Source of the DNA: Streptomyces sp. B21-105
Lineage (GTDB): Bacteria; Actinomycetota; Actinomycetes; Streptomycetales; Streptomycetaceae
Assembly (NCBI RefSeq): GCF_036898465.1
Contig: NZ_JARUMJ010000001.1
Coordinates: 806,001 to 870,000, forward strand
DNA: 64,000 bases
Reading direction: 5' to 3'
Position numbers and translations under genes: made by a program. Positions 1 to 64,000 of this stretch are shown here, piece by piece (the first letter of the stretch is position 1; the number at the start of each line of letters is the position of its first letter). The notes under the pieces were generated by a model. It was given only the letters and a program-made list of their open reading frames with translations. It searched no databases and had not been told where the DNA came from.

Positions 1-1
1 C

Positions 2-469
2 ATCCCGGTGGACCGCAACCAGGGCGAGACGGCGTACCAGCACGCGCTGGACTCGCTGCGTTCCGGCGAGATCGTCGGGGTCTTCCCCGAGGCGACCATC
101 TCCCAGTCGTTCACGCTGAAGAGCTTCAAGTCCGGCGCGGCCCGGATGGCCCAGGAGGCGGGCGTACCGCTGATCCCGGTGGCCCTTTGGGGTACGCAGC
201 GGCTCTGGACCAAGGGCCACCCGCGCAACTTCAAGCGCAGCCACACTCCGATCACCATCCGCGTCGGCGAGGCCATCGAGGCCTCACGCGACAAGTACGC
301 GGGCGCCATCACCCGTCAGCTGCGCGAGCGCGTCCAGGAGTTGCTGGAGGCCGCTCAGCGCGCCTACCCGGTACGCCCCAAGGACGCGCACGACACCTGG
401 TGGATGCCGGCCCATCTGGGCGGGACCGCGCCCACTCCGGAGCAGGTGCGCGCGGCCGAGGCGCGCTGA
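2..469 (+). CDS. 1-acyl-sn-glycerol-3-phosphate acyltransferase, C-terminal part (start lies outside the window)
   Basis: This is the 3' part of a PlsC/LPLAT acyltransferase, which transfers an acyl group from acyl-CoA or acyl-ACP to lysophosphatidic acid at the inner membrane during phospholipid synthesis. About 155 codons remain. The conserved block FPEATIS corresponds to the family's FPEGTRS motif that binds the glycerol phosphate, and VPLIPVALWGTQ is the hydrophobic motif IV. The catalytic HX4D motif must lie upstream of the window. The reading frame is open from base 2; the GTG at base 8 is internal and not the true start. The last 40 residues are poorly conserved in the family. A perfect palindrome after the stop probably ends the transcript. 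Confidence 0.85.
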   Translation: MPVDRNQGETAYQHALDSLRSGEIVGVFPEATISQSFTLKSFKSGAARMAQEAGVPLIPVALWGTQRLWTKGHPRNFKRSHTPITIRVGEAIEASRDKYAGAITRQLRERVQELLEAAQRAYPVRPKDAHDTWWMPAHLGGTAPTPEQVRAAEAR

Positions 470-523
470 GGCCCGCCCCGCCCTGATTCGGCGCCGCTCT
501 TCGGCGCCCTTCTTCGACGTCGA

Positions 524-541
524 CCCTCTCCGCGGAGAGGG
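524..541. terminator. palindrome CCCTCTCCGCGGAGAGGG, likely terminator
   Basis: An 18-base perfect palindrome with 8-base arms lies between two convergent genes, 55 bases after the acyltransferase stop and 55 bases before the transglutaminase-like stop. No T-run follows, as is common in streptomycetes. It could serve both directions. Confidence 0.5.
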
Positions 542-596
542 CCGACGCGTTTTCCGGGAGTGAACCAAAGTGCGCCGTGGCGCGCGCCGACGGGGC

Positions 597-1199
597 TCAC
601 AGCGCGGCGGGCAGGTTCTTCCACAGCCGCGGCCGGTCGGCAGCGCTGCGCAGCGCTTCGAGGACGCCGGGATGCGGCGCGGCGTAGAGGCCGGGGTAGT
701 CCACCTCGCCGACGTCGGCGTCGGGGACGAAGGCCAGCCGTTCGCCGTCCAGGGAGAACCGCGCGTCCACGCCCGGTTTGTTGCCCCGCGGGTCCTGGCG
801 GTGCCACGCCCCGCGGAAGCGCACCGCGACGAGTCCGTGCAGGACGTGCCCGCCATCCCCGTCGCCCTCGTCGCGCGCCAGCTGCTGATAGCACAGCGCG
901 GTCGGGATGTCCTCGGCCCGCAGCAGCGCGGCCAGCGCGTGGGCCTTGGCGTAGCAGATGCCCGTCCGCTGCTCCAGGACGTCCGAGGCGCGCCAGGTCA
1001 CCCGCGGGTCTTCGGCGTCCTGCGAGTGGGGGACGGCGTCGCGCACGAACTCAAAAGCCAGTCGTGCATAGGAATACGAGTCCTCGGCTTCCCGCGCGAG
1101 GCGTCCGGCGGTGGCCCGCACCACCGGGTGGCCGTGGTCGATGACCTCGTCGGCAGCCAGATAGGCGGACAGGTCGGGGTTCTCCTGGATCAGCTCCAT
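597..1199 (-). CDS. transglutaminase-like domain protein
   Basis: A 200-residue protein of the transglutaminase-like cysteine-protease superfamily, in the short soluble form that covers only the catalytic core. The Cys region reads RTGICYAKAHALAALLRA, the His lies in GGHVLHGLVAVRF, and the Asp in WHRQDPRGNK, so a Cys-His-Asp triad is present in the expected order. Bacterial members are mostly of unknown substrate and may cleave or crosslink peptide amides. The start at 1199 (MELIQENPDLS) is where similarity to the family begins; a GTG nine codons upstream has no better ribosome site. It is followed by a convergent acyltransferase and is transcribed alone. Confidence 0.75.
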   Translation of the reverse strand: MELIQENPDLSAYLAADEVIDHGHPVVRATAGRLAREAEDSYSYARLAFEFVRDAVPHSQDAEDPRVTWRASDVLEQRTGICYAKAHALAALLRAEDIPTALCYQQLARDEGDGDGGHVLHGLVAVRFRGAWHRQDPRGNKPGVDARFSLDGERLAFVPDADVGEVDYPGLYAAPHPGVLEALRSAADRPRLWKNLPAAL

Positions 1200-1311
1200 G
1201 GCGGGAGAGCATAGGAAAACGATCACCTGAACGTCAATGAGTTTTCATAGGATCGCATACCTATGCAGAAATTCCGACGCCCTGGCGCCCTGGCGCTCGA
1301 TGCAAGAGGCC

Positions 1312-2382
1312 CTACCGGGCCATCTCCTCCTTGAGTGCGGCGACGAACGCGTCCACGTCCTCCTCGGTCGTGTCGAACGCGCACATCCACCGCACGTCGC
1401 CCGCCGCCTCGTCCCAGAAGTAGAACCGGAACTTCTTCTGCAGCCGCTCGCTCACGTCGTGCGGAAGCCGTGCGAAGACGCCGTTGGACTGCACCGGGTA
1501 AAGGATCTCCACACCGTGCACGGCCCGCACGCCCTCGGCGAGGCGCTGCGCCATCTCGTTGGCGTGGCGTGCGTTGCGCAGCCACAGGTCCTTGGCGAGC
1601 AGCGCCTCCAACTGCACCGACACGAAGCGCATCTTGGAGGCGAGCTGCATGGACAGCTTGCGCAGGTGCTTCATACGGCGCACGGCGTCCGGGTCGATGA
1701 CCACGACGGCCTCGCCGAACAGCGCGCCGTTCTTGGTGCCGCCCAGGGACAGGATGTCCACGCCGACCGCGTTGGTGAACGTCCGCATCGGGACGTCCAG
1801 GGAGGCGGCCGCGTTGGCTATCCGGGAGCCGTCGAGGTGGACCTTCATGCCGTGCTCGTGGGCGTGGTCGCAGATCGCGCGGATCTCGTCGGGCGTGTAG
1901 AGCGTGCCGAGTTCCGTGCTCTGGGTGATCGAGACGACCTGCGGCATCGCCCGGTGCTCGTCCTCCCATCCCCAGGCCTGCCGGTCGATCAGCTCGGGCG
2001 TGAGCTTGCCCTCGGGCGTGGGGACGGTGAGCAGCTTGAGGCCGCCCATGCGCTCGGGTGCGCCGCCCTCGTCCACGTTGATGTGGGCGCTCTCGGCGCA
2101 GATCACCGCGCCCCAGCGGTCGGTGACCGCCTGGAGCGCCACGACGTTGGCCCCGGTGCCGTTGAAGACCGGGAAGGCCTCCGCCGTGGACCCGAAGTGG
2201 CTGCGGACGATCTGCTGGAGGTTCCCCGTGTAGTCGTCCTCGCCGTACGCCACCTGATGGCCGCCGTTGGCCAGGGCCAGGGCGGCCATCACCTCCGGGT
2301 GGGCCCCAGCGTAGTTGTCGCTGGCGAAGCCGCGCACCTCGGGGTCATGACGCCGACGGGCGTCGGTCTTCGCAGGGTTCAC
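1312..2382 (-). CDS. low-specificity L-threonine aldolase (PLP-dependent beta-eliminating lyase)
   Basis: A 356-residue fold-type I PLP enzyme that cleaves L-threonine or allo-threonine to glycine and acetaldehyde. It starts with GTG (VNPAKTDARR), and this GTG overlaps the TGA of the upstream SDR gene by four bases, so translation is probably coupled. FASDNYAGAHPEV near residue 20 is the family's N-terminal signature. HLDGSR (Asp184) binds the pyridine nitrogen, and SLGGTKNG carries the PLP lysine at about residue 217. The length is typical. It forms the last gene of a DUF6421-SDR-aldolase row. Some relatives are annotated as beta-eliminating lyases, so the substrate is not certain. Confidence 0.85.
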   Translation of the reverse strand: MNPAKTDARRRHDPEVRGFASDNYAGAHPEVMAALALANGGHQVAYGEDDYTGNLQQIVRSHFGSTAEAFPVFNGTGANVVALQAVTDRWGAVICAESAHINVDEGGAPERMGGLKLLTVPTPEGKLTPELIDRQAWGWEDEHRAMPQVVSITQSTELGTLYTPDEIRAICDHAHEHGMKVHLDGSRIANAAASLDVPMRTFTNAVGVDILSLGGTKNGALFGEAVVVIDPDAVRRMKHLRKLSMQLASKMRFVSVQLEALLAKDLWLRNARHANEMAQRLAEGVRAVHGVEILYPVQSNGVFARLPHDVSERLQKKFRFYFWDEAAGDVRWMCAFDTTEEDVDAFVAALKEEMAR

Positions 2383-3125
2383 GGCTTCTCGGTGAGCCAC
2401 AGACGCTGTCCGTTCACTTCCTGGGCGGACTTCTCCCAGACGCCGGTGATGGCCTCGGCCAGGTCCTTGACGTCCGTGAAGCCCGCGAACTTCGCGTTGG
2501 GGCGGTCGGCGCGCATCGCGTCGTGCACCAGCGCCTTCACCACCAGGATCGCAGCCGCGGAGGTGGGCCCCTCTGCGCCCCCTGCCTTGCGGAAGGCGTC
2601 GGCGAGGGCGAGGGTCCAGGCCTCGGCGGCGGCCTTGGCGGCGGCGTACGCGGCGTTGCCCGCGGTGGGCTTCGACGCCCCGGCGGCGCTGATCAGCACG
2701 TACCGGCCGATCTCGCTGCGCTGGAGGGCCTCGAAGAAGGCCAGCGAGGTGTGCTGCACGGTCTTGACGAGCAGCAGTTCCAGGAAGTCCCAGTCGTCCA
2801 GGCTGGTCTTGATGAACGTCTCGCTCCCCCGCCAGCCGCCGACGAGGTGGACCACGCCGTCGATCCGGCCGAAGTCCTTCTCGACGCGCTGCGCCCAGTC
2901 CCGGGTCGAGTCCAGGTCGAGCAGGTCGACCGGCTCGCCGGTGACGGTGGCGCCGCCGGCCCCGTAGCGGGCCGCGTCGACGGCCTCCGCCAGGCGCTCG
3001 GGATCGTTGTCCGCGCCGACGACGGTCGCGCCGGCCTCGGCCAGCCTGAGCAGCGCCGCCCGGCCGGCGGGTCCGCCCGCGCCGGCCACCGCGACCACCG
3101 CACCGCTGAGAACCCCGTTCCCCAT
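2379..3125 (-). CDS. short-chain dehydrogenase/reductase (SDR)
   Basis: A 248-residue classical SDR, an NAD(P)-dependent oxidoreductase of unknown substrate. The Rossmann glycine motif is GAGGPAGRA near residue 15, the catalytic serine lies in LISAAGAS (Ser146), and the Tyr/Lys pair is YAAAK (Tyr160, Lys164). The start at 3125 is chosen because a strong AGGAGG lies eight bases upstream; an ATG 25 codons earlier abuts the stop of the preceding DUF6421 gene but lacks such a site. Its stop overlaps the threonine aldolase start (GTGA). In streptomycetes this SDR commonly sits beside DUF6421, which suggests a shared but unknown pathway. Confidence 0.82.
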   Translation of the reverse strand: MGNGVLSGAVVAVAGAGGPAGRAALLRLAEAGATVVGADNDPERLAEAVDAARYGAGGATVTGEPVDLLDLDSTRDWAQRVEKDFGRIDGVVHLVGGWRGSETFIKTSLDDWDFLELLLVKTVQHTSLAFFEALQRSEIGRYVLISAAGASKPTAGNAAYAAAKAAAEAWTLALADAFRKAGGAEGPTSAAAILVVKALVHDAMRADRPNAKFAGFTDVKDLAEAITGVWEKSAQEVNGQRLWLTEKP

Positions 3126-3200
3126 GGTCTTCGCCTCCTGAGCAGTGTTCTGCCCCGCGGTGCCCCGTGGAACAGTGTTCTCGTGTTCGCAGGTCGCCAT

Positions 3201-4599
3201 TCACGCGGCGATCCGCTCGGCGCCGTCCGCCGTGATGCCCTGGTGGAGGCCGATCCACGGTTCTTCAGCTTCTTGGACATGTGCCTCATAGAACATGCTC
3301 AGCGGAAATCGTCGGGAAGCACGTCATCGACGAGCCTGCGCGGCGGCTGGGTCAGGTCGAGGGCGTCGGGACCCTTGGCCCACTTGGAACCCGGTGCGGG
3401 GCGAGATAGGTCGAGACCAGCTCGTAGCCGGCGAACCAGTGCACGAGCTTGGGGGCGGGTCGATGCCGTCGCGGTACAGCGTCTCGATCTCGCGCACAGC
3501 TGGTTGGTGACCTGCGGGGCGCGCTCCCAGTCGATGTGCAGCCGGTTGTCGGTCCAGCGGACGACCCCGTGCTTGTGCAGGTAGGCGAAGAGCAGCTGGC
3601 CGCCGAGGCCTCGTAGTTGCGCACGCGCTCACCGGTGACCGGGAAGCGGAACATGCGGTCGAAGAGCACCGCGTACTGCACGTCGCGGGCCTTCGGAACG
3701 CCGTCGGCCTGCAGTTTCACGGCCTCCTTGAAGGCGGTGAGGTCGCAGCGCAGCTCCTCCAGGCCGTACATTCCAGAACGGCTGGCCTGCTTGATCATGA
3801 ACGGTCGAAGGCAGGTCGCCATGGCTGTGGGGTGCGGTCGTGGACCCATGTCCCACAGCACGAAGGCCTCCTCGCACCGCTTCTGGTCGTGCACCATCTC
3901 GGCGACGTCCCTCGGGCAGCTCCAGGCCAGATGTCGACGGCGGCGTCCGTCACGCGGCGGAAGCGGGCGGCCCTCGCGGTCGCAGAAGATGCCACCCCAG
4001 GAGAAACGTTCCGGCGCTTCCCGGACGGCGATGGTCTCCGGGAACAGGACGGCCGAGTTGGTGTCGTAGCCGAGGTGAAGTCCTCGAAGGTGATGCCGCA
4101 GAACAGCGGGTTGTCGTTGCGGGTGCGCTCCAGCTCGGCCAGCCAGTCCGGCCAGACCATGCGCAGGACGACCGCTTCCCAGGTTGCGGTCGGGTTGCCG
4201 TTCTGCGTGTACATCGCGAAGACGACCAGGTGCTGGAGGCCGTCCGCGCGGCTCGTGGCGGGCTGGAAGGCCAGCAGCGAGTCGAGGAAGTCCGGCACCC
4301 CGAAACCGCCCTCGGCCCACATCCGCAGGTCCTTGACCAGGGCGCGGTGGTAGTCGGCGTCGTGCGGGAGGAGCGGGGACAGCTCCTCGACGGCCTCGAC
4401 CACCCGGTGGACGGTCCTCTCGGCCTCGCCGCGCGACGGAGCGCCCTCGGCCGAGAAGTCGATCGACCCGTCCTTCGACTGCCAGGGCCGGACCTGCTCC
4501 ACGGCATCCTTGAGCACGCGCCACGCCGGATGCCCCACCACCCTGGACGCCGGAGGAACCTGCTCCCCCGATGCTGCCTGCACAAGAATTTCCGTCCAT
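3201..4599 (-). pseudogene. DUF6421 family protein, broken by several frameshifts
   Basis: Pieces of a roughly 465-residue DUF6421 protein can be followed in order through all three reverse frames: TEILVQAASGEQVPP, GFGVPDFLDSLLAFQP, GYDTNSAVLFPETIAVREA, ERFSWGGIFCDREG, LYGLEELR-like MYGLEELRCDLTAFKEAV, VQYAVLFDRMFRFPVTGERV, KLVHWFAGYELVSTYLAP and a terminal GITADGAERIAA just before the TGA at 3201. The ATG at 4599 has a GGAGG seven bases upstream, but one extra G directly after it throws the frame off at codon 2. At least six shifts are needed. Each repair is a one-base change and the repaired protein looks fully conserved, so sequence error is more likely than true decay. The function of the family is unknown. 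Confidence 0.75.
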
Positions 4600-4776
4600 G
4601 TCCCATCCTCCGCTGAAGAACCTCGCGTCTGCACACCGTAGGCATATGAGGTTTCCTTCAGCAAGTGACCCCTCGGGAAAATATCCTGCCCAGCCGCTCA
4701 TTCGCCGCACTTTTTCCTGTGTGCCATCGAGGAGTGTCGGCTTCCGGCAGAGCAGGGCGGGTAGGGAACACGTCGG

Positions 4777-4812
4777 TGCGCACACACCTGCGCACACACC
4801 TGCGCACAGACC
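4777..4812. repeat. three tandem 12-base repeats (TGCGCACACACC)
   Basis: Two identical 12-base units and a third with one change (TGCGCACAGACC) lie head to tail in the 236-base divergent gap between the DUF6421 gene and the phosphodiesterase gene, 24 bases before the start of the latter. It may be a protein-binding repeat or a simple expansion. I see no other clear element in this gap. Confidence 0.8.
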
Positions 4813-4835
4813 TGTCCTCGGAAGCGAGTCACGTC

Positions 4836-5516
4836 TTGAACTTCGTCACCATCGGTCACCGTGGAGTCATGGGCGTCGAGCCCGAGAACACCCTGCGCTC
4901 CTTCGTCGGCCGCCGAGCAGGCCGGCCTCGACGCCATCGAACTCGACCTGCACCTGAGCAAGGACGGCGCCCTCGTGGTCATGCACGATCCCGAGGTGGA
5001 CCGCACGACCGACGGCACCGGCCCCATCGCCGACCAGACGCTCGCGGAACTGCGCACACTCGACGCCGGCCGCGGGGAACGCGTCCCGCGGTTCGAGGAG
5101 GTGCGGGACGTCGTACAGGCGCCGCTCCAGGCCGAGATCAGGACGTACAGGCGGCGCGGGCGCTGGCGGAGGTGATGCTCGCACGGGACCTCGTGCGGCG
5201 GGTGAGGTGTCCTCCTTCCACGACGAGGCCGTCGCGGAGGTCGCCCGGCTGGTGCCCGGGGTGCGCACCGCGTCATCGGTAGCCGCTACGGCCTCGACAT
5301 CGTGGACCGGGCCGTCGCGGCCGGCGCCGCGACGGTCTGCCTCAATCTTCGTCTGCTCACCCTGGAGATCGTCGAGGAGGCACGCAAGCGCGACCTGCGG
5401 ATCATCGCTGGGTGGTGAACACGCAGGAACAGTTGCGGCTGGTACGCGCCCTGGAGCTGGACGGCGCGACGACCGACTACCCGGACATCAGGCGCACCGG
5501 CCGGTTCACCGCCTGA
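4836..5516 (+). pseudogene. glycerophosphodiester phosphodiesterase, broken by frameshifts
   Basis: The fragments reconstruct a 225-residue GDPD, which hydrolyses glycerophosphodiesters to glycerol 3-phosphate and an alcohol. In order they read LNFVTIGHRGVMGVEPENT (catalytic His and the E of the ENT motif), AGLDAIELDLHLSKDGALVV (metal ligands), VSSFHDEAVAEVARLVPG, GSRYGLDIVDRAVAAGAATV and LDGATTDYPDIRRTGRFTA, which ends at TGA 5514-5516. At least five frame changes are needed, including a missing C in what should read IIAWVVNT. All motifs are preserved. The start is probably the TTG at 4836; no strong ribosome site is visible. As with its neighbours, sequencing error is the simplest explanation. 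Confidence 0.75.
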
Positions 5517-5561
5517 GCGAAAGCCGTGTGGAGCCGTACGGTCCATGCGCGGTGGTGTGCT

Positions 5562-6119
5562 CAGGCCCGCGGGTCGGCGAGCGGCTCGGCCAGCTCCTTG
5601 ACCAGCAGCTCGAACTGGAGGTCGTCGCGGCGCGGAACGCCGAAACGCTCGTCGCCGTACGGGAAGGGGTCATGCGTCCCGTACGGCGGTAGCCGCGCCG
5701 CTCGTACCAGGCGATGAGGTCCTCGCGGACGGAGATCACCGTCATGTGCATCTCGTCGACGCCCCAGTCCTCCGGGCCTGCCGCTCGGCCTCCGCCATGA
5801 CCTTCCTGCCGAGACCGGCGCCCTGCACCGTGGGGCTCACGGCGAACTGCCGAAGTAGGCGTGGTCGCCGCGGTGGGCGAGCTGGCAGCAGGCGACCAGT
5901 CGGCCGTCCTGCTCGACGGTGACCAGCCGGCTGTCGGGCGCCTCGAGGACCGCGCGCACGCCTTCGGGATCGGTGCGCTGCCCCTCGAGGATGTCCGCTC
6001 GTCGTCCACCCGGCCCGGCTGGAGTCTCCGCGGTAGGCGGACTCGATGAGGGCGACGAGCTCGTACACGTCCGCGTCGGTGGCGGTTCGGAAGACGAAGT
6101 CGGTGGCGGCGGTGTCCAT
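5562..6119 (-). pseudogene. GNAT-family N-acetyltransferase, broken by frameshifts
   Basis: A GNAT protein of about 185 residues spread over three frames. The N-terminus MDTAATDFVFRTATDADVYEL and the ALIESAYRGD segment are typical of the family. The acetyl-CoA binding motif A is recognisable in QFAVSPTVQGAGLGRKVMAE (V-x-P-x-x-Q-G-x-G-x-G), followed by LIAWYERRGYRRTGRM (motif B) in another frame, and the end reads LVKELAEPLADPRA before the TGA at 5562. At least three frame changes are needed. The substrate cannot be told. It lies in the block of frameshifted genes and is probably intact in the organism. Confidence 0.7.
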
Positions 6120-6195
6120 GCGGGCGGTCTCTGCTCTCTGACACGGGCTGGGGCTTGCCCGAGCCTAACCCCGTCCGGCTACTAGCGCCGGCCGC

Positions 6196-6603
6196 ATGGT
6201 GCATGTACTGAGCAGCAGGATCCTGCTCCGACCGCCGATCCCGAGCGTTCCCGCGTCTTCTACGGCGAGCAGCTGGGTCTGGCCGTCTGCCGTGAGTTCG
6301 GCACGGGCCCGGACCGGGGACGGTCTACTTCCTCGGCGGCGGCCACCTGGAACTGTCGGGCCGGGCCGAGAACCCGCCCGCGGGCCGAGCGCGCCGGCCC
6401 CCCCCGTGCGCCTGTGGCTCCAGTGGCGGACGCCGCGGCGGCACACGACGAGCTGCGGGCGAAGGGCGTCGAGATCGCGCGTCCGCCGGTGAAGGAGCCC
6501 TGGGGACTGATCGAGCTGTGGATCGCGGGACCCGGACGGGATCCCCGTCGTGCTCGTGGGAAGTACCGGCGGACCACCCGATGCGGTACCGGCGGGCATC
6601 TGA
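6196..6603 (+). pseudogene. VOC-family (glyoxalase-like) protein, frameshifted
   Basis: A single-domain vicinal-oxygen-chelate protein of about 135 residues, the fold used by glyoxalases, dioxygenases and antibiotic-binding proteins. The pieces read MVHVLSSRILLRP, then after a shift fragments equivalent to VFYGEQLGLAVCREFGTGP, then VADAAAAHDELRAKGVEIAR and PPVKEPWGLIELWI, then EVPADHPMRYR. The end is informative: cggtaccgg-cg-ggcatctga lacks one base of what would be the common ending RYRPGI-stop. At least four shifts are required. The substrate is unknown. Confidence 0.65.
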
Positions 6604-6777
6604 GGGGGCCCTGCAGGACCGGCCCGGTTCCCCGGACGCCGGGGCCAGCGGGCATGCGGCCCCGCTTCCCCTGTCGGGGCTGGTCCGGCTGGCCGGCGGG
6701 GGCGCTGACGTCAGCGGATGCCGTGCGGCCGGGCGGGGCATAGCGGTGCTGAGGGCGGACCTTTTCGGAGGAACGTC

Positions 6778-7545
6778 ATGAAGCTCGAAGCGCCCGTGCC
6801 GGGCGGGGCCCTGCTGGGCCGAGCTGGGGACCGGGTGACCTGGAAGCGGCGAAGCGGTTCTACGCGGAGCTGTTCGGCTGGCGCGCGGAGACGGACCCCC
6901 GGCAGGAGGCCGGCGGCTACTCGGTCGCGCACCCTCGGCGACGCGGCCGTCGCCGCGCTCAGTCCCCGGCACCAGGAGACGCAGCCCTGCGCCTGGAGCG
7001 TGTCGTTCGCCGTGACCGGACGCGGATGTCAGCGCCCGGCTGGTCACGGAGGGCCGGCGGCAAGGTGCTGGCCGGACGATGGACGTCTTCGACGTGGGCC
7101 GGGTTCGTGGTCGTCCTCGATCCCGCGGGGCCGCGTTCCAGTTGTGGCAGGCGCGGGTCCTTTGCCGGCGCCGGCCTGTTCAACGCGCCCGGCTCGCTCG
7201 GCTGGGTCGAGTTGCTGACCCGGTAGCCCGACCGGGCGGAGACCTTTTACACCACGGTCTTCGGCTGGACCGCCACTCGTCGGAGACTACCTGCAGTGGG
7301 CGTCGGCGGCGCGGATTTCGGCGGCATGATCGGGATGGACGACAAGTTCCCGCCCGAGGTGCCCCCGCCTGGCTGCCCTACTTCGCCGTCGCCGACGTGG
7401 ACGCCCGCCTCACAGACCGCCGCCGGGGCGGGCGGCGCCGCGCTCATGGAACCGACCACGGTGCGGGACGGCCCGCGGATCGCCGTACTGCGCGACCCCC
7501 AGGGCGCGGTGTTCGGGGTGTACCGCGGCAGGCCACGACAGATGA
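6778..7545 (+). pseudogene. two-domain VOC-family protein, frameshifted
   Basis: A protein of about 255 residues with two tandem glyoxalase-like halves. The ATG at 6778 has GGAGGA seven bases upstream. The first half includes KLEAPVPG, AKRFYAELFGWRAE-like and FVVVLDPAG segments; the second half includes PGSLGWVELLTR, ETFYTTVFGW-like, GGADFGGMIGMDDKFPPEVP, YFAVADVDA, and RDGPRIAVLRDPQGAVFGVY. Several frame changes are needed; the last one restores AGHDR before TGA at 7543-7545. Two-domain VOC proteins of this length are common in Streptomyces and lack a known reaction. The 174 bases between this gene and the previous VOC gene hold nothing I recognise. Confidence 0.68.
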
Positions 7546-7596
7546 ACGCCTGCGCTGCGAGCCGCCGCCCTGGCCGGGCAGCCTCCCGCGCCGCGG

Positions 7597-8093
7597 TCAG
7601 ACGCCCAACGACCGCATCTGCCCCTCCAGTCGGCTGAGCAACTCCCCCAGCAGATCGGCCAGTTCACCCTGGCGTCCGTCGTCCATGGCGGCCAGCGCTG
7701 CGCTCTCTCGTGCGAGCTGCTCAGGGCATGATGCCGTCGACGAGGTCACGCCCCGGCGTCCGTGGAGCCGCAGGTGCGCGACCCGACGGTCCCGGGAGTC
7801 GCCCCGGCGCTCCACCAGGCCGCGTTCGGTGAGCTGCTTGAGGCGCTGTGGTGGACGGCCGCGCCGGAGGAGAAGGTCTCACGGACCAGGTCGCCGGGGG
7901 TCAGCTCCTGGACCCTTGCGGCGCAGTGCGCCGAGCACGTCGAACTCGGGGCGGGTCAGTCCGGCGCGCCGCAGGGGCGCGTCCTCGGCCTGCTGCAGGA
8001 GGGCCGCGCAGCGGTTGACGCGGCCGATGATCTCCATGGGCCCGGGTCCAGATCCGGCCGGACGGCCTGCCACTGCCGGACAACGTCCGACAC
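7597..8093 (-). pseudogene. MarR-family transcriptional regulator, frameshifted
   Basis: A winged-helix MarR regulator of about 165 residues. GTG 8093 has GAGGA eight bases upstream and opens SDVVRQWQAVRPDLDPGP; one base is missing before MEIIGRVNRCAALLQQ, which continues DAPLRRAGLTRPEFDVLGAL (recognition region of the winged helix). Further shifts separate ERRGDSRDRRVAHLRL (the wing, with its DxRxR motif) from the C-terminal helix ELADLLGELLSRLEGQMRSL. The ligand is unknown. It is divergent from the DUF5134 gene and convergent with the VOC gene. The upstream repeat tract begins eight bases before its start codon. Confidence 0.72.
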
Positions 8094-8100
8094 CGTGTCA

Positions 8101-8286
8101 TTCCTCGCCGGGCCGCCGTTCCCGTTCCCGTTCCCGTTTCCGTCGTCGTTCCTGTTTCCGTCGTCGTTCCTGTTTCCGTCGTCGTTTCCGTTCCCGTCGT
8201 CGTTTCCGTTCCTGTTTCCGTTGCCGTCGTCGTTTCCGTTGCTGTTCCTGTTGCTGTTCCTGTTGCCGTTGCCGTTCTTGCTCCCG
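8101..8286. repeat. adenine-free degenerate repeat tract (GTTCCY/GTCGTC units)
   Basis: About 170 bases of the + strand from 8101 contain no A at all and consist of short units such as GTTCCC, GTTTCC, GTCGTC, GTTCCT and GTTGCC. Between 8138 and 8240 a higher-order period of 18 bases appears (GTCGTCGTTTCCGTTCCC and variants). Read in frame, either strand gives low-complexity peptides (FPFPSSF or GNDDGN), which should not be taken as genes. It lies directly upstream of the marR start and marks the end of the block of frameshifted genes. Confidence 0.9.
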
Positions 8287-8630
8287 GACCGCCCGTCGTC
8301 CCCGCCCCCGGCCGCTGCACGCCCCAGCTTCCCCGTCATCCGCGTACGTCCTCCGCTCTCGTCTTCGCGTCCCGGCCCAGGAGCAGTCCCTGGCGCCGTG
8401 CCGTCGCGGCGAGCGTACGGTGTCCGGACTGCTCGGCCGGCACGACCCGCTTCTGGGGCCGCTCGCTGCCGCCACTCGCCGGACGCGGCGTCCGCATGCA
8501 CACGCTTTACCCGTGAACGATTTGCCGCGCTCCGCCCGGCGCTCCCCTTGTACCTCCTTGCGCCCGCGTGCGCGCTGCGTGGCATGGGCATCGCATTCGG
8601 TGACTGGCGACGTCGAGCGGGGAGGTGCGC
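8287..8630. other. 344 bases without a recognisable gene
   Basis: This stretch separates the repeat tract from the DUF5134 gene. Reading frames through it look non-coding (no consistent third-position G/C preference). The GGGGAGG at 8619-8625 serves the DUF5134 start. I see no clear hairpin or promoter. Confidence 0.5.
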
Positions 8631-9179
8631 GTGCACGGACCGGCTTCGCCCGGCTGGCTGCTGGTGACGCTGTGTGCGGCGACCGGGGCCTACTGCCTGC
8701 TGCGGATGCGCAGCAGCGTCGAGGAACAACGCCGGGCCGCGGGCGGCGAGGCGTTGATGGGCTTCGGAATGGCGGCCATGGCCGTGCCCCCGGCCGTGTT
8801 CACCCCGCCGGCCTGGGCCTGGCCCGCGTACGCCGCGGTCTTCGGCACCGCGGCGCTGCGGGCACTGTGGGCGGCCCGGGAGAGCGCCTGCCATCTGCAT
8901 CACCTGGTCGGCGCCGGGGCCATGGTCTACATGGCCGCCGCGATGGCCGTCTCCCCGGCCCCGGCACACGCGCACCAGCACGGCGGCGCGGGCGTGCCGC
9001 TGTTGACGGGCGTGCTGCTGCTGTACTTCGCCGGCTACGTCCTCGTGTCGGGGATCCGGCTGTTGCCGGTCGCCGGGGCGGGCACCTCCGCCGCCTCCTG
9101 GAGCGACCGGCCGGAAGTCGTCCGGGCATGCAGGCTGTCGATGGGGATCGGCATGCTCGCGATGCTGCTGACGATGTGA
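8631..9179 (+). CDS. DUF5134 domain membrane protein
   Basis: A 182-residue integral membrane protein of the actinobacterial DUF5134 family, function unknown. About five hydrophobic segments are visible, including WLLVTLCAATGAYCLL, ALMGFGMAAMAVPPAV, AGAMVYMAAAMAV and LLTGVLLLYFAGYVLV. A histidine-rich loop (HAHQH) lies between the last two and several Met residues face the same region, which would suit metal binding but is only suggestive. GTG 8631 is preferred over the GTG two codons earlier because of its GGAGG five bases upstream. Together with the M56 peptidase gene that follows after 81 bases it forms a conserved streptomycete pair. Confidence 0.75.
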   Translation: MHGPASPGWLLVTLCAATGAYCLLRMRSSVEEQRRAAGGEALMGFGMAAMAVPPAVFTPPAWAWPAYAAVFGTAALRALWAARESACHLHHLVGAGAMVYMAAAMAVSPAPAHAHQHGGAGVPLLTGVLLLYFAGYVLVSGIRLLPVAGAGTSAASWSDRPEVVRACRLSMGIGMLAMLLTM

Positions 9180-9260
9180 TCCGCGCGGCGGCAATGGCCT
9201 GCGTCACTTCGCCGCGCGAAGCCGTACCCCCGGTGGCGCTCCGCTCATAGGGTGCTGTGC

Positions 9261-10196
9261 ATGACGGTCACCGCGGTCCTGCTGCTGCTCGGCGCTCTGA
9301 CCGCCGTGGCCGCCCCCCGGCTGATCGCCCGGGCCGACTGGCCCGATCGTGAACCGGTGGTCGCCCTGTGGGCATGGCAGTGCGTGGTGGCCGCGATCCT
9401 GTTGTGCTGCGCGCTGTCCATGACGCTGAGTGCGGCGGCCGCCTGGCAGGCGGTGCGCGGACAGGTCTTCGCGCCGGCTCCGCAGGCGGTCGTGGAGGCG
9501 TACACGCCGGGCGGGCCCGGCCCTTGGGCCGCGGCGACCGCGGTGGCGCTGGCCTGCGGCGGGGTGTGGAGCGGGACGATGCTCGTGCGGGAGATCCTGC
9601 GCAGCCGGGCCGGACACCGGTCCCGCCGGGCCGAACTGCGGCTGAGGGCACCGCTGTTGCCGGGTGAGACGGCACGGTCAGGCGGGCTGCTCGTGGTGGA
9701 GGGCGAGCGCCCCGACGCGTGGTGGCTGTCGGGTGCCCGGCCCCGACTGGTCGTCACCACGGCCGCGTTGCGGCGCCTGAAAGGCCGTCAGCTCGACGCC
9801 GTCCTCGCGCACGAGCAGGGACACGCCCAGGCGCGGCACGACTGGTTGCTGCACTGCTCGACCGCGCTGGCCACCGGGTTCCCCCAGGTACCGGTGTTCG
9901 CCGCGTTCCGCGCCGAGATGCACCGGCTGGTCGAGCTCGCCGCCGACGACATGGCCTCGCGCCGCTTCGGCCGGCTGACGACCGCGCTGGCACTGGTCGA
10001 ACTCAACGAGGGCCGTGGCGTGTTCGGCCCCGCTCCCGCCTCGCAGGCCCATGTCCCGCGGCGCGTGAGCCGGTTGCTGGCACCGCCCGACCGGCTCACC
10101 GCGCCCCGCAGACTCGGACTGACGGCCGCAGCCGCGCTGCTGCCGGTGATCCCCGTACTGGTGACCTTCGTCCCGGGCCTGCGGGCACTGGGCTGA
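9261..10196 (+). CDS. M56-family membrane metallopeptidase (BlaR1/HtpX-like)
   Basis: A 311-residue zinc metallopeptidase with four hydrophobic segments (residues 2-22, 37-60, about 85-105, and 282-305). The zinc motif AVLAHEQGHAQARHD holds the HExxH-type HEQGH, and LVELAADDMASRR downstream supplies the third ligand, as in M56 and M48 peptidases. M56 members act as sensors (BlaR1 type) or membrane-protein proteases. The protein lacks the penicillin-binding domain of BlaR1, and no BlaI-type repressor gene is adjacent in this window, so its target is unknown. A GTG nine bases upstream of the ATG is an alternative start. Confidence 0.85.
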   Translation: MTVTAVLLLLGALTAVAAPRLIARADWPDREPVVALWAWQCVVAAILLCCALSMTLSAAAAWQAVRGQVFAPAPQAVVEAYTPGGPGPWAAATAVALACGGVWSGTMLVREILRSRAGHRSRRAELRLRAPLLPGETARSGGLLVVEGERPDAWWLSGARPRLVVTTAALRRLKGRQLDAVLAHEQGHAQARHDWLLHCSTALATGFPQVPVFAAFRAEMHRLVELAADDMASRRFGRLTTALALVELNEGRGVFGPAPASQAHVPRRVSRLLAPPDRLTAPRRLGLTAAAALLPVIPVLVTFVPGLRALG

Positions 10197-10222
10197 GCCT
10201 CCGCCGACCCGCACGCGCAGGC

Positions 10223-10243
10223 GGCAGTGGGCAGTGGGCAGTG
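10223..10243. repeat. three tandem GGCAGTG heptamers
   Basis: Three perfect head-to-tail copies lie in the 279-base gap between the M56 and PAP2 genes. The rest of the gap shows nothing I recognise apart from a weak ribosome site before the PAP2 start. Confidence 0.75.
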
Positions 10244-10475
10244 GGCCGAGCGTCCGCCGACGCACGGAGCGGCGCAGGCCGCGCTCCCCGGTGAGCCGCC
10301 TCCGGTTCGCTGCCCCCGGCTTGCGCGTGGGTCTTCCGTCGGCGGTCCGTATCGCTCGCTGCCGCGTGGACCCGTCTCCCGAGCCGGCCCCTCTCCCAGG
10401 CCACCGGACCACCCGATTCCCGTCCTCGGTCGCCCCCATTGGATTCCGGTCCCGCGGGTCGGCGAGGATCTGTAC

Positions 10476-11147
10476 ATGCACCATGCACCCCTCGCCTCCC
10501 CGCCCCGTCCCGCGGCCCTGCGCACGGTCCTCCGTGCCGCGGCGGTCCTGGGGCTGTGCTCCCTGTTGCTTCTCGTGCTGGTCGCGGTCGAGTGGCGTCC
10601 CCTGATCTCCGCAGACGGCGACGTCTCCCGCACCACGCATCGCTGGGCCCTCGCCGACCCCGGATTCACGCAGGCCTGCCGCATTCTCACCGACTGGGTC
10701 TGGGACCCGGTGACGATGCGGTTGCTGGTAGCTGCGGTGGCCGTGTGGCTGGTGTGGCGGCATGCGGACTGGTGGACGGTCGGATGGCTGGTCGCCACAG
10801 CCGCCCTGGGCACCCTGCTCCAGCAGGGACTCAAGGCCGCGGTGGGCCGTGCCCGGCCGGTCTGGCCCGACCCCGTAGACTCCGCGCACTACGCGGCGTA
10901 CCCCTCGGGGCACGCGCTGACCGCCACCGTCGTCCTCGGACTGCTGTTGTGGCTGTTGCACCGGCAGGGCGTCCGCCGCGTGCTGTGGCGGGCCGCGTCG
11001 GCCGTGGCGGCCCTGTCCGTCGCGGGTGTGGGCCTCACCCGGATCTGGCTGGGCGTGCACTGGCCCTCGGACGTCCTGGGCGGCTGGCTGCTCGGGGGCA
11101 TGCTGGTGGCGCTGGCGATCGCGGCGCAGCTCCGGTGGCGACCGTGA
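10476..11147 (+). CDS. PAP2-family membrane phosphatase
   Basis: A 223-residue type 2 phosphatidic-acid phosphatase with six predicted membrane helices. All three parts of the active-site signature are present: KAAVGRARP (Kx6RP), YPSGH (PSGH), and TRIWLGVHWPSD (the R-x5-H-x3-D motif). Such enzymes hydrolyse lipid phosphates or pyrophosphates (phosphatidic acid, undecaprenyl pyrophosphate) on the outer face of the membrane; which one cannot be told from sequence. The ATG at 10476 begins a short cytoplasmic tail. Its TGA overlaps the GTG of the next gene by four bases, so the two are co-translated. Confidence 0.85.
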   Translation: MHHAPLASPPRPAALRTVLRAAAVLGLCSLLLLVLVAVEWRPLISADGDVSRTTHRWALADPGFTQACRILTDWVWDPVTMRLLVAAVAVWLVWRHADWWTVGWLVATAALGTLLQQGLKAAVGRARPVWPDPVDSAHYAAYPSGHALTATVVLGLLLWLLHRQGVRRVLWRAASAVAALSVAGVGLTRIWLGVHWPSDVLGGWLLGGMLVALAIAAQLRWRP

Positions 11148-11707
11148 CCGCGCCTGGGCGACGGTACACCTACGTGGGGCCGCAGGATCTGCGACGGACA
11201 GTCGTCCGAGGGGCCGGCGGCCGGGTGATCCGCAGCGCCGCGGACCTGGACGGCGATCCGGCCACGGCGGACGACGAGGAGCCGTTCACCTATGTCGTCG
11301 CCCTCGACGGGCTGCTGCGGCTCGCGCCGCGCCGCAGCGAGCACGTGGCCTGCGCCGAGGGTGAGGAGGTGCTCGGGGCGGGCGAGATCTCCTTCCACCG
11401 AACCCCGCACGGGCCCCGCGTCCTCGAGGTCGGCAACCAGTCCACCGGCTACTGCCCGGATCCCGACTCCTGGCCGGCCGTGGCCGCCGCACTGGACCGG
11501 GCCGGCATCGGTCGTCCCGACGGTTTCACGCACACGCTGGTGTTCCGGCGCTGCGAAGGATGCGGGGAGCACAACGTGGTGCGCGAGGGGGTCTTCGTCT
11601 GTGTGTTCTGCGACGACGACCTACCGCTCACCTGGAACATGACCCCGCCCGGGGGCCAAGGCCCGTCCACGGACCGACCGCGCCCCTGGACGGGAGCCCG
11701 TTCGTGA
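11144..11707 (+). CDS. conserved hypothetical protein with a CxxC...CxxC zinc-ribbon-like end
   Basis: A 187-residue soluble protein seen in many streptomycetes but without an assigned function. The C-terminal part reads FRRCEGCGEHNVVREGVFVC then VFCDDD, giving two CxxC pairs separated by about 15 residues, the layout of a zinc ribbon. The centre holds EVGNQSTGYCPDPDSWPAV. It begins at GTG 11144, overlapping the PAP2 stop as GTGA, which ties it to that gene's expression. Nothing in the sequence shows a reaction; nucleic-acid binding or a structural zinc site is possible. Confidence 0.65.
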   Translation: MTAPGRRYTYVGPQDLRRTVVRGAGGRVIRSAADLDGDPATADDEEPFTYVVALDGLLRLAPRRSEHVACAEGEEVLGAGEISFHRTPHGPRVLEVGNQSTGYCPDPDSWPAVAAALDRAGIGRPDGFTHTLVFRRCEGCGEHNVVREGVFVCVFCDDDLPLTWNMTPPGGQGPSTDRPRPWTGARS

Positions 11708-11757
11708 ACCGACCGCATCCCGGCGGACGCGCGTGCCGGCTCCCTAGGATCATCCGC

Positions 11758-12447
11758 ATGACCACCGTGCTGTTCGACTTCTCCGGGACCCTCTTCCGCA
11801 TCGAGTCCACCGAACGGTGGCTCCGCGCGGTGCTCGACGCCGCGGGCATCGCGCTCGCCGCACCGGAACTCGCCGAGAAGGCACGGGCGTTGGAGGCGGC
11901 AGGCGCGCTGCCGGGCGGGGCGGCTCCGGTCCGCCTGCCCGAGGAGCTGGCCGAGGTGTGGCGGGTCCGGGACCAGAGCAGCGAGCTGCACCGGGCCGCG
12001 TACACGGGACTGTCACGTCAGGTGTCGCTGCCGGACCCGGCGCTGCACGACGCCCTGTACGAGCGGCACATGTCGCCGGCGGCCTGGTCGCCGTATCCCG
12101 ACGCCCTCGAGGTGCTGACCGGGTTGCGCGAGCGCGGGTTCCGGGTCGGCGTCGTCAGCAACATCGGCTGGGATCTGCGCCCGGTGTTCCGCGCGCACGG
12201 TCTCGACGGGTACGTCGACGCGTATGTGCTGTCGTACGAGCACGGTGTGCAGAAGCCGGACCCTCGGCTGTTCACGGTCGCGTGCGCGGCACTGGACGCC
12301 GATCCCCGCAACACGTTGATGGTGGGCGACGACCGCCGTGCGGACGGCGGCGCGGCGGCGCTGGGCTGCACGGTGCACTTCGTGGATCATCTGCCGGCGG
12401 CCGACCGTCCGGACGGGCTGCGCCCGGTGCTCGACCTCGTGGGCTGA
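11758..12447 (+). CDS. HAD-superfamily hydrolase
   Basis: A 229-residue haloacid-dehalogenase-like hydrolase. Motif I is LFDFSGTLF, where the nucleophile Asp is present but the usual second Asp (DxDxT) is Ser; motif II is GVVSNIGWD, motif III is the Lys in VQKPDPRLF, and motif IV is MVGDDRRADGG. An alpha-helical cap lies between residues 17 and about 100. Phosphatases normally need the second Asp of motif I as general acid/base, so this member may use a different mechanism or have lost activity. It is followed by a TetR gene in the same direction. The substrate is unknown. Confidence 0.8.
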   Translation: MTTVLFDFSGTLFRIESTERWLRAVLDAAGIALAAPELAEKARALEAAGALPGGAAPVRLPEELAEVWRVRDQSSELHRAAYTGLSRQVSLPDPALHDALYERHMSPAAWSPYPDALEVLTGLRERGFRVGVVSNIGWDLRPVFRAHGLDGYVDAYVLSYEHGVQKPDPRLFTVACAALDADPRNTLMVGDDRRADGGAAALGCTVHFVDHLPAADRPDGLRPVLDLVG

Positions 12448-12457
12448 CCGCCCTCCG

Positions 12458-12493
12458 CCGGTGCCGGGACGCCGGTGCCGGGACGCCGGTGCC
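12458..12493. repeat. 14-base tandem repeat (CCGGTGCCGGGACG, 2.6 copies)
   Basis: Two perfect copies and eight bases of a third directly follow the HAD stop. It may contribute to termination by forming alternative GC-rich hairpins. Confidence 0.75.
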
Positions 12494-12613
12494 AGTAGCC
12501 TGAGGACACCATCAGGGTGAGAAGCGCGCCCACTCTGGACGATCCCCCGCGTCGCCCAGAGCAGGCACCGGCCCGGTACGCTCCGCCGGAGCGACCGGGA
12601 CGCCCTGAGTATA

Positions 12614-12634
12614 GTTGACTGACAGCCAGTCAAC
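12614..12634. promoter_or_regulatory. TetR-type operator: GTTGACTG-N5-CAGTCAAC
   Basis: A perfect inverted repeat with 8-base arms and a 5-base centre ends 14 bases before the TetR start codon and therefore overlaps the likely transcription start. Its symmetry and position are what an autoregulating TetR repressor uses. Confidence 0.75.
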
Positions 12635-12648
12635 ACAGGAGTTACAGG

Positions 12649-13323
12649 ATGTCCCCGCGCAGCGCCTCGGTCAATGAAGAATTGCGGCGGCGTTCCCGGG
12701 AGCGGCTCCTGCAGGCGGCGGTGGAGCTGGTGGGCGAGCAAGGTTACGAGGCGACCACGCTCGGCGACATCGCGGACCGGGCCGGCTCGGCGCGCGGTCT
12801 GGTGTCGTACTACTTCCCCGGCAAGCGGCAGCTGGTGCAGTCGGCGGTGCACCGGCTGATGCACCGGACGCTGGAGGAGGCGCTGGAGCGCGAGCCGCAC
12901 ACCGAGGACGGCCGGGAGCGGATGGCGCGGGCCATCGACGCGATCATGGGGCTGGCCCGGGACCGTACCGTCCTGATGCGCCAGCACATGGCGGGGCTGC
13001 TGCAGGCCGAGGGCTTCGTGCAGTGCCCGGAGCAGCAGCGGCTGGCCGAGCTGCTGCGGGAGACCGCGGCCCGGCATGGGGCGCAGGACCTCGACCACGA
13101 CTATCCGCTGCTGCGCTCCCAGTTGATGGGCGCGGTCTACGCGATGGTCCTGCCGAATGCGCCGTTGCCGCTGACGACGCTGCGCGCCGAGCTCTTCGCG
13201 CGCTACGGGCTCGACCGGGAGCTGGGGGTCCCGCCGGACGCCGAGGCGCCCGGCGGGGGGTGCGGCGCCGATCTGTCGCGGTTCTTCGCGACCGGCCCGG
13301 CGCCCGGCGATCAGTCGAAGTAG
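12649..13323 (+). CDS. TetR/AcrR-family transcriptional regulator
   Basis: A 224-residue repressor. The N-terminal helix-turn-helix spans about residues 18-62, with the signature TTLGDIADRAGSARGLVSYY and FPGKRQLV. The rest is the all-helical ligand and dimer domain, whose ligand cannot be predicted. ATG 12649 has GGAG eight bases upstream. The perfect palindrome just upstream points to autoregulation. No efflux pump is adjacent, so the controlled target other than itself is unclear. Its last 13 bases overlap the end of the convergent LVIVD gene. Confidence 0.88.
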   Translation: MSPRSASVNEELRRRSRERLLQAAVELVGEQGYEATTLGDIADRAGSARGLVSYYFPGKRQLVQSAVHRLMHRTLEEALEREPHTEDGRERMARAIDAIMGLARDRTVLMRQHMAGLLQAEGFVQCPEQQRLAELLRETAARHGAQDLDHDYPLLRSQLMGAVYAMVLPNAPLPLTTLRAELFARYGLDRELGVPPDAEAPGGGCGADLSRFFATGPAPGDQSK

Positions 13324-14813
13324 TCCGGCTGGGTCTGGACGTTGAGCTCGCGCAGATGGACACGCCCGGCCGGATCCGTGCGCCGGTCGCTGAGCTTGAG
13401 CACGTCGAAGCCCTTGGCGATGTCGTTCGAGTAGATGTAGCCGTTGTAGTAGTACGCCGACCACGCGCCGCCGGTCTGCAGGGTCGTGGTGCTCAGCGGA
13501 CCGCGCTCGAAGTAGGCGATCTCCCTGGGCTTCGCCGAGTCGGTGAAGTCCCAGACGGAGACGCCGCCCTGGTACCAGGCCTGGACCATGAGGTCCTTGC
13601 CCTTGACCGGGATCAGCGAGCCGTTGTGGGCGACGCAGTTCTCGGTGGCCGCCTGGTGGCGCGGGATCTTGTAGTAGCTGCGGAAGACGAGTTTGCGCTT
13701 GTCGCCCTTTCCGGTGATGTCGTAGATGCCGTCGGCGCCGCGGGTGGGGCCGGTCGCCGCGTCGCAGGTGGCCGCGCCGCCGCCGCCCAGCTCATCGGTG
13801 AAGACGACCTTGTTCGCCTTCTGGTTGAAGGTGGCCGAGTGCCAGAAGGCGAAGTTGACGTTGTCCTGCACCCGGTCGATGACCTTGGGGTGTTCCGGGT
13901 CCCTGATGGAGAACAGGATGCCGTCGCCCATGCAGGCGCCGGCCGCCAGGTCCTTCTCCGGGAGCACGGTGATGTCGTGGCAGCCGGTCGTCTTGGAGAC
14001 GCCGGGGTTCGTCGGACCGCCCGGGTTGCCGCCGCCGTCCGGGCCCTCGCCGGGGAACAGCACGGGGAAGCCGACGACCGCGGCCTTCTCCGGCGCGTTG
14101 CGCGGCACCTTGATGACGGAGATGCCGTCGTGCGGCGGCATGCAGTCGGGGTAGGCGGCGTTGGGCGAGTACGAGGAGACGTAGACGTAGACGTTCTTGC
14201 GCTCGGGCACCAGGGTGTGGGTGTGCGAACCGCACGCGGTCTCGACGGCGGCGACGTACTTCGGGTTCCTCTTGTCGCTGATGTCGAAGACCTTCATGCC
14301 CTCCCACGAGGACTTCTCGGTGACCGGCTGCGTGGTGCTGTTGCAACTGCTGTCGCTGCGCGAGGAGTCGGTCGACAGGAAGAGCAGGTCGCCCGAGACG
14401 GAGACGTCGTTCTGCGAGCCGGGGCAGAGCACCTGGGCCACGGTCTTCGGCGCCTTCGGGTTGGCGATGTCGAAGATGCGGAAGCCGTCGTAGTTTCCGG
14501 CGAAGGCGTACCGGCCCTGGAAGGCCAGGTCCGAATTGGTGCCCGGCAGGACGTCCTTGGGGATGTTCGTCAGGTGCCGGATGTTGTCGGAGTGGACGAT
14601 CTCGTCCTGTCCGGGTATCTCGCCGGCGGCGATCGCGGCGCTCGCCTGGGTCCTGGCGTCGCGGGTCACCTCCTGCCCGGTGGCGGGGCCGTCCCCCGGG
14701 TCGGGGGTCGCGGCCGCCGGAACCGCCGTCAGCAGCGCGGCCAGGAGCCCGGTGCAGGCGGCGGCGGCTTTCCACCGTCTGCGTCGCGTTCGAGGATCGT
14801 TCGACAGGGTCAC
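13311..14813 (-). CDS. secreted LVIVD-repeat protein
   Basis: A 500-residue exported beta-propeller-like protein. An N-terminal signal peptide (basic RTRRRRWK, then a hydrophobic run to AVPAAATP) is followed by LVIVD-type repeats, seen as short beta segments such as FRIFDIANPKAPKTVAQV, MKVFDISDKRNPKYVAAV and VSVWDFTDSAKPREIAYF. The repeats probably form a blade structure; no enzyme motif is evident. Start GTG 14813 has GGAGG five bases upstream. It is divergent from a DUF305 lipoprotein gene with 189 bases between them. This pairing recurs in streptomycetes and suggests a joint extracytoplasmic role, perhaps metal-related, though that is only inference. Confidence 0.75.
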   Translation of the reverse strand: MTLSNDPRTRRRRWKAAAACTGLLAALLTAVPAAATPDPGDGPATGQEVTRDARTQASAAIAAGEIPGQDEIVHSDNIRHLTNIPKDVLPGTNSDLAFQGRYAFAGNYDGFRIFDIANPKAPKTVAQVLCPGSQNDVSVSGDLLFLSTDSSRSDSSCNSTTQPVTEKSSWEGMKVFDISDKRNPKYVAAVETACGSHTHTLVPERKNVYVYVSSYSPNAAYPDCMPPHDGISVIKVPRNAPEKAAVVGFPVLFPGEGPDGGGNPGGPTNPGVSKTTGCHDITVLPEKDLAAGACMGDGILFSIRDPEHPKVIDRVQDNVNFAFWHSATFNQKANKVVFTDELGGGGAATCDAATGPTRGADGIYDITGKGDKRKLVFRSYYKIPRHQAATENCVAHNGSLIPVKGKDLMVQAWYQGGVSVWDFTDSAKPREIAYFERGPLSTTTLQTGGAWSAYYYNGYIYSNDIAKGFDVLKLSDRRTDPAGRVHLRELNVQTQPDYFD

Positions 14814-14829
14814 TGCATCCTCCCTAGGT

Positions 14830-14849
14830 ACCGTTCGCGCGGGAACGGT
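14830..14849. promoter_or_regulatory. inverted repeat ACCGTTC-N6-GAACGGT in a divergent promoter region
   Basis: Perfect 7-base arms lie 17 bases upstream of the LVIVD start, in the gap shared with the divergent DUF305 gene. It could be an operator for that gene or for both. The binding protein is unknown. Confidence 0.5.
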
Positions 14850-15002
14850 TCACGGTGCTCCGAAGTATCGTCTTCATCATGCACATATCAAGGGCCGGCA
14901 ATGCACTCGTCATGAATGAATCGGTTCGGCGGTGCTGTCTGCGGTGCATGAATCCGGACGGGGGCGGACCCGCCCTCGACTCGCCTGCTCCAGGAGGTCG
15001 TT

Positions 15003-15641
15003 GTGCTCGTCCGCCGCGTGCCCCTCGTGTCCGCCTCGCTGCTCCTCGCCCTGGCTCTCGCGGGCTGCGACTCGGGGACGGAGACCGGGTCGGGCGCGGT
15101 CAGCGGCCCTTCGTTGATCGCGCCGGGCAAGCCGGGCGAGGCGAACCGCACCCTCTCGGCGCAGGACGCGGCCGAGCAGCGCGCCGACGACGACACACCC
15201 AACTCGGCCGACGTGTCCTACGTGCGGAAGATGATCGAACACCACGCCCAGGCCCTGGAGATGACCGAACTCGTACCGGACCGTGCCGCGTCGGGGGACG
15301 TCAAACGCCTCGCCCTGCGCATCTCCGCGGCACAGGGGCCGGAGATCAAGGCCATGGAGGGCTGGCTCACGACTCATGGCCAGAAAACGACGGGCGGCGG
15401 CCACACCCACGCGGCGATGCCCGGGATGGCGACCGCGGCCCAGCTGACCGCACTGCGGGCGGCCCGCGGAAAGGCGTTCGACACGCTCTTCCTCAACCTG
15501 ATGATCACTCACCACGAGGGTGCGCTCACCATGGCCACGGACGTCAAGGCGCAGGGCAACAACGTACGGGTCGAGGAGATGGCGGACGACGTGATCGCGC
15601 AGCAGACGAGCGAGATCACGCGGATGAACGGGATGCGCTGA
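15003..15641 (+). CDS. DUF305 lipoprotein
   Basis: A 212-residue exported lipoprotein. The signal ends in a lipobox LALAGC (Cys around residue 22). Two DUF305 halves follow, each with the HH motif of this ferritin-like four-helix family: MIEHHAQALEM and MITHHEGALTMA. A HTHAAMPGM segment joins them. DUF305 proteins are often found near copper-handling genes and may bind metal through the His/Met residues, but no reaction is established. GTG 15003 has AGGAGG five bases upstream. It is divergent from the LVIVD-repeat gene. Confidence 0.85.
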   Translation: MLVRRVPLVSASLLLALALAGCDSGTETGSGAVSGPSLIAPGKPGEANRTLSAQDAAEQRADDDTPNSADVSYVRKMIEHHAQALEMTELVPDRAASGDVKRLALRISAAQGPEIKAMEGWLTTHGQKTTGGGHTHAAMPGMATAAQLTALRAARGKAFDTLFLNLMITHHEGALTMATDVKAQGNNVRVEEMADDVIAQQTSEITRMNGMR

Positions 15642-15683
15642 CGCCTCCCGACGCACCGAGTACCGAGTACCGGGACATGACGC

Positions 15684-16203
15684 TCAGCGCCGGGCGTGCC
15701 GCGGCGTCAGGTATCCGGCGTCGCGCGCCTGGGCGATCAGCCGCAGCGACCGGCGTCTGCTGTGCCCCGTCGCGCACATGACCGCGAGGACGGGGTCCGC
15801 CCCCGCCTCCTGGGCCGCGCGGTACTCCTGCGCCGCCAGCCACCGCCCCTCGACGCCGCGCGGCCAGACCGGGCGGGCCCGGCGGGACCCGAAGGGCTCC
15901 TCGGCGCGGTGCCCGGCCGCCGCCGGGCAGCCCACGCCCCCTTCGCCCTCGCTTCCGTCCTCGCCTTCGCCCTCGTCCTCGTCTTCGTCGGGCCCGTCGA
16001 AGAGGGGTCCCTCGATCCAGTCCGCGAGCAGGGTCAGGTCGACGAGCGAGAGGGCGGGACGGGCCCGGACGTCCTCGATGGAGACCCGGCCCTCGCAGAC
16101 GACGGCGAGCAGGTCGACACGCGCACCATCGGTGAACGACAGCCGGACGTGGGTCCAGGAAGTGGCGCCTCCCCCCTCCTGGACCTGCGGGCCACACGGA
16201 CAC
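15684..16203 (-). pseudogene. DUF6214 family protein with an N-terminal frameshift
   Basis: The C-terminal 80 residues in frame (WLAAQEYRAAQEAGADPVLA, VMCATGHSRRRSLRLIAQAR, DAGYLTPRHARR) match the streptomycete DUF6214 family. The same frame continues upstream through an acidic stretch (PDEDEDEGEGED) and SWTHVRLSFTDGARVDLLAV. The probable start GTG 16203 (SVWPA, with GAGGA upstream) is in another frame: compared with the usual WPAWEVQE, about five bases are missing after codon 6. I see no alternative start in the main frame before residue 20. This shift lies far from the 3-8 kb damaged block, so it may be a real deletion. The function is unknown. Confidence 0.55.
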
Positions 16204-16404
16204 CGTGCCGTCCTCGGCGGAGCGATCAGAAAGATTAAGAAACGATGCTTCTAGCACATACGCAACGTAACCGCATGATCACTTTGCATACGAACGGACA
16301 CGCGTGCGGCGCGACGGCGCGGCACCCTGTCAGCGGAGCCGTACCGGTGCGATGCTGGAGGCACCAGCGAATCTCCTCCGGCCTCCGGGGTTAGGAGTTC
16401 CGCC

Positions 16405-17778
16405 GTGCTCCGTGTCGCCGTCGTCGGCTCCGGGCCGAGTGGTGTCTACACCGCCCAGAGCCTGGTCCAGCTGGACCCGGACGTACTCGTCGACGTCCTG
16501 GACCGCCTGCCCTGCCCCTACGGGCTGGTGCGGTACGGCGTCGCCCCCGACCACGAGAAGATCAAGTCCCTGCAGCAGAACCTGCGCGCCGTGCTCGAGC
16601 ACGAACACGTCCGTTTCCTCGGCGGCGTACGCGTCGGCGCGGACGGAGTGCCCACGGCCCGGCTGCGCGAGCTCTACCACGCGGTCGTGTACTGCGTCGG
16701 CGCCGCGACCGACCGGCACCTCGGCATCCCCGGCGAGGAACTGCCCGGCAGCTGGTCGGCGACGGAGTTCGTCTCCTGGTACAGCGCCCACCCGGACGCC
16801 GTCCCCGCACGGTTTTTGCACGGCGTCGACTCGGCCGTGGTGGTGGGGGTCGGCAACGTCGCGGTGGACGTCACCCGGATCCTGGCGCGGGGCGCTGCCG
16901 AGCTGAGCGCCACCGACATGCCCCAGGCGGCCCTGGCCGCGTTCGAGGCGAGTCAGGTGCGCGAGATCCACATGGCCGGGCGGCGCGGCCCGTCGCAGGC
17001 CCGGTTCACCACCAAGGAGCTGCGGGAGCTGGGCACGTTGCCGGATGCCGAGGTCGTCGTCGACGAGGCGGAACTGGCGCTCGACCCGGCGTACGGGGAC
17101 CCCTCCGGGCTTGCGCCGGCGCAGCGCCGCAATGTGGAGGTGCTGCGCGGCTGGGCGGCGTCGCCGACCCGTGGCGCCCGACGGCGCATCCGGCTGCGGT
17201 TCTTCCTTCGGCCCGTCGAACTGCGCGCCGTGGGCGGCCGGTCGGGCGTGGTGCGGTTCGAGCGGACGACGCCGGACGGACACGGCGGGGTCTCCGGCAC
17301 CGGCCGGTACGAGGACGTCCCGGCGCAGTTGGTGCTGCGGTCGGTGGGCTATCGGGGCGCCCCGCTGGAGGGCCTGCCGTTCGACGCCGGGCACGGCACC
17401 GTGCCGCATCTGGCCGGACGGGTGGTGCGCGACGGTGCGGTCGCGCCGGGCGAGTACGTGGCGGGCTGGATCAAACGCGGCCCGACCGGTGTCATCGGCA
17501 CCAACCGGCCGTGCGCGAAGGAGACGGCGACGTCCCTGCTGGCGGACGCCCCCGCCCTCGTGCGACGGGAGCTGCCCGGCGACCCGCTCGCGCTGCTGCG
17601 GGCCGCCGGGGCCGAGCCCGTCGAGTGGGCGGGCTGGCTGGCGATCGAGCGGGCCGAGGCCGAACTGGGGGCCTCGCTGGGGCGCGGGAGGGTCAAGCTG
17701 CCGGACTGGCCGTCGCTGCGGGCGGCGGCGGGCCCGGCCGCCGCCGTCGACGTCCAGGACCCGCCGCCCCTGCTGTGA
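16405..17778 (+). CDS. FprA-type ferredoxin-NADP+ reductase (adrenodoxin-reductase family)
   Basis: A 457-residue FAD flavoprotein that passes electrons from NADPH to ferredoxins, commonly to supply cytochromes P450. The FAD-binding motif VVGSGPSGVYTAQSL starts at residue 6, and the CPYGLVRYGVAPDH motif typical of this family follows. The NADPH-binding fold begins at VVVGVGNVAVDVTRIL, and GWIKRGPTGVIGTNRPCAKE near residue 360 contacts FAD. The length is normal. Start GTG 16405 has GGAG ten bases upstream. It stands alone, convergent with helR. The P450 in this window is 34 kb away, so a specific link is not implied. Confidence 0.87.
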   Translation: MLRVAVVGSGPSGVYTAQSLVQLDPDVLVDVLDRLPCPYGLVRYGVAPDHEKIKSLQQNLRAVLEHEHVRFLGGVRVGADGVPTARLRELYHAVVYCVGAATDRHLGIPGEELPGSWSATEFVSWYSAHPDAVPARFLHGVDSAVVVGVGNVAVDVTRILARGAAELSATDMPQAALAAFEASQVREIHMAGRRGPSQARFTTKELRELGTLPDAEVVVDEAELALDPAYGDPSGLAPAQRRNVEVLRGWAASPTRGARRRIRLRFFLRPVELRAVGGRSGVVRFERTTPDGHGGVSGTGRYEDVPAQLVLRSVGYRGAPLEGLPFDAGHGTVPHLAGRVVRDGAVAPGEYVAGWIKRGPTGVIGTNRPCAKETATSLLADAPALVRRELPGDPLALLRAAGAEPVEWAGWLAIERAEAELGASLGRGRVKLPDWPSLRAAAGPAAAVDVQDPPPLL

Positions 17779-17800
17779 GCACCGCGAGTCCCGCCCTCTC

Positions 17801-17940
17801 GGACCGCGGATCCCGCCCCCTCGGTGAGCACCGCCGGCCGCCCCCTCGGTGAACACTCCGGTCATGCTCTCCCGGTGAACACTCCGGTCGCGTCCCTTCG
17901 GCGGGCACCGCGCCAACGTTCTTCGGCGGGCACCGCGGTC
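17801..17940. repeat. imperfect direct repeats between convergent genes
   Basis: CGGTGAACACTCCGGTC occurs twice (17847 and 17873) and TTCGGCGGGCACCGCG twice (17897 and 17922), with a looser related copy at 17820; the spacing is 25-26 bases. They fill most of the 199-base gap between the FprA and helR stops. They look like local duplication; no clear terminator is seen. Confidence 0.7.
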
Positions 17941-17977
17941 ACGGCACGCTCGTGACCGTGGGCGGCGGCCGGCCGCG

Positions 17978-20146
17978 TCAGGAGCTCGTGAGGACGACCA
18001 GGCGCTGGGTGGCCCGGGTCATCGCGACGTAGCGGTCGACCGCGCCCTCGACGCCCGTCCCGAAGGTCTCCGGGTCGATCAGGACGACCAGATCGAACTC
18101 GAGCCCCTTCGACAGCTCCGGCGTCAGCGACCGCACCCGCGAGGTCGAACGGAACGCGGGGTCGCCGATGACGCAGGCGATCCCGTCGTCGTGCTCGGCG
18201 AGCCAGGCCTGGAGGATGGGCTCCAGCTCCGACACGTCTCCATGGGCGACCGGGACGCCGCTGCTGCGGACGGAGGTCGGGACGTTGGCGTCCACAAGCG
18301 CGGCCCGGATGACCGGTTCGGCCTCCGCCATCACTTCCTCCGGGGTCCGGTAGTTGACGGTCAGCGACGCCACGCTGATCCGGTCGAGCCCGATCCGCTC
18401 GAGCCGTTCCTGCCAGGACTCCGTGAATCCGTGCCGGGCCTGGGCGCGGTCCCCGACGATGGTGAAACTCCGCGAGGGGCAGCGCAGCAACAGCATCTGC
18501 CATTCCGCGTCGGTCAGCTCCTGCGCCTCGTCGACCACGATGTGCGCGAACGGGCCGGCCAGCAGGTCCGGGTCCGCGGTGGACAGTTCGCTCTCGTCGA
18601 CCAGGCTGACCTGGGCGTCCTCGCCGCGCAGCATGGTCACCAGGCCTTCGCCGTCGTCACCGTCGGCTCCGGAGTCGGCCACGGCCGCGATCAGGTTGTC
18701 GACGACCTGCGTCATGCGCTCGCGCTGGGCGGCGAGAACGGCCTTGTGCCGGACCTTGCGCCGGGCCTCCTTCGGGTCGCCGAGCCGCTGGTGCGCCGCG
18801 TCCAGGAGCGGCAGGTCGGACACCGTCCAGGCCTGGGGATCCGCCCGTTGCAGCGCGCGCACCTCGTCGGGGGTGAGCCAGGGGGCGCACATCCGCAGAT
18901 AGGCGGGCACCGACCACAGATCGCCCACCAGGTCGGCCGCTTCCAGCAGCGGCCACGCCCGGTTGAGGGCGCCGACCAGTTCGCGGTCGTGCCGCAGCGC
19001 CTTGCGGAACAGCTCCGGTGCGACGTCGCCGCCGTGCTTGTCCAGCAGGATCGTGACCAGTTCCTCCCAGATCAGGTCGCGTGCCTCGTTGTGGGGAGTG
19101 CCCGGCGGCGGCGCGTCGAACGCCTCGGCCCAGTCGTCGGCGCTGAGCCGGACGTCGGCATCCGAGACGGTGACCGTCATCCCCTCCGTCGGCGGCGACT
19201 CGTAGAACCGGACGGCCGTCTCGATCGCCTTCACCATGTCCGCGGACGACTTCAGCCGGGCCACCGTCGGGTCGGCGTCGACCGCCGCGTCGGCGCCCTC
19301 GGCGACGAGGTCGCGCAGGACGCACGTCTGCACGCCCTCCTCGCCGAGACTCGGCAGGACGTCGGCCACATAGGCCAGGTAGGGCCGGTGCGGGCCGACG
19401 AACAGCACACCGCCCCGACGGTGCCCGAGGCGGGGGTCGGAGTAGAGGAGGTAGGCCGAGCGGTGCAGGGCCACGACGGTCTTCCCGGTGCCCGGCCCCC
19501 CGTCGACGACGAGCGCGCCCCGCGAGCCGGCGCGGATGACGGCGTCCTGGTCGGCCTGGATGGTGGCGAGCACGTCGCGCATCCGGCCCGACCGCCGACC
19601 GCCCAGACTGGCGATGAAGGCGGACTGGTCGTCGAGTGCGGCGTGCCCTTCGAGCCCGTCGGCGGTGAACACCTCGTCCCAGTAGTCGCTGATCCGGCCG
19701 CGGGTCCACCGGTAGCGGCGGCGGCTCACCAGGCCCATCGGGTCGGCGTGGGTGGCCGCGAAGAACGGCTCGGCCGCAGGCGAACGCCAGTCGATCAGCA
19801 GCCGGCGGCCCGTGTCGTCGGTGAGCCCGATCCGTCCGACGTACAGGGGCTCGGGGTCGTCGGCGGCGACCATGTGGCCGAGGCACAGGTCCAGGCCGAA
19901 GCGGTTCAGGGAGCGCAGCCGGCCCGTGAGCCGGTGGATCTCCTGGTCGCGGTCCATCGCCTCCCGGCCGAGGCCGCCGGGGGCGCGGCGCTCGGCGTCG
20001 AGACGGGCGGAGAGTTCGGCGATCGTCTGCTCGAGGCTCTCCGCGATCGCCGCGAAGTGCTGCTCGTCGCGGGCGATCAGCTTCGGGTCGGCTTTGGCGG
20101 ACAGCCGGTCGGGAAGGTCGAACGCGCCGGCGGTCGAGGGGGTCAT
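17978..20146 (-). CDS. helR: HelR: HelD-like RNA polymerase recycling ATPase, rifamycin resistance
   Basis: A 722-residue superfamily I helicase-like protein. HelR removes rifamycin-stalled RNA polymerase from DNA and protects it from the drug (known from Streptomyces work). Seen here: an N-terminal coiled coil (EQHFAAIAESLEQTIAEL through MDRDQEIHRLTGRLRSL), Walker A GGPGTGKTVVALH, a long insert typical of HelD proteins, Walker B HIVVDEAQELTDAEW, the VGDRAQARHG motif, NYRTPEEV, and a C-terminal VDRYVAMTRATQRLVVLTS. ATG 20146 (MTPSTAGAFDLP) fits the family start; GTG 20173 is in frame upstream, and neither has a strong ribosome site. A RAE-like element 75 bases upstream supports control by rifamycins. 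Confidence 0.9.
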   Translation of the reverse strand: MTPSTAGAFDLPDRLSAKADPKLIARDEQHFAAIAESLEQTIAELSARLDAERRAPGGLGREAMDRDQEIHRLTGRLRSLNRFGLDLCLGHMVAADDPEPLYVGRIGLTDDTGRRLLIDWRSPAAEPFFAATHADPMGLVSRRRYRWTRGRISDYWDEVFTADGLEGHAALDDQSAFIASLGGRRSGRMRDVLATIQADQDAVIRAGSRGALVVDGGPGTGKTVVALHRSAYLLYSDPRLGHRRGGVLFVGPHRPYLAYVADVLPSLGEEGVQTCVLRDLVAEGADAAVDADPTVARLKSSADMVKAIETAVRFYESPPTEGMTVTVSDADVRLSADDWAEAFDAPPPGTPHNEARDLIWEELVTILLDKHGGDVAPELFRKALRHDRELVGALNRAWPLLEAADLVGDLWSVPAYLRMCAPWLTPDEVRALQRADPQAWTVSDLPLLDAAHQRLGDPKEARRKVRHKAVLAAQRERMTQVVDNLIAAVADSGADGDDGEGLVTMLRGEDAQVSLVDESELSTADPDLLAGPFAHIVVDEAQELTDAEWQMLLLRCPSRSFTIVGDRAQARHGFTESWQERLERIGLDRISVASLTVNYRTPEEVMAEAEPVIRAALVDANVPTSVRSSGVPVAHGDVSELEPILQAWLAEHDDGIACVIGDPAFRSTSRVRSLTPELSKGLEFDLVVLIDPETFGTGVEGAVDRYVAMTRATQRLVVLTSS

Positions 20147-20220
20147 GTGGTCGACATGCACTTCGTAGATCACTCATTTCCGCAGGTTCGGGCCTCGGCC
20201 TGCGATTCTGCGGGACGACG

Positions 20221-20240
20221 GGGGCCTTGCCGCAAGCCCC
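20221..20240. promoter_or_regulatory. rifamycin-associated element (RAE)-like inverted repeat
   Basis: GGGGCCTTGCCGCAAGCCCC, which reads GGGGCTTGCGGCAAGGCCCC on the helR strand, is a near-perfect inverted repeat 75 bases upstream of helR. It matches, from memory, the roughly 19-base element found upstream of rifamycin-inactivating enzymes and helR genes in actinomycetes. Each strand offers a TTGC(C/G)G hexamer that could serve as a -35 element. Confidence 0.85.
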
Positions 20241-20255
20241 GGGGTGCGCTATACA
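20227..20255 (+). promoter_or_regulatory. sigma70-type promoter overlapping the RAE, pointing away from helR
   Basis: TTGCCG (20227-20232), exactly 17 bases, then TATACA (20250-20255) form a good housekeeping promoter by streptomycete standards. The -35 hexamer lies inside the RAE. The predicted start, at about 20261-20263, coincides with the beginning of a U-tailed hairpin. Confidence 0.55.
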
Positions 20256-20260
20256 TTGAG

Positions 20261-20301
20261 AGTGGCAAGGAGTGGTGTTTCCTCCGTGCCACTTCTTTTT
20301 T
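20261..20301 (+). ncRNA. putative ~40-nt RNA consisting of a terminator hairpin with a U-tail
   Basis: AGTGGCA (20261-20267) pairs with TGCCACT (20287-20293), GGAG with CTCC inside, and a run of six T follows at 20296. This is an intrinsic-terminator structure, uncommon in streptomycetes, placed at the predicted start of the promoter on the same strand, with no gene before it. The transcript would be little more than the hairpin itself. The RNA is inferred from sequence only. Confidence 0.35.
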
Positions 20302-20358
20302 GCCTCGTCGGCCAGGGTTCCGGCCAGGGCGCCGGACTTCCGCGATCGTACGCGGGCC

Positions 20359-20389
20359 CCGGGGCGGCCGGGAGCGCCGGCCGCCCCGG
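20359..20389 (-). terminator. GC-rich hairpin after the CBM2 esterase gene
   Basis: A perfect 13-base stem (CCGGGGCGGCCGG and its complement) around a 5-base loop lies six bases past the esterase stop on the reverse strand. There is no T-run. Confidence 0.75.
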
Positions 20390-20394
20390 AGAGG

Positions 20395-21705
20395 TCAACT
20401 CCGTGTGCAGGAAGCACCGTTGAGCGTGAATACGCCTGGTGCCGCGCTGTTTCCGGTGTGATCGGCCTGGTAGCCGATGGTGACGCTCGCACCGGCGGCG
20501 AGGGTTGCGTTGTAGCTCGCGTTGGTGGCCGTGACCGCTCCGGTGACCGGCGCGTACGTGGCGCCCCAGCCGTTGGTGATGGTCTGGCCTGAAGGCAGCG
20601 TGAAGCCGAGCCGCCAGCCGTCGATCCCACTCGACCCGGTGTTGGTGAGGGTCACGGAGGCGGTCAGACCGGCGTTCCAGGCGTTGGTCGTCGCGGTCAC
20701 CTTGCACCCGGTGGGCTGCGGTTCCGGAGTGGGCCCGGCGGAGTCCAGGCCGAAGAAGGTCAGCACCCGGGCGGCCATGCCCCAGGCGTACAGGTTGTGC
20801 CCGACGCCCTGCAGACTGACGGCCTCGACCGGGGCCTGGTCACCGGTGCCGCCATAGCGGGTGCGGGTCCAGCCGGAGGCGGGCGAGTCGGTGGCGGCCG
20901 GGGTCTGGCTCACGCCCCGGACGTCGGTCCACTGCTTGATCTCCTCGCCGAAGTTGGGGTAGCGCAGCACGTCGTCCTCGGTGCCGTGCCACACCTGCAT
21001 GCGCGGCCGGGGCCCGGTGTAGCCGGGGTAGGCCCCCCGGACGAGGTCGCCCCATTCCCGCGCGGTGTGCACGACGGTGCCGCCGGAGCAGGCGCTGTTC
21101 CACTCGGAGCCGTCGGCCGTGGCGAAGCAGCCGAAGGGGACTCCGGAGAAGGCGGACCCTGCGGCAAACACGTCGGGGTAGTCGCCGAGCAGGACGTTGG
21201 TCATCATCGCGCCGGAGGAGATGCCGGTGGCGTAGACGCGGGCGGTGTCGGCCGCGTACGCGGCGGTCACCCAGTCGATCATCGACTTGACGCCGACGGG
21301 GTCGCTGCCGCCTCCGCGCCTGAGCGCCTGCGGCGACGAGACGTCGAAGCACTTGCTGCTGCGGGTGACGGACGGGTACACGATCACGAACCCGTACCGG
21401 TCGGCCAGTTGGGCGTACTCGGTGCCGGAGTGCATCGCGGGCCCGGACCCTCCGCACCAGTGCACCGCGACGAGCACGGCCGGGTGCGCGGTGACGTTGG
21501 CCGGCGCGTAGACGTACATCTGGAGGTTGCTGGGGTTGGCGCCGAAGCCGGTGACCTCGGTCAGCGTGGCCGGTGGCACCGGCGCGGCCGCCCGCGGCGC
21601 CGCGGAGGCGGCGGGAGCGGTGAGGACGGCGGCCGTGAACAGGAGCAGCAGGGCGCCTAACAGGGGGCGCAGCGCCCTGCCGAGGGAGGTGACCCGATCG
21701 ATCAT
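20395..21705 (-). CDS. secreted PHB-depolymerase-family (CE1-like) esterase with CBM2 cellulose-binding module
   Basis: A 436-residue secreted enzyme. A long signal peptide (hydrophobic LLGALLLLFTAAVLTAPAASA) precedes an alpha/beta-hydrolase domain with nucleophile motif ATGISSGAMM (GxSxG) and a catalytic histidine in QGVGHNLYAWG. A short PTPEPQPTG linker follows, then a CBM2 module of about 100 residues (GCKVTATTNAWNAGL to FTLNGASCTRS) with its two terminal Cys and surface Trp residues. The family includes acetylxylan and feruloyl esterases that strip ester groups from plant cell-wall xylan; the CBM would anchor it to cellulose. A near-perfect CebR box lies 216 bases upstream, consistent with cellobiose induction. 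The ATG has AAAGGGA upstream. Confidence 0.85.
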   Translation of the reverse strand: MIDRVTSLGRALRPLLGALLLLFTAAVLTAPAASAAPRAAAPVPPATLTEVTGFGANPSNLQMYVYAPANVTAHPAVLVAVHWCGGSGPAMHSGTEYAQLADRYGFVIVYPSVTRSSKCFDVSSPQALRRGGGSDPVGVKSMIDWVTAAYAADTARVYATGISSGAMMTNVLLGDYPDVFAAGSAFSGVPFGCFATADGSEWNSACSGGTVVHTAREWGDLVRGAYPGYTGPRPRMQVWHGTEDDVLRYPNFGEEIKQWTDVRGVSQTPAATDSPASGWTRTRYGGTGDQAPVEAVSLQGVGHNLYAWGMAARVLTFFGLDSAGPTPEPQPTGCKVTATTNAWNAGLTASVTLTNTGSSGIDGWRLGFTLPSGQTITNGWGATYAPVTGAVTATNASYNATLAAGASVTIGYQADHTGNSAAPGVFTLNGASCTRS

Positions 21706-21920
21706 GTGGCTGTCCCTTTCTGGTAGCGGCTCGGGGGGACGTCGTACGAGGTGCGCGAGAAGCGGACGGCGAAGCGGAGACAGCGGGCGGGCTCGGCAGA
21801 GCGGGTCCGCCCGGTCGACGGCTCCGGCTGCCAATGGCGGCGTCAGGCCACGCTCGCCGGCCCCCGCTGGGAGGTTCCGGGGTGGACCCGCCTCGCATGG
21901 TGGCATGCACATGCCTGTCA

Positions 21921-21934
21921 TGGAAGCGCTCCCA
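21921..21934. promoter_or_regulatory. CebR-like operator (TGGAAGCGCTCCCA)
   Basis: It matches 13 of 14 positions of the palindrome TGGGAGCGCTCCCA bound by the cellobiose-responsive LacI-family repressor CebR/CelR. It lies in the 462-base divergent region between the CBM2 esterase and pectate lyase genes. Confidence 0.7.
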
Positions 21935-22014
21935 CGCCAGCTACCGCGCGACGTCGCGACTTGGCCGGGGAGAGCCCCGGTGACCGGAACACGTTCTGCG
22001 CGAGACGTTGACTA

Positions 22015-22026
22015 GAAAGCGCTTGC
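22015..22026. promoter_or_regulatory. LacI-family operator-like palindrome around AAGCGCTT
   Basis: GAAAGCGCTTGC holds the central CG palindrome AAGCGCTT typical of LacI-family operators. It lies 142 bases before the pectate lyase start, distinct from the CebR-like box 80 bases away, so the two enzymes may answer to different sugars. Confidence 0.5.
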
Positions 22027-22167
22027 CCCCTACGTTCCGTTCAGCAGTGTGACCGAGCCGCTCAACTGGACCCCACACAGGGCGCACTGTTCGATCAGAT
22101 TGTTCAGAGTCTCGTAAGTCATTCACGTACTTGATCCTCCTCACCGCTTGGAAGAAGGCATCGGGAC

Positions 22168-22986
22168 ATGACTTCACCGGCAAGTTCCGCACCACTTCGC
22201 GTCCCCGGGCGCGCACTCACCGGAGGGCTGGCCGCCATCGGCCTTACGGTTGGCATGATCATGACTAGTGGGGCGCTCACCCCCGCGGCCGCCGCCACCT
22301 GGCCCACCCCCACCAGCAGCAAGCCGGTGACCGCCACCATCTCGGTCTCCGGCACCAAGGACTACGGGATGCAGCGCCTCTACGGCAGCGGCGACCTCGG
22401 CAGCGGTGGCCAGAACGAGGACCAGGACCCGATCCTGGAGCTCAAGCCCGGCGCCGTCCTGAAGAACGTCATCATCGGCGCGCCCGCCGCCGACGGCATC
22501 CACTGCCTCGGCAGCTGCACCCTGCAGAACGTCTGGTGGGAGGACGTCGGCGAGGACGCGGCGACCTTCCTCGGCTCCTCGTCGTCCAACGTCTACACCG
22601 TCTCCGGCGGTGGGGCGAAGGAGGCCAGCGACAAGGTGTTCCAGTTCAACGGCGGCGGCACGCTGAACGTCTCCAACTTCGCCGTGAAGAACTTCGGGAC
22701 CTTCGTGCGCAGCTGCGGCAACTGCAAGAGCGGCCAGTACAAGCGCACGATCAATCTCAACACCATCGAGGCGACGTACAAGGGCAACAAGCTCGTCGGC
22801 ATCAACACCAACTACGGCGACAGCGCCACCCTCAAGAAGATCACCATCATCGGGGACAGCAGCAAGAAGATCACCCCCTGCCAGAAGTACATCGGCAACA
22901 ACACCGGCAAGGAGCCGACCACCAACGGCAGCAACGCGGACGGCACGTACTGCAAGTACTCGTCGTCCGACATCACCTACAGGTAG
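22168..22986 (+). CDS. secreted pectate lyase, polysaccharide lyase family 3
   Basis: A 272-residue secreted PL3 enzyme that cleaves polygalacturonate by beta-elimination with calcium. A signal peptide runs to about residue 42 (GMIMTSGALTPAAAATWP). The mature part is a parallel beta-helix with family signatures DGIHCLGSCTLQNVWWEDVG, EDAATFLG, KVFQFNGGGTLNVSNFAVKN and GTFVRSCGNCKSGQYKR; several Cys pairs are expected to form disulfides. There is no binding module. It is divergent from the CBM2 esterase, and the shared region holds two LacI-type palindromes. Together the two genes suggest growth on plant cell-wall material. Confidence 0.9.
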   Translation: MTSPASSAPLRVPGRALTGGLAAIGLTVGMIMTSGALTPAAAATWPTPTSSKPVTATISVSGTKDYGMQRLYGSGDLGSGGQNEDQDPILELKPGAVLKNVIIGAPAADGIHCLGSCTLQNVWWEDVGEDAATFLGSSSSNVYTVSGGGAKEASDKVFQFNGGGTLNVSNFAVKNFGTFVRSCGNCKSGQYKRTINLNTIEATYKGNKLVGINTNYGDSATLKKITIIGDSSKKITPCQKYIGNNTGKEPTTNGSNADGTYCKYSSSDITYR

Positions 22987-23021
22987 GCCCGCCGGGCCCG
23001 CACAGCCCCCCACGGCGAGAC

Positions 23022-23066
23022 GGCGGCCGTACGAAGCGTCCCCGCACTACGCTTCGCACGGCCGCC
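23022..23066. terminator. long hairpin between convergent genes
   Basis: An 18-base stem (17 pairs match) around a 9-base loop lies 36 bases after the pectate lyase stop and 65 bases before the end of the reverse-strand PaaX gene, so it can serve both. Confidence 0.8.
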
Positions 23067-23130
23067 CCGCCTATCGGCATCCGACGGCGTCCAGCGGCGT
23101 CAGCGGCGTCTTTCGGCAGCCATCGGCGTC

Positions 23131-23889
23131 TCATCGGCCCGGCCCGGACACCGTGGCGACGAGCTCGCGCCGGTACCGCTCGTAGGCGGTGCGCAGGACC
23201 GGACCCGGCCAGTCGGCGGGCAGGAGCGCGGCGGGCAGCACCGGGTCGGCCAGCAGATGCCGCACCGCCGCCGCGAGGGCCGTGAACCGGTCGGCCGGCC
23301 TCCGCGCCCGTTCGACGTGGGCCAGCAGACCCCGGGCCGTCCGCGCCCACGCACCGAGCGGCCACAGACTCACGGCCAGGTCGCGGGCGGGCGTCACGGG
23401 CCGCGTGACGAAGTGCTGCAGAACGGCGTCCGGTTCCGCGGGCCAGGACCGGCTCAGATTCGCGGGTCGCAGCCAGACGCCCTCACGGAGCTCGGCGAGC
23501 CGCAGGGCACTCAGCCGGGTGCGCAGTTCGGCGCGTTCGGCCGGGCCGCGACCGGTCGCGGTGATCACGGCCATTTCCCAGTCGCCGTCCCAGGCGCGCG
23601 TGTCCGGGTGCAGGGCGTCGTCCTGACGTCGTTGACGCTCCACCAACCGCTCGCTCAGCCGGTAGACGCCGTCCGCCCGGCGCAGATCTCCCGCGGCGAC
23701 CATCCGGCTCAGCGCCGCCCGCACCGTCGAGCCGCCGACGCCGAACGGCTCCACCCCGCGCACCAGATCCTTCGCGGCCAGCTCGGGCGGGTGCGTGCCC
23801 AGCAGCAGGCTGAGGACCACCGACCGCGCGGACAGCGGGGGCAGATCGACCTCGACCTCGCCGGACTGCGCCGACACGTTGATCCGCAT
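23131..23889 (-). CDS. PaaX-family transcriptional regulator
   Basis: A 252-residue regulator of the PaaX type, related to the phenylacetyl-CoA-responsive repressor. The N-terminal winged helix covers about residues 17-80 (SARSVVLSLLLGTHPPELAA, STVRAALSRMVAAGDLRRAD), the middle holds the family's WEMAVITATGRGPAERAELR region, and the C-terminal domain spans about 165-245 (LLADPVLPAALLPADWPG is typical). It is divergent from an acyl-CoA dehydrogenase gene with 72 bases between them. A perfect 9-base inverted repeat fills that gap, pointing to joint control. The acyl-CoA ligand is inferred from family and neighbour. Confidence 0.85.
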   Translation of the reverse strand: MRINVSAQSGEVEVDLPPLSARSVVLSLLLGTHPPELAAKDLVRGVEPFGVGGSTVRAALSRMVAAGDLRRADGVYRLSERLVERQRRQDDALHPDTRAWDGDWEMAVITATGRGPAERAELRTRLSALRLAELREGVWLRPANLSRSWPAEPDAVLQHFVTRPVTPARDLAVSLWPLGAWARTARGLLAHVERARRPADRFTALAAAVRHLLADPVLPAALLPADWPGPVLRTAYERYRRELVATVSGPGR

Positions 23890-23915
23890 AAGGCCGTACT
23901 GTACGTGGGTCGCGC

Positions 23916-23955
23916 ATGTTGCACTATTGCTGCGACTGTCAGATAAGTGCAACAT
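23916..23955. promoter_or_regulatory. operator candidate ATGTTGCAC-N22-GTGCAACAT
   Basis: Perfect 9-base arms, with centres 31 bases apart (three helical turns), occupy the divergent promoter of the PaaX and acyl-CoA dehydrogenase genes. The right arm ends six bases before the dehydrogenase ATG. Confidence 0.7.
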
Positions 23956-23961
23956 AGGTGC

Positions 23962-25650
23962 ATGTCCCAGACACTCGCCCATAGCCAGAGCCAGAGCCCG
24001 ACTCTCTCGTCCCAGGTGACGCACGAGGTCACCAATCAGCCGCCGCCGCTCGCTCCGTACGACGCGGCCGACGACGCCGCCCTGCTGGAGGGACTGGGCC
24101 GGGAGGGCGCTGGGTGGGCGGAGGCGGACGTACGCCGGATCGGCCTGCTGGCCGGCGGCGTCGAGGCGCAGGAGTGGGGCGAGCTGGCCAACCGGCATGA
24201 GCCCGTGCTGCGTACGCACGACCGGTACGGCCATCGCGTCGACGAGGTCGACTTCCATCCGAGCTGGCACGAGCTGATGCGGGTCGCGGTCGCCGAAGGG
24301 CTGGCCGGGGCGCCCTGGGCCGACGACCGGCCCGGCGCCCATGTGGCGCGCACGGCGGGCTGCCTCGCGTGGGGGCACACGGACGCCGGGCACGGCTGTC
24401 CCGCGTCGATGACGTACGCGGCCGTCCCGGCGCTGCGCCGCCGGCCGGAGCTGGCCGCCGTCTACGAGCCGCTGCTCACCAGCCGTGTGTACGACCCGGG
24501 GCTGCGGCCGCCCGCCGAGAAGCGCGGGCTGCTCGCCGGGATGGGGATGACCGAGAAGCAGGGCGGCTCCGACGTCCGCACGAACACGACCGCGGCCACT
24601 CCGACGGCCGAGCCCGGGCTGTACACCCTGCGCGGGCACAAGTGGTTCACGTCGGCGCCGATGTGCGATCTGTTCCTGGTTCTGGCGCAGGCGCCCGACG
24701 GCCTGTCCTGCTTTCTCGTGCCGCGCGTGCTGCCCGACGGCACGCGCAACGCGTTCCGCGTCCAGCGGCTGAAGCAGAAACTCGGCAACCGTTCCAACGC
24801 GTCCTCGGAACCCGAGTTCGACGGGACCGTCGCGTGGCTGGTCGGGCCGGAGGGGCAGGGCGTCAAGACCATCATCGAGATGGTCAACTGCACACGGCTG
24901 GACTGCGTGATGATGTCGGCGACGCTGATGCGCAAGACGCTCGTCGAGGCGGGGCATCATGTGCGCCACCGCAGCGCGTTCGGGGCGCGGCTGCTCGACC
25001 AGCCGTTGATGCGCAACGTCCTGGCCGATCTGGCGCTGGAGTCGGAGGCCGCCACCACGCTCACGCTGCGGCTGGCGGGCGCGGCCGACCGCGCGGTGCG
25101 CGGAGACAGCGGTGAGCAGGCCTTCCGGCGGATCGCGACCGCCGTCGGCAAGTACTGGGTGACCAAGCGGGGGCCCGCCTTCACCGCAGAGGCCCTGGAG
25201 TGTCTCGGCGGCAACGGCTACGTGGAGGACTCGGGCATGCCCCGGCACTACCGCGAAGCGCCCCTGCTGTCGATCTGGGAGGGCTCGGGCAACGTCAACG
25301 CCCTCGACGTGTTGCGGGCGTTGACCCGCGAGCCGGCGACCGCGGAAGCCCTGTTCGGCGAACTCGCCCTGGCGCGCGGGGCGGACGCCCGGCTCGACGC
25401 GGCCGTCGCACGGCTGCGCACCCGGCTGGGCGAGGCGACCCCGGCCGGCGCCCGCCGGCTGGTCGAGCAGATGGCCCTCATCCTCCAGGGCTCCCTCCTC
25501 GTCCGGTACGCCCCGCCGGCCGTCGCCGACGCCTTCTGCGCGACCCGGCTGGGCGGCGACTGGGGACACGCCTTCGGCACGCTCCCGGACGGCGCCGATC
25601 TCGGCGGAATCCTCGAGCGAAGCCTTCCGGCCGGTTCCCCTCGCCTGTGA
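23962..25650 (+). CDS. AidB-type acyl-CoA dehydrogenase
   Basis: A 562-residue flavoprotein of the acyl-CoA dehydrogenase superfamily, closest in layout to E. coli AidB (isovaleryl-CoA dehydrogenase and DNA-binding protein of the adaptive response). Seen: GMGMTEKQGGSDVRTNTTAA and GHKWFTSAPMCDLFLVLAQA (FAD/substrate loop), QRLKQKLGNRSNASSEPEFD, and a C-terminal ECLGGNGYVEDSGMPRHYRE with SIWEGSGNVNALD, characteristic of AidB. ATG 23962 has no clear ribosome site, so it may be leaderless or start slightly upstream at GTG 23947. The divergent PaaX-type gene and shared operator suggest acyl-CoA-dependent induction. The substrate is not certain. Confidence 0.85.
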   Translation: MSQTLAHSQSQSPTLSSQVTHEVTNQPPPLAPYDAADDAALLEGLGREGAGWAEADVRRIGLLAGGVEAQEWGELANRHEPVLRTHDRYGHRVDEVDFHPSWHELMRVAVAEGLAGAPWADDRPGAHVARTAGCLAWGHTDAGHGCPASMTYAAVPALRRRPELAAVYEPLLTSRVYDPGLRPPAEKRGLLAGMGMTEKQGGSDVRTNTTAATPTAEPGLYTLRGHKWFTSAPMCDLFLVLAQAPDGLSCFLVPRVLPDGTRNAFRVQRLKQKLGNRSNASSEPEFDGTVAWLVGPEGQGVKTIIEMVNCTRLDCVMMSATLMRKTLVEAGHHVRHRSAFGARLLDQPLMRNVLADLALESEAATTLTLRLAGAADRAVRGDSGEQAFRRIATAVGKYWVTKRGPAFTAEALECLGGNGYVEDSGMPRHYREAPLLSIWEGSGNVNALDVLRALTREPATAEALFGELALARGADARLDAAVARLRTRLGEATPAGARRLVEQMALILQGSLLVRYAPPAVADAFCATRLGGDWGHAFGTLPDGADLGGILERSLPAGSPRL

Positions 25651-25949
25651 GTCGTCGCTCGATTCCGCTTCGTCTTCAGTGACGTGGTGCCGACTCGTGA
25701 TCGGTCGGCGCTCCTTGTACGGCGCGGTGCACCAGGACGGGCGGGTGTACGAGGGGACGCCTCCCGGCGCCGCGCACCGTCGAGGCAGACGCGACGGCGG
25801 TCGCCGCGCCGCGGTCCGCATGGACGGGGCGCCCCCGTTCCCGCCCGGCCGTCGCGTCGCGGCCGTCGCCGCCGGGGCGGCGAAGCAGCCGGTGCGGGAC
25901 CCCCTTGTGCGGGCCGTCCGGCAACGCGGGGAGCCGCCCCGTCGGCGGG
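25651..25949. other. 299-base gap between convergent genes with no recognised feature
   Basis: Lies between the stops of the acyl-CoA dehydrogenase and the Rv1733c-like protein. The frames have no family resemblance or codon signature, and I see no strong hairpin. Confidence 0.5.
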
Positions 25950-26531
25950 TCAGCTCGCCGGACGTCCGCGCAGGGCGTCGAAGCGGGCCCAGTCGATGTC
26001 CCACTGAGCGACCCTGCGGCGCTCCAGGCGGCCGCGCAGGACCCGGCCACCCGCGAAGGGCAGCGCCGCCACGCCGAGGCCCGCCACGCCGCCGACGAGG
26101 GACCCGCGCAGTCTGGCCTGGGCGGCGCTGACGGGTTCGGTCACCATGCGGCCCCGGGGGTCCGTCCAGACCGTGACGGGCGTGCCGGCGGCACTGCCGG
26201 GGCCGACCCTGACCTGGCCGGTGTGCGCGGAGCCGTCCGGCCCCGTCCAGCCCGCCTTCGCCCACACACGGTCGCCGCTCGCGGACCCGCCGGCGGCGGG
26301 CTTGCCGGGTGCCCGGTCGGTCAGACGGCCCGTCAGGGGCCGCCACTCGACGCGCTCGCGCGCGAGCGAGTCCTCGACGGACCCCGCGGTCGCCGCTCCC
26401 GCCAGGACGCCGGCGAGTACGGTCAGCGCCCACACGCCGAGCAGCGCCCAGGACTCCACCATGTCGGCGCGGCGCTTGAGCGGGTTGCGCCGCCAGCGCC
26501 ACAGCCACACCTTCGGACCACGGAACGCCAT
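25950..26531 (-). CDS. Rv1733c-like membrane protein
   Basis: A 193-residue protein with two membrane helices, one near residues 30-48 (LLGVWALTVLAGVLAGAATA) and one near 150-166 (GSLVGGVAGLGVAALPFAGG). The segment between them, about 100 residues, is predicted extracellular. This arrangement and the W-R-R-N-P-L-K-R-R-A-D start match the actinobacterial Rv1733c family, whose function is unknown although the mycobacterial member is a dormancy antigen. ATG 26531 has GGAGG nine bases upstream and is preferred over two upstream Met codons. It is divergent from the Asp-box protein, with 290 bases between that show no clear element. Confidence 0.72.
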   Translation of the reverse strand: MAFRGPKVWLWRWRRNPLKRRADMVESWALLGVWALTVLAGVLAGAATAGSVEDSLARERVEWRPLTGRLTDRAPGKPAAGGSASGDRVWAKAGWTGPDGSAHTGQVRVGPGSAAGTPVTVWTDPRGRMVTEPVSAAQARLRGSLVGGVAGLGVAALPFAGGRVLRGRLERRRVAQWDIDWARFDALRGRPAS

Positions 26532-26821
26532 CGAAGGCATCCTCCTCATGAGCACCTGTACATCCCGGCCGCCCTCCCATACGGGGCGGGCGGGCCCGCT
26601 GCTCAGGACGAGCTCAGGGCGAGTCCCCGCGCCCGCCCTGGGCCCGCTCCCGGCCTGCCCGCCAGGTGTCCCGGCAAGGAAGGCCGAATTTTTGCGCTCA
26701 GAAGCCGCCCGGGCCGCTGTGACCTGCGGCGACGGCGTTCCGGGAGGTGACTGTCAGTGGCGGGGTGCAGACTGGCGGTGTCGAGGACGAAGGCGTCCGA
26801 AACGCAGCGGAGGTGATCGGC

Positions 26822-27910
26822 ATGACCGAGGTACTGCTCGCCGTGGGCACGCGCAAAGGCCTGTTCGTGGGGCGTCGGCGCGGTGGCGCGTGGGAGTTCG
26901 ACGAAGCCCCCTATTTCAACGCACAGGCGATCTACTCGGTCGCCCTCGACACCCGCGGCGACCTCCCTCGGCTGCTCGCCGGCGGCGACAGCGCGCAGTG
27001 GGGGCCGTCGGTGTTCCACTCCGACGACCTGGGCCGGACATGGACCGAACCGGCCGCGCCGGCCGTCAAGTTCCCTCAGGACACCGGGGCCTCGCTGGAG
27101 CGGGTGTGGCAGCTGCATCCGGCGGCGGCCGAGCCGGACGTGGTCTACGCGGGCACCGAGCCGGCTGCGCTCTACCGCTCGCAGGACCGCGGTGAGAGCT
27201 TCGAACTGGTCCGCCCGCTGTGGGAACACCCGACACGCTCCCAGTGGGTGCCGGGCGGCGGCGGGGAAGGGCTGCACACGATCCTCACCGACCGGCGCGA
27301 CCCGCGATCGGTGACGGTGGCCGTGTCGACGGCGGGAGTGTTCCGCACGGCCGACGGCGGGGCGAACTGGGCCCCCGCCAACTCGGGTGTCTCCGCGGTG
27401 TTCCTGCCCGACCCGAACCCGGAGTTCGGCCAGTGCGTGCACAAGGTCGCGCGAGACGCGGCGAACCCGGACCGCCTCTACCTCCAGAACCACTGGGGGG
27501 TCTACCGGAGCGACGACGCGGGCGGGGAGTGGCACGACATCGGCCCCGGTCTGCCCTCCACCTTCGGCTTCGCCGTCGCCGCACACCCGTCCCGCGGTGA
27601 CACGGCGTACGTGTTCCCGATCAACGCCGACGCGGACCGGGTCCCGGCCGACCGCCGCTGCCGGGTCTTCCGCACCGCGGACGCGGGCAGGAGCTGGGAG
27701 CCGCTCTTTGCGGGCCTGCCGCAGGAGGACCACTACGGAACCGTCCTGCGGGACGCGCTGTGCACCGACGACGTCGAGGAGCGGGCCGGCGTGTACTTCG
27801 GCAACCGCAACGGCGAGGTGTTCGCGTCCGCGGACGACGGGGACAGCTGGCAGCAGCTGGCCTCGCACCTGCCGGACGTGCTGTGCGTGCGAGCCGCGGT
27901 GATCGGATGA
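26822..27910 (+). CDS. BNR/Asp-box beta-propeller protein (sialidase-fold, sortilin-like)
   Basis: A 362-residue cytoplasmic protein without signal peptide. Six Asp-box motifs (SxDxGxxW type) are spread along it: SDDLGRTW, SQDRGESF, TADGGANW, SDDAGGEW, TADAGRSW and SADDGDSW, each marking the turn of a propeller blade. The start TEVLLAVGTRKGLFVGR is typical of this WD40/YVTN/BNR-like family, which is widespread in actinobacteria and often annotated as exo-alpha-sialidase. The Arg triad of true sialidases is not apparent, so glycosidase activity is not supported. ATG 26822 has GGAGG eight bases upstream. Confidence 0.8.
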   Translation: MTEVLLAVGTRKGLFVGRRRGGAWEFDEAPYFNAQAIYSVALDTRGDLPRLLAGGDSAQWGPSVFHSDDLGRTWTEPAAPAVKFPQDTGASLERVWQLHPAAAEPDVVYAGTEPAALYRSQDRGESFELVRPLWEHPTRSQWVPGGGGEGLHTILTDRRDPRSVTVAVSTAGVFRTADGGANWAPANSGVSAVFLPDPNPEFGQCVHKVARDAANPDRLYLQNHWGVYRSDDAGGEWHDIGPGLPSTFGFAVAAHPSRGDTAYVFPINADADRVPADRRCRVFRTADAGRSWEPLFAGLPQEDHYGTVLRDALCTDDVEERAGVYFGNRNGEVFASADDGDSWQQLASHLPDVLCVRAAVIG

Positions 27911-28138
27911 GGCGGACCGCACGCGCGCAGGGGCGGGCGCTCGGCGGCCCGGGCGGCTCCGGGTCCCCGACGCGGCGAGCCGTGCGCGCGAAACCGGCGG
28001 TACGGCGAGCACGTCCCCGAGCGCCGGCGGGAGGCACGCCCGCCCGGCATGTCGCACCGGGCACGATGCGCGCGCTCCGTCCAACAGGCCCTGGCCACTG
28101 GTTGATCGCCGCGCCGCGCGTGGCAGTAGGGTGACGCC

Positions 28139-28816
28139 GTGGCACCACGACCCTTGCATGAGATCGTCGAACCGGGGTGGGCCGAGGCCCTTCAGCCCGT
28201 CGCCGGAAGGATCGCCGAGATGGGCGGCTTCCTGCGCGCGGAGATAGCCGCGGGACGCACCTACCTCCCGGCCGGACAGAACGTCCTGCGGGCCTTCCAG
28301 CAGCCGTTCGACGACGTCCGTGTCCTGATCGTCGGACAGGACCCGTACCCGACGCCCGGGCACGCGGTCGGGCTGTCGTTCTCGGTCGCCCCCGAGGTCC
28401 GCCCGCTGCCCGGCAGCCTGATCAACATCTACCGGGAGCTCACCACCGACCTGGGGGTGACCCAGCCGTCCGACGGCGATCTGACGCCGTGGACGCGGCA
28501 GGGGGTGCTGCTGCTCAACAGGGCGCTCACCACGTCCCCGCGCAAACCCGCCGCGCACCGAGGCAAGGGTTGGGAGGAGGTCACCGAGCAGGCGATACGG
28601 GCGCTGGCGTCGCGCGGCAAGCCCCTGGTGTCCATCCTGTGGGGCCGCGACGCCCGCAATCTTCGCCCGCTGCTGGGCGATCTGTCGTCGGTGGAGTCCG
28701 CGCACCCCTCCCCGATGTCGGCGGACCGCGGCTTCTTCGGTTCACGCCCGTTCAGCAGGGCCAACGACCTGTTGGTCCGGCAAGGGGGTCAGCCGGTGGA
28801 CTGGCGTCTGCCGTGA
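28139..28816 (+). CDS. ung: uracil-DNA glycosylase, family 1
   Basis: A 225-residue base-excision repair enzyme that removes uracil from DNA. The water-activating motif [17 protein letters not shown] carries the catalytic Asp68; LLLNRALTT is the uracil-recognition Asn strand; [17 protein letters not shown] is the DNA-intercalation loop with the catalytic His. All family 1 residues are present and the length is standard. GTG 28139 is the start; no strong ribosome site is visible. Its TGA overlaps the next gene as GTGA. The 228 bases before it show nothing I recognise. Streptomycetes often carry two ung genes. Confidence 0.93.
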
Positions 28817-29820
28817 CCTCCGGCGCCCACCCGGGCCCCGGCACCTCGGCCGGCCCCGGCACGGGCATCCTCGCCGTGGATTCGGGCGGTTCGGGAGTGC
28901 GGGTCGCTCTGGGGTCGGCCGGACGGGGCGCTCTGGGCCGGCGTTCGTCCGCGGTGCCCGTGCGCACCGGGGCGCGCGGCATCGACCCGGTGCATCTGAT
29001 GGAGCAACTGGTTCCGCTGGTCAGGGCGTTGGCGGCTGAGACCGGCGCACCGCCGCCGACCACGGCCGTCGTGGGCGTGGCGGGCCTCGCCACCCTGGGA
29101 GCCGCGCTGCGCGCCGAGCTCCCGTCCGCCCTGGCGCGGGAGTTCGGCGTCCGTACGACCGTGCTGGCGGCCGACGCCGTCACCGCCTATGTCGGGGCGC
29201 TCGGGATGCGGCCGGGAGCGGTGGTGGCCGCGGGCACCGGCCTGATCGCGGTCGGCATGGATCTGACGGCCTGGCAGCAGGCGGACGGCTGGGGGCATCT
29301 GCTGGGCGACTGCGGGGGCGGCGCCTGGATCGGCCGGGCCGGGCTGGAGGCCGCGCTGCGCGCCCACGACCAACGCCCCGGCGGGTCCGCGGCGCTGCCG
29401 GCCCGCGCCGAGGAGCGGTTCGGCCCGATGGCCGCCCTGCCCGGGCAGCTGTACCCGCGCCCGGACCGCCCGGCCGTCCTCGCCTCGTTCGCGCCGCTGG
29501 TGGCCGAGTGCGCGCAGGACGACCCGGTGGCGGGCGGCATCCTGCACACCGCGGCCCGGCATGTCGCGGAGTCGGCCGCCGCCGTCTGCCCGCCGGGGGG
29601 TGAGCCGCGGATCGCGCTCACCGGGGGCCTGTTCGCCCTGGGCGACCCCCTCCTCGTCCCCCTGGAAGACGAACTGGCGAGACGGCTGCCGCACGCCCTG
29701 CGGGTGCCCGCCGAGGGCGATCCGCTGGACGGCGCCGTGCGCGTCGCCGCCGGCCTGGCAGCGGGCGCCCTGGGCTTGCCGCGTGAGGAGACGCTGCTGT
29801 CGGTGCTGCCGTCCGGGTAA
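28813..29820 (+). CDS. BadF/BadG-type ATPase, N-acetylglucosamine-kinase-like
   Basis: A 335-residue member of the ASKHA (actin/sugar kinase) superfamily. The first phosphate-binding loop is [14 protein letters not shown], the catalytic Asp lies in [14 protein letters not shown], the second loop is [14 protein letters not shown], and [14 protein letters not shown] plus [14 protein letters not shown] complete the adenosine site. Members phosphorylate GlcNAc or related amino sugars; the closest use here may be recycling of wall sugars, but that is inference. It begins at GTG 28813 and overlaps the ung stop by four bases. Confidence 0.78.
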
Positions 29821-29855
29821 TGCATCGTGCGTAGGGAACGTACGTCATGCCCCAA

Positions 29856-29873
29856 AAGGGGGATTACCCCCTT
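29856..29873. terminator. AAGGGGG-ATTA-CCCCCTT hairpin
   Basis: A perfect 7-base stem with a 4-base loop lies 36 bases after the kinase stop. The rest of the 188-base gap up to the CbiX-like gene is less G/C-rich and probably holds that gene's promoter. Confidence 0.6.
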
Positions 29874-30008
29874 CAAGGGCAAGTCGCCTGGAAAACACGC
29901 TGATCACTTCTGATCCGTACGTAACTCATCAGACAAAACCGGACGGATACCGCTCACGTGCACCCTCCCCGAACAGGGGAGCCCAGGAAGCCAGTAACAT
30001 GCGTCGCC

Positions 30009-30932
30009 ATGAGCTCCCCCACTGGGCCCGCGTCCGGCCTGCCAGTACGAATGCCGCGACCTCGCCAGCCCGGGCGGCACCGCCGACCCGAGCCGCTGGC
30101 GGCTCCCGAGGGCGCGCCCGCGCTCGTCCTCGCGGTGCCGGGCTCGCCGAGCGTCGCCACCCGCGGTCTCGCCGAGGAGGTCGTGAGCATCGCCCGCTCC
30201 GAGCTCCCCGGCCTCGACGCGCGCATCGGCTACCTCGACGGGGACGACACCGAGTTCCCCACCCTGCAGTCCGTGCTGACGTACGCCGCCGAGGAGCGCA
30301 CCGCCCGCTTCGAGCAGGCCCGCGCCGCCGGTCTGGACGTCAAGGAGCCCGACGGCCCGGTCGCCGTGGTCGTGCCGCTGCTGGCCGGTCCCGACAGCGC
30401 ACTGCTGCGCCAGGTCCGCCAGGCCGTCATGGAGAGCCGGATCGCGGCCGAGCTGACCGATGTGCTCGGCCCGCACCCGCTGCTCGCCGAGGCGTTGCAC
30501 GTGCGGCTGTCCGAGGCGGGTCTGGCCCGCGCGGACCGCGCCCGGCTGTTCACCGTGGCGACGGCCGCGGACGGCATCATCCTCGCCTCCGTGGGCGGCG
30601 AGGAGGCCGTGCAGGCCGCCGGCATCACCGGCATGCTGCTCGCCGCGCGTCTCGCCGTTCCGGTGATGGCCGCCGCTCTCGACCAGGAGGGTTCCATCGC
30701 CTCCGTCGCCGAGCAGCTGCGCACCTCCGGCTCCCAGCAGCTGGCGTTGGCGCCGTACCTGATCGGCCCGGAGATCGACGCCACGCTGATCGAGGAGGCG
30801 GCCAAGGAAGCGGGCTGCCCCGCCGCCGACGCGCTCGGCCCCTACCCGGCCATCGGCAAGCTCGCGCTGGCCAAGTACACGACGGCCCTCGGCATCGCAC
30901 CGCCGCAGCAGCAGGGCGCGCCGGTCCGCTGA
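30009..30932 (+). CDS. CbiX/sirohydrochlorin-chelatase-like protein lacking the active-site histidine
   Basis: A 307-residue protein with two CbiX-like halves. Chelatases of this family insert Co or Fe into sirohydrochlorin using a His in a HGSR-type motif after the first strand. Here the strand reads LVLAVPGSPSVATRG, with Pro where His is expected, and the second half starts with RLFTVATAADGIILAS, also without His. The hydrophobic core is otherwise kept, and the final PYPAIGKLALAKYTTALGIA is strongly conserved among streptomycete relatives. A catalytic role is therefore doubtful; a regulatory or ligand-binding role is possible. There is no neighbouring cobalamin or sirohaem gene. ATG 30009 lacks a clear ribosome site. 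Confidence 0.75.
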   Translation: MSSPTGPASGLPVRMPRPRQPGRHRRPEPLAAPEGAPALVLAVPGSPSVATRGLAEEVVSIARSELPGLDARIGYLDGDDTEFPTLQSVLTYAAEERTARFEQARAAGLDVKEPDGPVAVVVPLLAGPDSALLRQVRQAVMESRIAAELTDVLGPHPLLAEALHVRLSEAGLARADRARLFTVATAADGIILASVGGEEAVQAAGITGMLLAARLAVPVMAAALDQEGSIASVAEQLRTSGSQQLALAPYLIGPEIDATLIEEAAKEAGCPAADALGPYPAIGKLALAKYTTALGIAPPQQQGAPVR

Positions 30933-30960
30933 GACGCCCGGAACATCCCAGGACGCCGAC

Positions 30961-30994
30961 GAAGGGCTCCCTCCCACCCGGGAGGGGGCCCTTC
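30961..30994 (+). terminator. hairpin after the CbiX-like gene
   Basis: A 15-base stem (one mismatch) around ACCC starts 28 bases past the stop codon. It may also stop the convergent lactonase transcript. Confidence 0.8.
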
Positions 30995-31123
30995 GCGTCA
31001 CGCGCCGGGCAAGCAGGCGGACCGGGCGGGCGGGACGTACCCGCCCCGACACAGGCAGCGACAGGTGAACCGACGACCGGGCCGCGGAGGACGGGGCCAC
31101 GGAGGACGGGGGCGGCTGACCGG

Positions 31124-32185
31124 TCAGTCGAGGACCGGTCGGTCGAGGATCACGCAGGACGCGGCGGGGACCGCGACCGAGCCCGCGCGGCGGGGCAGGC
31201 CGGACGCCGGGTCGAGGGTGAACCAGGTGACGTCGCCGGAGCGCTCGTTGGCGACGTAGAGGAAGTCCCCGGCGGCCGCGAGGGCGAGCGCCCGCGGCCA
31301 CCGCCCGTGACAGGGCACTGTCCCGACGAGCCGCAGCACCTCGCCCTCGGCTTCGACGGCGAACACCGAGAGCACGTCCTCACCGCGGGTGGCGGCCCAT
31401 ACGAAGCGGCCGTCGGGCGAGACGACGAGGCCCGAGGGGTAGGCGTCCCCGGCCGGCGCGCCGGGCAGTACGGCGGCCTCGGCCAGCGGCTTGAGGGAAC
31501 CGTCCGCAGCGTCCCAGCGGCAGACGGTGATCGTCGGCGTGAGTTCGTTGACGACATAGGCGTGCCGGCCCGCCGGGTGGAAGGTCAGACGGCGCGGCCC
31601 GGACCCGGGACGCAGGGCGTGCTCCCGGTGCAGGACGGGCACGCCGTCGCGCAGCGTGCAGATCCGCACGGAGTCCGTGCCCAGGTCCACGCTGACCGCC
31701 CAGCGGCCGCTCGGGTCGGGCTGCACATGATGGGCGTGCGGGCCCTGCTGACGCCGCGTGTGCGGGCCCGAGCCGGTGTGCCGCAGCATGCCGGAGGCGA
31801 CGCGGGCGAGGGTGCCGTCGGCCCGGACCGGGACGGCGGTGACGCTCCCGGAGCCGTAGTTGGCGGTCAGGACATGCCCGTCGAACACGCTGAGGTGGGT
31901 GGGTCCGCTGCCGCCCACCGGCACCGGCGGCCCGGTCGGTTCGGGCACGTCGCCCGTCACCCGGTACGCGGCCACCGCGCCGTCCGCCGTCTCACTGACC
32001 GCGTACAGCGTCTCCCCGGTGGGCGACAGGGCCAGGCAGGAGGGGTCGGGGATGGCGTTCACACTGCTCAGAAGGGTCAGGGCTCCGCTGGTCGGGTCCA
32101 CGTCGGCGACCACGATCCCGGGCCCTCCCGCGGCCGTGAACGAGCCGATGAACGCCCGCCGTCGTCTTCCGCCGAGGTCTGCCAC
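31124..32185 (-). CDS. lactonase-family beta-propeller (6-phosphogluconolactonase-like)
   Basis: A 353-residue seven-bladed propeller of the YbhE/Pgl lactonase type, which hydrolyses 6-phosphogluconolactone in some bacteria. Blade sequences such as AFIGSFTAAGGPGIVVADVD, LSPTGETLYAVSE, HVLTANYGSGSVTAVPV, QGPHAHHVQPDPSGRW and FVWAATRGEDVLSVF match the family; the HAHH and Arg residues are part of the proposed site. Start GTG 32185 is chosen because AGGAGG lies eight bases upstream; an ATG 24 codons earlier (32257) has no ribosome site and adds a low-complexity Ala/Thr stretch. It is transcribed alone, and the true substrate is uncertain. Confidence 0.78.
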   Translation of the reverse strand: MADLGGRRRRAFIGSFTAAGGPGIVVADVDPTSGALTLLSSVNAIPDPSCLALSPTGETLYAVSETADGAVAAYRVTGDVPEPTGPPVPVGGSGPTHLSVFDGHVLTANYGSGSVTAVPVRADGTLARVASGMLRHTGSGPHTRRQQGPHAHHVQPDPSGRWAVSVDLGTDSVRICTLRDGVPVLHREHALRPGSGPRRLTFHPAGRHAYVVNELTPTITVCRWDAADGSLKPLAEAAVLPGAPAGDAYPSGLVVSPDGRFVWAATRGEDVLSVFAVEAEGEVLRLVGTVPCHGRWPRALALAAAGDFLYVANERSGDVTWFTLDPASGLPRRAGSVAVPAASCVILDRPVLD

Positions 32186-32432
32186 CGCTGTCGCCTCCTG
32201 GGTCGCCGCTGCCGCTGTTGACGCTGCCGTTCGGGAGTGACCGTAGCAGTCGATCATCAGGGGTCTAGACCAGGCGCGCTCCGCACAGTCCGCCGACTGC
32301 CCTTCGCGCCACCCGACGGCCTCCCGACGGCCTGCCGACGGCTTCTCGACGCCCGCTCGACGACCTCCCCGGCACCGCCGGCCGCCGTCCCACGGTCGCA
32401 CGGCCCGCCGATGAGGCCGGCACGCGCGCGTG

Positions 32433-33989
32433 TCAGGCGCCGGCCGACACCTGGTCGGTGCGGCGCAGCGGGACGGCGAGTTCGAGGAGCGCGCGTTCCA
32501 GGGCGTGCAGGTGGGCCAGCACCGGCTCCGCCGGAGCGGCGTGCCGCGCCGCACCAGTGGCGGTGGCGGTGGCGGTGGGACGACGGCCGGCGGGCCGGGC
32601 GATGAGCGCCTCGACCGCGGCCTCCACCCGCCAGCACGCGGCGACGAGGCGGGCGTCGTGCGAGGCCTCCGGGTCCGCGGCGACCTCGGCGAGCCCGCGC
32701 ACCTCGCGGGCGCAGTCGTCGAGCAGCGCGAGCGCATGCCGGGCCCGGCCCCTGCGGGCCCGCAGCGGGCTGAGCGGATGCACGAGCGGAGCCGACGACA
32801 TCCGGACGCGGGCCAGGATCTGTTCGAGTTCGGCCACGCGCCGCGACGGGTCCGCGGTCGCGGCGCCCGAGAGCCGCGCGGCCGCCTCGGCCGTGCAGGC
32901 GTGCACGCAGCGCACCGCGCGCTCCACCCACGCGTCGGTGACGGAGTGCGTGGTCACCGGGAGGACCAGCAGCACCGCGAGGACGGCCCCCAGCGCGCCC
33001 ACCGCCGTCTCGGCCGCCCGCAGGGCGAGCAGCGCCGGGTCGAGCAGGCCCAGCAGCCCGTACAGCGCACTGGCCATGACCGTGACGGACAGCATCATCC
33101 ACGTGTAGGAGACGGCGGCCGTGTAGAAGATGCCGAAGACGCCGACGCCGACGACCACGGCGGACGCCACGGGCTCCCCGTGCAGGGGCACGGCCACCAG
33201 GAGTCCCAGCGCGAGCCCGAGGACGGTCCCGAGGAACCGCCGGAACCCGCGCACCAGCGTCTCACCGCGCGAGGCGGTGTTCACGAACACCCACCAGGTC
33301 GCGCCCACGGCCCAGTACCACCGCTGGTCGGAAAGGGCCTGCCCGGCGAACAGGGCGATCGCGGCGCCCACGGTCGCCTGGACGGCCTGCCGCGTCGTGA
33401 CGCGTGCGAGCCCGCGGCCACCGGTCGGCGGAGCCACGGTCGGCGGCGCGGGCGAGCGCCGCTCGTAGCACCACGCGCCGAAGCGCACCGCGGACGACGC
33501 CGCCAGCGACAGCAGCAGGGCCGCGCAGAGCTCCGGCAGCCGCGCGGGGACCGTGTGGAGGAACTGCGCGGCGAAGTACGTCATGAAGGCGAACACCCCG
33601 AGCGAGTGTCCCCGCGGGCCCCATCGACGCGCGTACGACCCGGCGCCCACGACGGCGAGGAAGACCAGGTCGCGGGCTACGGGGAGGTCGTGCAGGAAGG
33701 CCGCGAGCGTGAGCACCGGCAGCCCGACGGCGGGCAGCAGCGCCGTCGTCACGGCCTGGCCGCGCACGGTCGGGTCGGTGACCGTGAACAGGGCCAGCAG
33801 CGCGGCCAGACCCCCTGTGACAGCCGCCGTCAGCGTGTGTCCGGCCGCTCCGCACAGGGCGACGGCGAGCCCGACGCCGAGCACGGCCCGGGAGGCGAAC
33901 CGCAGCCGTACCCGCCCCGGATCCGGCGCCACGAAAGCCCTCTTCAACAACCTGCCCCGCCCTTTCCCACCCGGATGCCCCGACGACAC
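32433..33989 (-). CDS. FUSC-family membrane protein
   Basis: A 518-residue protein with two blocks of hydrophobic helices (about residues 30-165 and 205-335), each followed by a cytoplasmic stretch. This is the fusaric-acid-resistance-like (FUSC) layout of aromatic-acid efflux proteins. The second block carries the family segment RWYWAVGATWWVFVNTASRG followed by ETLVRGFRRFLGTVLGLALG. The C-terminal 180 residues are soluble and helical. GTG 33989 is assumed as start; no good ribosome site is seen. The substrate is unknown. The 247 bases downstream, up to the lactonase start, show no clear element. Confidence 0.8.
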   Translation of the reverse strand: MSSGHPGGKGRGRLLKRAFVAPDPGRVRLRFASRAVLGVGLAVALCGAAGHTLTAAVTGGLAALLALFTVTDPTVRGQAVTTALLPAVGLPVLTLAAFLHDLPVARDLVFLAVVGAGSYARRWGPRGHSLGVFAFMTYFAAQFLHTVPARLPELCAALLLSLAASSAVRFGAWCYERRSPAPPTVAPPTGGRGLARVTTRQAVQATVGAAIALFAGQALSDQRWYWAVGATWWVFVNTASRGETLVRGFRRFLGTVLGLALGLLVAVPLHGEPVASAVVVGVGVFGIFYTAAVSYTWMMLSVTVMASALYGLLGLLDPALLALRAAETAVGALGAVLAVLLVLPVTTHSVTDAWVERAVRCVHACTAEAAARLSGAATADPSRRVAELEQILARVRMSSAPLVHPLSPLRARRGRARHALALLDDCAREVRGLAEVAADPEASHDARLVAACWRVEAAVEALIARPAGRRPTATATATGAARHAAPAEPVLAHLHALERALLELAVPLRRTDQVSAGA

Positions 33990-34286
33990 GGAAAAGGCGC
34001 CGCGGAGTCCGCAGCGCCATCGACGGGGTCATCTCAGCACCGGAGGGGCGAATGGTTCAACCGACGACGGGAACACTGCGCCAACGGCACAGTCGAACCG
34101 GGTCTGACGCGGCCGCCGTCCGGCCAACGGCCCACTCGCCCCGCCATACGGTCCAGCCATACGCCCCGGTCACTCGCCCGGCCACCCGGTCCTCCACCGC
34201 CGTCGGGAGTCGCCGGATAGCGCTCCTCCCGGCCGTTGGTACTGTCGTCGCTGATCAGTGTGTGCACGAAGGGACCGGGCGACCAC

Positions 34287-34763
34287 ATGGCCGTGGACGA
34301 GCTGGACACCCGCATTCTGCGCCTGCTTCTCGAACAGCCGCGGACCAGCGTGCGGGAGTACGCCCGCCTGCTCGGCGTCGCCCGCGGCACGCTGCAGGCC
34401 CGCCTCGACCGGCTGGAGCGCGACGGCGTGATCACCGGCACGGGACCGACACTCTCCGCGGCCGCCCTGGGTCACCCGGTGCTCGCGTTCGTGCACATCG
34501 AGGTCACCCAGGGCCACCTCGACGACGTGGGCGACGCGCTGGCGGCTGTCCCCGAGATCGTCGAGGCCTTCTCCATCACCGGCGGCGGCGACCTCATCAC
34601 CCGGGTCGTCGCCCGGGACAACGCTCACCTCGAGGACGTGATCCAGAAGCTGATCAGCCTGCCCGGGGTGGTCCGCACCCGTACCGAGGTGGCGCTGCGC
34701 GAACGTGTGCCGCACCGGCTGCTGCCGCTGGTGCGGTCGATCGGGCGGACGGCCGCACGGTAG
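34287..34763 (+). CDS. Lrp/AsnC-family transcriptional regulator
   Basis: A 158-residue regulator. The N-terminal helix-turn-helix (residues 4-60) reads DELDTRILRLLLEQPRTSV, ARLLGVARGTLQARLDRLER, and the C-terminal RAM ligand domain contains EIVEAFSITGGGDLITRVVA and LPGVVRTRTEVAL. Family members bind amino acids and act as dimers or octamers. The ATG has AAGGGA upstream. The 297-base gap upstream separates it from the divergent FUSC gene; one could regulate the other, but no obvious operator is seen. Its stop lies 16 bases from that of the convergent LysR-type gene. Confidence 0.88.
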   Translation: MAVDELDTRILRLLLEQPRTSVREYARLLGVARGTLQARLDRLERDGVITGTGPTLSAAALGHPVLAFVHIEVTQGHLDDVGDALAAVPEIVEAFSITGGGDLITRVVARDNAHLEDVIQKLISLPGVVRTRTEVALRERVPHRLLPLVRSIGRTAAR

Positions 34764-34779
34764 CCCTGTCTGCCGTGCC

Positions 34780-35592
34780 CTAGGAACGGCGGCGGGGTTT
34801 TCCGCCGCCGGTTCCGCGCCGGCCGGCGCCGCCCTTCGTGCCGCCGCCGCTCCTGCCGCCGCCTCCGGACTTCGCGCCGCCGCTGCGGCCACGGGCAGCG
34901 CCGGCGCCCCCGCCGGTCTTGCGGGGCGCGCCGCCCTGCTGCGCCTTGCGCGGCTGGCGCTCCTTCGCCGGGGTCGGCTGAGCGCGCCCGCGCGTGCTGT
35001 TGACCGTGCGGCCGCGGACGATCCCGATGAAGTCCTCGACGAGGTCGGTGGTCGCCTCCTCGGGCCAGGCGAGCGCGACCTGTGATCCGGGGGCGTCGAC
35101 GACCGTGCGGTAGGTCAGGTCGCGGCGATGGTGCAGGCGGGCCAGGGACTGCGGCACCACCAGGACGCCGATGTTCGCCGCGACCAGCTCGATCGCGTCC
35201 TCGGTGGTCGCGGGCCGTTCGAACGCAGGCTCGCCGGGCGGCCGGTCCCAGCCGAGGACGTCGTCGAGGGGATGCAGGACCACCTCGTCGGCGAGGTCGT
35301 CCAGGGTGATCTCCTCCGCGGCGGTGATCACATGGTCCCTGGGGACCACGGCGACGGTCGCCTCCGTGTAGAGGGGGATCGCGCTGAGCACCGTCCGGTC
35401 GACGGGGAGGCGCACCAGGGCCGCGTCGGCGACACCGTCGCGCAGGGCGTCGGCGGCCTCGGCGGGGGTGACCTGGACGAGGGTGAGGGGGACGTCGGGC
35501 AGGCGCTCCGCCCAGATCCGCACCCACTTGGCGGGCGTCACTCCGGGGACGTACGCGAGCCGGAACGAGGGGGAGTCCGCCGAGTCGGTCAT
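34780..35592 (-). CDS. LysR substrate-binding-domain protein without HTH, with a basic Gly/Arg/Lys tail
   Basis: A 270-residue protein. Residues 8-195 form the periplasmic-binding-type effector domain of LysR regulators (FRLAYVPGVTPAKWVRIWAE, VADAALVRLPVDRTVL, VHPLDDVLGW-like, ELVAANIGVLVVPQSLARLH, VALAWPEEATTDLVEDFIGI). There is no N-terminal DNA-binding helix-turn-helix; the effector domain begins almost at once. Instead the last 70 residues are a disordered, strongly basic Gly/Arg/Lys/Ser tail (GGGRSGGGTKGGAGRRG), which could bind nucleic acid non-specifically. It is divergent from the DUF5997 gene with only 58 bases between them, a conserved streptomycete pair. Confidence 0.82.
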   Translation of the reverse strand: MTDSADSPSFRLAYVPGVTPAKWVRIWAERLPDVPLTLVQVTPAEAADALRDGVADAALVRLPVDRTVLSAIPLYTEATVAVVPRDHVITAAEEITLDDLADEVVLHPLDDVLGWDRPPGEPAFERPATTEDAIELVAANIGVLVVPQSLARLHHRRDLTYRTVVDAPGSQVALAWPEEATTDLVEDFIGIVRGRTVNSTRGRAQPTPAKERQPRKAQQGGAPRKTGGGAGAARGRSGGAKSGGGGRSGGGTKGGAGRRGTGGGKPRRRS

Positions 35593-35650
35593 CCCGCCAG
35601 GCTACCGGCTGTGGTCGGCGCTCTCGTCGGCGGCCGATACCCTGGACGGC

Positions 35651-36037
35651 ATGAAGTCGCAGCAGAACACCCAGACGATGAAGGCCGCCACCGCGGCGAA
35701 GAAGCTGGGTGTGTACCTCCCCGCCACGCCCGCCGAGTTCCAGGACGGCGACGTCTCGCGCGCCGAGCTGAACGAGCTGCAGGCGAACCCGCCCGCGTGG
35801 CTGGTGAAGCTGCGCGAGAGCGGTCCGCACCCCCGTCCGGTGGTCGCGGCCAAGCTGGGCGTCTCCATCGCGGGGCTGGCCCGGGGCGGGGTGACGGAGG
35901 CGCTGACCTCCGAGCAGATCGACGCGCTGAAGGAAGCGAAGCCGGACTGGCTGGAGAAGGAACGCGCCACGCAGGCCGAGGTCCGCAAGGAGACCGCGCG
36001 CATCAAGAAGCGGGACGCCGAACGGGCCGAGGGCTGA
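35651..36037 (+). CDS. DUF5997 family protein
   Basis: A 128-residue basic, soluble protein of the actinobacterial DUF5997 family, function unknown. The middle, RPVVAAKLGVSIAGLARGGV, has the pattern of a short helix-turn-helix, and the C-terminus is a charged helix (EKERATQAEVRKETARIKKR). It is divergent from a LysR-type effector-domain protein that lacks a DNA-binding domain, which raises the idea that the two work together as a split regulator. ATG 35651 is the only good start; no strong ribosome site is visible. Confidence 0.8.
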   Translation: MKSQQNTQTMKAATAAKKLGVYLPATPAEFQDGDVSRAELNELQANPPAWLVKLRESGPHPRPVVAAKLGVSIAGLARGGVTEALTSEQIDALKEAKPDWLEKERATQAEVRKETARIKKRDAERAEG

Positions 36038-36154
36038 CGCTGCCCTTCTCCGCACCGGCCTTCTCCGCACCGGGCCTCGCCCCCGCGCCGTCGCGTTGAC
36101 TACCATCTGGGCAGGTTCACCGACGTGGGTGTTTCGAGGTTGCTGGGGGTTGGG

Positions 36155-36544
36155 ATGGTTGCTGGTCGTGTGGTGCGCTTCGACAGCCAGCGGGGTTACG
36201 GGTTCATCGCTCCCGACGACGGCGGGGAGGATGTCTTCCTGCACGTCAACGACATGCTGATGCCCGAGTCCCAGGTGCGCCGGGGCATCGTGGTGGAGTT
36301 CGAGATCGAGGACGGCGAGCGCGGCCCCAAGGCGTCCGGGGTGCGGCTCGCGCGCGGCGAGGACGGCAAGCCCCTCGCCGCGGACGACGACGTCCTGTGC
36401 GACGTCCTCAGCACGGAGGAGTTCGTCCGGGACGTGACCGAGGCGCTGCTGACGGCGGCCCCGTCGCTCACCGGCGAGCAGATCGTGCAGGTGCGGACCG
36501 GGCTGGCTCAGTTCGCCAAGAACCATGGCTGGGTCGAGGGCTGA
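36155..36544 (+). CDS. cold-shock-domain protein with C-terminal extension
   Basis: A 129-residue protein. Residues 1-67 form a cold-shock OB-fold that binds single-stranded RNA or DNA: GRVVRFDSQRGYGFIAPDDG holds RNP1 (GYGFI) and EDVFLHVND holds RNP2. The remaining 60 residues (LSTEEFVRDVTEALLTAAPS, LTGEQIVQVRTGLAQFAKNH) form a helical extension absent from the usual 67-residue CspA-type proteins. The start ATG 36155 is preceded by a G-rich stretch. It lies between DUF5997 and the large operon but is separated by 143 bases from the latter. Confidence 0.87.
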   Translation: MVAGRVVRFDSQRGYGFIAPDDGGEDVFLHVNDMLMPESQVRRGIVVEFEIEDGERGPKASGVRLARGEDGKPLAADDDVLCDVLSTEEFVRDVTEALLTAAPSLTGEQIVQVRTGLAQFAKNHGWVEG

Positions 36545-36687
36545 CCCGGCCGGGCCGACGCGGCCGACGCGGTTGCCCACAAGTCCTCGACCGGGCTCTT
36601 CCCCAGGTCGACGCCCGTAAGGGCCCGTTGTCAGTGCCCTCCTCTACAGTTCCCGTCACTTGATCATTGCGGGTGCGGGAGGCACGC

Positions 36688-37542
36688 ATGGGGTGGGTGT
36701 CGGTCGGCGACTACGAAGTCGCCCTCGAGGACGGCAAGGTGGTGTGCCGCAACGCGGCCGGACGGCGATTGAAGGTCGTGCCGCCGAAGATCACCGACGA
36801 TCCGGCGGTGGTGGGTCTGCGTCAGCTCACCGAGTGGCTGGAAAGGCACGAACGCCAGTGCCTGGCCGACGTCGAGCGGTGGATGGTGCGTTCGCTGCCG
36901 GTGCCGTTCGAGGCCGTCGCGCGGGTGTGGCCCGACCCCGCCTGGCAGGCCGCCCTGCGCGACCTGGTCGTCACCGGGGCCGACGGCGAGGTCGCGGGGT
37001 TCCTGCGGGACGCCGATGTGGAGCGCGGCCTCGGCCTGGTCGACTTGGACGGCGACACCGTGCGCATCGTCCCCGACCTGGTCCGTCTCCCGCACCCCGT
37101 GCTCCTCGAAGACCTTGAGGAGCTGCGGGAGTTCGCCGTCGAACTCGGCGTCGAGCAGCGCGCCCAGCAGCTCTTCCGCGAGGTGTGGAGGCGTCCGCCC
37201 GCGCTCGACGCGCAGGACACGGCCGTCGAGGAGTACGCGGGCGGCGCCTTCAAGGAGCAGCGGTTCCTGCACGGCCGGGTCACCCAGCTCGGCTACCGCG
37301 TGCGTGGCGGTCACGCCGTCTGTTCCCTTCTGGAGGACGGCCGGACCGTCGAGGCCCGGGTGTGGGTCGGCGACTACGAGGGCTACGAGGAGGCGGAGAC
37401 CGGCCCCCTGGTGTTCACCGACTCCGCGGGCCGGGTGCTGAAACTCGGTCAGGTCGGGCCGGTGGCCTGGTCGGAGGGCATGCGAATGGCGGCCGCGCTG
37501 TACGCGGGACGCGACGTCGAGGACGAGGAGCGGGCGGCATGA
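36688..37542 (+). CDS. DUF4132 domain protein, first gene of the MoxR-VWA-SWIM operon
   Basis: A 284-residue protein whose second half (residues 100-284) matches the DUF4132 domain found at the C-terminus of E. coli MolR and YehI: LPHPVLLEDLEELREFAVEL, EQRFLHGRVTQLGYR, EARVWVGDYEGYEEAETGPL and VAWSEGMRMAAALY. E. coli relatives are about 1200 residues, so this is a short, detached form. The function is unknown. ATG 36688 has GGGAGG six bases upstream, making it the best ribosome site of the operon, and the stop overlaps the next start as ATGA. Confidence 0.78.
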   Translation: MGWVSVGDYEVALEDGKVVCRNAAGRRLKVVPPKITDDPAVVGLRQLTEWLERHERQCLADVERWMVRSLPVPFEAVARVWPDPAWQAALRDLVVTGADGEVAGFLRDADVERGLGLVDLDGDTVRIVPDLVRLPHPVLLEDLEELREFAVELGVEQRAQQLFREVWRRPPALDAQDTAVEEYAGGAFKEQRFLHGRVTQLGYRVRGGHAVCSLLEDGRTVEARVWVGDYEGYEEAETGPLVFTDSAGRVLKLGQVGPVAWSEGMRMAAALYAGRDVEDEERAA

Positions 37543-40500
37543 CGACCTACGACGAGGCCACCGCGGCCGCGCTGCTCGACGCCGGCGCCGTCCTGCCCCC
37601 GGGCAGCACGAACCGCGAGGACGCCGACACGCTCACGGTCCGGGCGTACACCCATCCCGCTCTGGGCGACCGGACGGTCGTGCGGCTCGTGCCGGACACC
37701 CTCGGCGAGGCCGAGGACCTGGCTCTGGACTTCCTCGGGCTGACCCGCCGGGCGCAGACGCCCGAGGTCGGCCAGGTGCGCCGGGAGACGCTCGGCTTCC
37801 CCGCGTGGGCGCTGGTCAACGATCCGGCGAACGGTCACCACGCGCTGGCGCTGGTCAAGGACGTCGAGCGGCTCGCACGGCAGGCCAAGTCCCGTCCCGG
37901 CACCGCCAAGGACGGCTTCGAGGAACTGGGCACCCGGCTCGGCCGGGCCGTGCCGCACTTCCTGCCGACCTTCTACGAGCAGGCGGCCCGCGTCTTCCTG
38001 CAGTACGAGAACACGACGTACGCCTCCGCGTTCTTCGGCAAGGCCCGCGAGGCCGAGCGGGTGCACGCGCTCACGGTCGACGAGGAGCGGCAGCGGGCCG
38101 TGTTCCTGGAGTTCGCCTTCGCCGGGGCGCTGACCGTCAAGGCGCTCAAGGAGCACGTCAAGGCGCTGGCCGCGCGGCTCGATCCGGCCGCGGCCTGGGC
38201 GCAGTTCCGGCAGCTGACCGTGGAGCGCTGCGCGGCCGGCATGCCGCCTTACGCGTCGCTGCCGCAGGACGCGCGCGGGCTGATCAAGGCCGCCGGTCTC
38301 GACCGGGTCGTAGAGGAGTGCGCCCTGGTCGCCGACCTGCTCGCGTCGCCCGCGGCGGTCCGGGCCCCCGCGTCCTTCTGGAGCGCCTACCGGCCGACGC
38401 TCGCCGTCCTCGCCGGGCAGCGGCCCGAGGTCCGCGGGCGCCTGCTGGAGATCATGCCGGCCGGCCTGGGCCGCTCCGTCGAGGACGACGAGTTCTGGCT
38501 GGCGCTGCTCGTGGAGTGCGGGGCCGACCGGCTCCTCACCGGCGAGGAGGCGGCCGGGGTGGACGCGGCGGACTGGCTCGGCCGGTGGGCGCTGCACCGC
38601 AAGCACGGCGGGAACGTCGGCGACCGCTCCCCGGCGACCCTCGCCCTCGTCGAGCGGATGGCGCCGCACCTGCGCGAGCAGGGCCGTCCCGTGGACCTGT
38701 GCACGGGTCGTTGGCGGTCCGGCGCCGACGTCGACCTGATGGACCTGTGCGCGGCGCAGGGCGTGCCGCTGACGCTGCCCGGCCCGGACGAGGTCGTCTT
38801 CCTCTCCCTGGACGGCTGGATCGGCAGGCCCGGTCCCGGGCGGCGCGACCTGACGGCGATGGCGGCCGACCCGCGCTTGCGGCGTCTGCTGTACGCCGGC
38901 ATCGGCACCGTCAAGGACCACCGGCTCGCCGGCGGGGTGCTGGACGGTCTGGCCGCGCACCCCGTGCTCGGCGACGTCCTGCGCGAGTGGCTGGAGGACG
39001 CGGCCGGGGAACTGACGGCGGCGGTCGGCCTGCCCGCCGCGCGGGCCGCCCTGGAACGGCTGCGCCCCTTCCGGGCGGTGGCCGCCCGGGTGAGCCCGGC
39101 GGCGGTGGCCGCGGTCGCCGCCCACGAGGTCGCCCCGCTGCTCGGGCACACGCTGCGCGCCGGCATCTTCGACGAACTGGGCTGGCCCGCGCTCGACGAG
39201 GCGCTGCGCCGGCTCGATGCCGAGACCAAGGCGGGCCGCAACCAGGACAACCCGATGACCGTCCACGAGGCGTGGCCCGCGCTCATCGTCTCGCGCGAGC
39301 ACAAGGTGTTCGTCGTCGGCCCGCAGGAGATCCTGCTGGAGCACGACCTGCGGCTGCCCGTGGAGCCGGACCGCTGGCAGCGCCCGGCGTTCCGCTACAC
39401 GGACGGCGAACTGCTGGTGATGTGGCGGCAGGACGGCAAGCAGTTCGGATACTGGTCCGCCCGCCCGGCCGACGTGTTCCCGCTCGGCGGCGAGCAGATC
39501 CCCCACTACTGGTACGGCGGCTCCGACGCGGGCGCTCCGTCGATCCCGCTGCCGAGCGGCGGACGGGCCACCGGCGGGCGCACCCTGCACGCCGGCGACA
39601 CCGTCCTGCCGGCGAGCCGGCGAGTCCTCTGCGACGGTGTCTCCCTGTGGCGCCAGGGCAGGGAGGGCCGCCGGCAGGTGTGGCTCGAGTACGACCCGGC
39701 CGGCGGCACGCACGGGCGTGCCTCGCTGCCCGCGTTCCTGCAGTCCGGCATCCGGGAGGACGCGACGCTGCGTCAGGAGCAGTGCCAGGTGCTGCCGCTC
39801 CGGCCGGGCCTGGAGCAGAGCCCGTTCGGGACGGACGGCACGGTGCTCGGACGCTGGGTGCGCACCGAGGGCGAGGGCGCCGAGGCACGCACGGTCGCCG
39901 GCACGCCGGACGGCCGGACCGTCGCCCTACCCCGGACCGACGGCCGGACGCCGGGCGAGTTGCTGGGCGCGCTGCGCCTGCCGGGCGGCGCCGAGCCGGT
40001 GGCCGTCGGCCTGCACCGGCAGGTCGCCCTGTACGCGGGCGACGGCTCGTCCGCGGCCGGTGAGCTCAGCCGGGTGACGCCGATGGAGCGCGGCAGCGAG
40101 TTCGCCGCCGGCACCCGGTTTGTCCCGCCGGTCGACTTCTGGCACGCGCTGCGTCCGCGCGACGAGGCCTCGTCGGCCGTGCTCCGGGCGCTGACCGACG
40201 AGCAGGCGGCCGGCCTGGTGCGGGCCTCGACCGAGGCGCTGGCGCAACGGCGGGCGACCCTGGCGGCGGCCGGGGCGGTCGACGGAACCGCGGACGCCCG
40301 GGCCGTCGCGCCGACCGCCGACGAGGTCCTCCGCCAGGTCGTGTCCGCCGGCCTGCCCTCGCTCGACGACCCCGGGATCGTCACGGGCGTCGCCGCGCTG
40401 GTACGCGCGGTGCTGCGACTCGAGGAGTCGACCGCCTCGTTCGTGGCGCCGCCGGCCGACCGGCCGAAGGCGCAGAGCCGACGCGTCCTCGGCATGTACG

Positions 40501-42548
40501 CCGACCTCGCGCCCGAGCACGGGGACGACCACACACTGCGCGAGGCCGCGACGGGGCTCGCCCACACGCACGGCTGGTGGGGCAGCGAGATGCGCTGGAG
40601 CGCACTGCGCCAGATCCGCTCCCTCAACCACGTGCTGTCCGGGAACCCCGCCGACGGCACACCGCTGGGCGAGTCCTGCCGGTCCACGGGCGCCGCCGAC
40701 GGGTGGCGCAGCGACGAGTTCACCGTTCCGGGCATCGGCCTTGTGTGGACGCCGTTGCTGGACGTGCTGCGACCGCTCGCCTACCGCGCCGCCTCGCCGA
40801 CGGTGACCGAGCCGCACCGCGAGGCGCTGCTCCTGCTGTGCGAGGCGGTGGCGGACGGGCCGCTCGCCGGCACCGGCGGCGCCCTGCGCGAGGTCGTGCT
40901 GAGCGAGCCGCACGAGAAGCAGGAGAGGGTCGGGCAGGTGCTGCGCCGGGACGGCCGCACCGTCGTCGTGCTCGGCTGTCAGAGCGTCGACCGGCAGGCC
41001 GGACGGGTGTCCTGGCTCGCCCTGGACCACGACCCGGCCGGCGCCTTCGGCGCGATCGCCCACTTCACCCTGACGCAGGAGACCACGCACCCGGCGGTGT
41101 TCCCCGCCGAGGCGCTGAGCGCGGTCACCGCACTCGTCCGGGACAAGGGCCCGGCGCCCTGGCAGCCCGGGGCGCCCGACGCGCTCACCGACGCGACGGG
41201 CGGGGGACTCGGACCGATGCAGGCGGCTCTGCTGATCGCCGGCCGGCCTGCGCAGCTCACGGCGGAGGTGATCGCCGCGACCGATCTGAAGCCACGTCAG
41301 AAGGAGCTCGGGGACGCCCTGTTGTCCTCGGTCGGAGCGGCCGACCGGCTGGCTCTGGTCGGCGCGCTGCTGCCGGTGAACCCCGGCGACCTGTGGACGG
41401 CCGGACCGGACACGGAGGCGGCCGGCCGGGAGTGGGCCGAGCGGCTCGGCGGAGTCGTCCGGCTGCCGGAGGACCTCGCCGGGGAGCTCTCGCTCGCCGG
41501 GCTGCCCACCGCCGCCGTCGAGGAGGTCCTCAACCCGGGGCGCACGCCCTGGATCTGCCGCACCACCGTCCAGCGGCCGGACAAGGACGGCAACCTCGTG
41601 GCGGAGGATCCGGCGGCGCTGCCCGGCCGCAGCGAGCTGACCCGCGCCGTGGCCGCGCTGGCCGGCCTCGCCTATTCGCTGCCGTACGGGCACCCGCTGC
41701 GGGCGCTCCTGCCGGGGGCTCTCGCCGCGCTGCGCCGCCGCTTCGCCGATCCGGTGCTGCTGCTCGACCTGGACGTCGCATGGACGGACACCGGCGCCTC
41801 GGCCGCGGCCGAACTGCGCAAGGCGTACGGGCTGCCCGCCGTGGGCGGTGCCGACGCGCACGGTCTGACGCACGCGGGCGAGGCGCTGGTGCTGCGCCCG
41901 TGGTACGGCGAACGGGAGACCGTGCTCGTCAGGTCGGGCGCGCTGCGCACCCCCGACGACCCGGTGTTCGGCCTGGTGGAGGGGCTTGTCGGCGAGGGCC
42001 GGGGGCACGGCATGTGGGCGCTGCGGACCCTCCTCGGCGAGGATCTCACCCGCGCGGTCACGGCCGGTGCCGATCCCGCGGGGGCTTGCGGATATGCCCA
42101 GGACCCGACCGTCGGCGTACCCGGGCTGGTCGCCGAGGTCGCGGCACACCACGGGCTGGGCGAGGACGCGGCGGCGTTCTACCTCCAGTTGCTGGCACTG
42201 CCGGACCCCACGGACCGCAACTGCGTCCGCTGGACCGGCTGGAAGCCGGCCCGGACGAAGCGGGCCCGCGCCGAACTCGCGGCGAGCGGCCTGGTCGTCG
42301 AGGCCAAACGGGCGCGCGCCGGGCGCACGTTGTTCCTGCCCTGCGGCTGGCTCGACCTGAAGTCCCCCGCGCTGCCGGTGGAGCTCTGGAAGAAGGGGCT
42401 CTACCCGATTCCCGCCTACGGGCGCGCCGTGCCGCTGGTGCCGGTGCCCGAGCTGTTCACACGCGCGTGGGAACGCGTCCGCTCCGGCGACGCCCCGGCC
42501 TACGAGGAGCTCACCACCCGCGCCACCCGCAAGGGCCGCCGCCGATGA
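37539..42548 (+). CDS. 1669-residue protein of the MoxR-VWA-SWIM operon, function unknown
   Basis: The largest protein of the operon, soluble, without signal peptide or membrane segments and without an enzyme motif I recognise. The N-terminal 650 residues are helical, repeat-like (for example VKALKEHVKALAARLDP, LRPFRAVAARVSPAAVAAVA). Residues about 680-1000 are richer in beta structure (FRYTDGELLVMWRQDGKQFG, YWSARPADVFPLGG), and the C-terminus (from about 1380) contains TRAVAALAGLAYSLPYGHPL and RTLFLPCGWLDLKSPALPVE. It probably takes the place of the large MolR/YehI part that the short DUF4132 gene lacks. It starts with ATGA overlap and ends with ATGA overlap into the ATPase gene, so all three are translated together. 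A scaffold or target-recognition role is inference. Confidence 0.7.
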   Translation: MTTYDEATAAALLDAGAVLPPGSTNREDADTLTVRAYTHPALGDRTVVRLVPDTLGEAEDLALDFLGLTRRAQTPEVGQVRRETLGFPAWALVNDPANGHHALALVKDVERLARQAKSRPGTAKDGFEELGTRLGRAVPHFLPTFYEQAARVFLQYENTTYASAFFGKAREAERVHALTVDEERQRAVFLEFAFAGALTVKALKEHVKALAARLDPAAAWAQFRQLTVERCAAGMPPYASLPQDARGLIKAAGLDRVVEECALVADLLASPAAVRAPASFWSAYRPTLAVLAGQRPEVRGRLLEIMPAGLGRSVEDDEFWLALLVECGADRLLTGEEAAGVDAADWLGRWALHRKHGGNVGDRSPATLALVERMAPHLREQGRPVDLCTGRWRSGADVDLMDLCAAQGVPLTLPGPDEVVFLSLDGWIGRPGPGRRDLTAMAADPRLRRLLYAGIGTVKDHRLAGGVLDGLAAHPVLGDVLREWLEDAAGELTAAVGLPAARAALERLRPFRAVAARVSPAAVAAVAAHEVAPLLGHTLRAGIFDELGWPALDEALRRLDAETKAGRNQDNPMTVHEAWPALIVSREHKVFVVGPQEILLEHDLRLPVEPDRWQRPAFRYTDGELLVMWRQDGKQFGYWSARPADVFPLGGEQIPHYWYGGSDAGAPSIPLPSGGRATGGRTLHAGDTVLPASRRVLCDGVSLWRQGREGRRQVWLEYDPAGGTHGRASLPAFLQSGIREDATLRQEQCQVLPLRPGLEQSPFGTDGTVLGRWVRTEGEGAEARTVAGTPDGRTVALPRTDGRTPGELLGALRLPGGAEPVAVGLHRQVALYAGDGSSAAGELSRVTPMERGSEFAAGTRFVPPVDFWHALRPRDEASSAVLRALTDEQAAGLVRASTEALAQRRATLAAAGAVDGTADARAVAPTADEVLRQVVSAGLPSLDDPGIVTGVAALVRAVLRLEESTASFVAPPADRPKAQSRRVLGMYADLAPEHGDDHTLREAATGLAHTHGWWGSEMRWSALRQIRSLNHVLSGNPADGTPLGESCRSTGAADGWRSDEFTVPGIGLVWTPLLDVLRPLAYRAASPTVTEPHREALLLLCEAVADGPLAGTGGALREVVLSEPHEKQERVGQVLRRDGRTVVVLGCQSVDRQAGRVSWLALDHDPAGAFGAIAHFTLTQETTHPAVFPAEALSAVTALVRDKGPAPWQPGAPDALTDATGGGLGPMQAALLIAGRPAQLTAEVIAATDLKPRQKELGDALLSSVGAADRLALVGALLPVNPGDLWTAGPDTEAAGREWAERLGGVVRLPEDLAGELSLAGLPTAAVEEVLNPGRTPWICRTTVQRPDKDGNLVAEDPAALPGRSELTRAVAALAGLAYSLPYGHPLRALLPGALAALRRRFADPVLLLDLDVAWTDTGASAAAELRKAYGLPAVGGADAHGLTHAGEALVLRPWYGERETVLVRSGALRTPDDPVFGLVEGLVGEGRGHGMWALRTLLGEDLTRAVTAGADPAGACGYAQDPTVGVPGLVAEVAAHHGLGEDAAAFYLQLLALPDPTDRNCVRWTGWKPARTKRARAELAASGLVVEAKRARAGRTLFLPCGWLDLKSPALPVELWKKGLYPIPAYGRAVPLVPVPELFTRAWERVRSGDAPAYEELTTRATRKGRRR

Positions 42549-43759
42549 CCACCGTCCCGTCCCCCCTGGAAGAGCGCGAGCCGATGACCGTCACCGCCCC
42601 GTCCTCCCCCGTCCCGGTACGGCAGATCGTCCCGCCCGAGGACCGGTACGCCGCCGAACTGGCGTTCCTCGCCGCCTACGACGACGGGCCGCGGCCGCCC
42701 GCCTGGCGACTCACCCCGCGTGCGGTGGTCACGTTCGTCATGGGCAGCGCGGGCCGTGCCCTGAAGCTCCCCGACGACGCGGAGACGCCCGAAGGGGTGC
42801 CGCGCCGGATGCCGGTGGAGGGCAAGTTCGTCGGCGACCGTGCGCTGGTCGAACGGTGCGTCGTGACGCTGGCCGGCGAGCGCGGGCTGCTGCTCGTCGG
42901 CGAGCCCGGAACCGCCAAGTCGATGCTGTCCGAGCTGCTGTCCACCGCCGTGTGCGGCACCAGTGGCCTGGTCGTGCAGGGCACCGCGGGGACGACGGAG
43001 GACCAGCTCAAGTACGGCTGGAACTACGCCCTGTTGCTGGCGCAGGGACCGAGCAGGCAGGCGCTGGTGCCGTCGCCGGTGCTGACCGCCATGTCCCGGG
43101 GCGCCATAGCGCGCGTCGAGGAGGTCACTCGGTGCCTGCCCGAGGTGCAGGACTCGCTGGTCTCCCTGCTGTCCGAGCGGCGCATGGCCGTTCCCGAACT
43201 GGCGGGCACCGGCGACGCGTTGGCCCATGCCGCGCCCGGCTTCAACCTCATCGCCACGGCCAACCTGCGGGACAAGGGCGTGTCGGAGATGTCGGCGGCC
43301 CTCAAGCGCCGCTTCAACTTCGAGACGGTCGGCCCGATCCCGGACCTCGACGCGGAGACGGCGCTGGTGCGCAGCCAGGCGCGGGCCTCGGTGGAGCGGG
43401 CGGGCGCGCCCTTCCAGGTCGACGACGCGGTGCTGGAGGCGCTGGTGACCGCCTTCCGAGACCTGCGGGAGGGGCGGTCGGCGGAGGGCTGGGAGGTGGA
43501 GCGGCCGTCCACCGTGATGAGCACCGCGGAGGCGGTGTCCGTCGCGGGCGCGCTGGCCCTCGCCGCGGCCTACTTCCCCGGGGACCGCGACGTGCTGGGT
43601 CTGCTGCCGGGCCATCTGCTGGGCGTGGTCCGCAAGGACGACCCGGCCGACGCGGCACGGCTGCGCGGCTACTGGGACGGACCCGTCCGACGCCGGGCCG
43701 AGCAGGGGTCGGCCACCTGGCGCACCCTGTGGGACCTGCGCACGGTCCTGGAGGGCTGA
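42545..43759 (+). CDS. MoxR-type AAA+ ATPase (YehL-like)
   Basis: A 404-residue AAA+ ATPase. Walker A is LLLVGEPGTAKSMLSELLS (Gly119-Ser126). The Walker B region reads GAIARVEEVTRCLPEVQDSL, where MoxR proteins usually have LDE; the first Asp is replaced by Glu (Glu192-Glu193) and the strand is less hydrophobic. Sensor 1 is FNLIATANLRDKGVSEMS, and the arginine finger region is ALKRRFNFETVGPIPD. MoxR ATPases work as chaperones with VWA proteins to assemble or insert metals into other proteins; the VWA partner is the C-terminal domain of the next gene. The ATGA overlap with the upstream stop sets the start. The relation to E. coli YehL rests on the shared set of neighbours. Confidence 0.88.
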   Translation: MTTVPSPLEEREPMTVTAPSSPVPVRQIVPPEDRYAAELAFLAAYDDGPRPPAWRLTPRAVVTFVMGSAGRALKLPDDAETPEGVPRRMPVEGKFVGDRALVERCVVTLAGERGLLLVGEPGTAKSMLSELLSTAVCGTSGLVVQGTAGTTEDQLKYGWNYALLLAQGPSRQALVPSPVLTAMSRGAIARVEEVTRCLPEVQDSLVSLLSERRMAVPELAGTGDALAHAAPGFNLIATANLRDKGVSEMSAALKRRFNFETVGPIPDLDAETALVRSQARASVERAGAPFQVDDAVLEALVTAFRDLREGRSAEGWEVERPSTVMSTAEAVSVAGALALAAAYFPGDRDVLGLLPGHLLGVVRKDDPADAARLRGYWDGPVRRRAEQGSATWRTLWDLRTVLEG

Positions 43760-43764
43760 CGACC

Positions 43765-46700
43765 GTGTCCCTCCACCCCTCCCCGGACCTCCCGGACTCC
43801 CCCGCCGCCGAGGGTCCCGCAGACCTCCCGGACCGCACGGGCCTGCGGGACACCGCGGGTCTCCCGGACCGCGCTTGCCTCCGGGACACCGCGGGCCTCC
43901 CGGACTTGCCCGGCACCTTCGGCTTCCCCGGTCCTCCCGCTTCCGTCAGCGGCTTCAGGTCCCCCGGCGAGGCTCTCGTCGTCCTCACCGATCCCGCCGC
44001 GCCCTGTCTCATCGGCGTCCGCCACCACGCGCCCTCGCTGGCCGCCGCCGTGCCCGCCTTGCTGGACGAGGCGCGGCCGGAGGTGGTGCTCGTCGAGCTG
44101 CCGGCGGAGATGCAGGAATGGCTGGGCTGGCTCGGGCACGAGGAGACCCGGGCGCCGGTCGCGCTCGCCGCCGCGCCCGGTGACGGACGGGGAGGCGCGG
44201 GCCCGGCGTTCTACCCGTTCGCCGACTTCTCGCCCGAGCTCGCCGCGGTGCGCTGGGCCGCCCGGCACGGCGTCCCGCTGATCGCCTGCGATCTGCCGCT
44301 CGCGGACCGGGCGTGGGGCGAGGGTCGCGGTGGCGCGGAACAGGGCGAGGCCGCCCTCGGACTGACCCGTGCCCTGCGGGCCGGGCTCACCGGCCGCCCC
44401 GGGGACGATCTGTGGGACCGGCTCGTCGAGGCTGCCGCGCCGGGCTCGTCGCCCGAGGCGCTGCGCCGGGCTGCCCTGCTGACGGGGTGGGCGCTGCGTG
44501 AGGAGGCCGCCGCCGGCGGCGGGGTTCCGGAGCTGGACCTGCGGCGGGAGCGGTGGATGCGGTCGCGGATCGCCGAGGCCACCGCACACGGCGAGCGCGC
44601 CGCCGTGGTCGTCGGCGCGTTCCACGCCCCGGCGCTGACCGGAGCGGCCCTCGCCGACCAGGACGAGAACACGGACCGGCAGACTGAGGTGCGGCGGACC
44701 GGGGCCGAGCGGCGCGGCAGCACGGACCGGCACACGGAGGAGCGGCAGGCCGGAGCCCACCAGGGCGGAAACACCGACCGACACACGGAAGAACGGCAGG
44801 CCGGGGCCGCGCAGGGCGAAAGCACGGACCGGCACACGCAGGACCGGCAGGCCGGGGCCGAGCGGGGCGACAGCACGGACCGACAGACGCAGGAGCCGCA
44901 GGCCGGAGCTGAGCGGGGCGGAATGCCTGCGGAGGTGCGGCGGGCCGGGGCCGGTAAGGGGTCGGCCTCTCCTTCGACGGACGGCGGCCCGGTCGGCGAC
45001 ACGGCCGGCCGGGGAGCCGCCTGGGTCACCTCGCTCATCCCGTACGCCTACACCCTCCTCGACGAACGGTCCGGGTACCCGGCGGGAATCCGGGATCCGC
45101 AGTGGCAGGAGACGGTGCTGCGGGCGGCGGGCGATCCGGCGGCGCTGGAGGAGGCGCTGGTGCGGGCCGCCGTGCGGATCTGCGTGGAGCTGCGAGAACT
45201 CGGACACCCGTCGGGGCCGGCGGACGCGCGCGAGATCAGTCGGCTGGCCTCGGACCTCGCCCGGCTGCGCGGGCTGCCCGCGCCGGGCCGGGGCGAGCTG
45301 GTCGAGGCGGTGCAGACGGTCCTCGCGCAGGGCGAGCCCTATGGACGCGGGCGGGCCGTCGCGCGGGCGATGGAGCGGGTGCTCGTCGGGTCCCGCACCG
45401 GCCGGCCCGCACCGGACGCTCCGCGCTGCGGACTGGCCCCTGCGGTCGAGGGCGAGACGGCCGCACTGGGCCTGCCGGGCCCGCAGGACTCGGCAGGCGC
45501 GGCCCGGGATCTGCGGCTCGACCCACTGCGGTCCGACCTCGACCGGCGCCGGGAACTGCTGTTGCGTCGGCTCACGGTGTGCGGAGTGCCGTACGGGGAA
45601 GCGAAGGAGGTGGTCGGCGCGGGCAGCGCGCAGGCCCTCACCTCGCGCTGGGAGGTGCGCTGGACGCCGGCGACGGCGGCCATGCTGACGGCGGCCGGCG
45701 TACGGGGCGTCACCGCGGCCCAGGCCGCCGAGGGCGTGCTCCGGGAGCGCCTGCGCACGGAACGGGACGAGGGCGGGCCGACCGCCGCCCAGATCCTCCA
45801 GGGGCTCGGGGAGGCCGCGGAGTGCGGGTTGCCGGTGCTCGCGGACGAGCGGCTGGACGATGTCGCCGAGGTGCTGCCGCAGGTCGGCACGCTTCCCGAA
45901 CTCCTCGCCGCTCTCGCCCTGTCGGACCGTCTGCGGTCCGGTCATGTGCCGGGACTCGGCGTCGACGAGGGGCGGACGGCGCGGGCGGCCGCCGTGACCG
46001 AGCTGCTCACCTCGGCGGCGGTGCGTCAGGTGGACGGGCTGACCGGGTCCGAGAACCCGGCCGACGCGCACGCGCTGCTGGAACTCGCCCATCGTGCCGA
46101 CCTGTTGGGCGGGGTCCGGCTCACCGACGCGCTGGCCCGCCTGGCCGCCGACGGCTCGCCGCTGATGCGCGGCGCCGCGGGAGCCGTCCGCGTGCTGCTC
46201 GGGCAGGAGGACGCGCGCGCCTTCGGCGACCGGGTCGCGTCCTGGGTCGACGGGGCAGTCGATCCCGACTCGCGCTCGGCTCTGACGGCCCGGTTGAGCG
46301 GGCTGCTGACCGCCGCGGGCCCGCTGCTGGAGGCGGCGGAACCGGCTCTGACGCCGTTGCTCGACCGTGTCGCCGCGTTGCCCGACCGGGAGTTCCTGGA
46401 CCGGCTGCCGGCGCTGCGGGGCGGTTTCGAGACGCTGAGCCCCGCGGCCCGCGACCGGCTTCTCGCCTCCGTCGAGGAACGTCTCGGCGTCCGGCGCGTC
46501 GGGGACACGAGGGGCGTCGACCCGGTCGCGCTCGCCGTCTGGGCCGACGCCGACCTCGCCGCGCGCGACGTCCTGCGCACGCTGTGCCTGCTGCCGCCGT
46601 CGGGGGCCGGCGGCCGGATGTCGCCCGCTCCGGAGGCCGCCTCCGCCCCCGCTCCTACGGCGGTCCCTCCCGCGATCCCCGCCTCCGTTGCCGTCGCTGC

Positions 46701-47835
46701 CGAGGACGCGTCCCGCGAGGAGGACCGCCGCCTCGCCGCCGACGACCGGTGGCGGCTCGTCCTGGGGCGGCGCGCCGACCGGCTGCCCGCGTCCGCCCGC
46801 CCGTTGGCGACGGCCCTGGACGAGCTGTACGGCAGCGGACGCGGTGAGGGCAGCAGAGGGGATCTGACAGGCCCGGGGACCGGCGGCGGGCGGGAGGCGC
46901 CGTATCCCGGGGCGCGGGAGTGGTCGCAGGAGCTGGCCGCGCTGTTCGGACCGGGCATCCGGGAGGAGGTGCTGGCGGCGGCCGCGTCGGCGGGCCGCAA
47001 GGACGTCCTCGCGGAGCTGGACGCGGACAGCGTGCGCCCGTCGGTGGAACTCCTGCACACGGTGCTGCGGCATGCAGGAGGGCTTCCCGAGGCCCGGCTC
47101 GCCGCGCTGCGCCCGCTTGTGCGACGGCTCGTCGAGGAGCTGACCCGGGAGTTGGCGACACGACTGCGTCCCGCACTGCACGGTACGGCCCTGCCGCGCC
47201 CGAGCCGACGGCCCGGCGGCGGCCTCGACCTGCCGCGCACCCTGCGCGCCAACCTGACGACCGCACGGCGCGGCCCGGACGGCGTCGTGCGGGTCGTCCC
47301 CGAGCGCCCGGTGTTCCGCAGTCGGGGGCGGCGGGCCGCGGACTGGCGGCTGATCCTGGTCACGGACGTGTCGGGGTCCATGGAGGCTTCCACGGTGTGG
47401 GCCGCGCTGACGGCGTCGGTGCTGGCCGGGGTGCCGACCCTGGCGACGCACTTCCTGGCGTTCTCCACGGAGGTCATCGACCTCACCGGCCACGTCGAGG
47501 ACCCGCTGTCGCTGCTGCTGGAGGTCAGTGTGGGCGGCGGCACGCACATCGCGGCGGGTCTGCGGCAGGCCCGCGAACTCGTCACGGTGCCGTCCCGGAC
47601 CCTGGTCGTGGTCGTCAGCGACTTCGAGGAGGGCTATCCGCTCGGCGGGCTGCTCGCCGAGGTGCGGACGCTCGTCGGCTCGGGCTGCCATGTGCTGGGC
47701 TGCGCGAGCCTCGACGACACGGGCCGACCGCGTTACTCCACCGGCGTCGCCGGACAGCTCGTCGCCGCGGGCATGCCCGTCGCCGCCCTCAGTCCGCTCG
47801 AACTCGCCCGTTGGGTAGGGGAGAAGATCGCATGA
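43765..47835 (+). CDS. DUF5682-VWA fusion protein (YehM-YehP-like)
   Basis: A 1356-residue protein joining two parts that are separate genes in E. coli. Residues about 62-860 are DUF5682 (start LIGVRHHAPSLAAAVPALL, then VLVELPAEMQEWLGWLGHE, FADFSPELAAVRWAARHGVP). Residues about 1190-1356 are a von Willebrand A domain with an intact metal-binding MIDAS: LVTDVSGSME (DxSxS), GGGTHIA (Thr) and VVVSDFEEGY (Asp). Between residues 302 and 386 five copies of a 17-residue hydrophilic repeat interrupt DUF5682, and an Ala/Pro-rich linker lies near 960-985. The N-terminus is also repetitive (LRDTAGLPD twice). GTG 43765 has GGAGGG upstream. The VWA part is the expected partner of the MoxR ATPase. Confidence 0.82.
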   Translation: MSLHPSPDLPDSPAAEGPADLPDRTGLRDTAGLPDRACLRDTAGLPDLPGTFGFPGPPASVSGFRSPGEALVVLTDPAAPCLIGVRHHAPSLAAAVPALLDEARPEVVLVELPAEMQEWLGWLGHEETRAPVALAAAPGDGRGGAGPAFYPFADFSPELAAVRWAARHGVPLIACDLPLADRAWGEGRGGAEQGEAALGLTRALRAGLTGRPGDDLWDRLVEAAAPGSSPEALRRAALLTGWALREEAAAGGGVPELDLRRERWMRSRIAEATAHGERAAVVVGAFHAPALTGAALADQDENTDRQTEVRRTGAERRGSTDRHTEERQAGAHQGGNTDRHTEERQAGAAQGESTDRHTQDRQAGAERGDSTDRQTQEPQAGAERGGMPAEVRRAGAGKGSASPSTDGGPVGDTAGRGAAWVTSLIPYAYTLLDERSGYPAGIRDPQWQETVLRAAGDPAALEEALVRAAVRICVELRELGHPSGPADAREISRLASDLARLRGLPAPGRGELVEAVQTVLAQGEPYGRGRAVARAMERVLVGSRTGRPAPDAPRCGLAPAVEGETAALGLPGPQDSAGAARDLRLDPLRSDLDRRRELLLRRLTVCGVPYGEAKEVVGAGSAQALTSRWEVRWTPATAAMLTAAGVRGVTAAQAAEGVLRERLRTERDEGGPTAAQILQGLGEAAECGLPVLADERLDDVAEVLPQVGTLPELLAALALSDRLRSGHVPGLGVDEGRTARAAAVTELLTSAAVRQVDGLTGSENPADAHALLELAHRADLLGGVRLTDALARLAADGSPLMRGAAGAVRVLLGQEDARAFGDRVASWVDGAVDPDSRSALTARLSGLLTAAGPLLEAAEPALTPLLDRVAALPDREFLDRLPALRGGFETLSPAARDRLLASVEERLGVRRVGDTRGVDPVALAVWADADLAARDVLRTLCLLPPSGAGGRMSPAPEAASAPAPTAVPPAIPASVAVAAEDASREEDRRLAADDRWRLVLGRRADRLPASARPLATALDELYGSGRGEGSRGDLTGPGTGGGREAPYPGAREWSQELAALFGPGIREEVLAAAASAGRKDVLAELDADSVRPSVELLHTVLRHAGGLPEARLAALRPLVRRLVEELTRELATRLRPALHGTALPRPSRRPGGGLDLPRTLRANLTTARRGPDGVVRVVPERPVFRSRGRRAADWRLILVTDVSGSMEASTVWAALTASVLAGVPTLATHFLAFSTEVIDLTGHVEDPLSLLLEVSVGGGTHIAAGLRQARELVTVPSRTLVVVVSDFEEGYPLGGLLAEVRTLVGSGCHVLGCASLDDTGRPRYSTGVAGQLVAAGMPVAALSPLELARWVGEKIA
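44668..44922 (+). repeat. five in-frame 51-base tandem repeats (17 residues each) in the DUF5682-VWA gene
   Basis: Five contiguous units encode variants of STDRHTEERQAGAHQGG; the core TDR-T and the AGA/TGA positions are kept in all. Units differ mainly in the E/Q/R positions. The stretch is hydrophilic and probably disordered. It sits inside the DUF5682 region and is likely to vary in copy number between strains. Confidence 0.92.
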
Positions 47836-49742
47836 GCCCGGACCTGTTGCCTCCGGTCGCCCCGTCCGTCACCGCCGACCTGGTCGAGGCGCTGTCACCG
47901 AGGCTGCGCAAGCGTCTGGACGCCGGCGTCGCCAAGCTGGCGGCCCGTCCGGTCGTCCGTGACGGGGACACCGTACGGATCGCCGTCGACGACGGCACCG
48001 ACCTCGAACTGCACGCCCCGCACGGCGTGGTGACCACCACGGACGGGATCCGCTGCGGTTGTCTGCTGGCGCCCGACTGTCTGCACCGCGCGGCGGCCGC
48101 CTCCGCCGCGCCGGTCGCGCAGGACGCCCCGAGGGCCCCGGCCGCGGACCCCGTCCCGGCCGGGCAGCATCCCGAGTCGGCACGAGAGGGCGGGCTCGGA
48201 CGAGGGCGGTCGCCGCGGCCGGACACGGCGGCCGGGACCACCACCCCCGACGCGCTCCCCACCCCCTACGCGCCCGCCGCCACCGATGCGGCCTCCGCCC
48301 CCGATGGGTCCTCCGGCTCCGATGCGCCCGCCGTCCGCGACGCGCGCACCGCCGATCTGCCCTTCCCCGATCAACTCACCGCCGCACAAGCCGTGTTCGA
48401 CGCGGCGGCCGCCGTGCTCGACGCCGGGACGGACGGCTCCGGCGCGGTGCTCCAGGCGGCGCTGCTGCGGGCCGCGCACACCGCGCGCCTCGCGGGACTG
48501 CCCCGGGCCGCCGCAGCGGCGGTCTCCGTGGTCACCGGGGTGCGCGCGGCCCGTTGCGCCGACCCGGCCTACCGGCTGCCCGAGCTGGCGGACGCGCTCC
48601 GGGAGGTCCTCGCCGTGGCGCACCGTCTGCCGTCCGCGAGCGGCCCGGCGCTGGCCGAACTGCGGGGAACGGTACGGCAGCCGTACACCCCGGACGGTTC
48701 GCTGCGCCTGTACGGGGTCTTCTCAGAGCCCGTGCTGACGACGACCGGTCACGCGGGCGCCGTCACCTGGACCGCCGACGCCGGCGGCCGCCTGTACACG
48801 GTCTCCGACGTGGCTCCTGGCGGGCCCGGCCGGGCGACCGGCGCCGCCGACCGGACCGTGCGGCTCGGCGACACCGCGCTGACCCACCGTGAGCTGGCGC
48901 GCGCCGGCCTCGCGGTGTCCGGCGCGACCGTCTCCCCGACCGGCCGGCTCGGTGCGGGGGCCCGCGTGCGGGCGGTGCGCGCCTCCGGCGCCGACTGGAG
49001 CGCGGAACCGCTCGACCGACTGTGGACGGTCCCCGTCGCCGAGCAGGTCGCCGACTCCCTGGCCGGTGGCCGTGACCTGCTGTTCCTCACCGTGACCCTC
49101 GCGGGCGCGGTCCGGGAGGCGACGGGCGACTGTCTGCTGGCCGACTGCGAGGGGCGTGCCCTGCGGCTCGTCGCGGCCCACGACCACCCTGCCCTGCCCT
49201 ACCGCGACAATCTCCGGCTGCTGGCCGCCGCCCGCGGCAGCCGCCTGCGGATCGTCGCCCGGCTCACCCCGGGGCCGCTCCCCCGCGCGCTGCTGCTCGC
49301 CGCCGAACACCCGAGCCGGCCCGACGCCCGGGTGGACCTGGGCCTGGACCGGCTCCGGCACGCCGATCTGCCGCCTGTGACGGCGGTCCCCGCCCCGGCC
49401 GCCGTACCCGTGGCGGACGAGGCTCCCCTGCACCTGCTGCGCCGGCGCGTGCACCAGACCGTGTCCGGGGGCCGCCGGGTGCTGGCCTTCCCTGGCGGCG
49501 GGACGGGGGACGGGTCGCGGCTGCGCCGTGCGGGTCTCGGTACCGCGGGCGACCTTCTGGACGAACTGGGGGCCGGCGCCGCGGACCGCTCCCGCGACGC
49601 CTTCGGCCGGCTGCTGCCCGCGGACACGGGCCGCTTCGCCCGCGCGTGGCTGGCCTCGGCCCTCTACACCGGCGAGGTCGAACGAGCACTGTGCGCGGCG
49701 GCGTGGGGTACCGAGAGGGGGGTGACCGCCCCGGCGTTTTAG
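47832..49742 (+). CDS. SWIM zinc-finger protein (YehQ-like)
   Basis: A 636-residue protein. The SWIM motif CxC-x5-CxH is seen at RCGCLLAPDCLHR (Cys75, Cys77, Cys83, His85), close to the N-terminus as in YehQ-type proteins; SWIM domains bind DNA or protein. A long Ala/Pro/Asp-rich disordered linker (about residues 90-180) separates it from a helical domain (LTAAQAVFDAAAAVLDAG) and a larger C-terminal part rich in beta structure (TGHAGAVTWTADAGGRLYTV, DLLFLTVTLAGAVREATGD). ATG 47832 overlaps the previous TGA as ATGA. It closes the operon; the next gene starts 72 bases later. Confidence 0.8.
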   Translation: MSPDLLPPVAPSVTADLVEALSPRLRKRLDAGVAKLAARPVVRDGDTVRIAVDDGTDLELHAPHGVVTTTDGIRCGCLLAPDCLHRAAAASAAPVAQDAPRAPAADPVPAGQHPESAREGGLGRGRSPRPDTAAGTTTPDALPTPYAPAATDAASAPDGSSGSDAPAVRDARTADLPFPDQLTAAQAVFDAAAAVLDAGTDGSGAVLQAALLRAAHTARLAGLPRAAAAAVSVVTGVRAARCADPAYRLPELADALREVLAVAHRLPSASGPALAELRGTVRQPYTPDGSLRLYGVFSEPVLTTTGHAGAVTWTADAGGRLYTVSDVAPGGPGRATGAADRTVRLGDTALTHRELARAGLAVSGATVSPTGRLGAGARVRAVRASGADWSAEPLDRLWTVPVAEQVADSLAGGRDLLFLTVTLAGAVREATGDCLLADCEGRALRLVAAHDHPALPYRDNLRLLAAARGSRLRIVARLTPGPLPRALLLAAEHPSRPDARVDLGLDRLRHADLPPVTAVPAPAAVPVADEAPLHLLRRRVHQTVSGGRRVLAFPGGGTGDGSRLRRAGLGTAGDLLDELGAGAADRSRDAFGRLLPADTGRFARAWLASALYTGEVERALCAAAWGTERGVTAPAF

Positions 49743-49813
49743 GTCAGGATCTGACCTCGATCGCTCCTACTGTGGTTCTCGACCGCGGAACAGGATCGAC
49801 CGAGGACAGAACT

Positions 49814-50353
49814 ATGAGCGACTCCCCCACCCCCACCCCGTCCCTCACCGGCGAGCGCGCCGATCTGCTGGCGGCACTGACCAAGAGCCGTCACTTCCTG
49901 CGCTTCACCACGCGTGACCTCACCGACGAGCAGGTCGGACAGCGGACCACGGTGAGCGAGCTGTGTCTCGGGGGCCTGGTCAAGCACGTCACCGCCGTCG
50001 AGCGGAACTGGGTCGGCTTCATCCTCGAAGGCCCGTCGGCGATGCCCGACTTCACGAAGATGACGAAGGACGACTGGGCCGCGCGAGCCGCCGAGTTCCG
50101 GATGCTGCCGGGCGAGACGCTGACCGGCGTGCTGAAGGAGTACGCCGAGGCGGCCTACCGCACGGACGAACTGCTCGCCACGCTGCCCGACCTGGACGCG
50201 GAGCAGCCGCTGCCGCCGGCCCCCTGGTTCGAGCCGGGCGCGCGACAGACGGCCCGCCGGGTCCTGCTGCACATCGTCGCCGAGACCGCCCAGCACGCCG
50301 GGCACGCGGACATCATCCGCGAGGCCATCGACGGGGCGAAGAGCATGGGCTGA
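49814..50353 (+). CDS. DinB/DUF664-family protein (mycothiol-S-transferase-like)
   Basis: A 179-residue four-helix DinB-fold protein. The three metal-binding His positions are visible as GGLVKHVTAVERNWVGFI, a middle position, and HIVAETAQHAGHADIIREAI (HxxxxxxQHAGHAD). DinB/DUF664 proteins in actinobacteria include metal-dependent transferases that use mycothiol, such as maleylpyruvate isomerase, but the substrate here is unknown. ATG 49814 has a weak site (GAGGA ten bases upstream). It lies 71 bases after the SWIM gene and may be read through from the operon. Confidence 0.8.
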   Translation: MSDSPTPTPSLTGERADLLAALTKSRHFLRFTTRDLTDEQVGQRTTVSELCLGGLVKHVTAVERNWVGFILEGPSAMPDFTKMTKDDWAARAAEFRMLPGETLTGVLKEYAEAAYRTDELLATLPDLDAEQPLPPAPWFEPGARQTARRVLLHIVAETAQHAGHADIIREAIDGAKSMG

Positions 50354-50490
50354 GGCCGGCCGGCCGCAGCGGCGTGCACCCGCCAGCCGCGGGGCGGAGC
50401 GGCTCTGCGCGCAGCCGGAGGCTCTCCGCGCGGGCGGGACGGCTGAAGCGCCGCCCCCGCGCGGTGGCCCCGCCACACCCGCCGTCCGGC

Positions 50491-51951
50491 TCAGCGGCCC
50501 ATGCCGATGAGACCCGTCAAGTAGCGCCAGAGCGAGGAGCGTTGCCGGATCGCCGGGTCCGGCAGCGTCGGGTCCGGTGATGTCGGGTCCGGTAGGGCCG
50601 GGTCCGCCGCCGTCGGCTCGGACGGTTCCGCGTGCGGCACCGTGTCCGTGGCCGGGCTCGACTGCGGCCCCGGCGTCGCGGCGAGTTCGTACCGTACCGG
50701 CAGCGAGCGCAGGCCGCGCATGAACGGCGAGGAGCGCCACGGCAGTTGGTCGACGGGCAGGGCCAGTTCCAGGTGGGAGAACCGCTCGAACAGCCGGCCC
50801 ACGCCGACCGCCGCGACCGTCGAGGCGAGTTCGCGCGCCGGGCACTGGCGGCGGCCCGCGCCCCAGGCCAGGTGCGCCCGCGTGCTGACCGTGGTGCCGG
50901 GCTCCACATGACCGGCGAACAGCGGGTCGGCGTGCGCCGCCGCGGAGGAGACCCACACCGGGTCGCCAGCCCGGATGACCTGGTTGCCCAGCGGGGTGTC
51001 CCGGGCCGCGAACCGCGGCACGAAGTTGACCAGCGGCGGCTTGCGCATGACCACCCGGTTCATGCTCTCCCGGACCATTCCCGCGGACAGGCTTGCCCGG
51101 GCGCCGCCGCCCTCGCCGGAGATGACCTCGACCACCGTGTTGGAGATGAGGATCCCGACATGGTCGGAGGTCATGCCCAGCAGCATGAACAGCTCACGGG
51201 CCAGCTCGTCGAGCGACAGGTCGGGGTGCGCCGCCAGCAGGTACGAGGGGAAGTCCTCCCCCGGCGTCCGCAGCTTCACCGCCGCCAGTTCCGCGAGTGC
51301 CGCCAGCAGTCGGTCCAGGGCCGGTTCGGCGTCCGGTCCCGCGTCCAGAACCCGCCACATGTCCATGAGCGCGTCGTCGCCCTGGGACCCGGGGAACCCG
51401 AGCAGACGGCTCGCGACCATCAGCGGCAGCGGGCGGGCGAACTGGGCGGACAGATCCGCCAGGCCCGTGCCGCCGGCCTGGCCCACCAGAGTGATCAGCT
51501 CGTCGGCGTACGCGGTGACGGCCGTCTTCAGGCGCTTGGCCTGAGGGTGCCGCGGGTCCTGGAACGGCTTGAGCGCCGCGTCCCACGCCGTGCGCAGCGC
51601 CGGATAGCCGGGACCGCCCTGGATCAGCACGTGGTTGACCTCGAGGGACGGTCCGAGCGGCCAGTCCGCCGGCACCCTGCCCTCCGAGCGCGCCCGCCAG
51701 TTCTCCAGCCCCTTCGGCCACGCGGCGTCGTCCTGGAGCACCTCGAGCGACTCCCGGTAGCCGAGGACCAGCCAGGCGGGCACGCCCAGCAGGTCGACCG
51801 GCGCGACCGGGCCGTGACGCTGCCGCAACCGCTCGTACACGAGGGAGGGGCGTGTCTCGTAGTCCCGGGTCAGGAGCGGTTCGAGAGTCATCGTCTCCAA
51901 CCGCGCGCCGTCGAGGTCCACGGATCCGCCGTCGTCCACCTGCGATTCCAC
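50491..51951 (-). CDS. cytochrome P450 without a canonical ExxR motif
   Basis: A 486-residue P450. The haem-thiolate Cys lies in AHLAWGAGRRQCPARELA, a variant of FGxGxHxC. In helix I, MLLGMTSDHVGILISN replaces the usual AGxxT. The K-helix position reads MVRESMNRVVMRKPPLVNF, with Arg at +4 rather than +3 from Glu, so ExxR is not present in standard form; the streptomycete CYP157 family is a known precedent. A Pro/Asp-rich repeat (PDPTSPDPTLPDP) precedes a basic, hydrophobic end (SSLWRYLTGLIGMGR). Related P450s are often found in conservon operons, but no conservon genes are seen here. GTG 51951 has a purine-rich site upstream. It is divergent from the accD gene, and the 289 bases between show no clear operator. 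Confidence 0.82.
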   Translation of the reverse strand: MESQVDDGGSVDLDGARLETMTLEPLLTRDYETRPSLVYERLRQRHGPVAPVDLLGVPAWLVLGYRESLEVLQDDAAWPKGLENWRARSEGRVPADWPLGPSLEVNHVLIQGGPGYPALRTAWDAALKPFQDPRHPQAKRLKTAVTAYADELITLVGQAGGTGLADLSAQFARPLPLMVASRLLGFPGSQGDDALMDMWRVLDAGPDAEPALDRLLAALAELAAVKLRTPGEDFPSYLLAAHPDLSLDELARELFMLLGMTSDHVGILISNTVVEVISGEGGGARASLSAGMVRESMNRVVMRKPPLVNFVPRFAARDTPLGNQVIRAGDPVWVSSAAAHADPLFAGHVEPGTTVSTRAHLAWGAGRRQCPARELASTVAAVGVGRLFERFSHLELALPVDQLPWRSSPFMRGLRSLPVRYELAATPGPQSSPATDTVPHAEPSEPTAADPALPDPTSPDPTLPDPAIRQRSSLWRYLTGLIGMGR

Positions 51952-52240
51952 TGCTCTGCCGCCCCCTTGGCACTCCCCATACCGGCGCGTCGTCGATCGG
52001 CAGCCGGAACCGGGGGGACCCTATCCCAGGCGCCGGCCGCGGGGAACGGCCGGGGCTCGGACGGAACACCCGTCAGGAGCCCACGGACGGCGAGCGACCG
52101 AAGGCGCCGGATCGGCGATTGCTTGTCACGGCAGGACGAAGCCGCGCCCGCCGGCACTCATCTCACGCAAACGCGAGGGCGATCGCTGGGGGTCACCGCG
52201 GAGTCGCTGCCATATTCGAGAACCACTTTCGGAGGTGGCT

Positions 52241-53809
52241 GTGACGCGAGAGGCGACAACTCCCCAGGCGACCACGACCGGTTCGGCGGACGGCACCGCC
52301 GCGCGTATCGCGGACCTGGCATGCCGTCAGGAGCGGGCCGCGGTGGCGGTCCCACCGCGCAGACGCGGGGCGCTCGGCGCGCGGGAGCGGATCGAGCGGC
52401 TGCTGGACCAGGGGTCCTTCACCGAGACCGGCCTGTTCGTCCGGGCCCGGTCGACGGGGGACGGCGCCCGCCGGCCCGACGGCGACGGGGTGGTCACCGG
52501 GTACGGCACGGTCGACGGACGTTCCGTCTGTGTGTTCGCGCAGGACTCCACCGTATTCGGCGGCAGCATGGGCGAGGCCTTCGGCGAGAAGACGGTGGCC
52601 CTGATGGACCTCGCACTGAAGACCGGTTGTCCGGTCATCGGGCTCAACGACTCCGGGGGCGCCCGCATCCAGGAGGGCGTCGCCTCGCTCGCCCTCTACG
52701 CCGAGCTGGTGCGCCGCAACGTGAAGGCGTCGGGGGTCGTCCCGCAGATCTCGGTCGTCCTCGGCCCCTGCGCGGGCGGGGCCGCGTACTCGCCGGCCAT
52801 CACCGACTTCACCGTGATGGTGGAGGGCGTCTCGCACATGTTCGTCACCGGCCCCGACGTCATCGAGGCGGTCACCGGTGAGCGCACCACCGCCGAGGAG
52901 CTGGGCGGCGCACGGGCCAGCAACTCCGTCAACGGCAACGCCCACTTCCTCGCCGCCGACGACGAGGACGCCCTGGACATCGTCCGCGACCTGCTGTCGT
53001 ACCTGCCGTCCAACAACCTCACGCGGCCCCCGGAGTACGCTCCCGCGGCCCCTCCCGGCGGGGCGGGGCTCGACGAGGCGGTGCCCGACCGGACCGGTCA
53101 GGCCTACGACATGCGCGACATCCTGCGGGCCGTCGTCGACGACGGCGAACTGCTCGAGGTGCAGGAGTTGTTCGCGCCGAACATCGTCTGCGCGCTGGCG
53201 CGGCTCGAGGGCGCCAGCGTCGGCGTCGTCGCCAACCAGCCGCTGCACGCCGCCGGCGTCCTCGACATCGACGCCTCCGAGAAGGCGGCCCGGTTCGTGC
53301 GGTTCTGCGACGCGTTCGGCATTCCGCTGGTGACCTTCGCCGACGTCCCCGGCTATCTCTCCGGCGTCCACCAGGAACGGGCCGGCATCATCCGCCGCGG
53401 CGCCAAACTGCTGTACGCGTACGCCGAGGCGACGGTGCCGAAGGTCACGGTGGTGGTGCGCAAGGCGTACGGCGGCGGGTACGCGGTCATGGGCTCCAAG
53501 CACCTGGGCGCCGATCTCAACCTGGCCTGGCCCACGGCGCGCATCGCCGTCATGGGCGCGGAGGGCGCCGTCGGCGTGCTGCACCGGCGGGAACTGGCCG
53601 CCGCCGACGACCCAGAGGCGCTGCGGGCCCGTCTCGTCGCCGCGTACGAGTCCGTCCACGGCACCCCGTACCCCGCCGCCGAGCGCGGATACGTCGACGC
53701 CGTCATCCGTCCCCGGGACACGCGTGCCCAGCTGTGCCGCGCGCTGCGTGCGCTGCGCGGCAAACGCGCCCCGATGCCGGACCGCCGGCACGGGAACATC
53801 CCGCTCTGA
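52241..53809 (+). CDS. acyl-CoA carboxylase carboxyltransferase (beta) subunit, AccD4/PccB type
   Basis: A 522-residue biotin-dependent carboxyltransferase that moves CO2 from carboxybiotin to the alpha carbon of an acyl-CoA. The two crotonase-fold halves are clear: GLNDSGGARIQEGVASLALY and GPCAGGAAYSPAITDF in the first, TFADVPGYLSGVHQERAGII and KAYGGGYAVMGSKHLGADLN in the second. The residue that selects acyl length in PccB/AccB (Asp or Ile) is Ala415 here. No biotin-carrier alpha subunit is encoded nearby, so a shared one must serve. GTG 52241 has GGAGG five bases upstream. It is the first gene of the lipid cluster and would supply the carboxyacyl-CoA for the PKS. Confidence 0.88.
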   Translation: MTREATTPQATTTGSADGTAARIADLACRQERAAVAVPPRRRGALGARERIERLLDQGSFTETGLFVRARSTGDGARRPDGDGVVTGYGTVDGRSVCVFAQDSTVFGGSMGEAFGEKTVALMDLALKTGCPVIGLNDSGGARIQEGVASLALYAELVRRNVKASGVVPQISVVLGPCAGGAAYSPAITDFTVMVEGVSHMFVTGPDVIEAVTGERTTAEELGGARASNSVNGNAHFLAADDEDALDIVRDLLSYLPSNNLTRPPEYAPAAPPGGAGLDEAVPDRTGQAYDMRDILRAVVDDGELLEVQELFAPNIVCALARLEGASVGVVANQPLHAAGVLDIDASEKAARFVRFCDAFGIPLVTFADVPGYLSGVHQERAGIIRRGAKLLYAYAEATVPKVTVVVRKAYGGGYAVMGSKHLGADLNLAWPTARIAVMGAEGAVGVLHRRELAAADDPEALRARLVAAYESVHGTPYPAAERGYVDAVIRPRDTRAQLCRALRALRGKRAPMPDRRHGNIPL

Positions 53810-53896
53810 TCCGGCCCGACCCGCCGACCCGCGCCCCCTGACCCGCCGCCCCCGGCCCCCGGCCGAACCGTGACGTGACGTGAGGAGCCACGCCCG

Positions 53897-55665
<1,769 letters not shown>

Positions 55666-55669
<4 letters not shown>

Positions 55670-58600
55670 GGGCCGCCGACGAGGAGGCGCTGCGCCGCCT
55701 GATCACGGACCGGGTGACAGCATGGCAGGACGGGCTCACGAACGCCGTGCCTGCGGACGGGCATGCGGATGCGCCGACGGACCTGCCCATGGACGTACCC
55801 ATGGACCTGCCGCTGGCCGACCTCGGGATGTCCTCGCGGGACGCGGTCGTGCTGGCCGGGGAGCTGTCCCGGCTGACGGGCCGTGAGCTGCCCGCGACGC
55901 TGCTCTGGGAGGCGCCCACCGTGGAGGCGCTCGTGGCGCACCTGTGCGCCACGGCGTCGCAGCACACCACAGCGCACCTCACCGCAGCACGGCACACCGC
56001 CGCGGAGCATGCTTCCGTGGCGCTCGCGGCCCCTGTCCCGGCGGGGCTCGGCGAGCCCGTCGCGGTCATCGGGGTGGGGTGCCGGCTGCCGGGCGGGGTG
56101 CGCGGGCCGGCCGGCTACTGGCGGCTGCTGTGCGAGGGCGTCGACGCGATCGGGCGGGTCCCCGCGGACCGCTGGCGCGACTTCGCCGCGTTCCCGCCGG
56201 ACGACGCTCCGACGCACGGCGGCTACCTGGACGACGTGGCCGGATTCGACGCCGACTTCTTCCGCGTCACCCCGCGCGAGGCCGCGGTGATGGACCCGCA
56301 GCAGCGGATCCTGCTGGAGGTGGTCCGCGAGACGCTCGACCACGCCGCGGTGCCGGCCGCCGCCCTCGCCGGCACGGCCACCGGTGTCTTCGTCGGCGTC
56401 AGCGCCGCCGAGTACGGACAGCTCACCGGAGCCGAAGCGGCGGACGTCGATCCCTGGGCGCCGGCCGGCGCGGCGCTCAGTGTGACGGCGGGACGGCTGG
56501 CCTACGCGCTGGACACACGCGGGCCGAGCATGGCCGTCGACACGGCATGCTCGTCCTCCCTGGTCGCCCTGCACCACGCGTGCGTCAGCCTGCGCACCGG
56601 CGAGAGCGACACGGCGATCGCCGCCGGGGTCAACCTGCTGCTGTCGCCCGTCGTCGGCGTCGCGTTCGGACAGGCGGGCGCCCTCGCGCCGGACGGGCGC
56701 TGCAAGCCGTTCTCGGCGGCGGCCGACGGCATCGGCCGCGGCGAAGGCTGCGCGGCCGTGCTCCTGAAGCGGCTCTCCGACGCCGAGCGGGACGGCGACC
56801 GCGTCCTCGCCGTCGTGCGGGCCACCGCCGTCAACTCCGACGGCCGCTCCAACGGGCTGCTGGCCCCCAATCCCGCAGCACAGCAAGCCCTGTTGGCGAC
56901 CGCGTACGGGAAGGCGGGGCTGGTCGCGGCGCACGTCGACTACGTCGAGGCGCACGGCACGGGCACTCCGCTCGGCGACCCGATCGAGGCGGGCGCGCTG
57001 GACGCTGTGCTGGGGGCGGGCCGCGACCCCGAACAGCCGCTGCTGCTCGGCTCGGTCAAGGGCAATCTCGGCCATCTGGAGGCCGCGGCGGGCCTCGCCG
57101 GGCTGGTGAAGACGGTCCTCGCCCTCCACCACGACCTCATCCCGCCCTCCCTGCACTGCGCGCATGGAAGCGCCGTGGGCGAGGCGCGGCTGCGGGTGGT
57201 GACCGAGCCCGAGCCCTGGCCCCGCTACGGCGGCACGGCCACCGCCGGCGTCTCGGGATTCGGCTTCAGCGGCGCCAACGCCCATGCGGTGCTGGAGGAA
57301 TGGCGGCCCGACGTCCTCCCGCGGCCGGTCGAGGAGCCGGCCGCCCGGCTGCATCTGCTGTCCGACGTCGACGCCGAGCGGGTCAGGGACACCGCGGGCC
57401 GGCTGGCCGCGTGGCTCCGCGCACCCGAGGGGAGGGCGGCCCGCCCGGCGGACGTGGCGCGCACGCTCGCCGGACGCACCGGCCGCGGACCCGTGCGCGC
57501 CGCTGTCGTCGCCCACGACGGGGACGAACTGGCCGACGCCATGGACGCGTTGGCGCAAGGCCGCCCGCATCCGCGCGCGGTGACCGGTGACCGTGATCTC
57601 GTGGGACGCGGCCCGGTGTGGGTGTTCTCCGGATACGGCAGCCAGTGGCCCGGCATGGGACGCCGGCTGCTGGCCGAGGAACCGGTGTTCGCCGCCGCCG
57701 TGGAGAAACTCGACGCGCAACTCGCCGGCGAATGCGGGTTCTCCCTGCACGACCGGCTGACCTGCGAAGACCCCCTGGACTGCCTGGAAATCGCCCAGCC
57801 CGTGCTGTTCGGGGTGCAGGTGGCGCTCGCCGAGGCGTGGCGCGCGTACGGGGTGGAACCGGCGGCCGTGATCGGCCACTCGATGGGCGAGGTGGCCGCC
57901 GCCGTCTGCGCGGGCGCGCTGGAAGTGCCGGAGGCCGCCAGGGTGATCGCCGTACGGGCCCGGCTGCTGAGCGGGCTGCGGGGCGGCGCGATGGCCGTGG
58001 TCGAGGTGGACGACGGCGAACTCACCGCTCTGCGACGGGACTTCCCCGGCGTCCAGGTCGCCGTCCACTCCTCGCCCCGGCAGAAGGTCGTCACCGGGGA
58101 CGAGTCGGCGGTCGCCGGGCTGGTACGCCGGCTGGAGGCGGAGGGACGCGCCGCGCGGGCCATGCGAGTGGCCGGCGCCGGGCACTCGCCCCAGGTCGAG
58201 CCGCTGCTGCCGGAGCTGACGGGCGCCCTGGCCGAGGTCCGGGGGCGGCGTCCGCAGGTGCCGGTCTACTCCACCGTCCTCGACGACCCGCGCGGCGACT
58301 GCGCGTTCGACGCCGCCCACTGGTCCGCCAACCTGCGCCGACCGGTGCGTCTGGACCGGGCCCTCGCGGCTGCGGCGGCCGACGGCCACACCGCGTTCGT
58401 CGAGATCTCACCGCATCCGGTCCTGACGGTGCCCATCGCCGACACCGTGCCCGGCGCCCTCGCCGTGGGCTCCCTGCGCCGCGACGCGGACGGCGGTGCC
58501 GCGTTCCTCACGCAGGTGGGCGCCCTGTACGCCGCGGGACTGCCGCTGCCGGCGTCGGCCGGCCGCGTCGTGGACGTGCCCGCGCCGCGCTGGCGGCACA

Positions 58601-59937
58601 CCCGGCACTGGTGGACGGACGGCCGTCCGCGCAGCCCGGGACAGGCTGGGAGCGGCCTGGCGGGGCACGCCCCTTTCGTCGCGTGGGCCGGCCCACAGGC
58701 ACGGGCTGCCGCTTCCGAGGCCGGGGAGGCGGACCCGGTCGGGCACGCGGACCGGGTCGGGCGGGCAGCAGCCGTCACGGAGTCCGACGGGGCCGCCTCC
58801 GTCGCCGCCCGTCTCGGCCGTCACATCGCGGACGTCACAGGTCATCCGCCGGCCCGGATCACGCCCGCCACCGCGCTGGCCGACCTCGGGTTGGACTCGC
58901 TGATGGCCGTCCGCATCCGCACCGCCGTGGAGCGCGAGTTCGGGATCGCGCTGCCGCTGCGCGACCTGCTCGGCGCGGCCACGGTCGCCGAAGCGGCCGA
59001 ACGCGTCCGACAGGCCCTGCCCACCTCGGAGGACGGCCCTTCACAGGACGGCCTCTCGGAGGACAGGCCCTCGCAGGACGGCCTCTCAAAGGACGGTCCC
59101 TCGCCGCAGCACCTCCTGCGCCTCCTGCGCCCCGGCGGCGCGCGTCCGCCGCTGTTCCTCTTCCACGCGGCCGGGGGCGCCTCCGACGTCTACCGCACCC
59201 TCGCCGAACGGCTGGGGGACGTCCGCCCCGTGCTGGGTGTGGAACGGCTGGAGGAGGCCGGCACCGTGCCGGAGAAGGCGCGCCGCTATGCCGAAGCAAT
59301 CACCGTCGCCCGTCCCGACGGCCCCCTGCTGCTGGGCGGCTGGTCCTTCGGCGGCTTCCTCGCCCAGGAGACGGCGCGGCTGCTCACGGACGCCGGACGG
59401 GCCGTGGAACTGGTCGTGCTCATCGACTCGGTGCGCCCGCTGCTCCCCCCGCCGGGTCCTGCCCGGGCCGACCGCGTCCGCGCGCACTTCGCGGGGTTCG
59501 CCCAGCACGTCGCGGACGTCTACGGGGTCCGTCTGCGGCTGCCCTACGACGAGCTCGCGGCGACGGACGACGACCGTGAGCGCATCGACCTCGTCCTGCG
59601 GTCCCTTCGCGCCGCCGCCGACGTACCGGCCGCCGCGCTGGAGCACCAGCGGGCCTCCTATCTGGACCTGCGGATCGGCGAGGCCCACCGCCCCGGCCGG
59701 TACGACGGTCGCGTGGTCCTGTACCGGGCCGGCGAACCGGCTCCGCACACCGTGCGCGACCCGGCCTACGAACGCGACGACGAAGCCCTCGGCTGGGACG
59801 CCGTGTGCCCGGATCTGACAGTGGTGCCGGTCCCGGGGCACCACCTGTCGCTGCTCGACCCCCCGCACGTCGACGAGATCGCCGCCCACCTGCGGCAGCT
59901 GCTCGACGCGTCGGGCGGAACCGCCGAACCGCACTGA
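55666..59937 (+). CDS. Pks13-like condensing polyketide synthase, ACP-KS-AT-ACP-TE
   Basis: A 1423-residue single-module type I PKS. Domains in order: N-terminal ACP (DLGMSSRDAVVLAGELSRL, likely pantetheine Ser57), KS (residues 130-550; Cys295 in DTACSSS, His430 in EAHGTG, His470 in KGNLGH), AT (650-960; Ser739 in GHSMGE), second ACP (Ser1078 in DLGLDSLM) and thioesterase (1160-1420; Ser1227 in GGWSFGG, His in PGHHLSLL). No reductive domain is present, so the product is a beta-keto acyl chain. Only Pks13 of mycolate-producing actinobacteria is known to me with this order. The AT specificity motif is GAGH (837-840) instead of HAFH or YASH. A pentapeptide repeat links ACP2 and TE. Confidence 0.9.
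59026..59100 (+). repeat. five 15-base tandem repeats encoding S-x-D-x-x pentapeptides in the ACP-TE linker
   Basis: The units SEDGP, SQDGL, SEDRP, SQDGL and SKDGP (residues 1121-1145) form an acidic, flexible tether between the second ACP and the thioesterase of the PKS. Confidence 0.9.
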
Positions 59938-59946
59938 GGAGCCGCC

Positions 59947-60957
59947 ATGCCGCACCGCACCTCCGCACTGTCCCGACGCGCCGTCACCAAGGCCGCCGCC
60001 GCCACGGGGCTGGCCGCCCTGTTCGGCGCCCACACCACGACGACGGCCCACGCCACGACCACGTCCCACGCCACTGCGACTGCTCGAGCCACGGCGACTG
60101 GCCGGGCCGCCGCGACGGCCCGGGCCGCGGTCCGGCTGGGACCGCGCACCGTCGACATCTCCGTCTCCTCTCCGGCTCTGGGCCGCCGTGCGCCGCTGCG
60201 GCTGATCCTGCCCACCGGCTTCGACTCCCGGCCCGAGCGGACCTACCCCGTGCTGTATCTGCTGCACGGGGCCCACGACGACTACACGTCCTGGACCCGG
60301 GAGACGGACATCGAGGCCTTCACCGAGGGCCGCGACCTGATCGTCGCCATGCCCGACGCGGGCCCCACCGGCATCCCGTCCGCGTGGCGGGGCGGCCCCG
60401 ACTACGAGACCTTCCAGGTGCGGGAGGTCCCGGCACTGCTCGCCCGCGACTACCGCGCCTCCGGCGTGCGGGCCGTCGCCGGCGTCTCCACCGGCGGCTA
60501 CGGGGCGATGGCGCACGCCGCACGGCACCCGGGCGCGTTCGCCGCCGCGGCCTCCTACAGCGGCATCCTCGACACCACGGCCCCCGGGGTGCCGCCGCTC
60601 GTGGACGCCATCGTGGCCCGGGAGAACCTGCTCCCCCCGTCGCTGTGGGGCAACCCGATCCTCAACGCCCCGACCTGGCGCGACTTCAATCCGCGGGCCC
60701 GTGCGGCCGGACTGCGGGGCACTCCCCTGTACGTGTCGAGCGGCAGCGGGGTGGTCGGCGGCGCCGGCGACTGGCTGCCCGAGGCGCTGGAGAGCACGCT
60801 GTGGCCCTCCGCGCACGGCTTCACCGGCGCGCTCACGCTCCTCGGCATCGCCGTCACCACCCACTTCTACGCGGGAGGAGGACACAGCTGGACCTACTGG
60901 CGGCGCGAGTTCACCGCCTCCTGGCCGATGCTCGCCGGTGCGCTGGGGGCGAGGTGA
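59947..60957 (+). CDS. Tat-exported antigen-85-like esterase
   Basis: A 336-residue alpha/beta-hydrolase of the esterase D/antigen 85 family. The N-terminus has a twin-arginine signal (LSRRAVTKAAAATGLAALFG). A low-complexity Ala/Thr/His/Arg stretch of about 35 residues follows (AHATTTSHATATARATATGR) before the domain starts at VDISVSSPALGRRAPLRLIL. The nucleophile is in AGVSTGGYGAMAHAARHPGA, and the catalytic His in GGGHSWTYWRREF. In mycobacteria, antigen 85 proteins transfer mycolates to trehalose and arabinogalactan. Here the gene follows the PKS by only nine bases, so it may transfer or release the cluster's lipid outside the cell. ATG 59947 has GAGGAG upstream. Confidence 0.85.
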   Translation: MPHRTSALSRRAVTKAAAATGLAALFGAHTTTTAHATTTSHATATARATATGRAAATARAAVRLGPRTVDISVSSPALGRRAPLRLILPTGFDSRPERTYPVLYLLHGAHDDYTSWTRETDIEAFTEGRDLIVAMPDAGPTGIPSAWRGGPDYETFQVREVPALLARDYRASGVRAVAGVSTGGYGAMAHAARHPGAFAAAASYSGILDTTAPGVPPLVDAIVARENLLPPSLWGNPILNAPTWRDFNPRARAAGLRGTPLYVSSGSGVVGGAGDWLPEALESTLWPSAHGFTGALTLLGIAVTTHFYAGGGHSWTYWRREFTASWPMLAGALGAR

Positions 60958-61079
60958 TGTCGGTGCAGCCGGGGTACGGAACGGAGCGCAGGGGTCGTTC
61001 GTCCTACCCAGGACGTCCCCCTCGCCCCACGGCCACCGGTGCCTGGGCGAGCCGTCTCCGGGTGAAAGGAGTGTCCGCC

Positions 61080-62297
61080 GTGGCCGTCCCCGCTCCGCGC
61101 GGCGAACCCGTCGATGCCCGAACCGCTCCGGTGCCACCGGACCTGGCCGAGCTGCTGCGCTCCGACCTCGAAGGCGTGGCCGACGAAGTGGAGGAAGAGG
61201 TCCGCAGACAGGTCCCCGAATACGGGGGGCCGGCCGCCGCAGTCCAGGGCCGCCACATCAGGTCCGGCGTGGTCCAGGCGCTCACCCTGTTCGTCGACCA
61301 CATCGCCGACCCCCGCGGCCAGGACGCCGCCATCGCCGCGACGTACTACGAACTCGGCCGCGGTGAAGCCCTCGAAGGGCGCAGCCTGGACGCGCTGCAG
61401 TCCGCGTTGCGCGTGGGCGGGCTGCACGCCTGGCGGCGGCTGAGCCGCACGGCTGAGGAGGTCGGGCTGGACTCGACGGCTGTGGCGGCCCTCGGCGAAC
61501 TGGCGTTCCGGACCGTGCACGAGGTCGCGGAGGCGGCCGCCGCCGGATACGCCGAGGCCCGGTCCCGCAGCGCCGACGAGTTGGAGCGGCGTCGCGGGCG
61601 CCTGCTCGACCTGCTGCTGGGCGACGGGCCGGTGTCCCCCGAGGCGGTACAGGAGCTGGCGCACGCCGCACGCTGGCGGGTGCCCGCGCAGGTCGCGGTC
61701 GTCGTGCTCGCCGCCGGCGCCGACCAGTACGCGCAGGACCCGCCGCCGGCGACGCCCGGGGCGCTGGCCGACATGGAGTCACGGCCGCCGCGGGTGCTGG
61801 TCCCGGACCCGGAGGGCGCCGGCCGGTTCGGCGGCCGGTCCTTCGTCCTCGGTCTGCGGGGACGTCCGGCGGCGATCGGTCCGACGGTCCCGGTCGCCGA
61901 GGCCGCGCACTCGCTGCACTGGGCGACGCGCGCGCTGGGCCTGATGGGCCGCGGGATCCTGCCCCGGCAGGGCGTGGTGCGCTGTACCGATCACCTGTCG
62001 ACGCTGCTCCTGCACAGTGACGAGCCGCTGCTCGGCCACCTGGCGGCGCGCGCCCTCGCGCCCCTCGACGCCGTCTCCGAGGGGCAGCGGGCCAGACTGG
62101 CCGAAACGCTGCTGGCCTGGCTGCTGAGCGGCAGCAACGTGCCCGACGTGGCCGCCCGGCTGCACATCCACCCGCAGACGGTCCGCTACCGGCTGCGTCA
62201 ACTGGAGAAGCTGTTCGGCGACGCCCTGCACGATCCCGGCGCCCGACTGGACCTGATCCTCGCCCTGCGCTCCACGGCTGAGCGCGACGGAGACTAA
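61080..62297 (+). CDS. PucR-type helix-turn-helix regulator
   Basis: A 405-residue regulator with a C-terminal PucR HTH: LLSGSNVPDVAARLHIHPQT, VRYRLRQLEKLFGDAL. The first 170 residues are helical (RHIRSGVVQALTLFVDHIAD, YELGRGEALEGRSLDALQSA), an N-terminal sensor region common in streptomycete members; the ligand is unknown. GTG 61080 is chosen because AAAGGAG precedes it by about eight bases and because the 41 codons upstream to the ATG at 60957 show weak third-position G/C bias, unlike coding DNA around it. It lies inside the lipid cluster and is the likeliest controller of it, though no operator is evident. Confidence 0.8.
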   Translation: MAVPAPRGEPVDARTAPVPPDLAELLRSDLEGVADEVEEEVRRQVPEYGGPAAAVQGRHIRSGVVQALTLFVDHIADPRGQDAAIAATYYELGRGEALEGRSLDALQSALRVGGLHAWRRLSRTAEEVGLDSTAVAALGELAFRTVHEVAEAAAAGYAEARSRSADELERRRGRLLDLLLGDGPVSPEAVQELAHAARWRVPAQVAVVVLAAGADQYAQDPPPATPGALADMESRPPRVLVPDPEGAGRFGGRSFVLGLRGRPAAIGPTVPVAEAAHSLHWATRALGLMGRGILPRQGVVRCTDHLSTLLLHSDEPLLGHLAARALAPLDAVSEGQRARLAETLLAWLLSGSNVPDVAARLHIHPQTVRYRLRQLEKLFGDALHDPGARLDLILALRSTAERDGD

Positions 62298-62422
62298 CTT
62301 CGCCACAATAAAACGCGGGTTTTCTGAATTCCCGTCCATAACACCCGTCCAGGATACGCGAATACCTTCGGGACTGTCCTTTTCCATTGGCGCCCAACGC
62401 GCCGCACCCTCAAAGGATCCCC

Positions 62423-63064
62423 ATGCGTATTCGCTTGTGCCTCGCCGCGCTCTCCCTCGCCGGCGGGGTCGGACTGACCGCTGCCCCGGCCTCCGCGGCC
62501 TCCGCCGCCGCCTGTTCGGACATCGACGTCGTAGCAGCTCGCGGTACCTTCGAACCGGGCACGCTCGGACTGATCGTCGGCGACCCGGTGTATTCCGCCC
62601 TGCAGAAGAAACTGACAGGAAAGAAACTGTCCAGCTACCGGGTGAACTATCCCGCCGACCTTTCTCTTACATCGGCCGCACAGGGAAACGCCGATCTGGT
62701 GAACCACGTCAAGGCGCAGGCCGCGGCCTGTCCCGCTCAGCGCTTCGTACTGGTCGGCTATTCGCAGGGGGCGAACGTCGTGGACAACTCCCTGGGCATC
62801 AGCAGCGCCGGCGCGGTGGTGGGCAGTCCCATCGTGGCGACCCTTCCCGCGGCCGTCGAACCGAAGGTCGCCGCGGTCCTGCTGTTCGGCAACCCGATCC
62901 GGGCGCTGGGCAAGAGCGTCACCGGGGTCTACCAGAGCCGCACCGTCGACTTCTGCGCCGACGGCGACCCCATCTGTGAGAACGGCGGGGACGACGTGCT
63001 GGCGCACCTCGGCTACACCTCCGACGCCGGCGCGGCGGCCACATTCGCCGCGAGCAGGATCTGA
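62423..63064 (+). CDS. secreted cutinase-family serine esterase
   Basis: A 213-residue secreted enzyme. The signal peptide covers about residues 1-28 (LCLAALSLAGGVGLTAAPAS). The cutinase fold is shown by CSDIDVVAARGTFEPGTLG, the nucleophile VLVGYSQGANVVDNS (GxSxG), and DFCADGDPICENGGDDVLAH, which holds the catalytic Asp and His and the Cys pair. Cutinases split cutin or other lipid esters; the mycobacterial member next to pks13 (Rv3802c) is a lipase/thioesterase needed for mycolate metabolism. ATG 62423 has AAAGGA six bases upstream. The 124-base gap before it is relatively A/T-rich and should hold its own promoter. Confidence 0.88.
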   Translation: MRIRLCLAALSLAGGVGLTAAPASAASAAACSDIDVVAARGTFEPGTLGLIVGDPVYSALQKKLTGKKLSSYRVNYPADLSLTSAAQGNADLVNHVKAQAAACPAQRFVLVGYSQGANVVDNSLGISSAGAVVGSPIVATLPAAVEPKVAAVLLFGNPIRALGKSVTGVYQSRTVDFCADGDPICENGGDDVLAHLGYTSDAGAAATFAASRI

Positions 63065-63076
63065 GCGTCGGAACAC

Positions 63077-63126
63077 GCGCACGCGACGGGCCCGGGAGGT
63101 TCTCCTCCCGGGCCCGTCGCGTGCGC
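63077..63126. terminator. perfect 23-base-pair hairpin, bidirectional terminator
   Basis: A flawless 23-base inverted repeat around the loop TTCT begins 13 bases after the cutinase stop, between convergent genes. Its length and perfection stand out even for streptomycetes. Confidence 0.92.
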
Positions 63127-63184
63127 GGTGGGTGCTAGGGGTGGATGTGCGTGCGGGGGGGGTGCTCGGGGTGTGCGGGGCACG

Positions 63185-63219
63185 GTGGCCGACGCCATGG
63201 TCTGACCGGCGTCGGCCAC
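63185..63219 (-). terminator. second hairpin, for the reverse-strand hydrolase gene
   Basis: A perfect 12-base stem (GTGGCCGACGCC and its complement) with an 11-base loop lies 18 bases past the hydrolase stop. Confidence 0.8.
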
Positions 63220-63236
63220 CTGCACCGCACCGCCCG

Positions 63237-64000
63237 CTATCGCGGAGCGCGGGCGAACGCGGCAAGGCCGGCGGACACCGGCTCGGGCCGGCCGTCGTTC
63301 TGCACCGGCGCCGCGGTCAGCACGTCGAGATGCTGGTAGCCGGACGCCACCAAGGGATGCAGGTCGGCCGGGATGCGGCCGGCGAGCAGTCCGTCGCCCG
63401 CGAGCACTGTGAGCGTCGGATTGGCCGTCAGCCCGCCGGGATGGACGACGAGCCTCTTCACCTGAGGCGACGTGCCCAACTGGATGTCGGTGATGAGCTT
63501 GGTGGGGAAGTACTGCTCGGTGAAGTCCAGCGGCTGCTCCGCCAGACTGCGGGCCAGTTCCCGGATGTCGGTGACCTCCTTGCCCGCCCCGGTGAACGGC
63601 GTGCCGTCGGCCGACCGGTACCCGGGGTCGTCGGCGTCACCGACGCGGTCGTAGTTCCGCCAGGTGTACAGCGGCCCGTGAGATTGCCCGGGGATGGCCT
63701 TGTACTCGACGCCGAACAGCTGCGTCGGCTGCGCACTGCCGTTGGCGGCGGGGAACTCCTTGTCCACGACCGGCCCGCCGTCGAAGAAGCCCACACTGCT
63801 CTGCAGGAACGCCAGCGGCACGGACTGATCGTCCATCAGCGCCCCGAGCACGGCGGCGTTGGTGAGCCGGAAGTCCTTCACCGCGGGTGAGCCGGTGAGG
63901 AACGCCGCGGCGTCCTTCGAGAACAGGAACCGGTTGGTGGCCTCGATGTTGAGGCCAGAGGGCAGGTAGGCGGGCAGGTCCGCCTCGGCGTCCGGGTCGT
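63237..64000 (-). CDS. alpha/beta-hydrolase-like protein, C-terminal part (start lies outside the window)
   Basis: About 254 codons of a protein whose N-terminus lies past the window edge. The C-terminal pattern fits an alpha/beta-hydrolase: a strand followed by an acidic residue (LTVLAGDGLLAGRIP) and a late histidine (ASGYQHLDVLTAAPVQNDGR). The visible start of the region reads LPAYLPSGLNIEATNRFLFS, and LFGVEYKAIPGQSHGPLYTW is distinctive, but I do not recognise a named family. It is open to the edge; the GTG at 63881 is internal. It is convergent with the cutinase and could be a further lipid hydrolase. Confidence 0.6.
   Translation of the reverse strand, partial: DPDAEADLPAYLPSGLNIEATNRFLFSKDAAAFLTGSPAVKDFRLTNAAVLGALMDDQSVPLAFLQSSVGFFDGGPVVDKEFPAANGSAQPTQLFGVEYKAIPGQSHGPLYTWRNYDRVGDADDPGYRSADGTPFTGAGKEVTDIRELARSLAEQPLDFTEQYFPTKLITDIQLGTSPQVKRLVVHPGGLTANPTLTVLAGDGLLAGRIPADLHPLVASGYQHLDVLTAAPVQNDGRPEPVSAGLAAFARAPR

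What the first reader, a model, noticed from the sequence alone, without database searches (positions are those of the whole stretch)
52241..63064. A mycolate-condensation-type gene set (AccD, FAAL, Pks13-like PKS, antigen-85-like esterase, cutinase) in a streptomycete
Seen: five genes in 11 kb encode a carboxyltransferase, a FAAL with the NHYPQDVE signature, a PKS with ACP-KS-AT-ACP-TE order, a Tat-exported antigen-85-like esterase and a cutinase, with a PucR-type regulator among them. Known: in mycobacteria accD4-pks13-fadD32 lie beside the cutinase-like Rv3802c and the fbp (antigen 85) genes and perform the last condensation and transfer of mycolic acids. Inference: this streptomycete makes an alpha-alkyl beta-keto lipid by an analogous Claisen condensation and then exports or esterifies it. 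Streptomycetes are not known to make mycolates, so the product would be new, or a precursor-like relative.
Basis: partly seen in the sequence, partly recalled or inferred. Interest (0 to 1): 0.92.

Follow-up and report, generated by a model that had tools for sequence, protein, structure and literature searches.

The report
Mycolate-style lipid assembly genes in Streptomyces
Some Streptomyces carry a conserved block of genes that resembles the final steps of mycolic acid making in mycobacteria, and it likely joins two fatty chains into a branched lipid that an exported enzyme would then attach to something outside the cell.

Summary
Six same-strand genes at 52235-63064 encode an AccD-type carboxyltransferase, a FAAL, an ACP-KS-AT-ACP-TE synthase, an antigen-85-type esterase, a PucR-type regulator and a cutinase, in the same order in 20 of 21 near loci. 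The synthase shares with Pks13 its SSRDAV-type starter ACP, its AT motif and its thioesterase type; KS kinship to Pks13 is unresolved. The carboxylase lacks the Phe of short-chain carboxylases, as AccD4 does and as reported for MccB. Sister clusters in Amycolatopsis, Nonomuraea, Saccharopolyspora and others hold AccD or crotonyl-CoA carboxylase/reductase, never both (0 of 73 loci), and outside type A the GAGH/AAGH motif goes with having one of them (32 of 32, against 2 of 11 without). Best reading: Claisen condensation of a FAAL-loaded fatty acid with an alkylmalonyl extender, then acyl transfer outside the cell. It is not the mycolate pathway proper: Pks13, FadD32 and Culp6 model cut-offs fail, no ketoreductase was found beside it, and an Asp constant in the compared Fbp proteins is replaced. 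Chain lengths, acceptor and product are unknown.

The parts
52235..53809 (+). AccD-type acyl-CoA carboxyltransferase; Val159 where PccB has Phe161, Ala417 where PccB has Asp421/422 (a later GTG at 52343 is an alternative start)
53897..55669 (+). fatty acyl-AMP ligase (FAAL), predicted to load the starter acyl chain on the N-terminal ACP
55666..59937 (+). Pks13-like type I PKS, 1423 aa, ACP-KS-AT-ACP-TE
55777..56001 (+). PKS N-terminal ACP with LGMSSRDAV motif, of the type seen in Pks13
56053..57159 (+). PKS ketosynthase (Cys-His-His motifs intact)
57616..58530 (+). PKS acyltransferase with GAGH specificity motif
58813..59004 (+). PKS C-terminal ACP (LGLDSLMA)
59149..59892 (+). PKS thioesterase; best solved match is Pks13 TE
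59947..60957 (+). Ag85/mycoloyltransferase-type esterase, triad Ser181-Glu282-His313, Tat-like N-terminus
61131..62297 (+). PucR-type regulator
62387..63064 (+). cutinase, probably secreted (not of Culp6 type)
50491..51951 (-). P450-like protein, divergent; adjacent in only 2 of 21 near loci (L031, L032), so probably not part of the core

Best explanation
Six same-strand genes form a conserved Streptomyces cassette that likely joins two fatty acyl chains by a Pks13-style Claisen condensation and would pass the alpha-alkyl beta-keto acyl product to an exported antigen-85-type acyltransferase. Inferred steps: (1) the AccD, with housekeeping biotin subunits, carboxylates an acyl-CoA longer than C4 to an alkylmalonyl-CoA; (2) the AT loads this on the C-terminal ACP; (3) the FAAL loads a free fatty acid on the N-terminal SSRDAV ACP; (4) the KS condenses the two with loss of CO2; (5) the TE transfers the beta-keto acyl chain to a small alcohol or polyol, or frees it as an acid that would decay to a ketone; (6) the exported esterase moves the acyl chain to an acceptor outside; (7) the cutinase probably trims or recycles such esters, and the PucR-type protein controls the set. 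Shown by calls: gene content, order, domains, catalytic residues, specificity-position residues and co-conservation. Not shown: any enzyme activity, chain lengths, acceptor or product.
For: Architecture ACP-KS-AT-ACP-TE; best NCBIfam model mycolic_Pks13 (1158.5 bits, under its cut-off); best solved chains Pks13 (799 bits, MAS 643); TE best match Pks13 TE (135.8 bits, next family 77.2). N-ACP: Ser is followed by Arg in 70 of 70 A-D loci where the domain was aligned (3 more gave no hit) and in 14 of 14 Pks13, against 3 of 21 control ACP hits, 12 of which read DSL. AT motif: GAGH in 30 of 30 A, GAGH/AAGH in 10 of 11 B and 9 of 9 C, GAGH in 15 of 23 D, GAGH/GASH in 14 of 14 Pks13, 1 of 30 controls. 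AccD at the Phe161 site: Val in 22 of 22 A-type loci with the window, Gly 8 and Ser 1 of 9 AccD4, Phe in 5 of 5 other full-length AccDs of this genome; the 422 site is Ala in A and AccD4. Ray et al. report Phe161 in all such subunits known to act on C4 or less, and Gly161 and Ala423 in medium-chain MccB (passages of PMC5187497). AccD and crotonyl-CoA carboxylase/reductase, two routes to alkylmalonyl-CoA, alternate: 39 and 23 of 73 loci, both 0, neither 11. Outside A, loci with either enzyme have GAGH/AAGH in 32 of 32, those with neither in 2 of 11 (seen after the fact, no correction for phylogeny). Esterase: triad and fold of mycoloyltransferases, 140.8 bits to an Fbp profile against 35.2 for the next of the genome's PF00756 proteins. 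Linkage without selecting on the esterase: A 20 of 21, B 6 of 6, C 5 of 7, D 4 of 4.
Against: AccD whole sequence is nearest to propionyl-CoA-carboxylase-type subunits (697 bits; the chain labelled D4 500.6). The AT by whole sequence is nearest to PpsA (249.9) and MAS (242.1), with Pks13 AT at 184.2. KS and FAAL trees do not resolve kinship with Pks13/FadD32. One ordinary modular AT of the same genome also has GAGH; eight D loci have GGAH, VAGH or VASH. No relative of the MFS or MmpL proteins of B and D lies in any of 30 A loci. Of the two MmpL proteins of D-type loci scored against NCBIfam, only one fits the MmpL3 model best. The Asp of Fbp 'LLDG' (22 of 22) is His or Gln here, which speaks against a copy of the trehalose site. 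No ketoreductase was found in the locus. One FAAL hit fetched wide (L065) has neither this PKS nor the esterase.
Confidence: 0.65

Rival explanations
1. A short-branch lipid: the AccD makes methylmalonyl-CoA (or the AT takes it), so the product is an alpha-methyl beta-keto lipid, with esterase and cutinase acting as simple hydrolases.
For: AccD nearest to PccB-type subunits by whole sequence; AT nearest to PpsA/MAS ATs.
Against: Phe161 and Asp422 are both replaced in every A-type AccD aligned; GAGH instead of YASH/HAFH; AccD replaced by CCR in sister clusters and motif tied to the presence of either enzyme, although CCR could also supply ethylmalonyl-CoA.
Confidence: 0.2
2. A diffusible antibiotic or signal (for example a ketone or beta-lactone-like product) made by a one-module FAAL-PKS, with esterase and cutinase as tailoring or self-protection enzymes.
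For: Subgroups carry an MFS efflux-type protein (B 11 of 11) and glycosyltransferases (C 4 of 9, D 6 of 23) as antibiotic clusters do; in 12 of 13 chromosome-sized contigs of near relatives the FAAL lies within 2 Mb of a contig end, where Streptomyces keep many special-metabolite genes (recalled).
Against: The esterase is specifically of mycoloyltransferase type and is tied to the PKS across several families; some D loci hold an MmpL3-like transporter.
Confidence: 0.12
3. A true mycolic acid pathway with a mycomembrane-like layer in Streptomyces.
For: Gene-by-gene likeness to the mycolate condensation cluster.
Against: Pks13, FadD32 and Culp6 equivalog cut-offs not met; no ketoreductase in the PKS or among the nine scanned genes; Fbp Asp replaced.
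Confidence: 0.03

Closest known systems
Pks13 (mycolic condensase) with FadD32 and AccD4
   Same: ACP-KS-AT-ACP-TE order, SSRDAV-type N-ACP, GAGH/GASH AT motif, Pks13-type TE, FAAL and carboxylase partners
   Different: Fails the Pks13 equivalog cut-off; AT whole sequence closer to PpsA/MAS; AccD of PccB likeness; short AT-ACP stretch (AT match ends at residue 955, ACP2 match begins at 1050)
Antigen 85 / corynebacterial mycoloyltransferases (Fbp, Cmt, PS1)
   Same: Fold (Foldseek ranks 1-14 all of this kind), Ser-Glu-His triad and conserved Trp positions
   Different: 24-32% identity in the fold alignments; His or Gln for the Asp of the Fbp LLDG motif; acceptor unknown
MccB medium-chain acyl-CoA carboxylase of the stambomycin cluster, and the cryptic single-module Amycolatopsis cluster noted by Ray et al. 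2016 (PMC5187497, passages)
   Same: PccB-like beta subunit with Phe161 and the Asp replaced; Amycolatopsis loci here hold FAAL-PKS-AccD-esterase with Gly and Ala at these sites
   Different: Val rather than Gly at 161 in the window; in the passages seen there is no mention of Pks13 or antigen 85, and that their cluster is the D-type one is my inference
Culp6 (Rv3802c) cutinase-like protein
   Same: Cutinase family member beside a condensing PKS
   Different: 26.3 bits against a cut-off of 570; nearest solved protein is a carbohydrate esterase family 5 enzyme

Membership tests
Pks13 (NCBIfam NF040607) | ACP-KS-AT-ACP-TE order | tested here: met
Pks13 (NCBIfam NF040607) | score above equivalog cut-off 2100 | tested here: not met
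   1158.5 bits
Pks13 (NCBIfam NF040607) | Pks13-type thioesterase | tested here: met
   135.8 bits against 77.2 for the next family
Pks13 (NCBIfam NF040607) | KS in one clade with Pks13 KS | tested here: inconclusive
   same region of the tree, weak nodes
Pks13 (NCBIfam NF040607) | pseudo-dehydratase DH* after the AT (described in PMC11649247, passages) | tested here: inconclusive
   no Pfam DH match, AT-ACP2 gap of about 95 residues; this part was not modelled
Pks13 (NCBIfam NF040607) | condenses a 2-carboxyacyl chain with an acyl chain | not testable with these tools
   needs assay
FadD32 | score above equivalog cut-off 975 | tested here: not met
   499.9 bits; FAAL tree unresolved
AccD4 | no Phe at 161 and Ala at 422 | tested here: met
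   Val and Ala, (AccD4 itself has Gly in 8 and Ser in 1 of 9)
AccD4 | closest relative by whole sequence | tested here: not met
   PccB-type 697 bits, D4 chain 500.6; 62.7% to the own PccB-like protein, 47-53% to AccD4 of mycolate loci
Ag85/mycoloyltransferase | alpha/beta hydrolase with Ser-Glu-His triad | tested here: met
   S181, E282, H313
Ag85/mycoloyltransferase | closest solved structures are mycoloyltransferases | tested here: met
Ag85/mycoloyltransferase | Asp of LLDG present in all 22 Fbp-type sequences compared | tested here: not met
   His 21 of 21 in A with the window
Ag85/mycoloyltransferase | acyl transfer to trehalose or cell wall | not testable with these tools
   needs assay
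MccB medium-chain carboxylase | Gly161 and Ala423 | tested here: not met
   Ala met, Val instead of Gly
Culp6 | score above cut-off 570 | tested here: not met
   26.3 bits

The most novel reading that the evidence does not exclude
Mycolic acid condensation and transfer is one branch of a wider actinobacterial system: many actinomycetes without mycolates make mycolate-like alpha-alkyl beta-keto (types A, B) or beta-hydroxy (types C, D, with a ketoreductase in the synthase) lipids from a FAAL-loaded chain and an AccD- or CCR-made alkylmalonyl unit, and place them outside the cell with antigen-85-like transferases, in some with an MmpL3-like exporter.
Probability: 0.4. Interest if true: 0.9.

Novelty: new variant of a known kind. 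Interest (0 to 1): 0.78.

Why it matters
Mycolate condensation is usually treated as a mark of one order (recalled; the abstract of PMC13324839, seen in the listing, calls Pks13 conserved across Corynebacteriales). A conserved relative of the whole last step in Streptomyces, Amycolatopsis, Nonomuraea and others would point to an unknown class of envelope or secreted lipids, bear on where mycolic acids came from, and give safe laboratory models for Pks13- and Ag85-like enzymes.

Tried and rejected
Rejected: cutinase as Culp6. P450 as core member: adjacent in 2 of 21 near loci. AccD as AccD4 orthologue. Trehalose as the certain acceptor: the Fbp Asp is replaced (that this Asp touches trehalose is recalled). 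The first trees and the second TE tree had poor outgroups and are not used, nor is the esterase tree, which has no useful outgroup. The class scan with the Pks13 model scored only two candidates per genome and missed the window's own PKS, so its negatives say nothing about this family; it served to fetch 14 Pks13 genes and the four next-best hits (D-type, L081-L084, fetched wider as L106-L109). Its lower hits L085-L096 were used as controls and not fetched wide, so whether they have the esterase nearby is not known.

Rows left out: the A-list of 30 was chosen from loci not cut by contig ends; it leaves out L037, L185 and L190 (cut) and L188 (same place as L044). L033/L187 and L052/L198 are the same places and both are in the 73; without one of each 71 remain (AccD 38, CCR 22, both 0, neither 11). 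L053/L199 and L044/L188 are also the same places. Of the FAAL hits three weaker ones (second copies or distant) and G001 on a short contig were not fetched wide, and L065 was fetched but is of another kind. In the named-locus scan loci were picked by the esterase, so esterase presence there is no evidence; the tool kept 80 of 573 confirmed loci, and 40 of these 80 have a KS of this kind in the stretch; the rest, such as Fictibacillus, do not. 'Neither' loci may hide an enzyme outside the stretch (L064 and L222 are cut short).

Paper searches whose listed rows, judged by title and start of abstract, show no Streptomyces Pks13-like or antigen-85-like system: 25 of 98 listed; 25 of 27; 25 of 46; open-licence PMC papers only.
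Full report
What is there. Six same-strand genes lie at 52235-63064: AccD-type carboxyltransferase, FAAL, a 1423-residue PKS with ACP-KS-AT-ACP-TE, an esterase of PF00756, a PucR-type regulator and a cutinase. FAAL and PKS overlap by four bases; nine bases part PKS and esterase. The genome (9.2 Mb) belongs to a genus whose nearest PKS homologues, where the listing names a species, are Streptomyces (120 listed of 7,887). The active-site motifs of KS, AT, both ACPs and TE are present in the window's PKS and in most relatives.

How common and how conserved. In 199 genomes of the genus, 35 have a FAAL match at 1e-120 and 23 (the own one included) have one at 75% identity or more. Of the 21 such loci fetched wide besides the own, 20 keep AccD-FAAL-PKS-esterase-PucR-cutinase in order, and one (L037) ends at a contig edge near the end of the PKS. 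Two looser groups appear in the same search. B (six loci, PKS 51-53% identical) keeps FAAL-PKS-esterase in 6 of 6. C (seven loci) has in most a longer PKS and keeps the esterase within the stretch in 5 of 7; the one C-type PKS scanned has a KR domain, as have the two D-type ones; the one B-type has none. The search with the Pks13 model gave four D-type loci in other families, all four with the esterase. A scan with the esterase alignment gave 80 named loci, 40 of them with a KS of this kind in the stretch: besides Streptomyces in Saccharopolyspora, Amycolatopsis, Nonomuraea, Planomonospora, Actinacidiphila, Actinosynnema, Frankia, Crossiella and Kibdelosporangium. A cutinase of 63-66% identity recurs in three of these loci (L210, L239, L241), each with a PucR-type gene.

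Is the PKS Pks13-like? Whole length: best NCBIfam model mycolic_Pks13, 1158.5 bits, under the cut-off of 2100; best solved chains Pks13, 799 bits, then MAS 643 and DEBS 631. Thioesterase: Pks13 TE 135.8 bits, next family 77.2. N-terminal ACP: the phosphopantetheine Ser is followed by Arg (SSRDAV, TSRDAV and the like) in A 28 of 30 (2 without a hit), B 11 of 11, C 8 of 9 (1 without a hit), D 23 of 23 and Pks13 14 of 14. Of 21 control ACP hits 12 read DSL and 3 have Ser-Arg (mycobacterial L166 SSRDAV, own L173 DSRMAV, L086 GSRQLV). Against: by whole sequence the AT is nearest to PpsA (249.9) and MAS (242.1), with Pks13 at 184.2. In the trees (76 KS, 70 AT) A+B is firm (100/100), C joins with 99.2/100 in KS, and all lie outside the ordinary modular clade, but the node joining them with Pks13 is weak in KS (SH-aLRT/UFBoot 11.9/42; 48.6/71 with L166) and moderate in AT (68.5/88). 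FAAL kinship to FadD32 is unresolved.

Which extender? Four lines point to an extender larger than methylmalonyl. (1) The AT motif is GAGH in 30 of 30 A; GAGH or AAGH in 10 of 11 B (TAGH in L060) and 9 of 9 C; GAGH in 15 of 23 D, the rest being VAGH four, GGAH three and VASH one; GAGH or GASH in 14 of 14 Pks13; 30 control ATs have YASH, HAFH, VASH and the like, with one GAGH. YASH for methylmalonyl and HAFH for malonyl are stated in PMC6164871 (passages); a link of xAGH motifs with larger extenders is recalled. (2) The AccD has Val where PccB has Phe161, and Ala where PccB has Asp421/422, in 22 of 22 A-type loci including the window; AccD4 has Gly (8 of 9) or Ser (1), and Ala; the five other full-length AccDs of this genome that were aligned have Phe. 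In 19 named loci (L187 and L188 repeat places): Val 13, Gly 6, no Phe; Ala in 18 at the second site. Ray et al. (PMC5187497, passages only) report Phe161 in all such subunits known to act on acyl-CoA of four carbons or less, and Gly161 and Ala423 in the medium-chain enzyme MccB. (3) Where AccD is missing a crotonyl-CoA carboxylase/reductase is usually present, the other known route to alkylmalonyl-CoA: AccD 39, CCR 23, both 0, neither 11 of 73 loci (two duplicate pairs included). Fisher's test on the 43 loci outside A gives 0.0003. One B-type locus (S. fildesensis, L195) has an A-like AccD and no CCR. The CCR matched TIGR01751 above its cut-off in 4 of 4 proteins tested. The own genome has two CCR genes elsewhere. 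(4) Outside A, the 32 loci with either enzyme all have GAGH or AAGH, and of the 11 with neither only 2 do (Fisher 1e-7; in D alone 15 of 15 against 0 of 8). This was noticed on recounting, and no test here corrects for phylogeny.

Accessory genes in sister clusters. B has an MFS efflux-type protein in 11 of 11; GT genes occur in C 4 of 9 and D 6 of 23; MmpL-family genes in D 7 of 23. In Nonomuraea typhae (L203) one run of genes holds FAAL, an MmpL protein, MFS and GT beside PKS, CCR and esterase; its MmpL protein best fits the MmpL3 trehalose-monomycolate exporter model (453 bits, cut-off 1400 not met; generic MMPL model 186), whereas that of Kibdelosporangium (L239) fits the generic model better (452.6 against 83.0). 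No relatives of these MFS, GT or MmpL proteins are in the 30 A loci; other exporter families were not searched. The own genome has at least eight large MMPL proteins elsewhere.

Mechanism and limits. The best-supported reading is a one-step Claisen condensation of Pks13 kind, with a FAAL-loaded starter and an alkylmalonyl extender, release by a Pks13-type TE (Pks13's own TE releases onto polyols, preferably trehalose: PMC9210659, passages), and an acyl transfer outside the cell. Without a reductase the product would be a beta-keto ester or, if freed, a ketone; PMC2568869 (passages) describes such ketones when the mycobacterial reductase is lost. Not known: chain lengths, acceptor, stereochemistry, export route, expression and role.

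Novelty. The parts are of known kinds; the combination outside the mycolate makers, and the AccD/CCR alternation, were not seen in the listings of the paper searches named under Tried and rejected. Ray et al. noted a cryptic one-module Amycolatopsis cluster with an MccB homologue, which is probably one of the D-type loci seen here (inference).

Noticed in passing
window 36667-49742: Run of DUF4132, MoxR-type AAA_5, DUF5682 plus CoxE-like VWA genes and two large proteins without a Pfam match; looks like a MoxR-VWA system, unrelated to the lipid set.
   Followed up: no
window 63237-63998 (-), runs off the window: A gene convergent to the cutinase, found in 27 of 30 A-type loci (554 aa in L035), without a Pfam or PDB match.
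   Followed up: partly
window 50491-51951 (-): P450-like protein with only a partial Pfam match (32 bits), divergent from AccD; its family is in 6 of 30 A-type stretches.
   Followed up: partly
L166 (G276:C1:3040416-3048000): A second mycobacteria-type PKS, not Pks13, with an SSRDAV N-terminal ACP and a KS/AT placed near the Pks13 group.
   Followed up: no
L195, S. fildesensis: B-type PKS locus with an A-like AccD (73%) in place of the usual CCR, a natural swap of extender supply.
   Followed up: partly
L106, L107, L221, L222, L225, L239, L241, L251: The eight D-type loci with neither AccD nor CCR are exactly the eight D-type loci whose AT motif is not GAGH; they may use another extender.
   Followed up: partly
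L203, L204, L208, L212 (Nonomuraea): Protein of about 430 aa, perhaps secreted, between esterase and glycosyltransferase, in a family found in 6 D-type loci; one scanned has no Pfam match.
   Followed up: no
window 49814-50353: Mycothiol-S-transferase-type DinB protein upstream of the P450-like gene.
   Followed up: no
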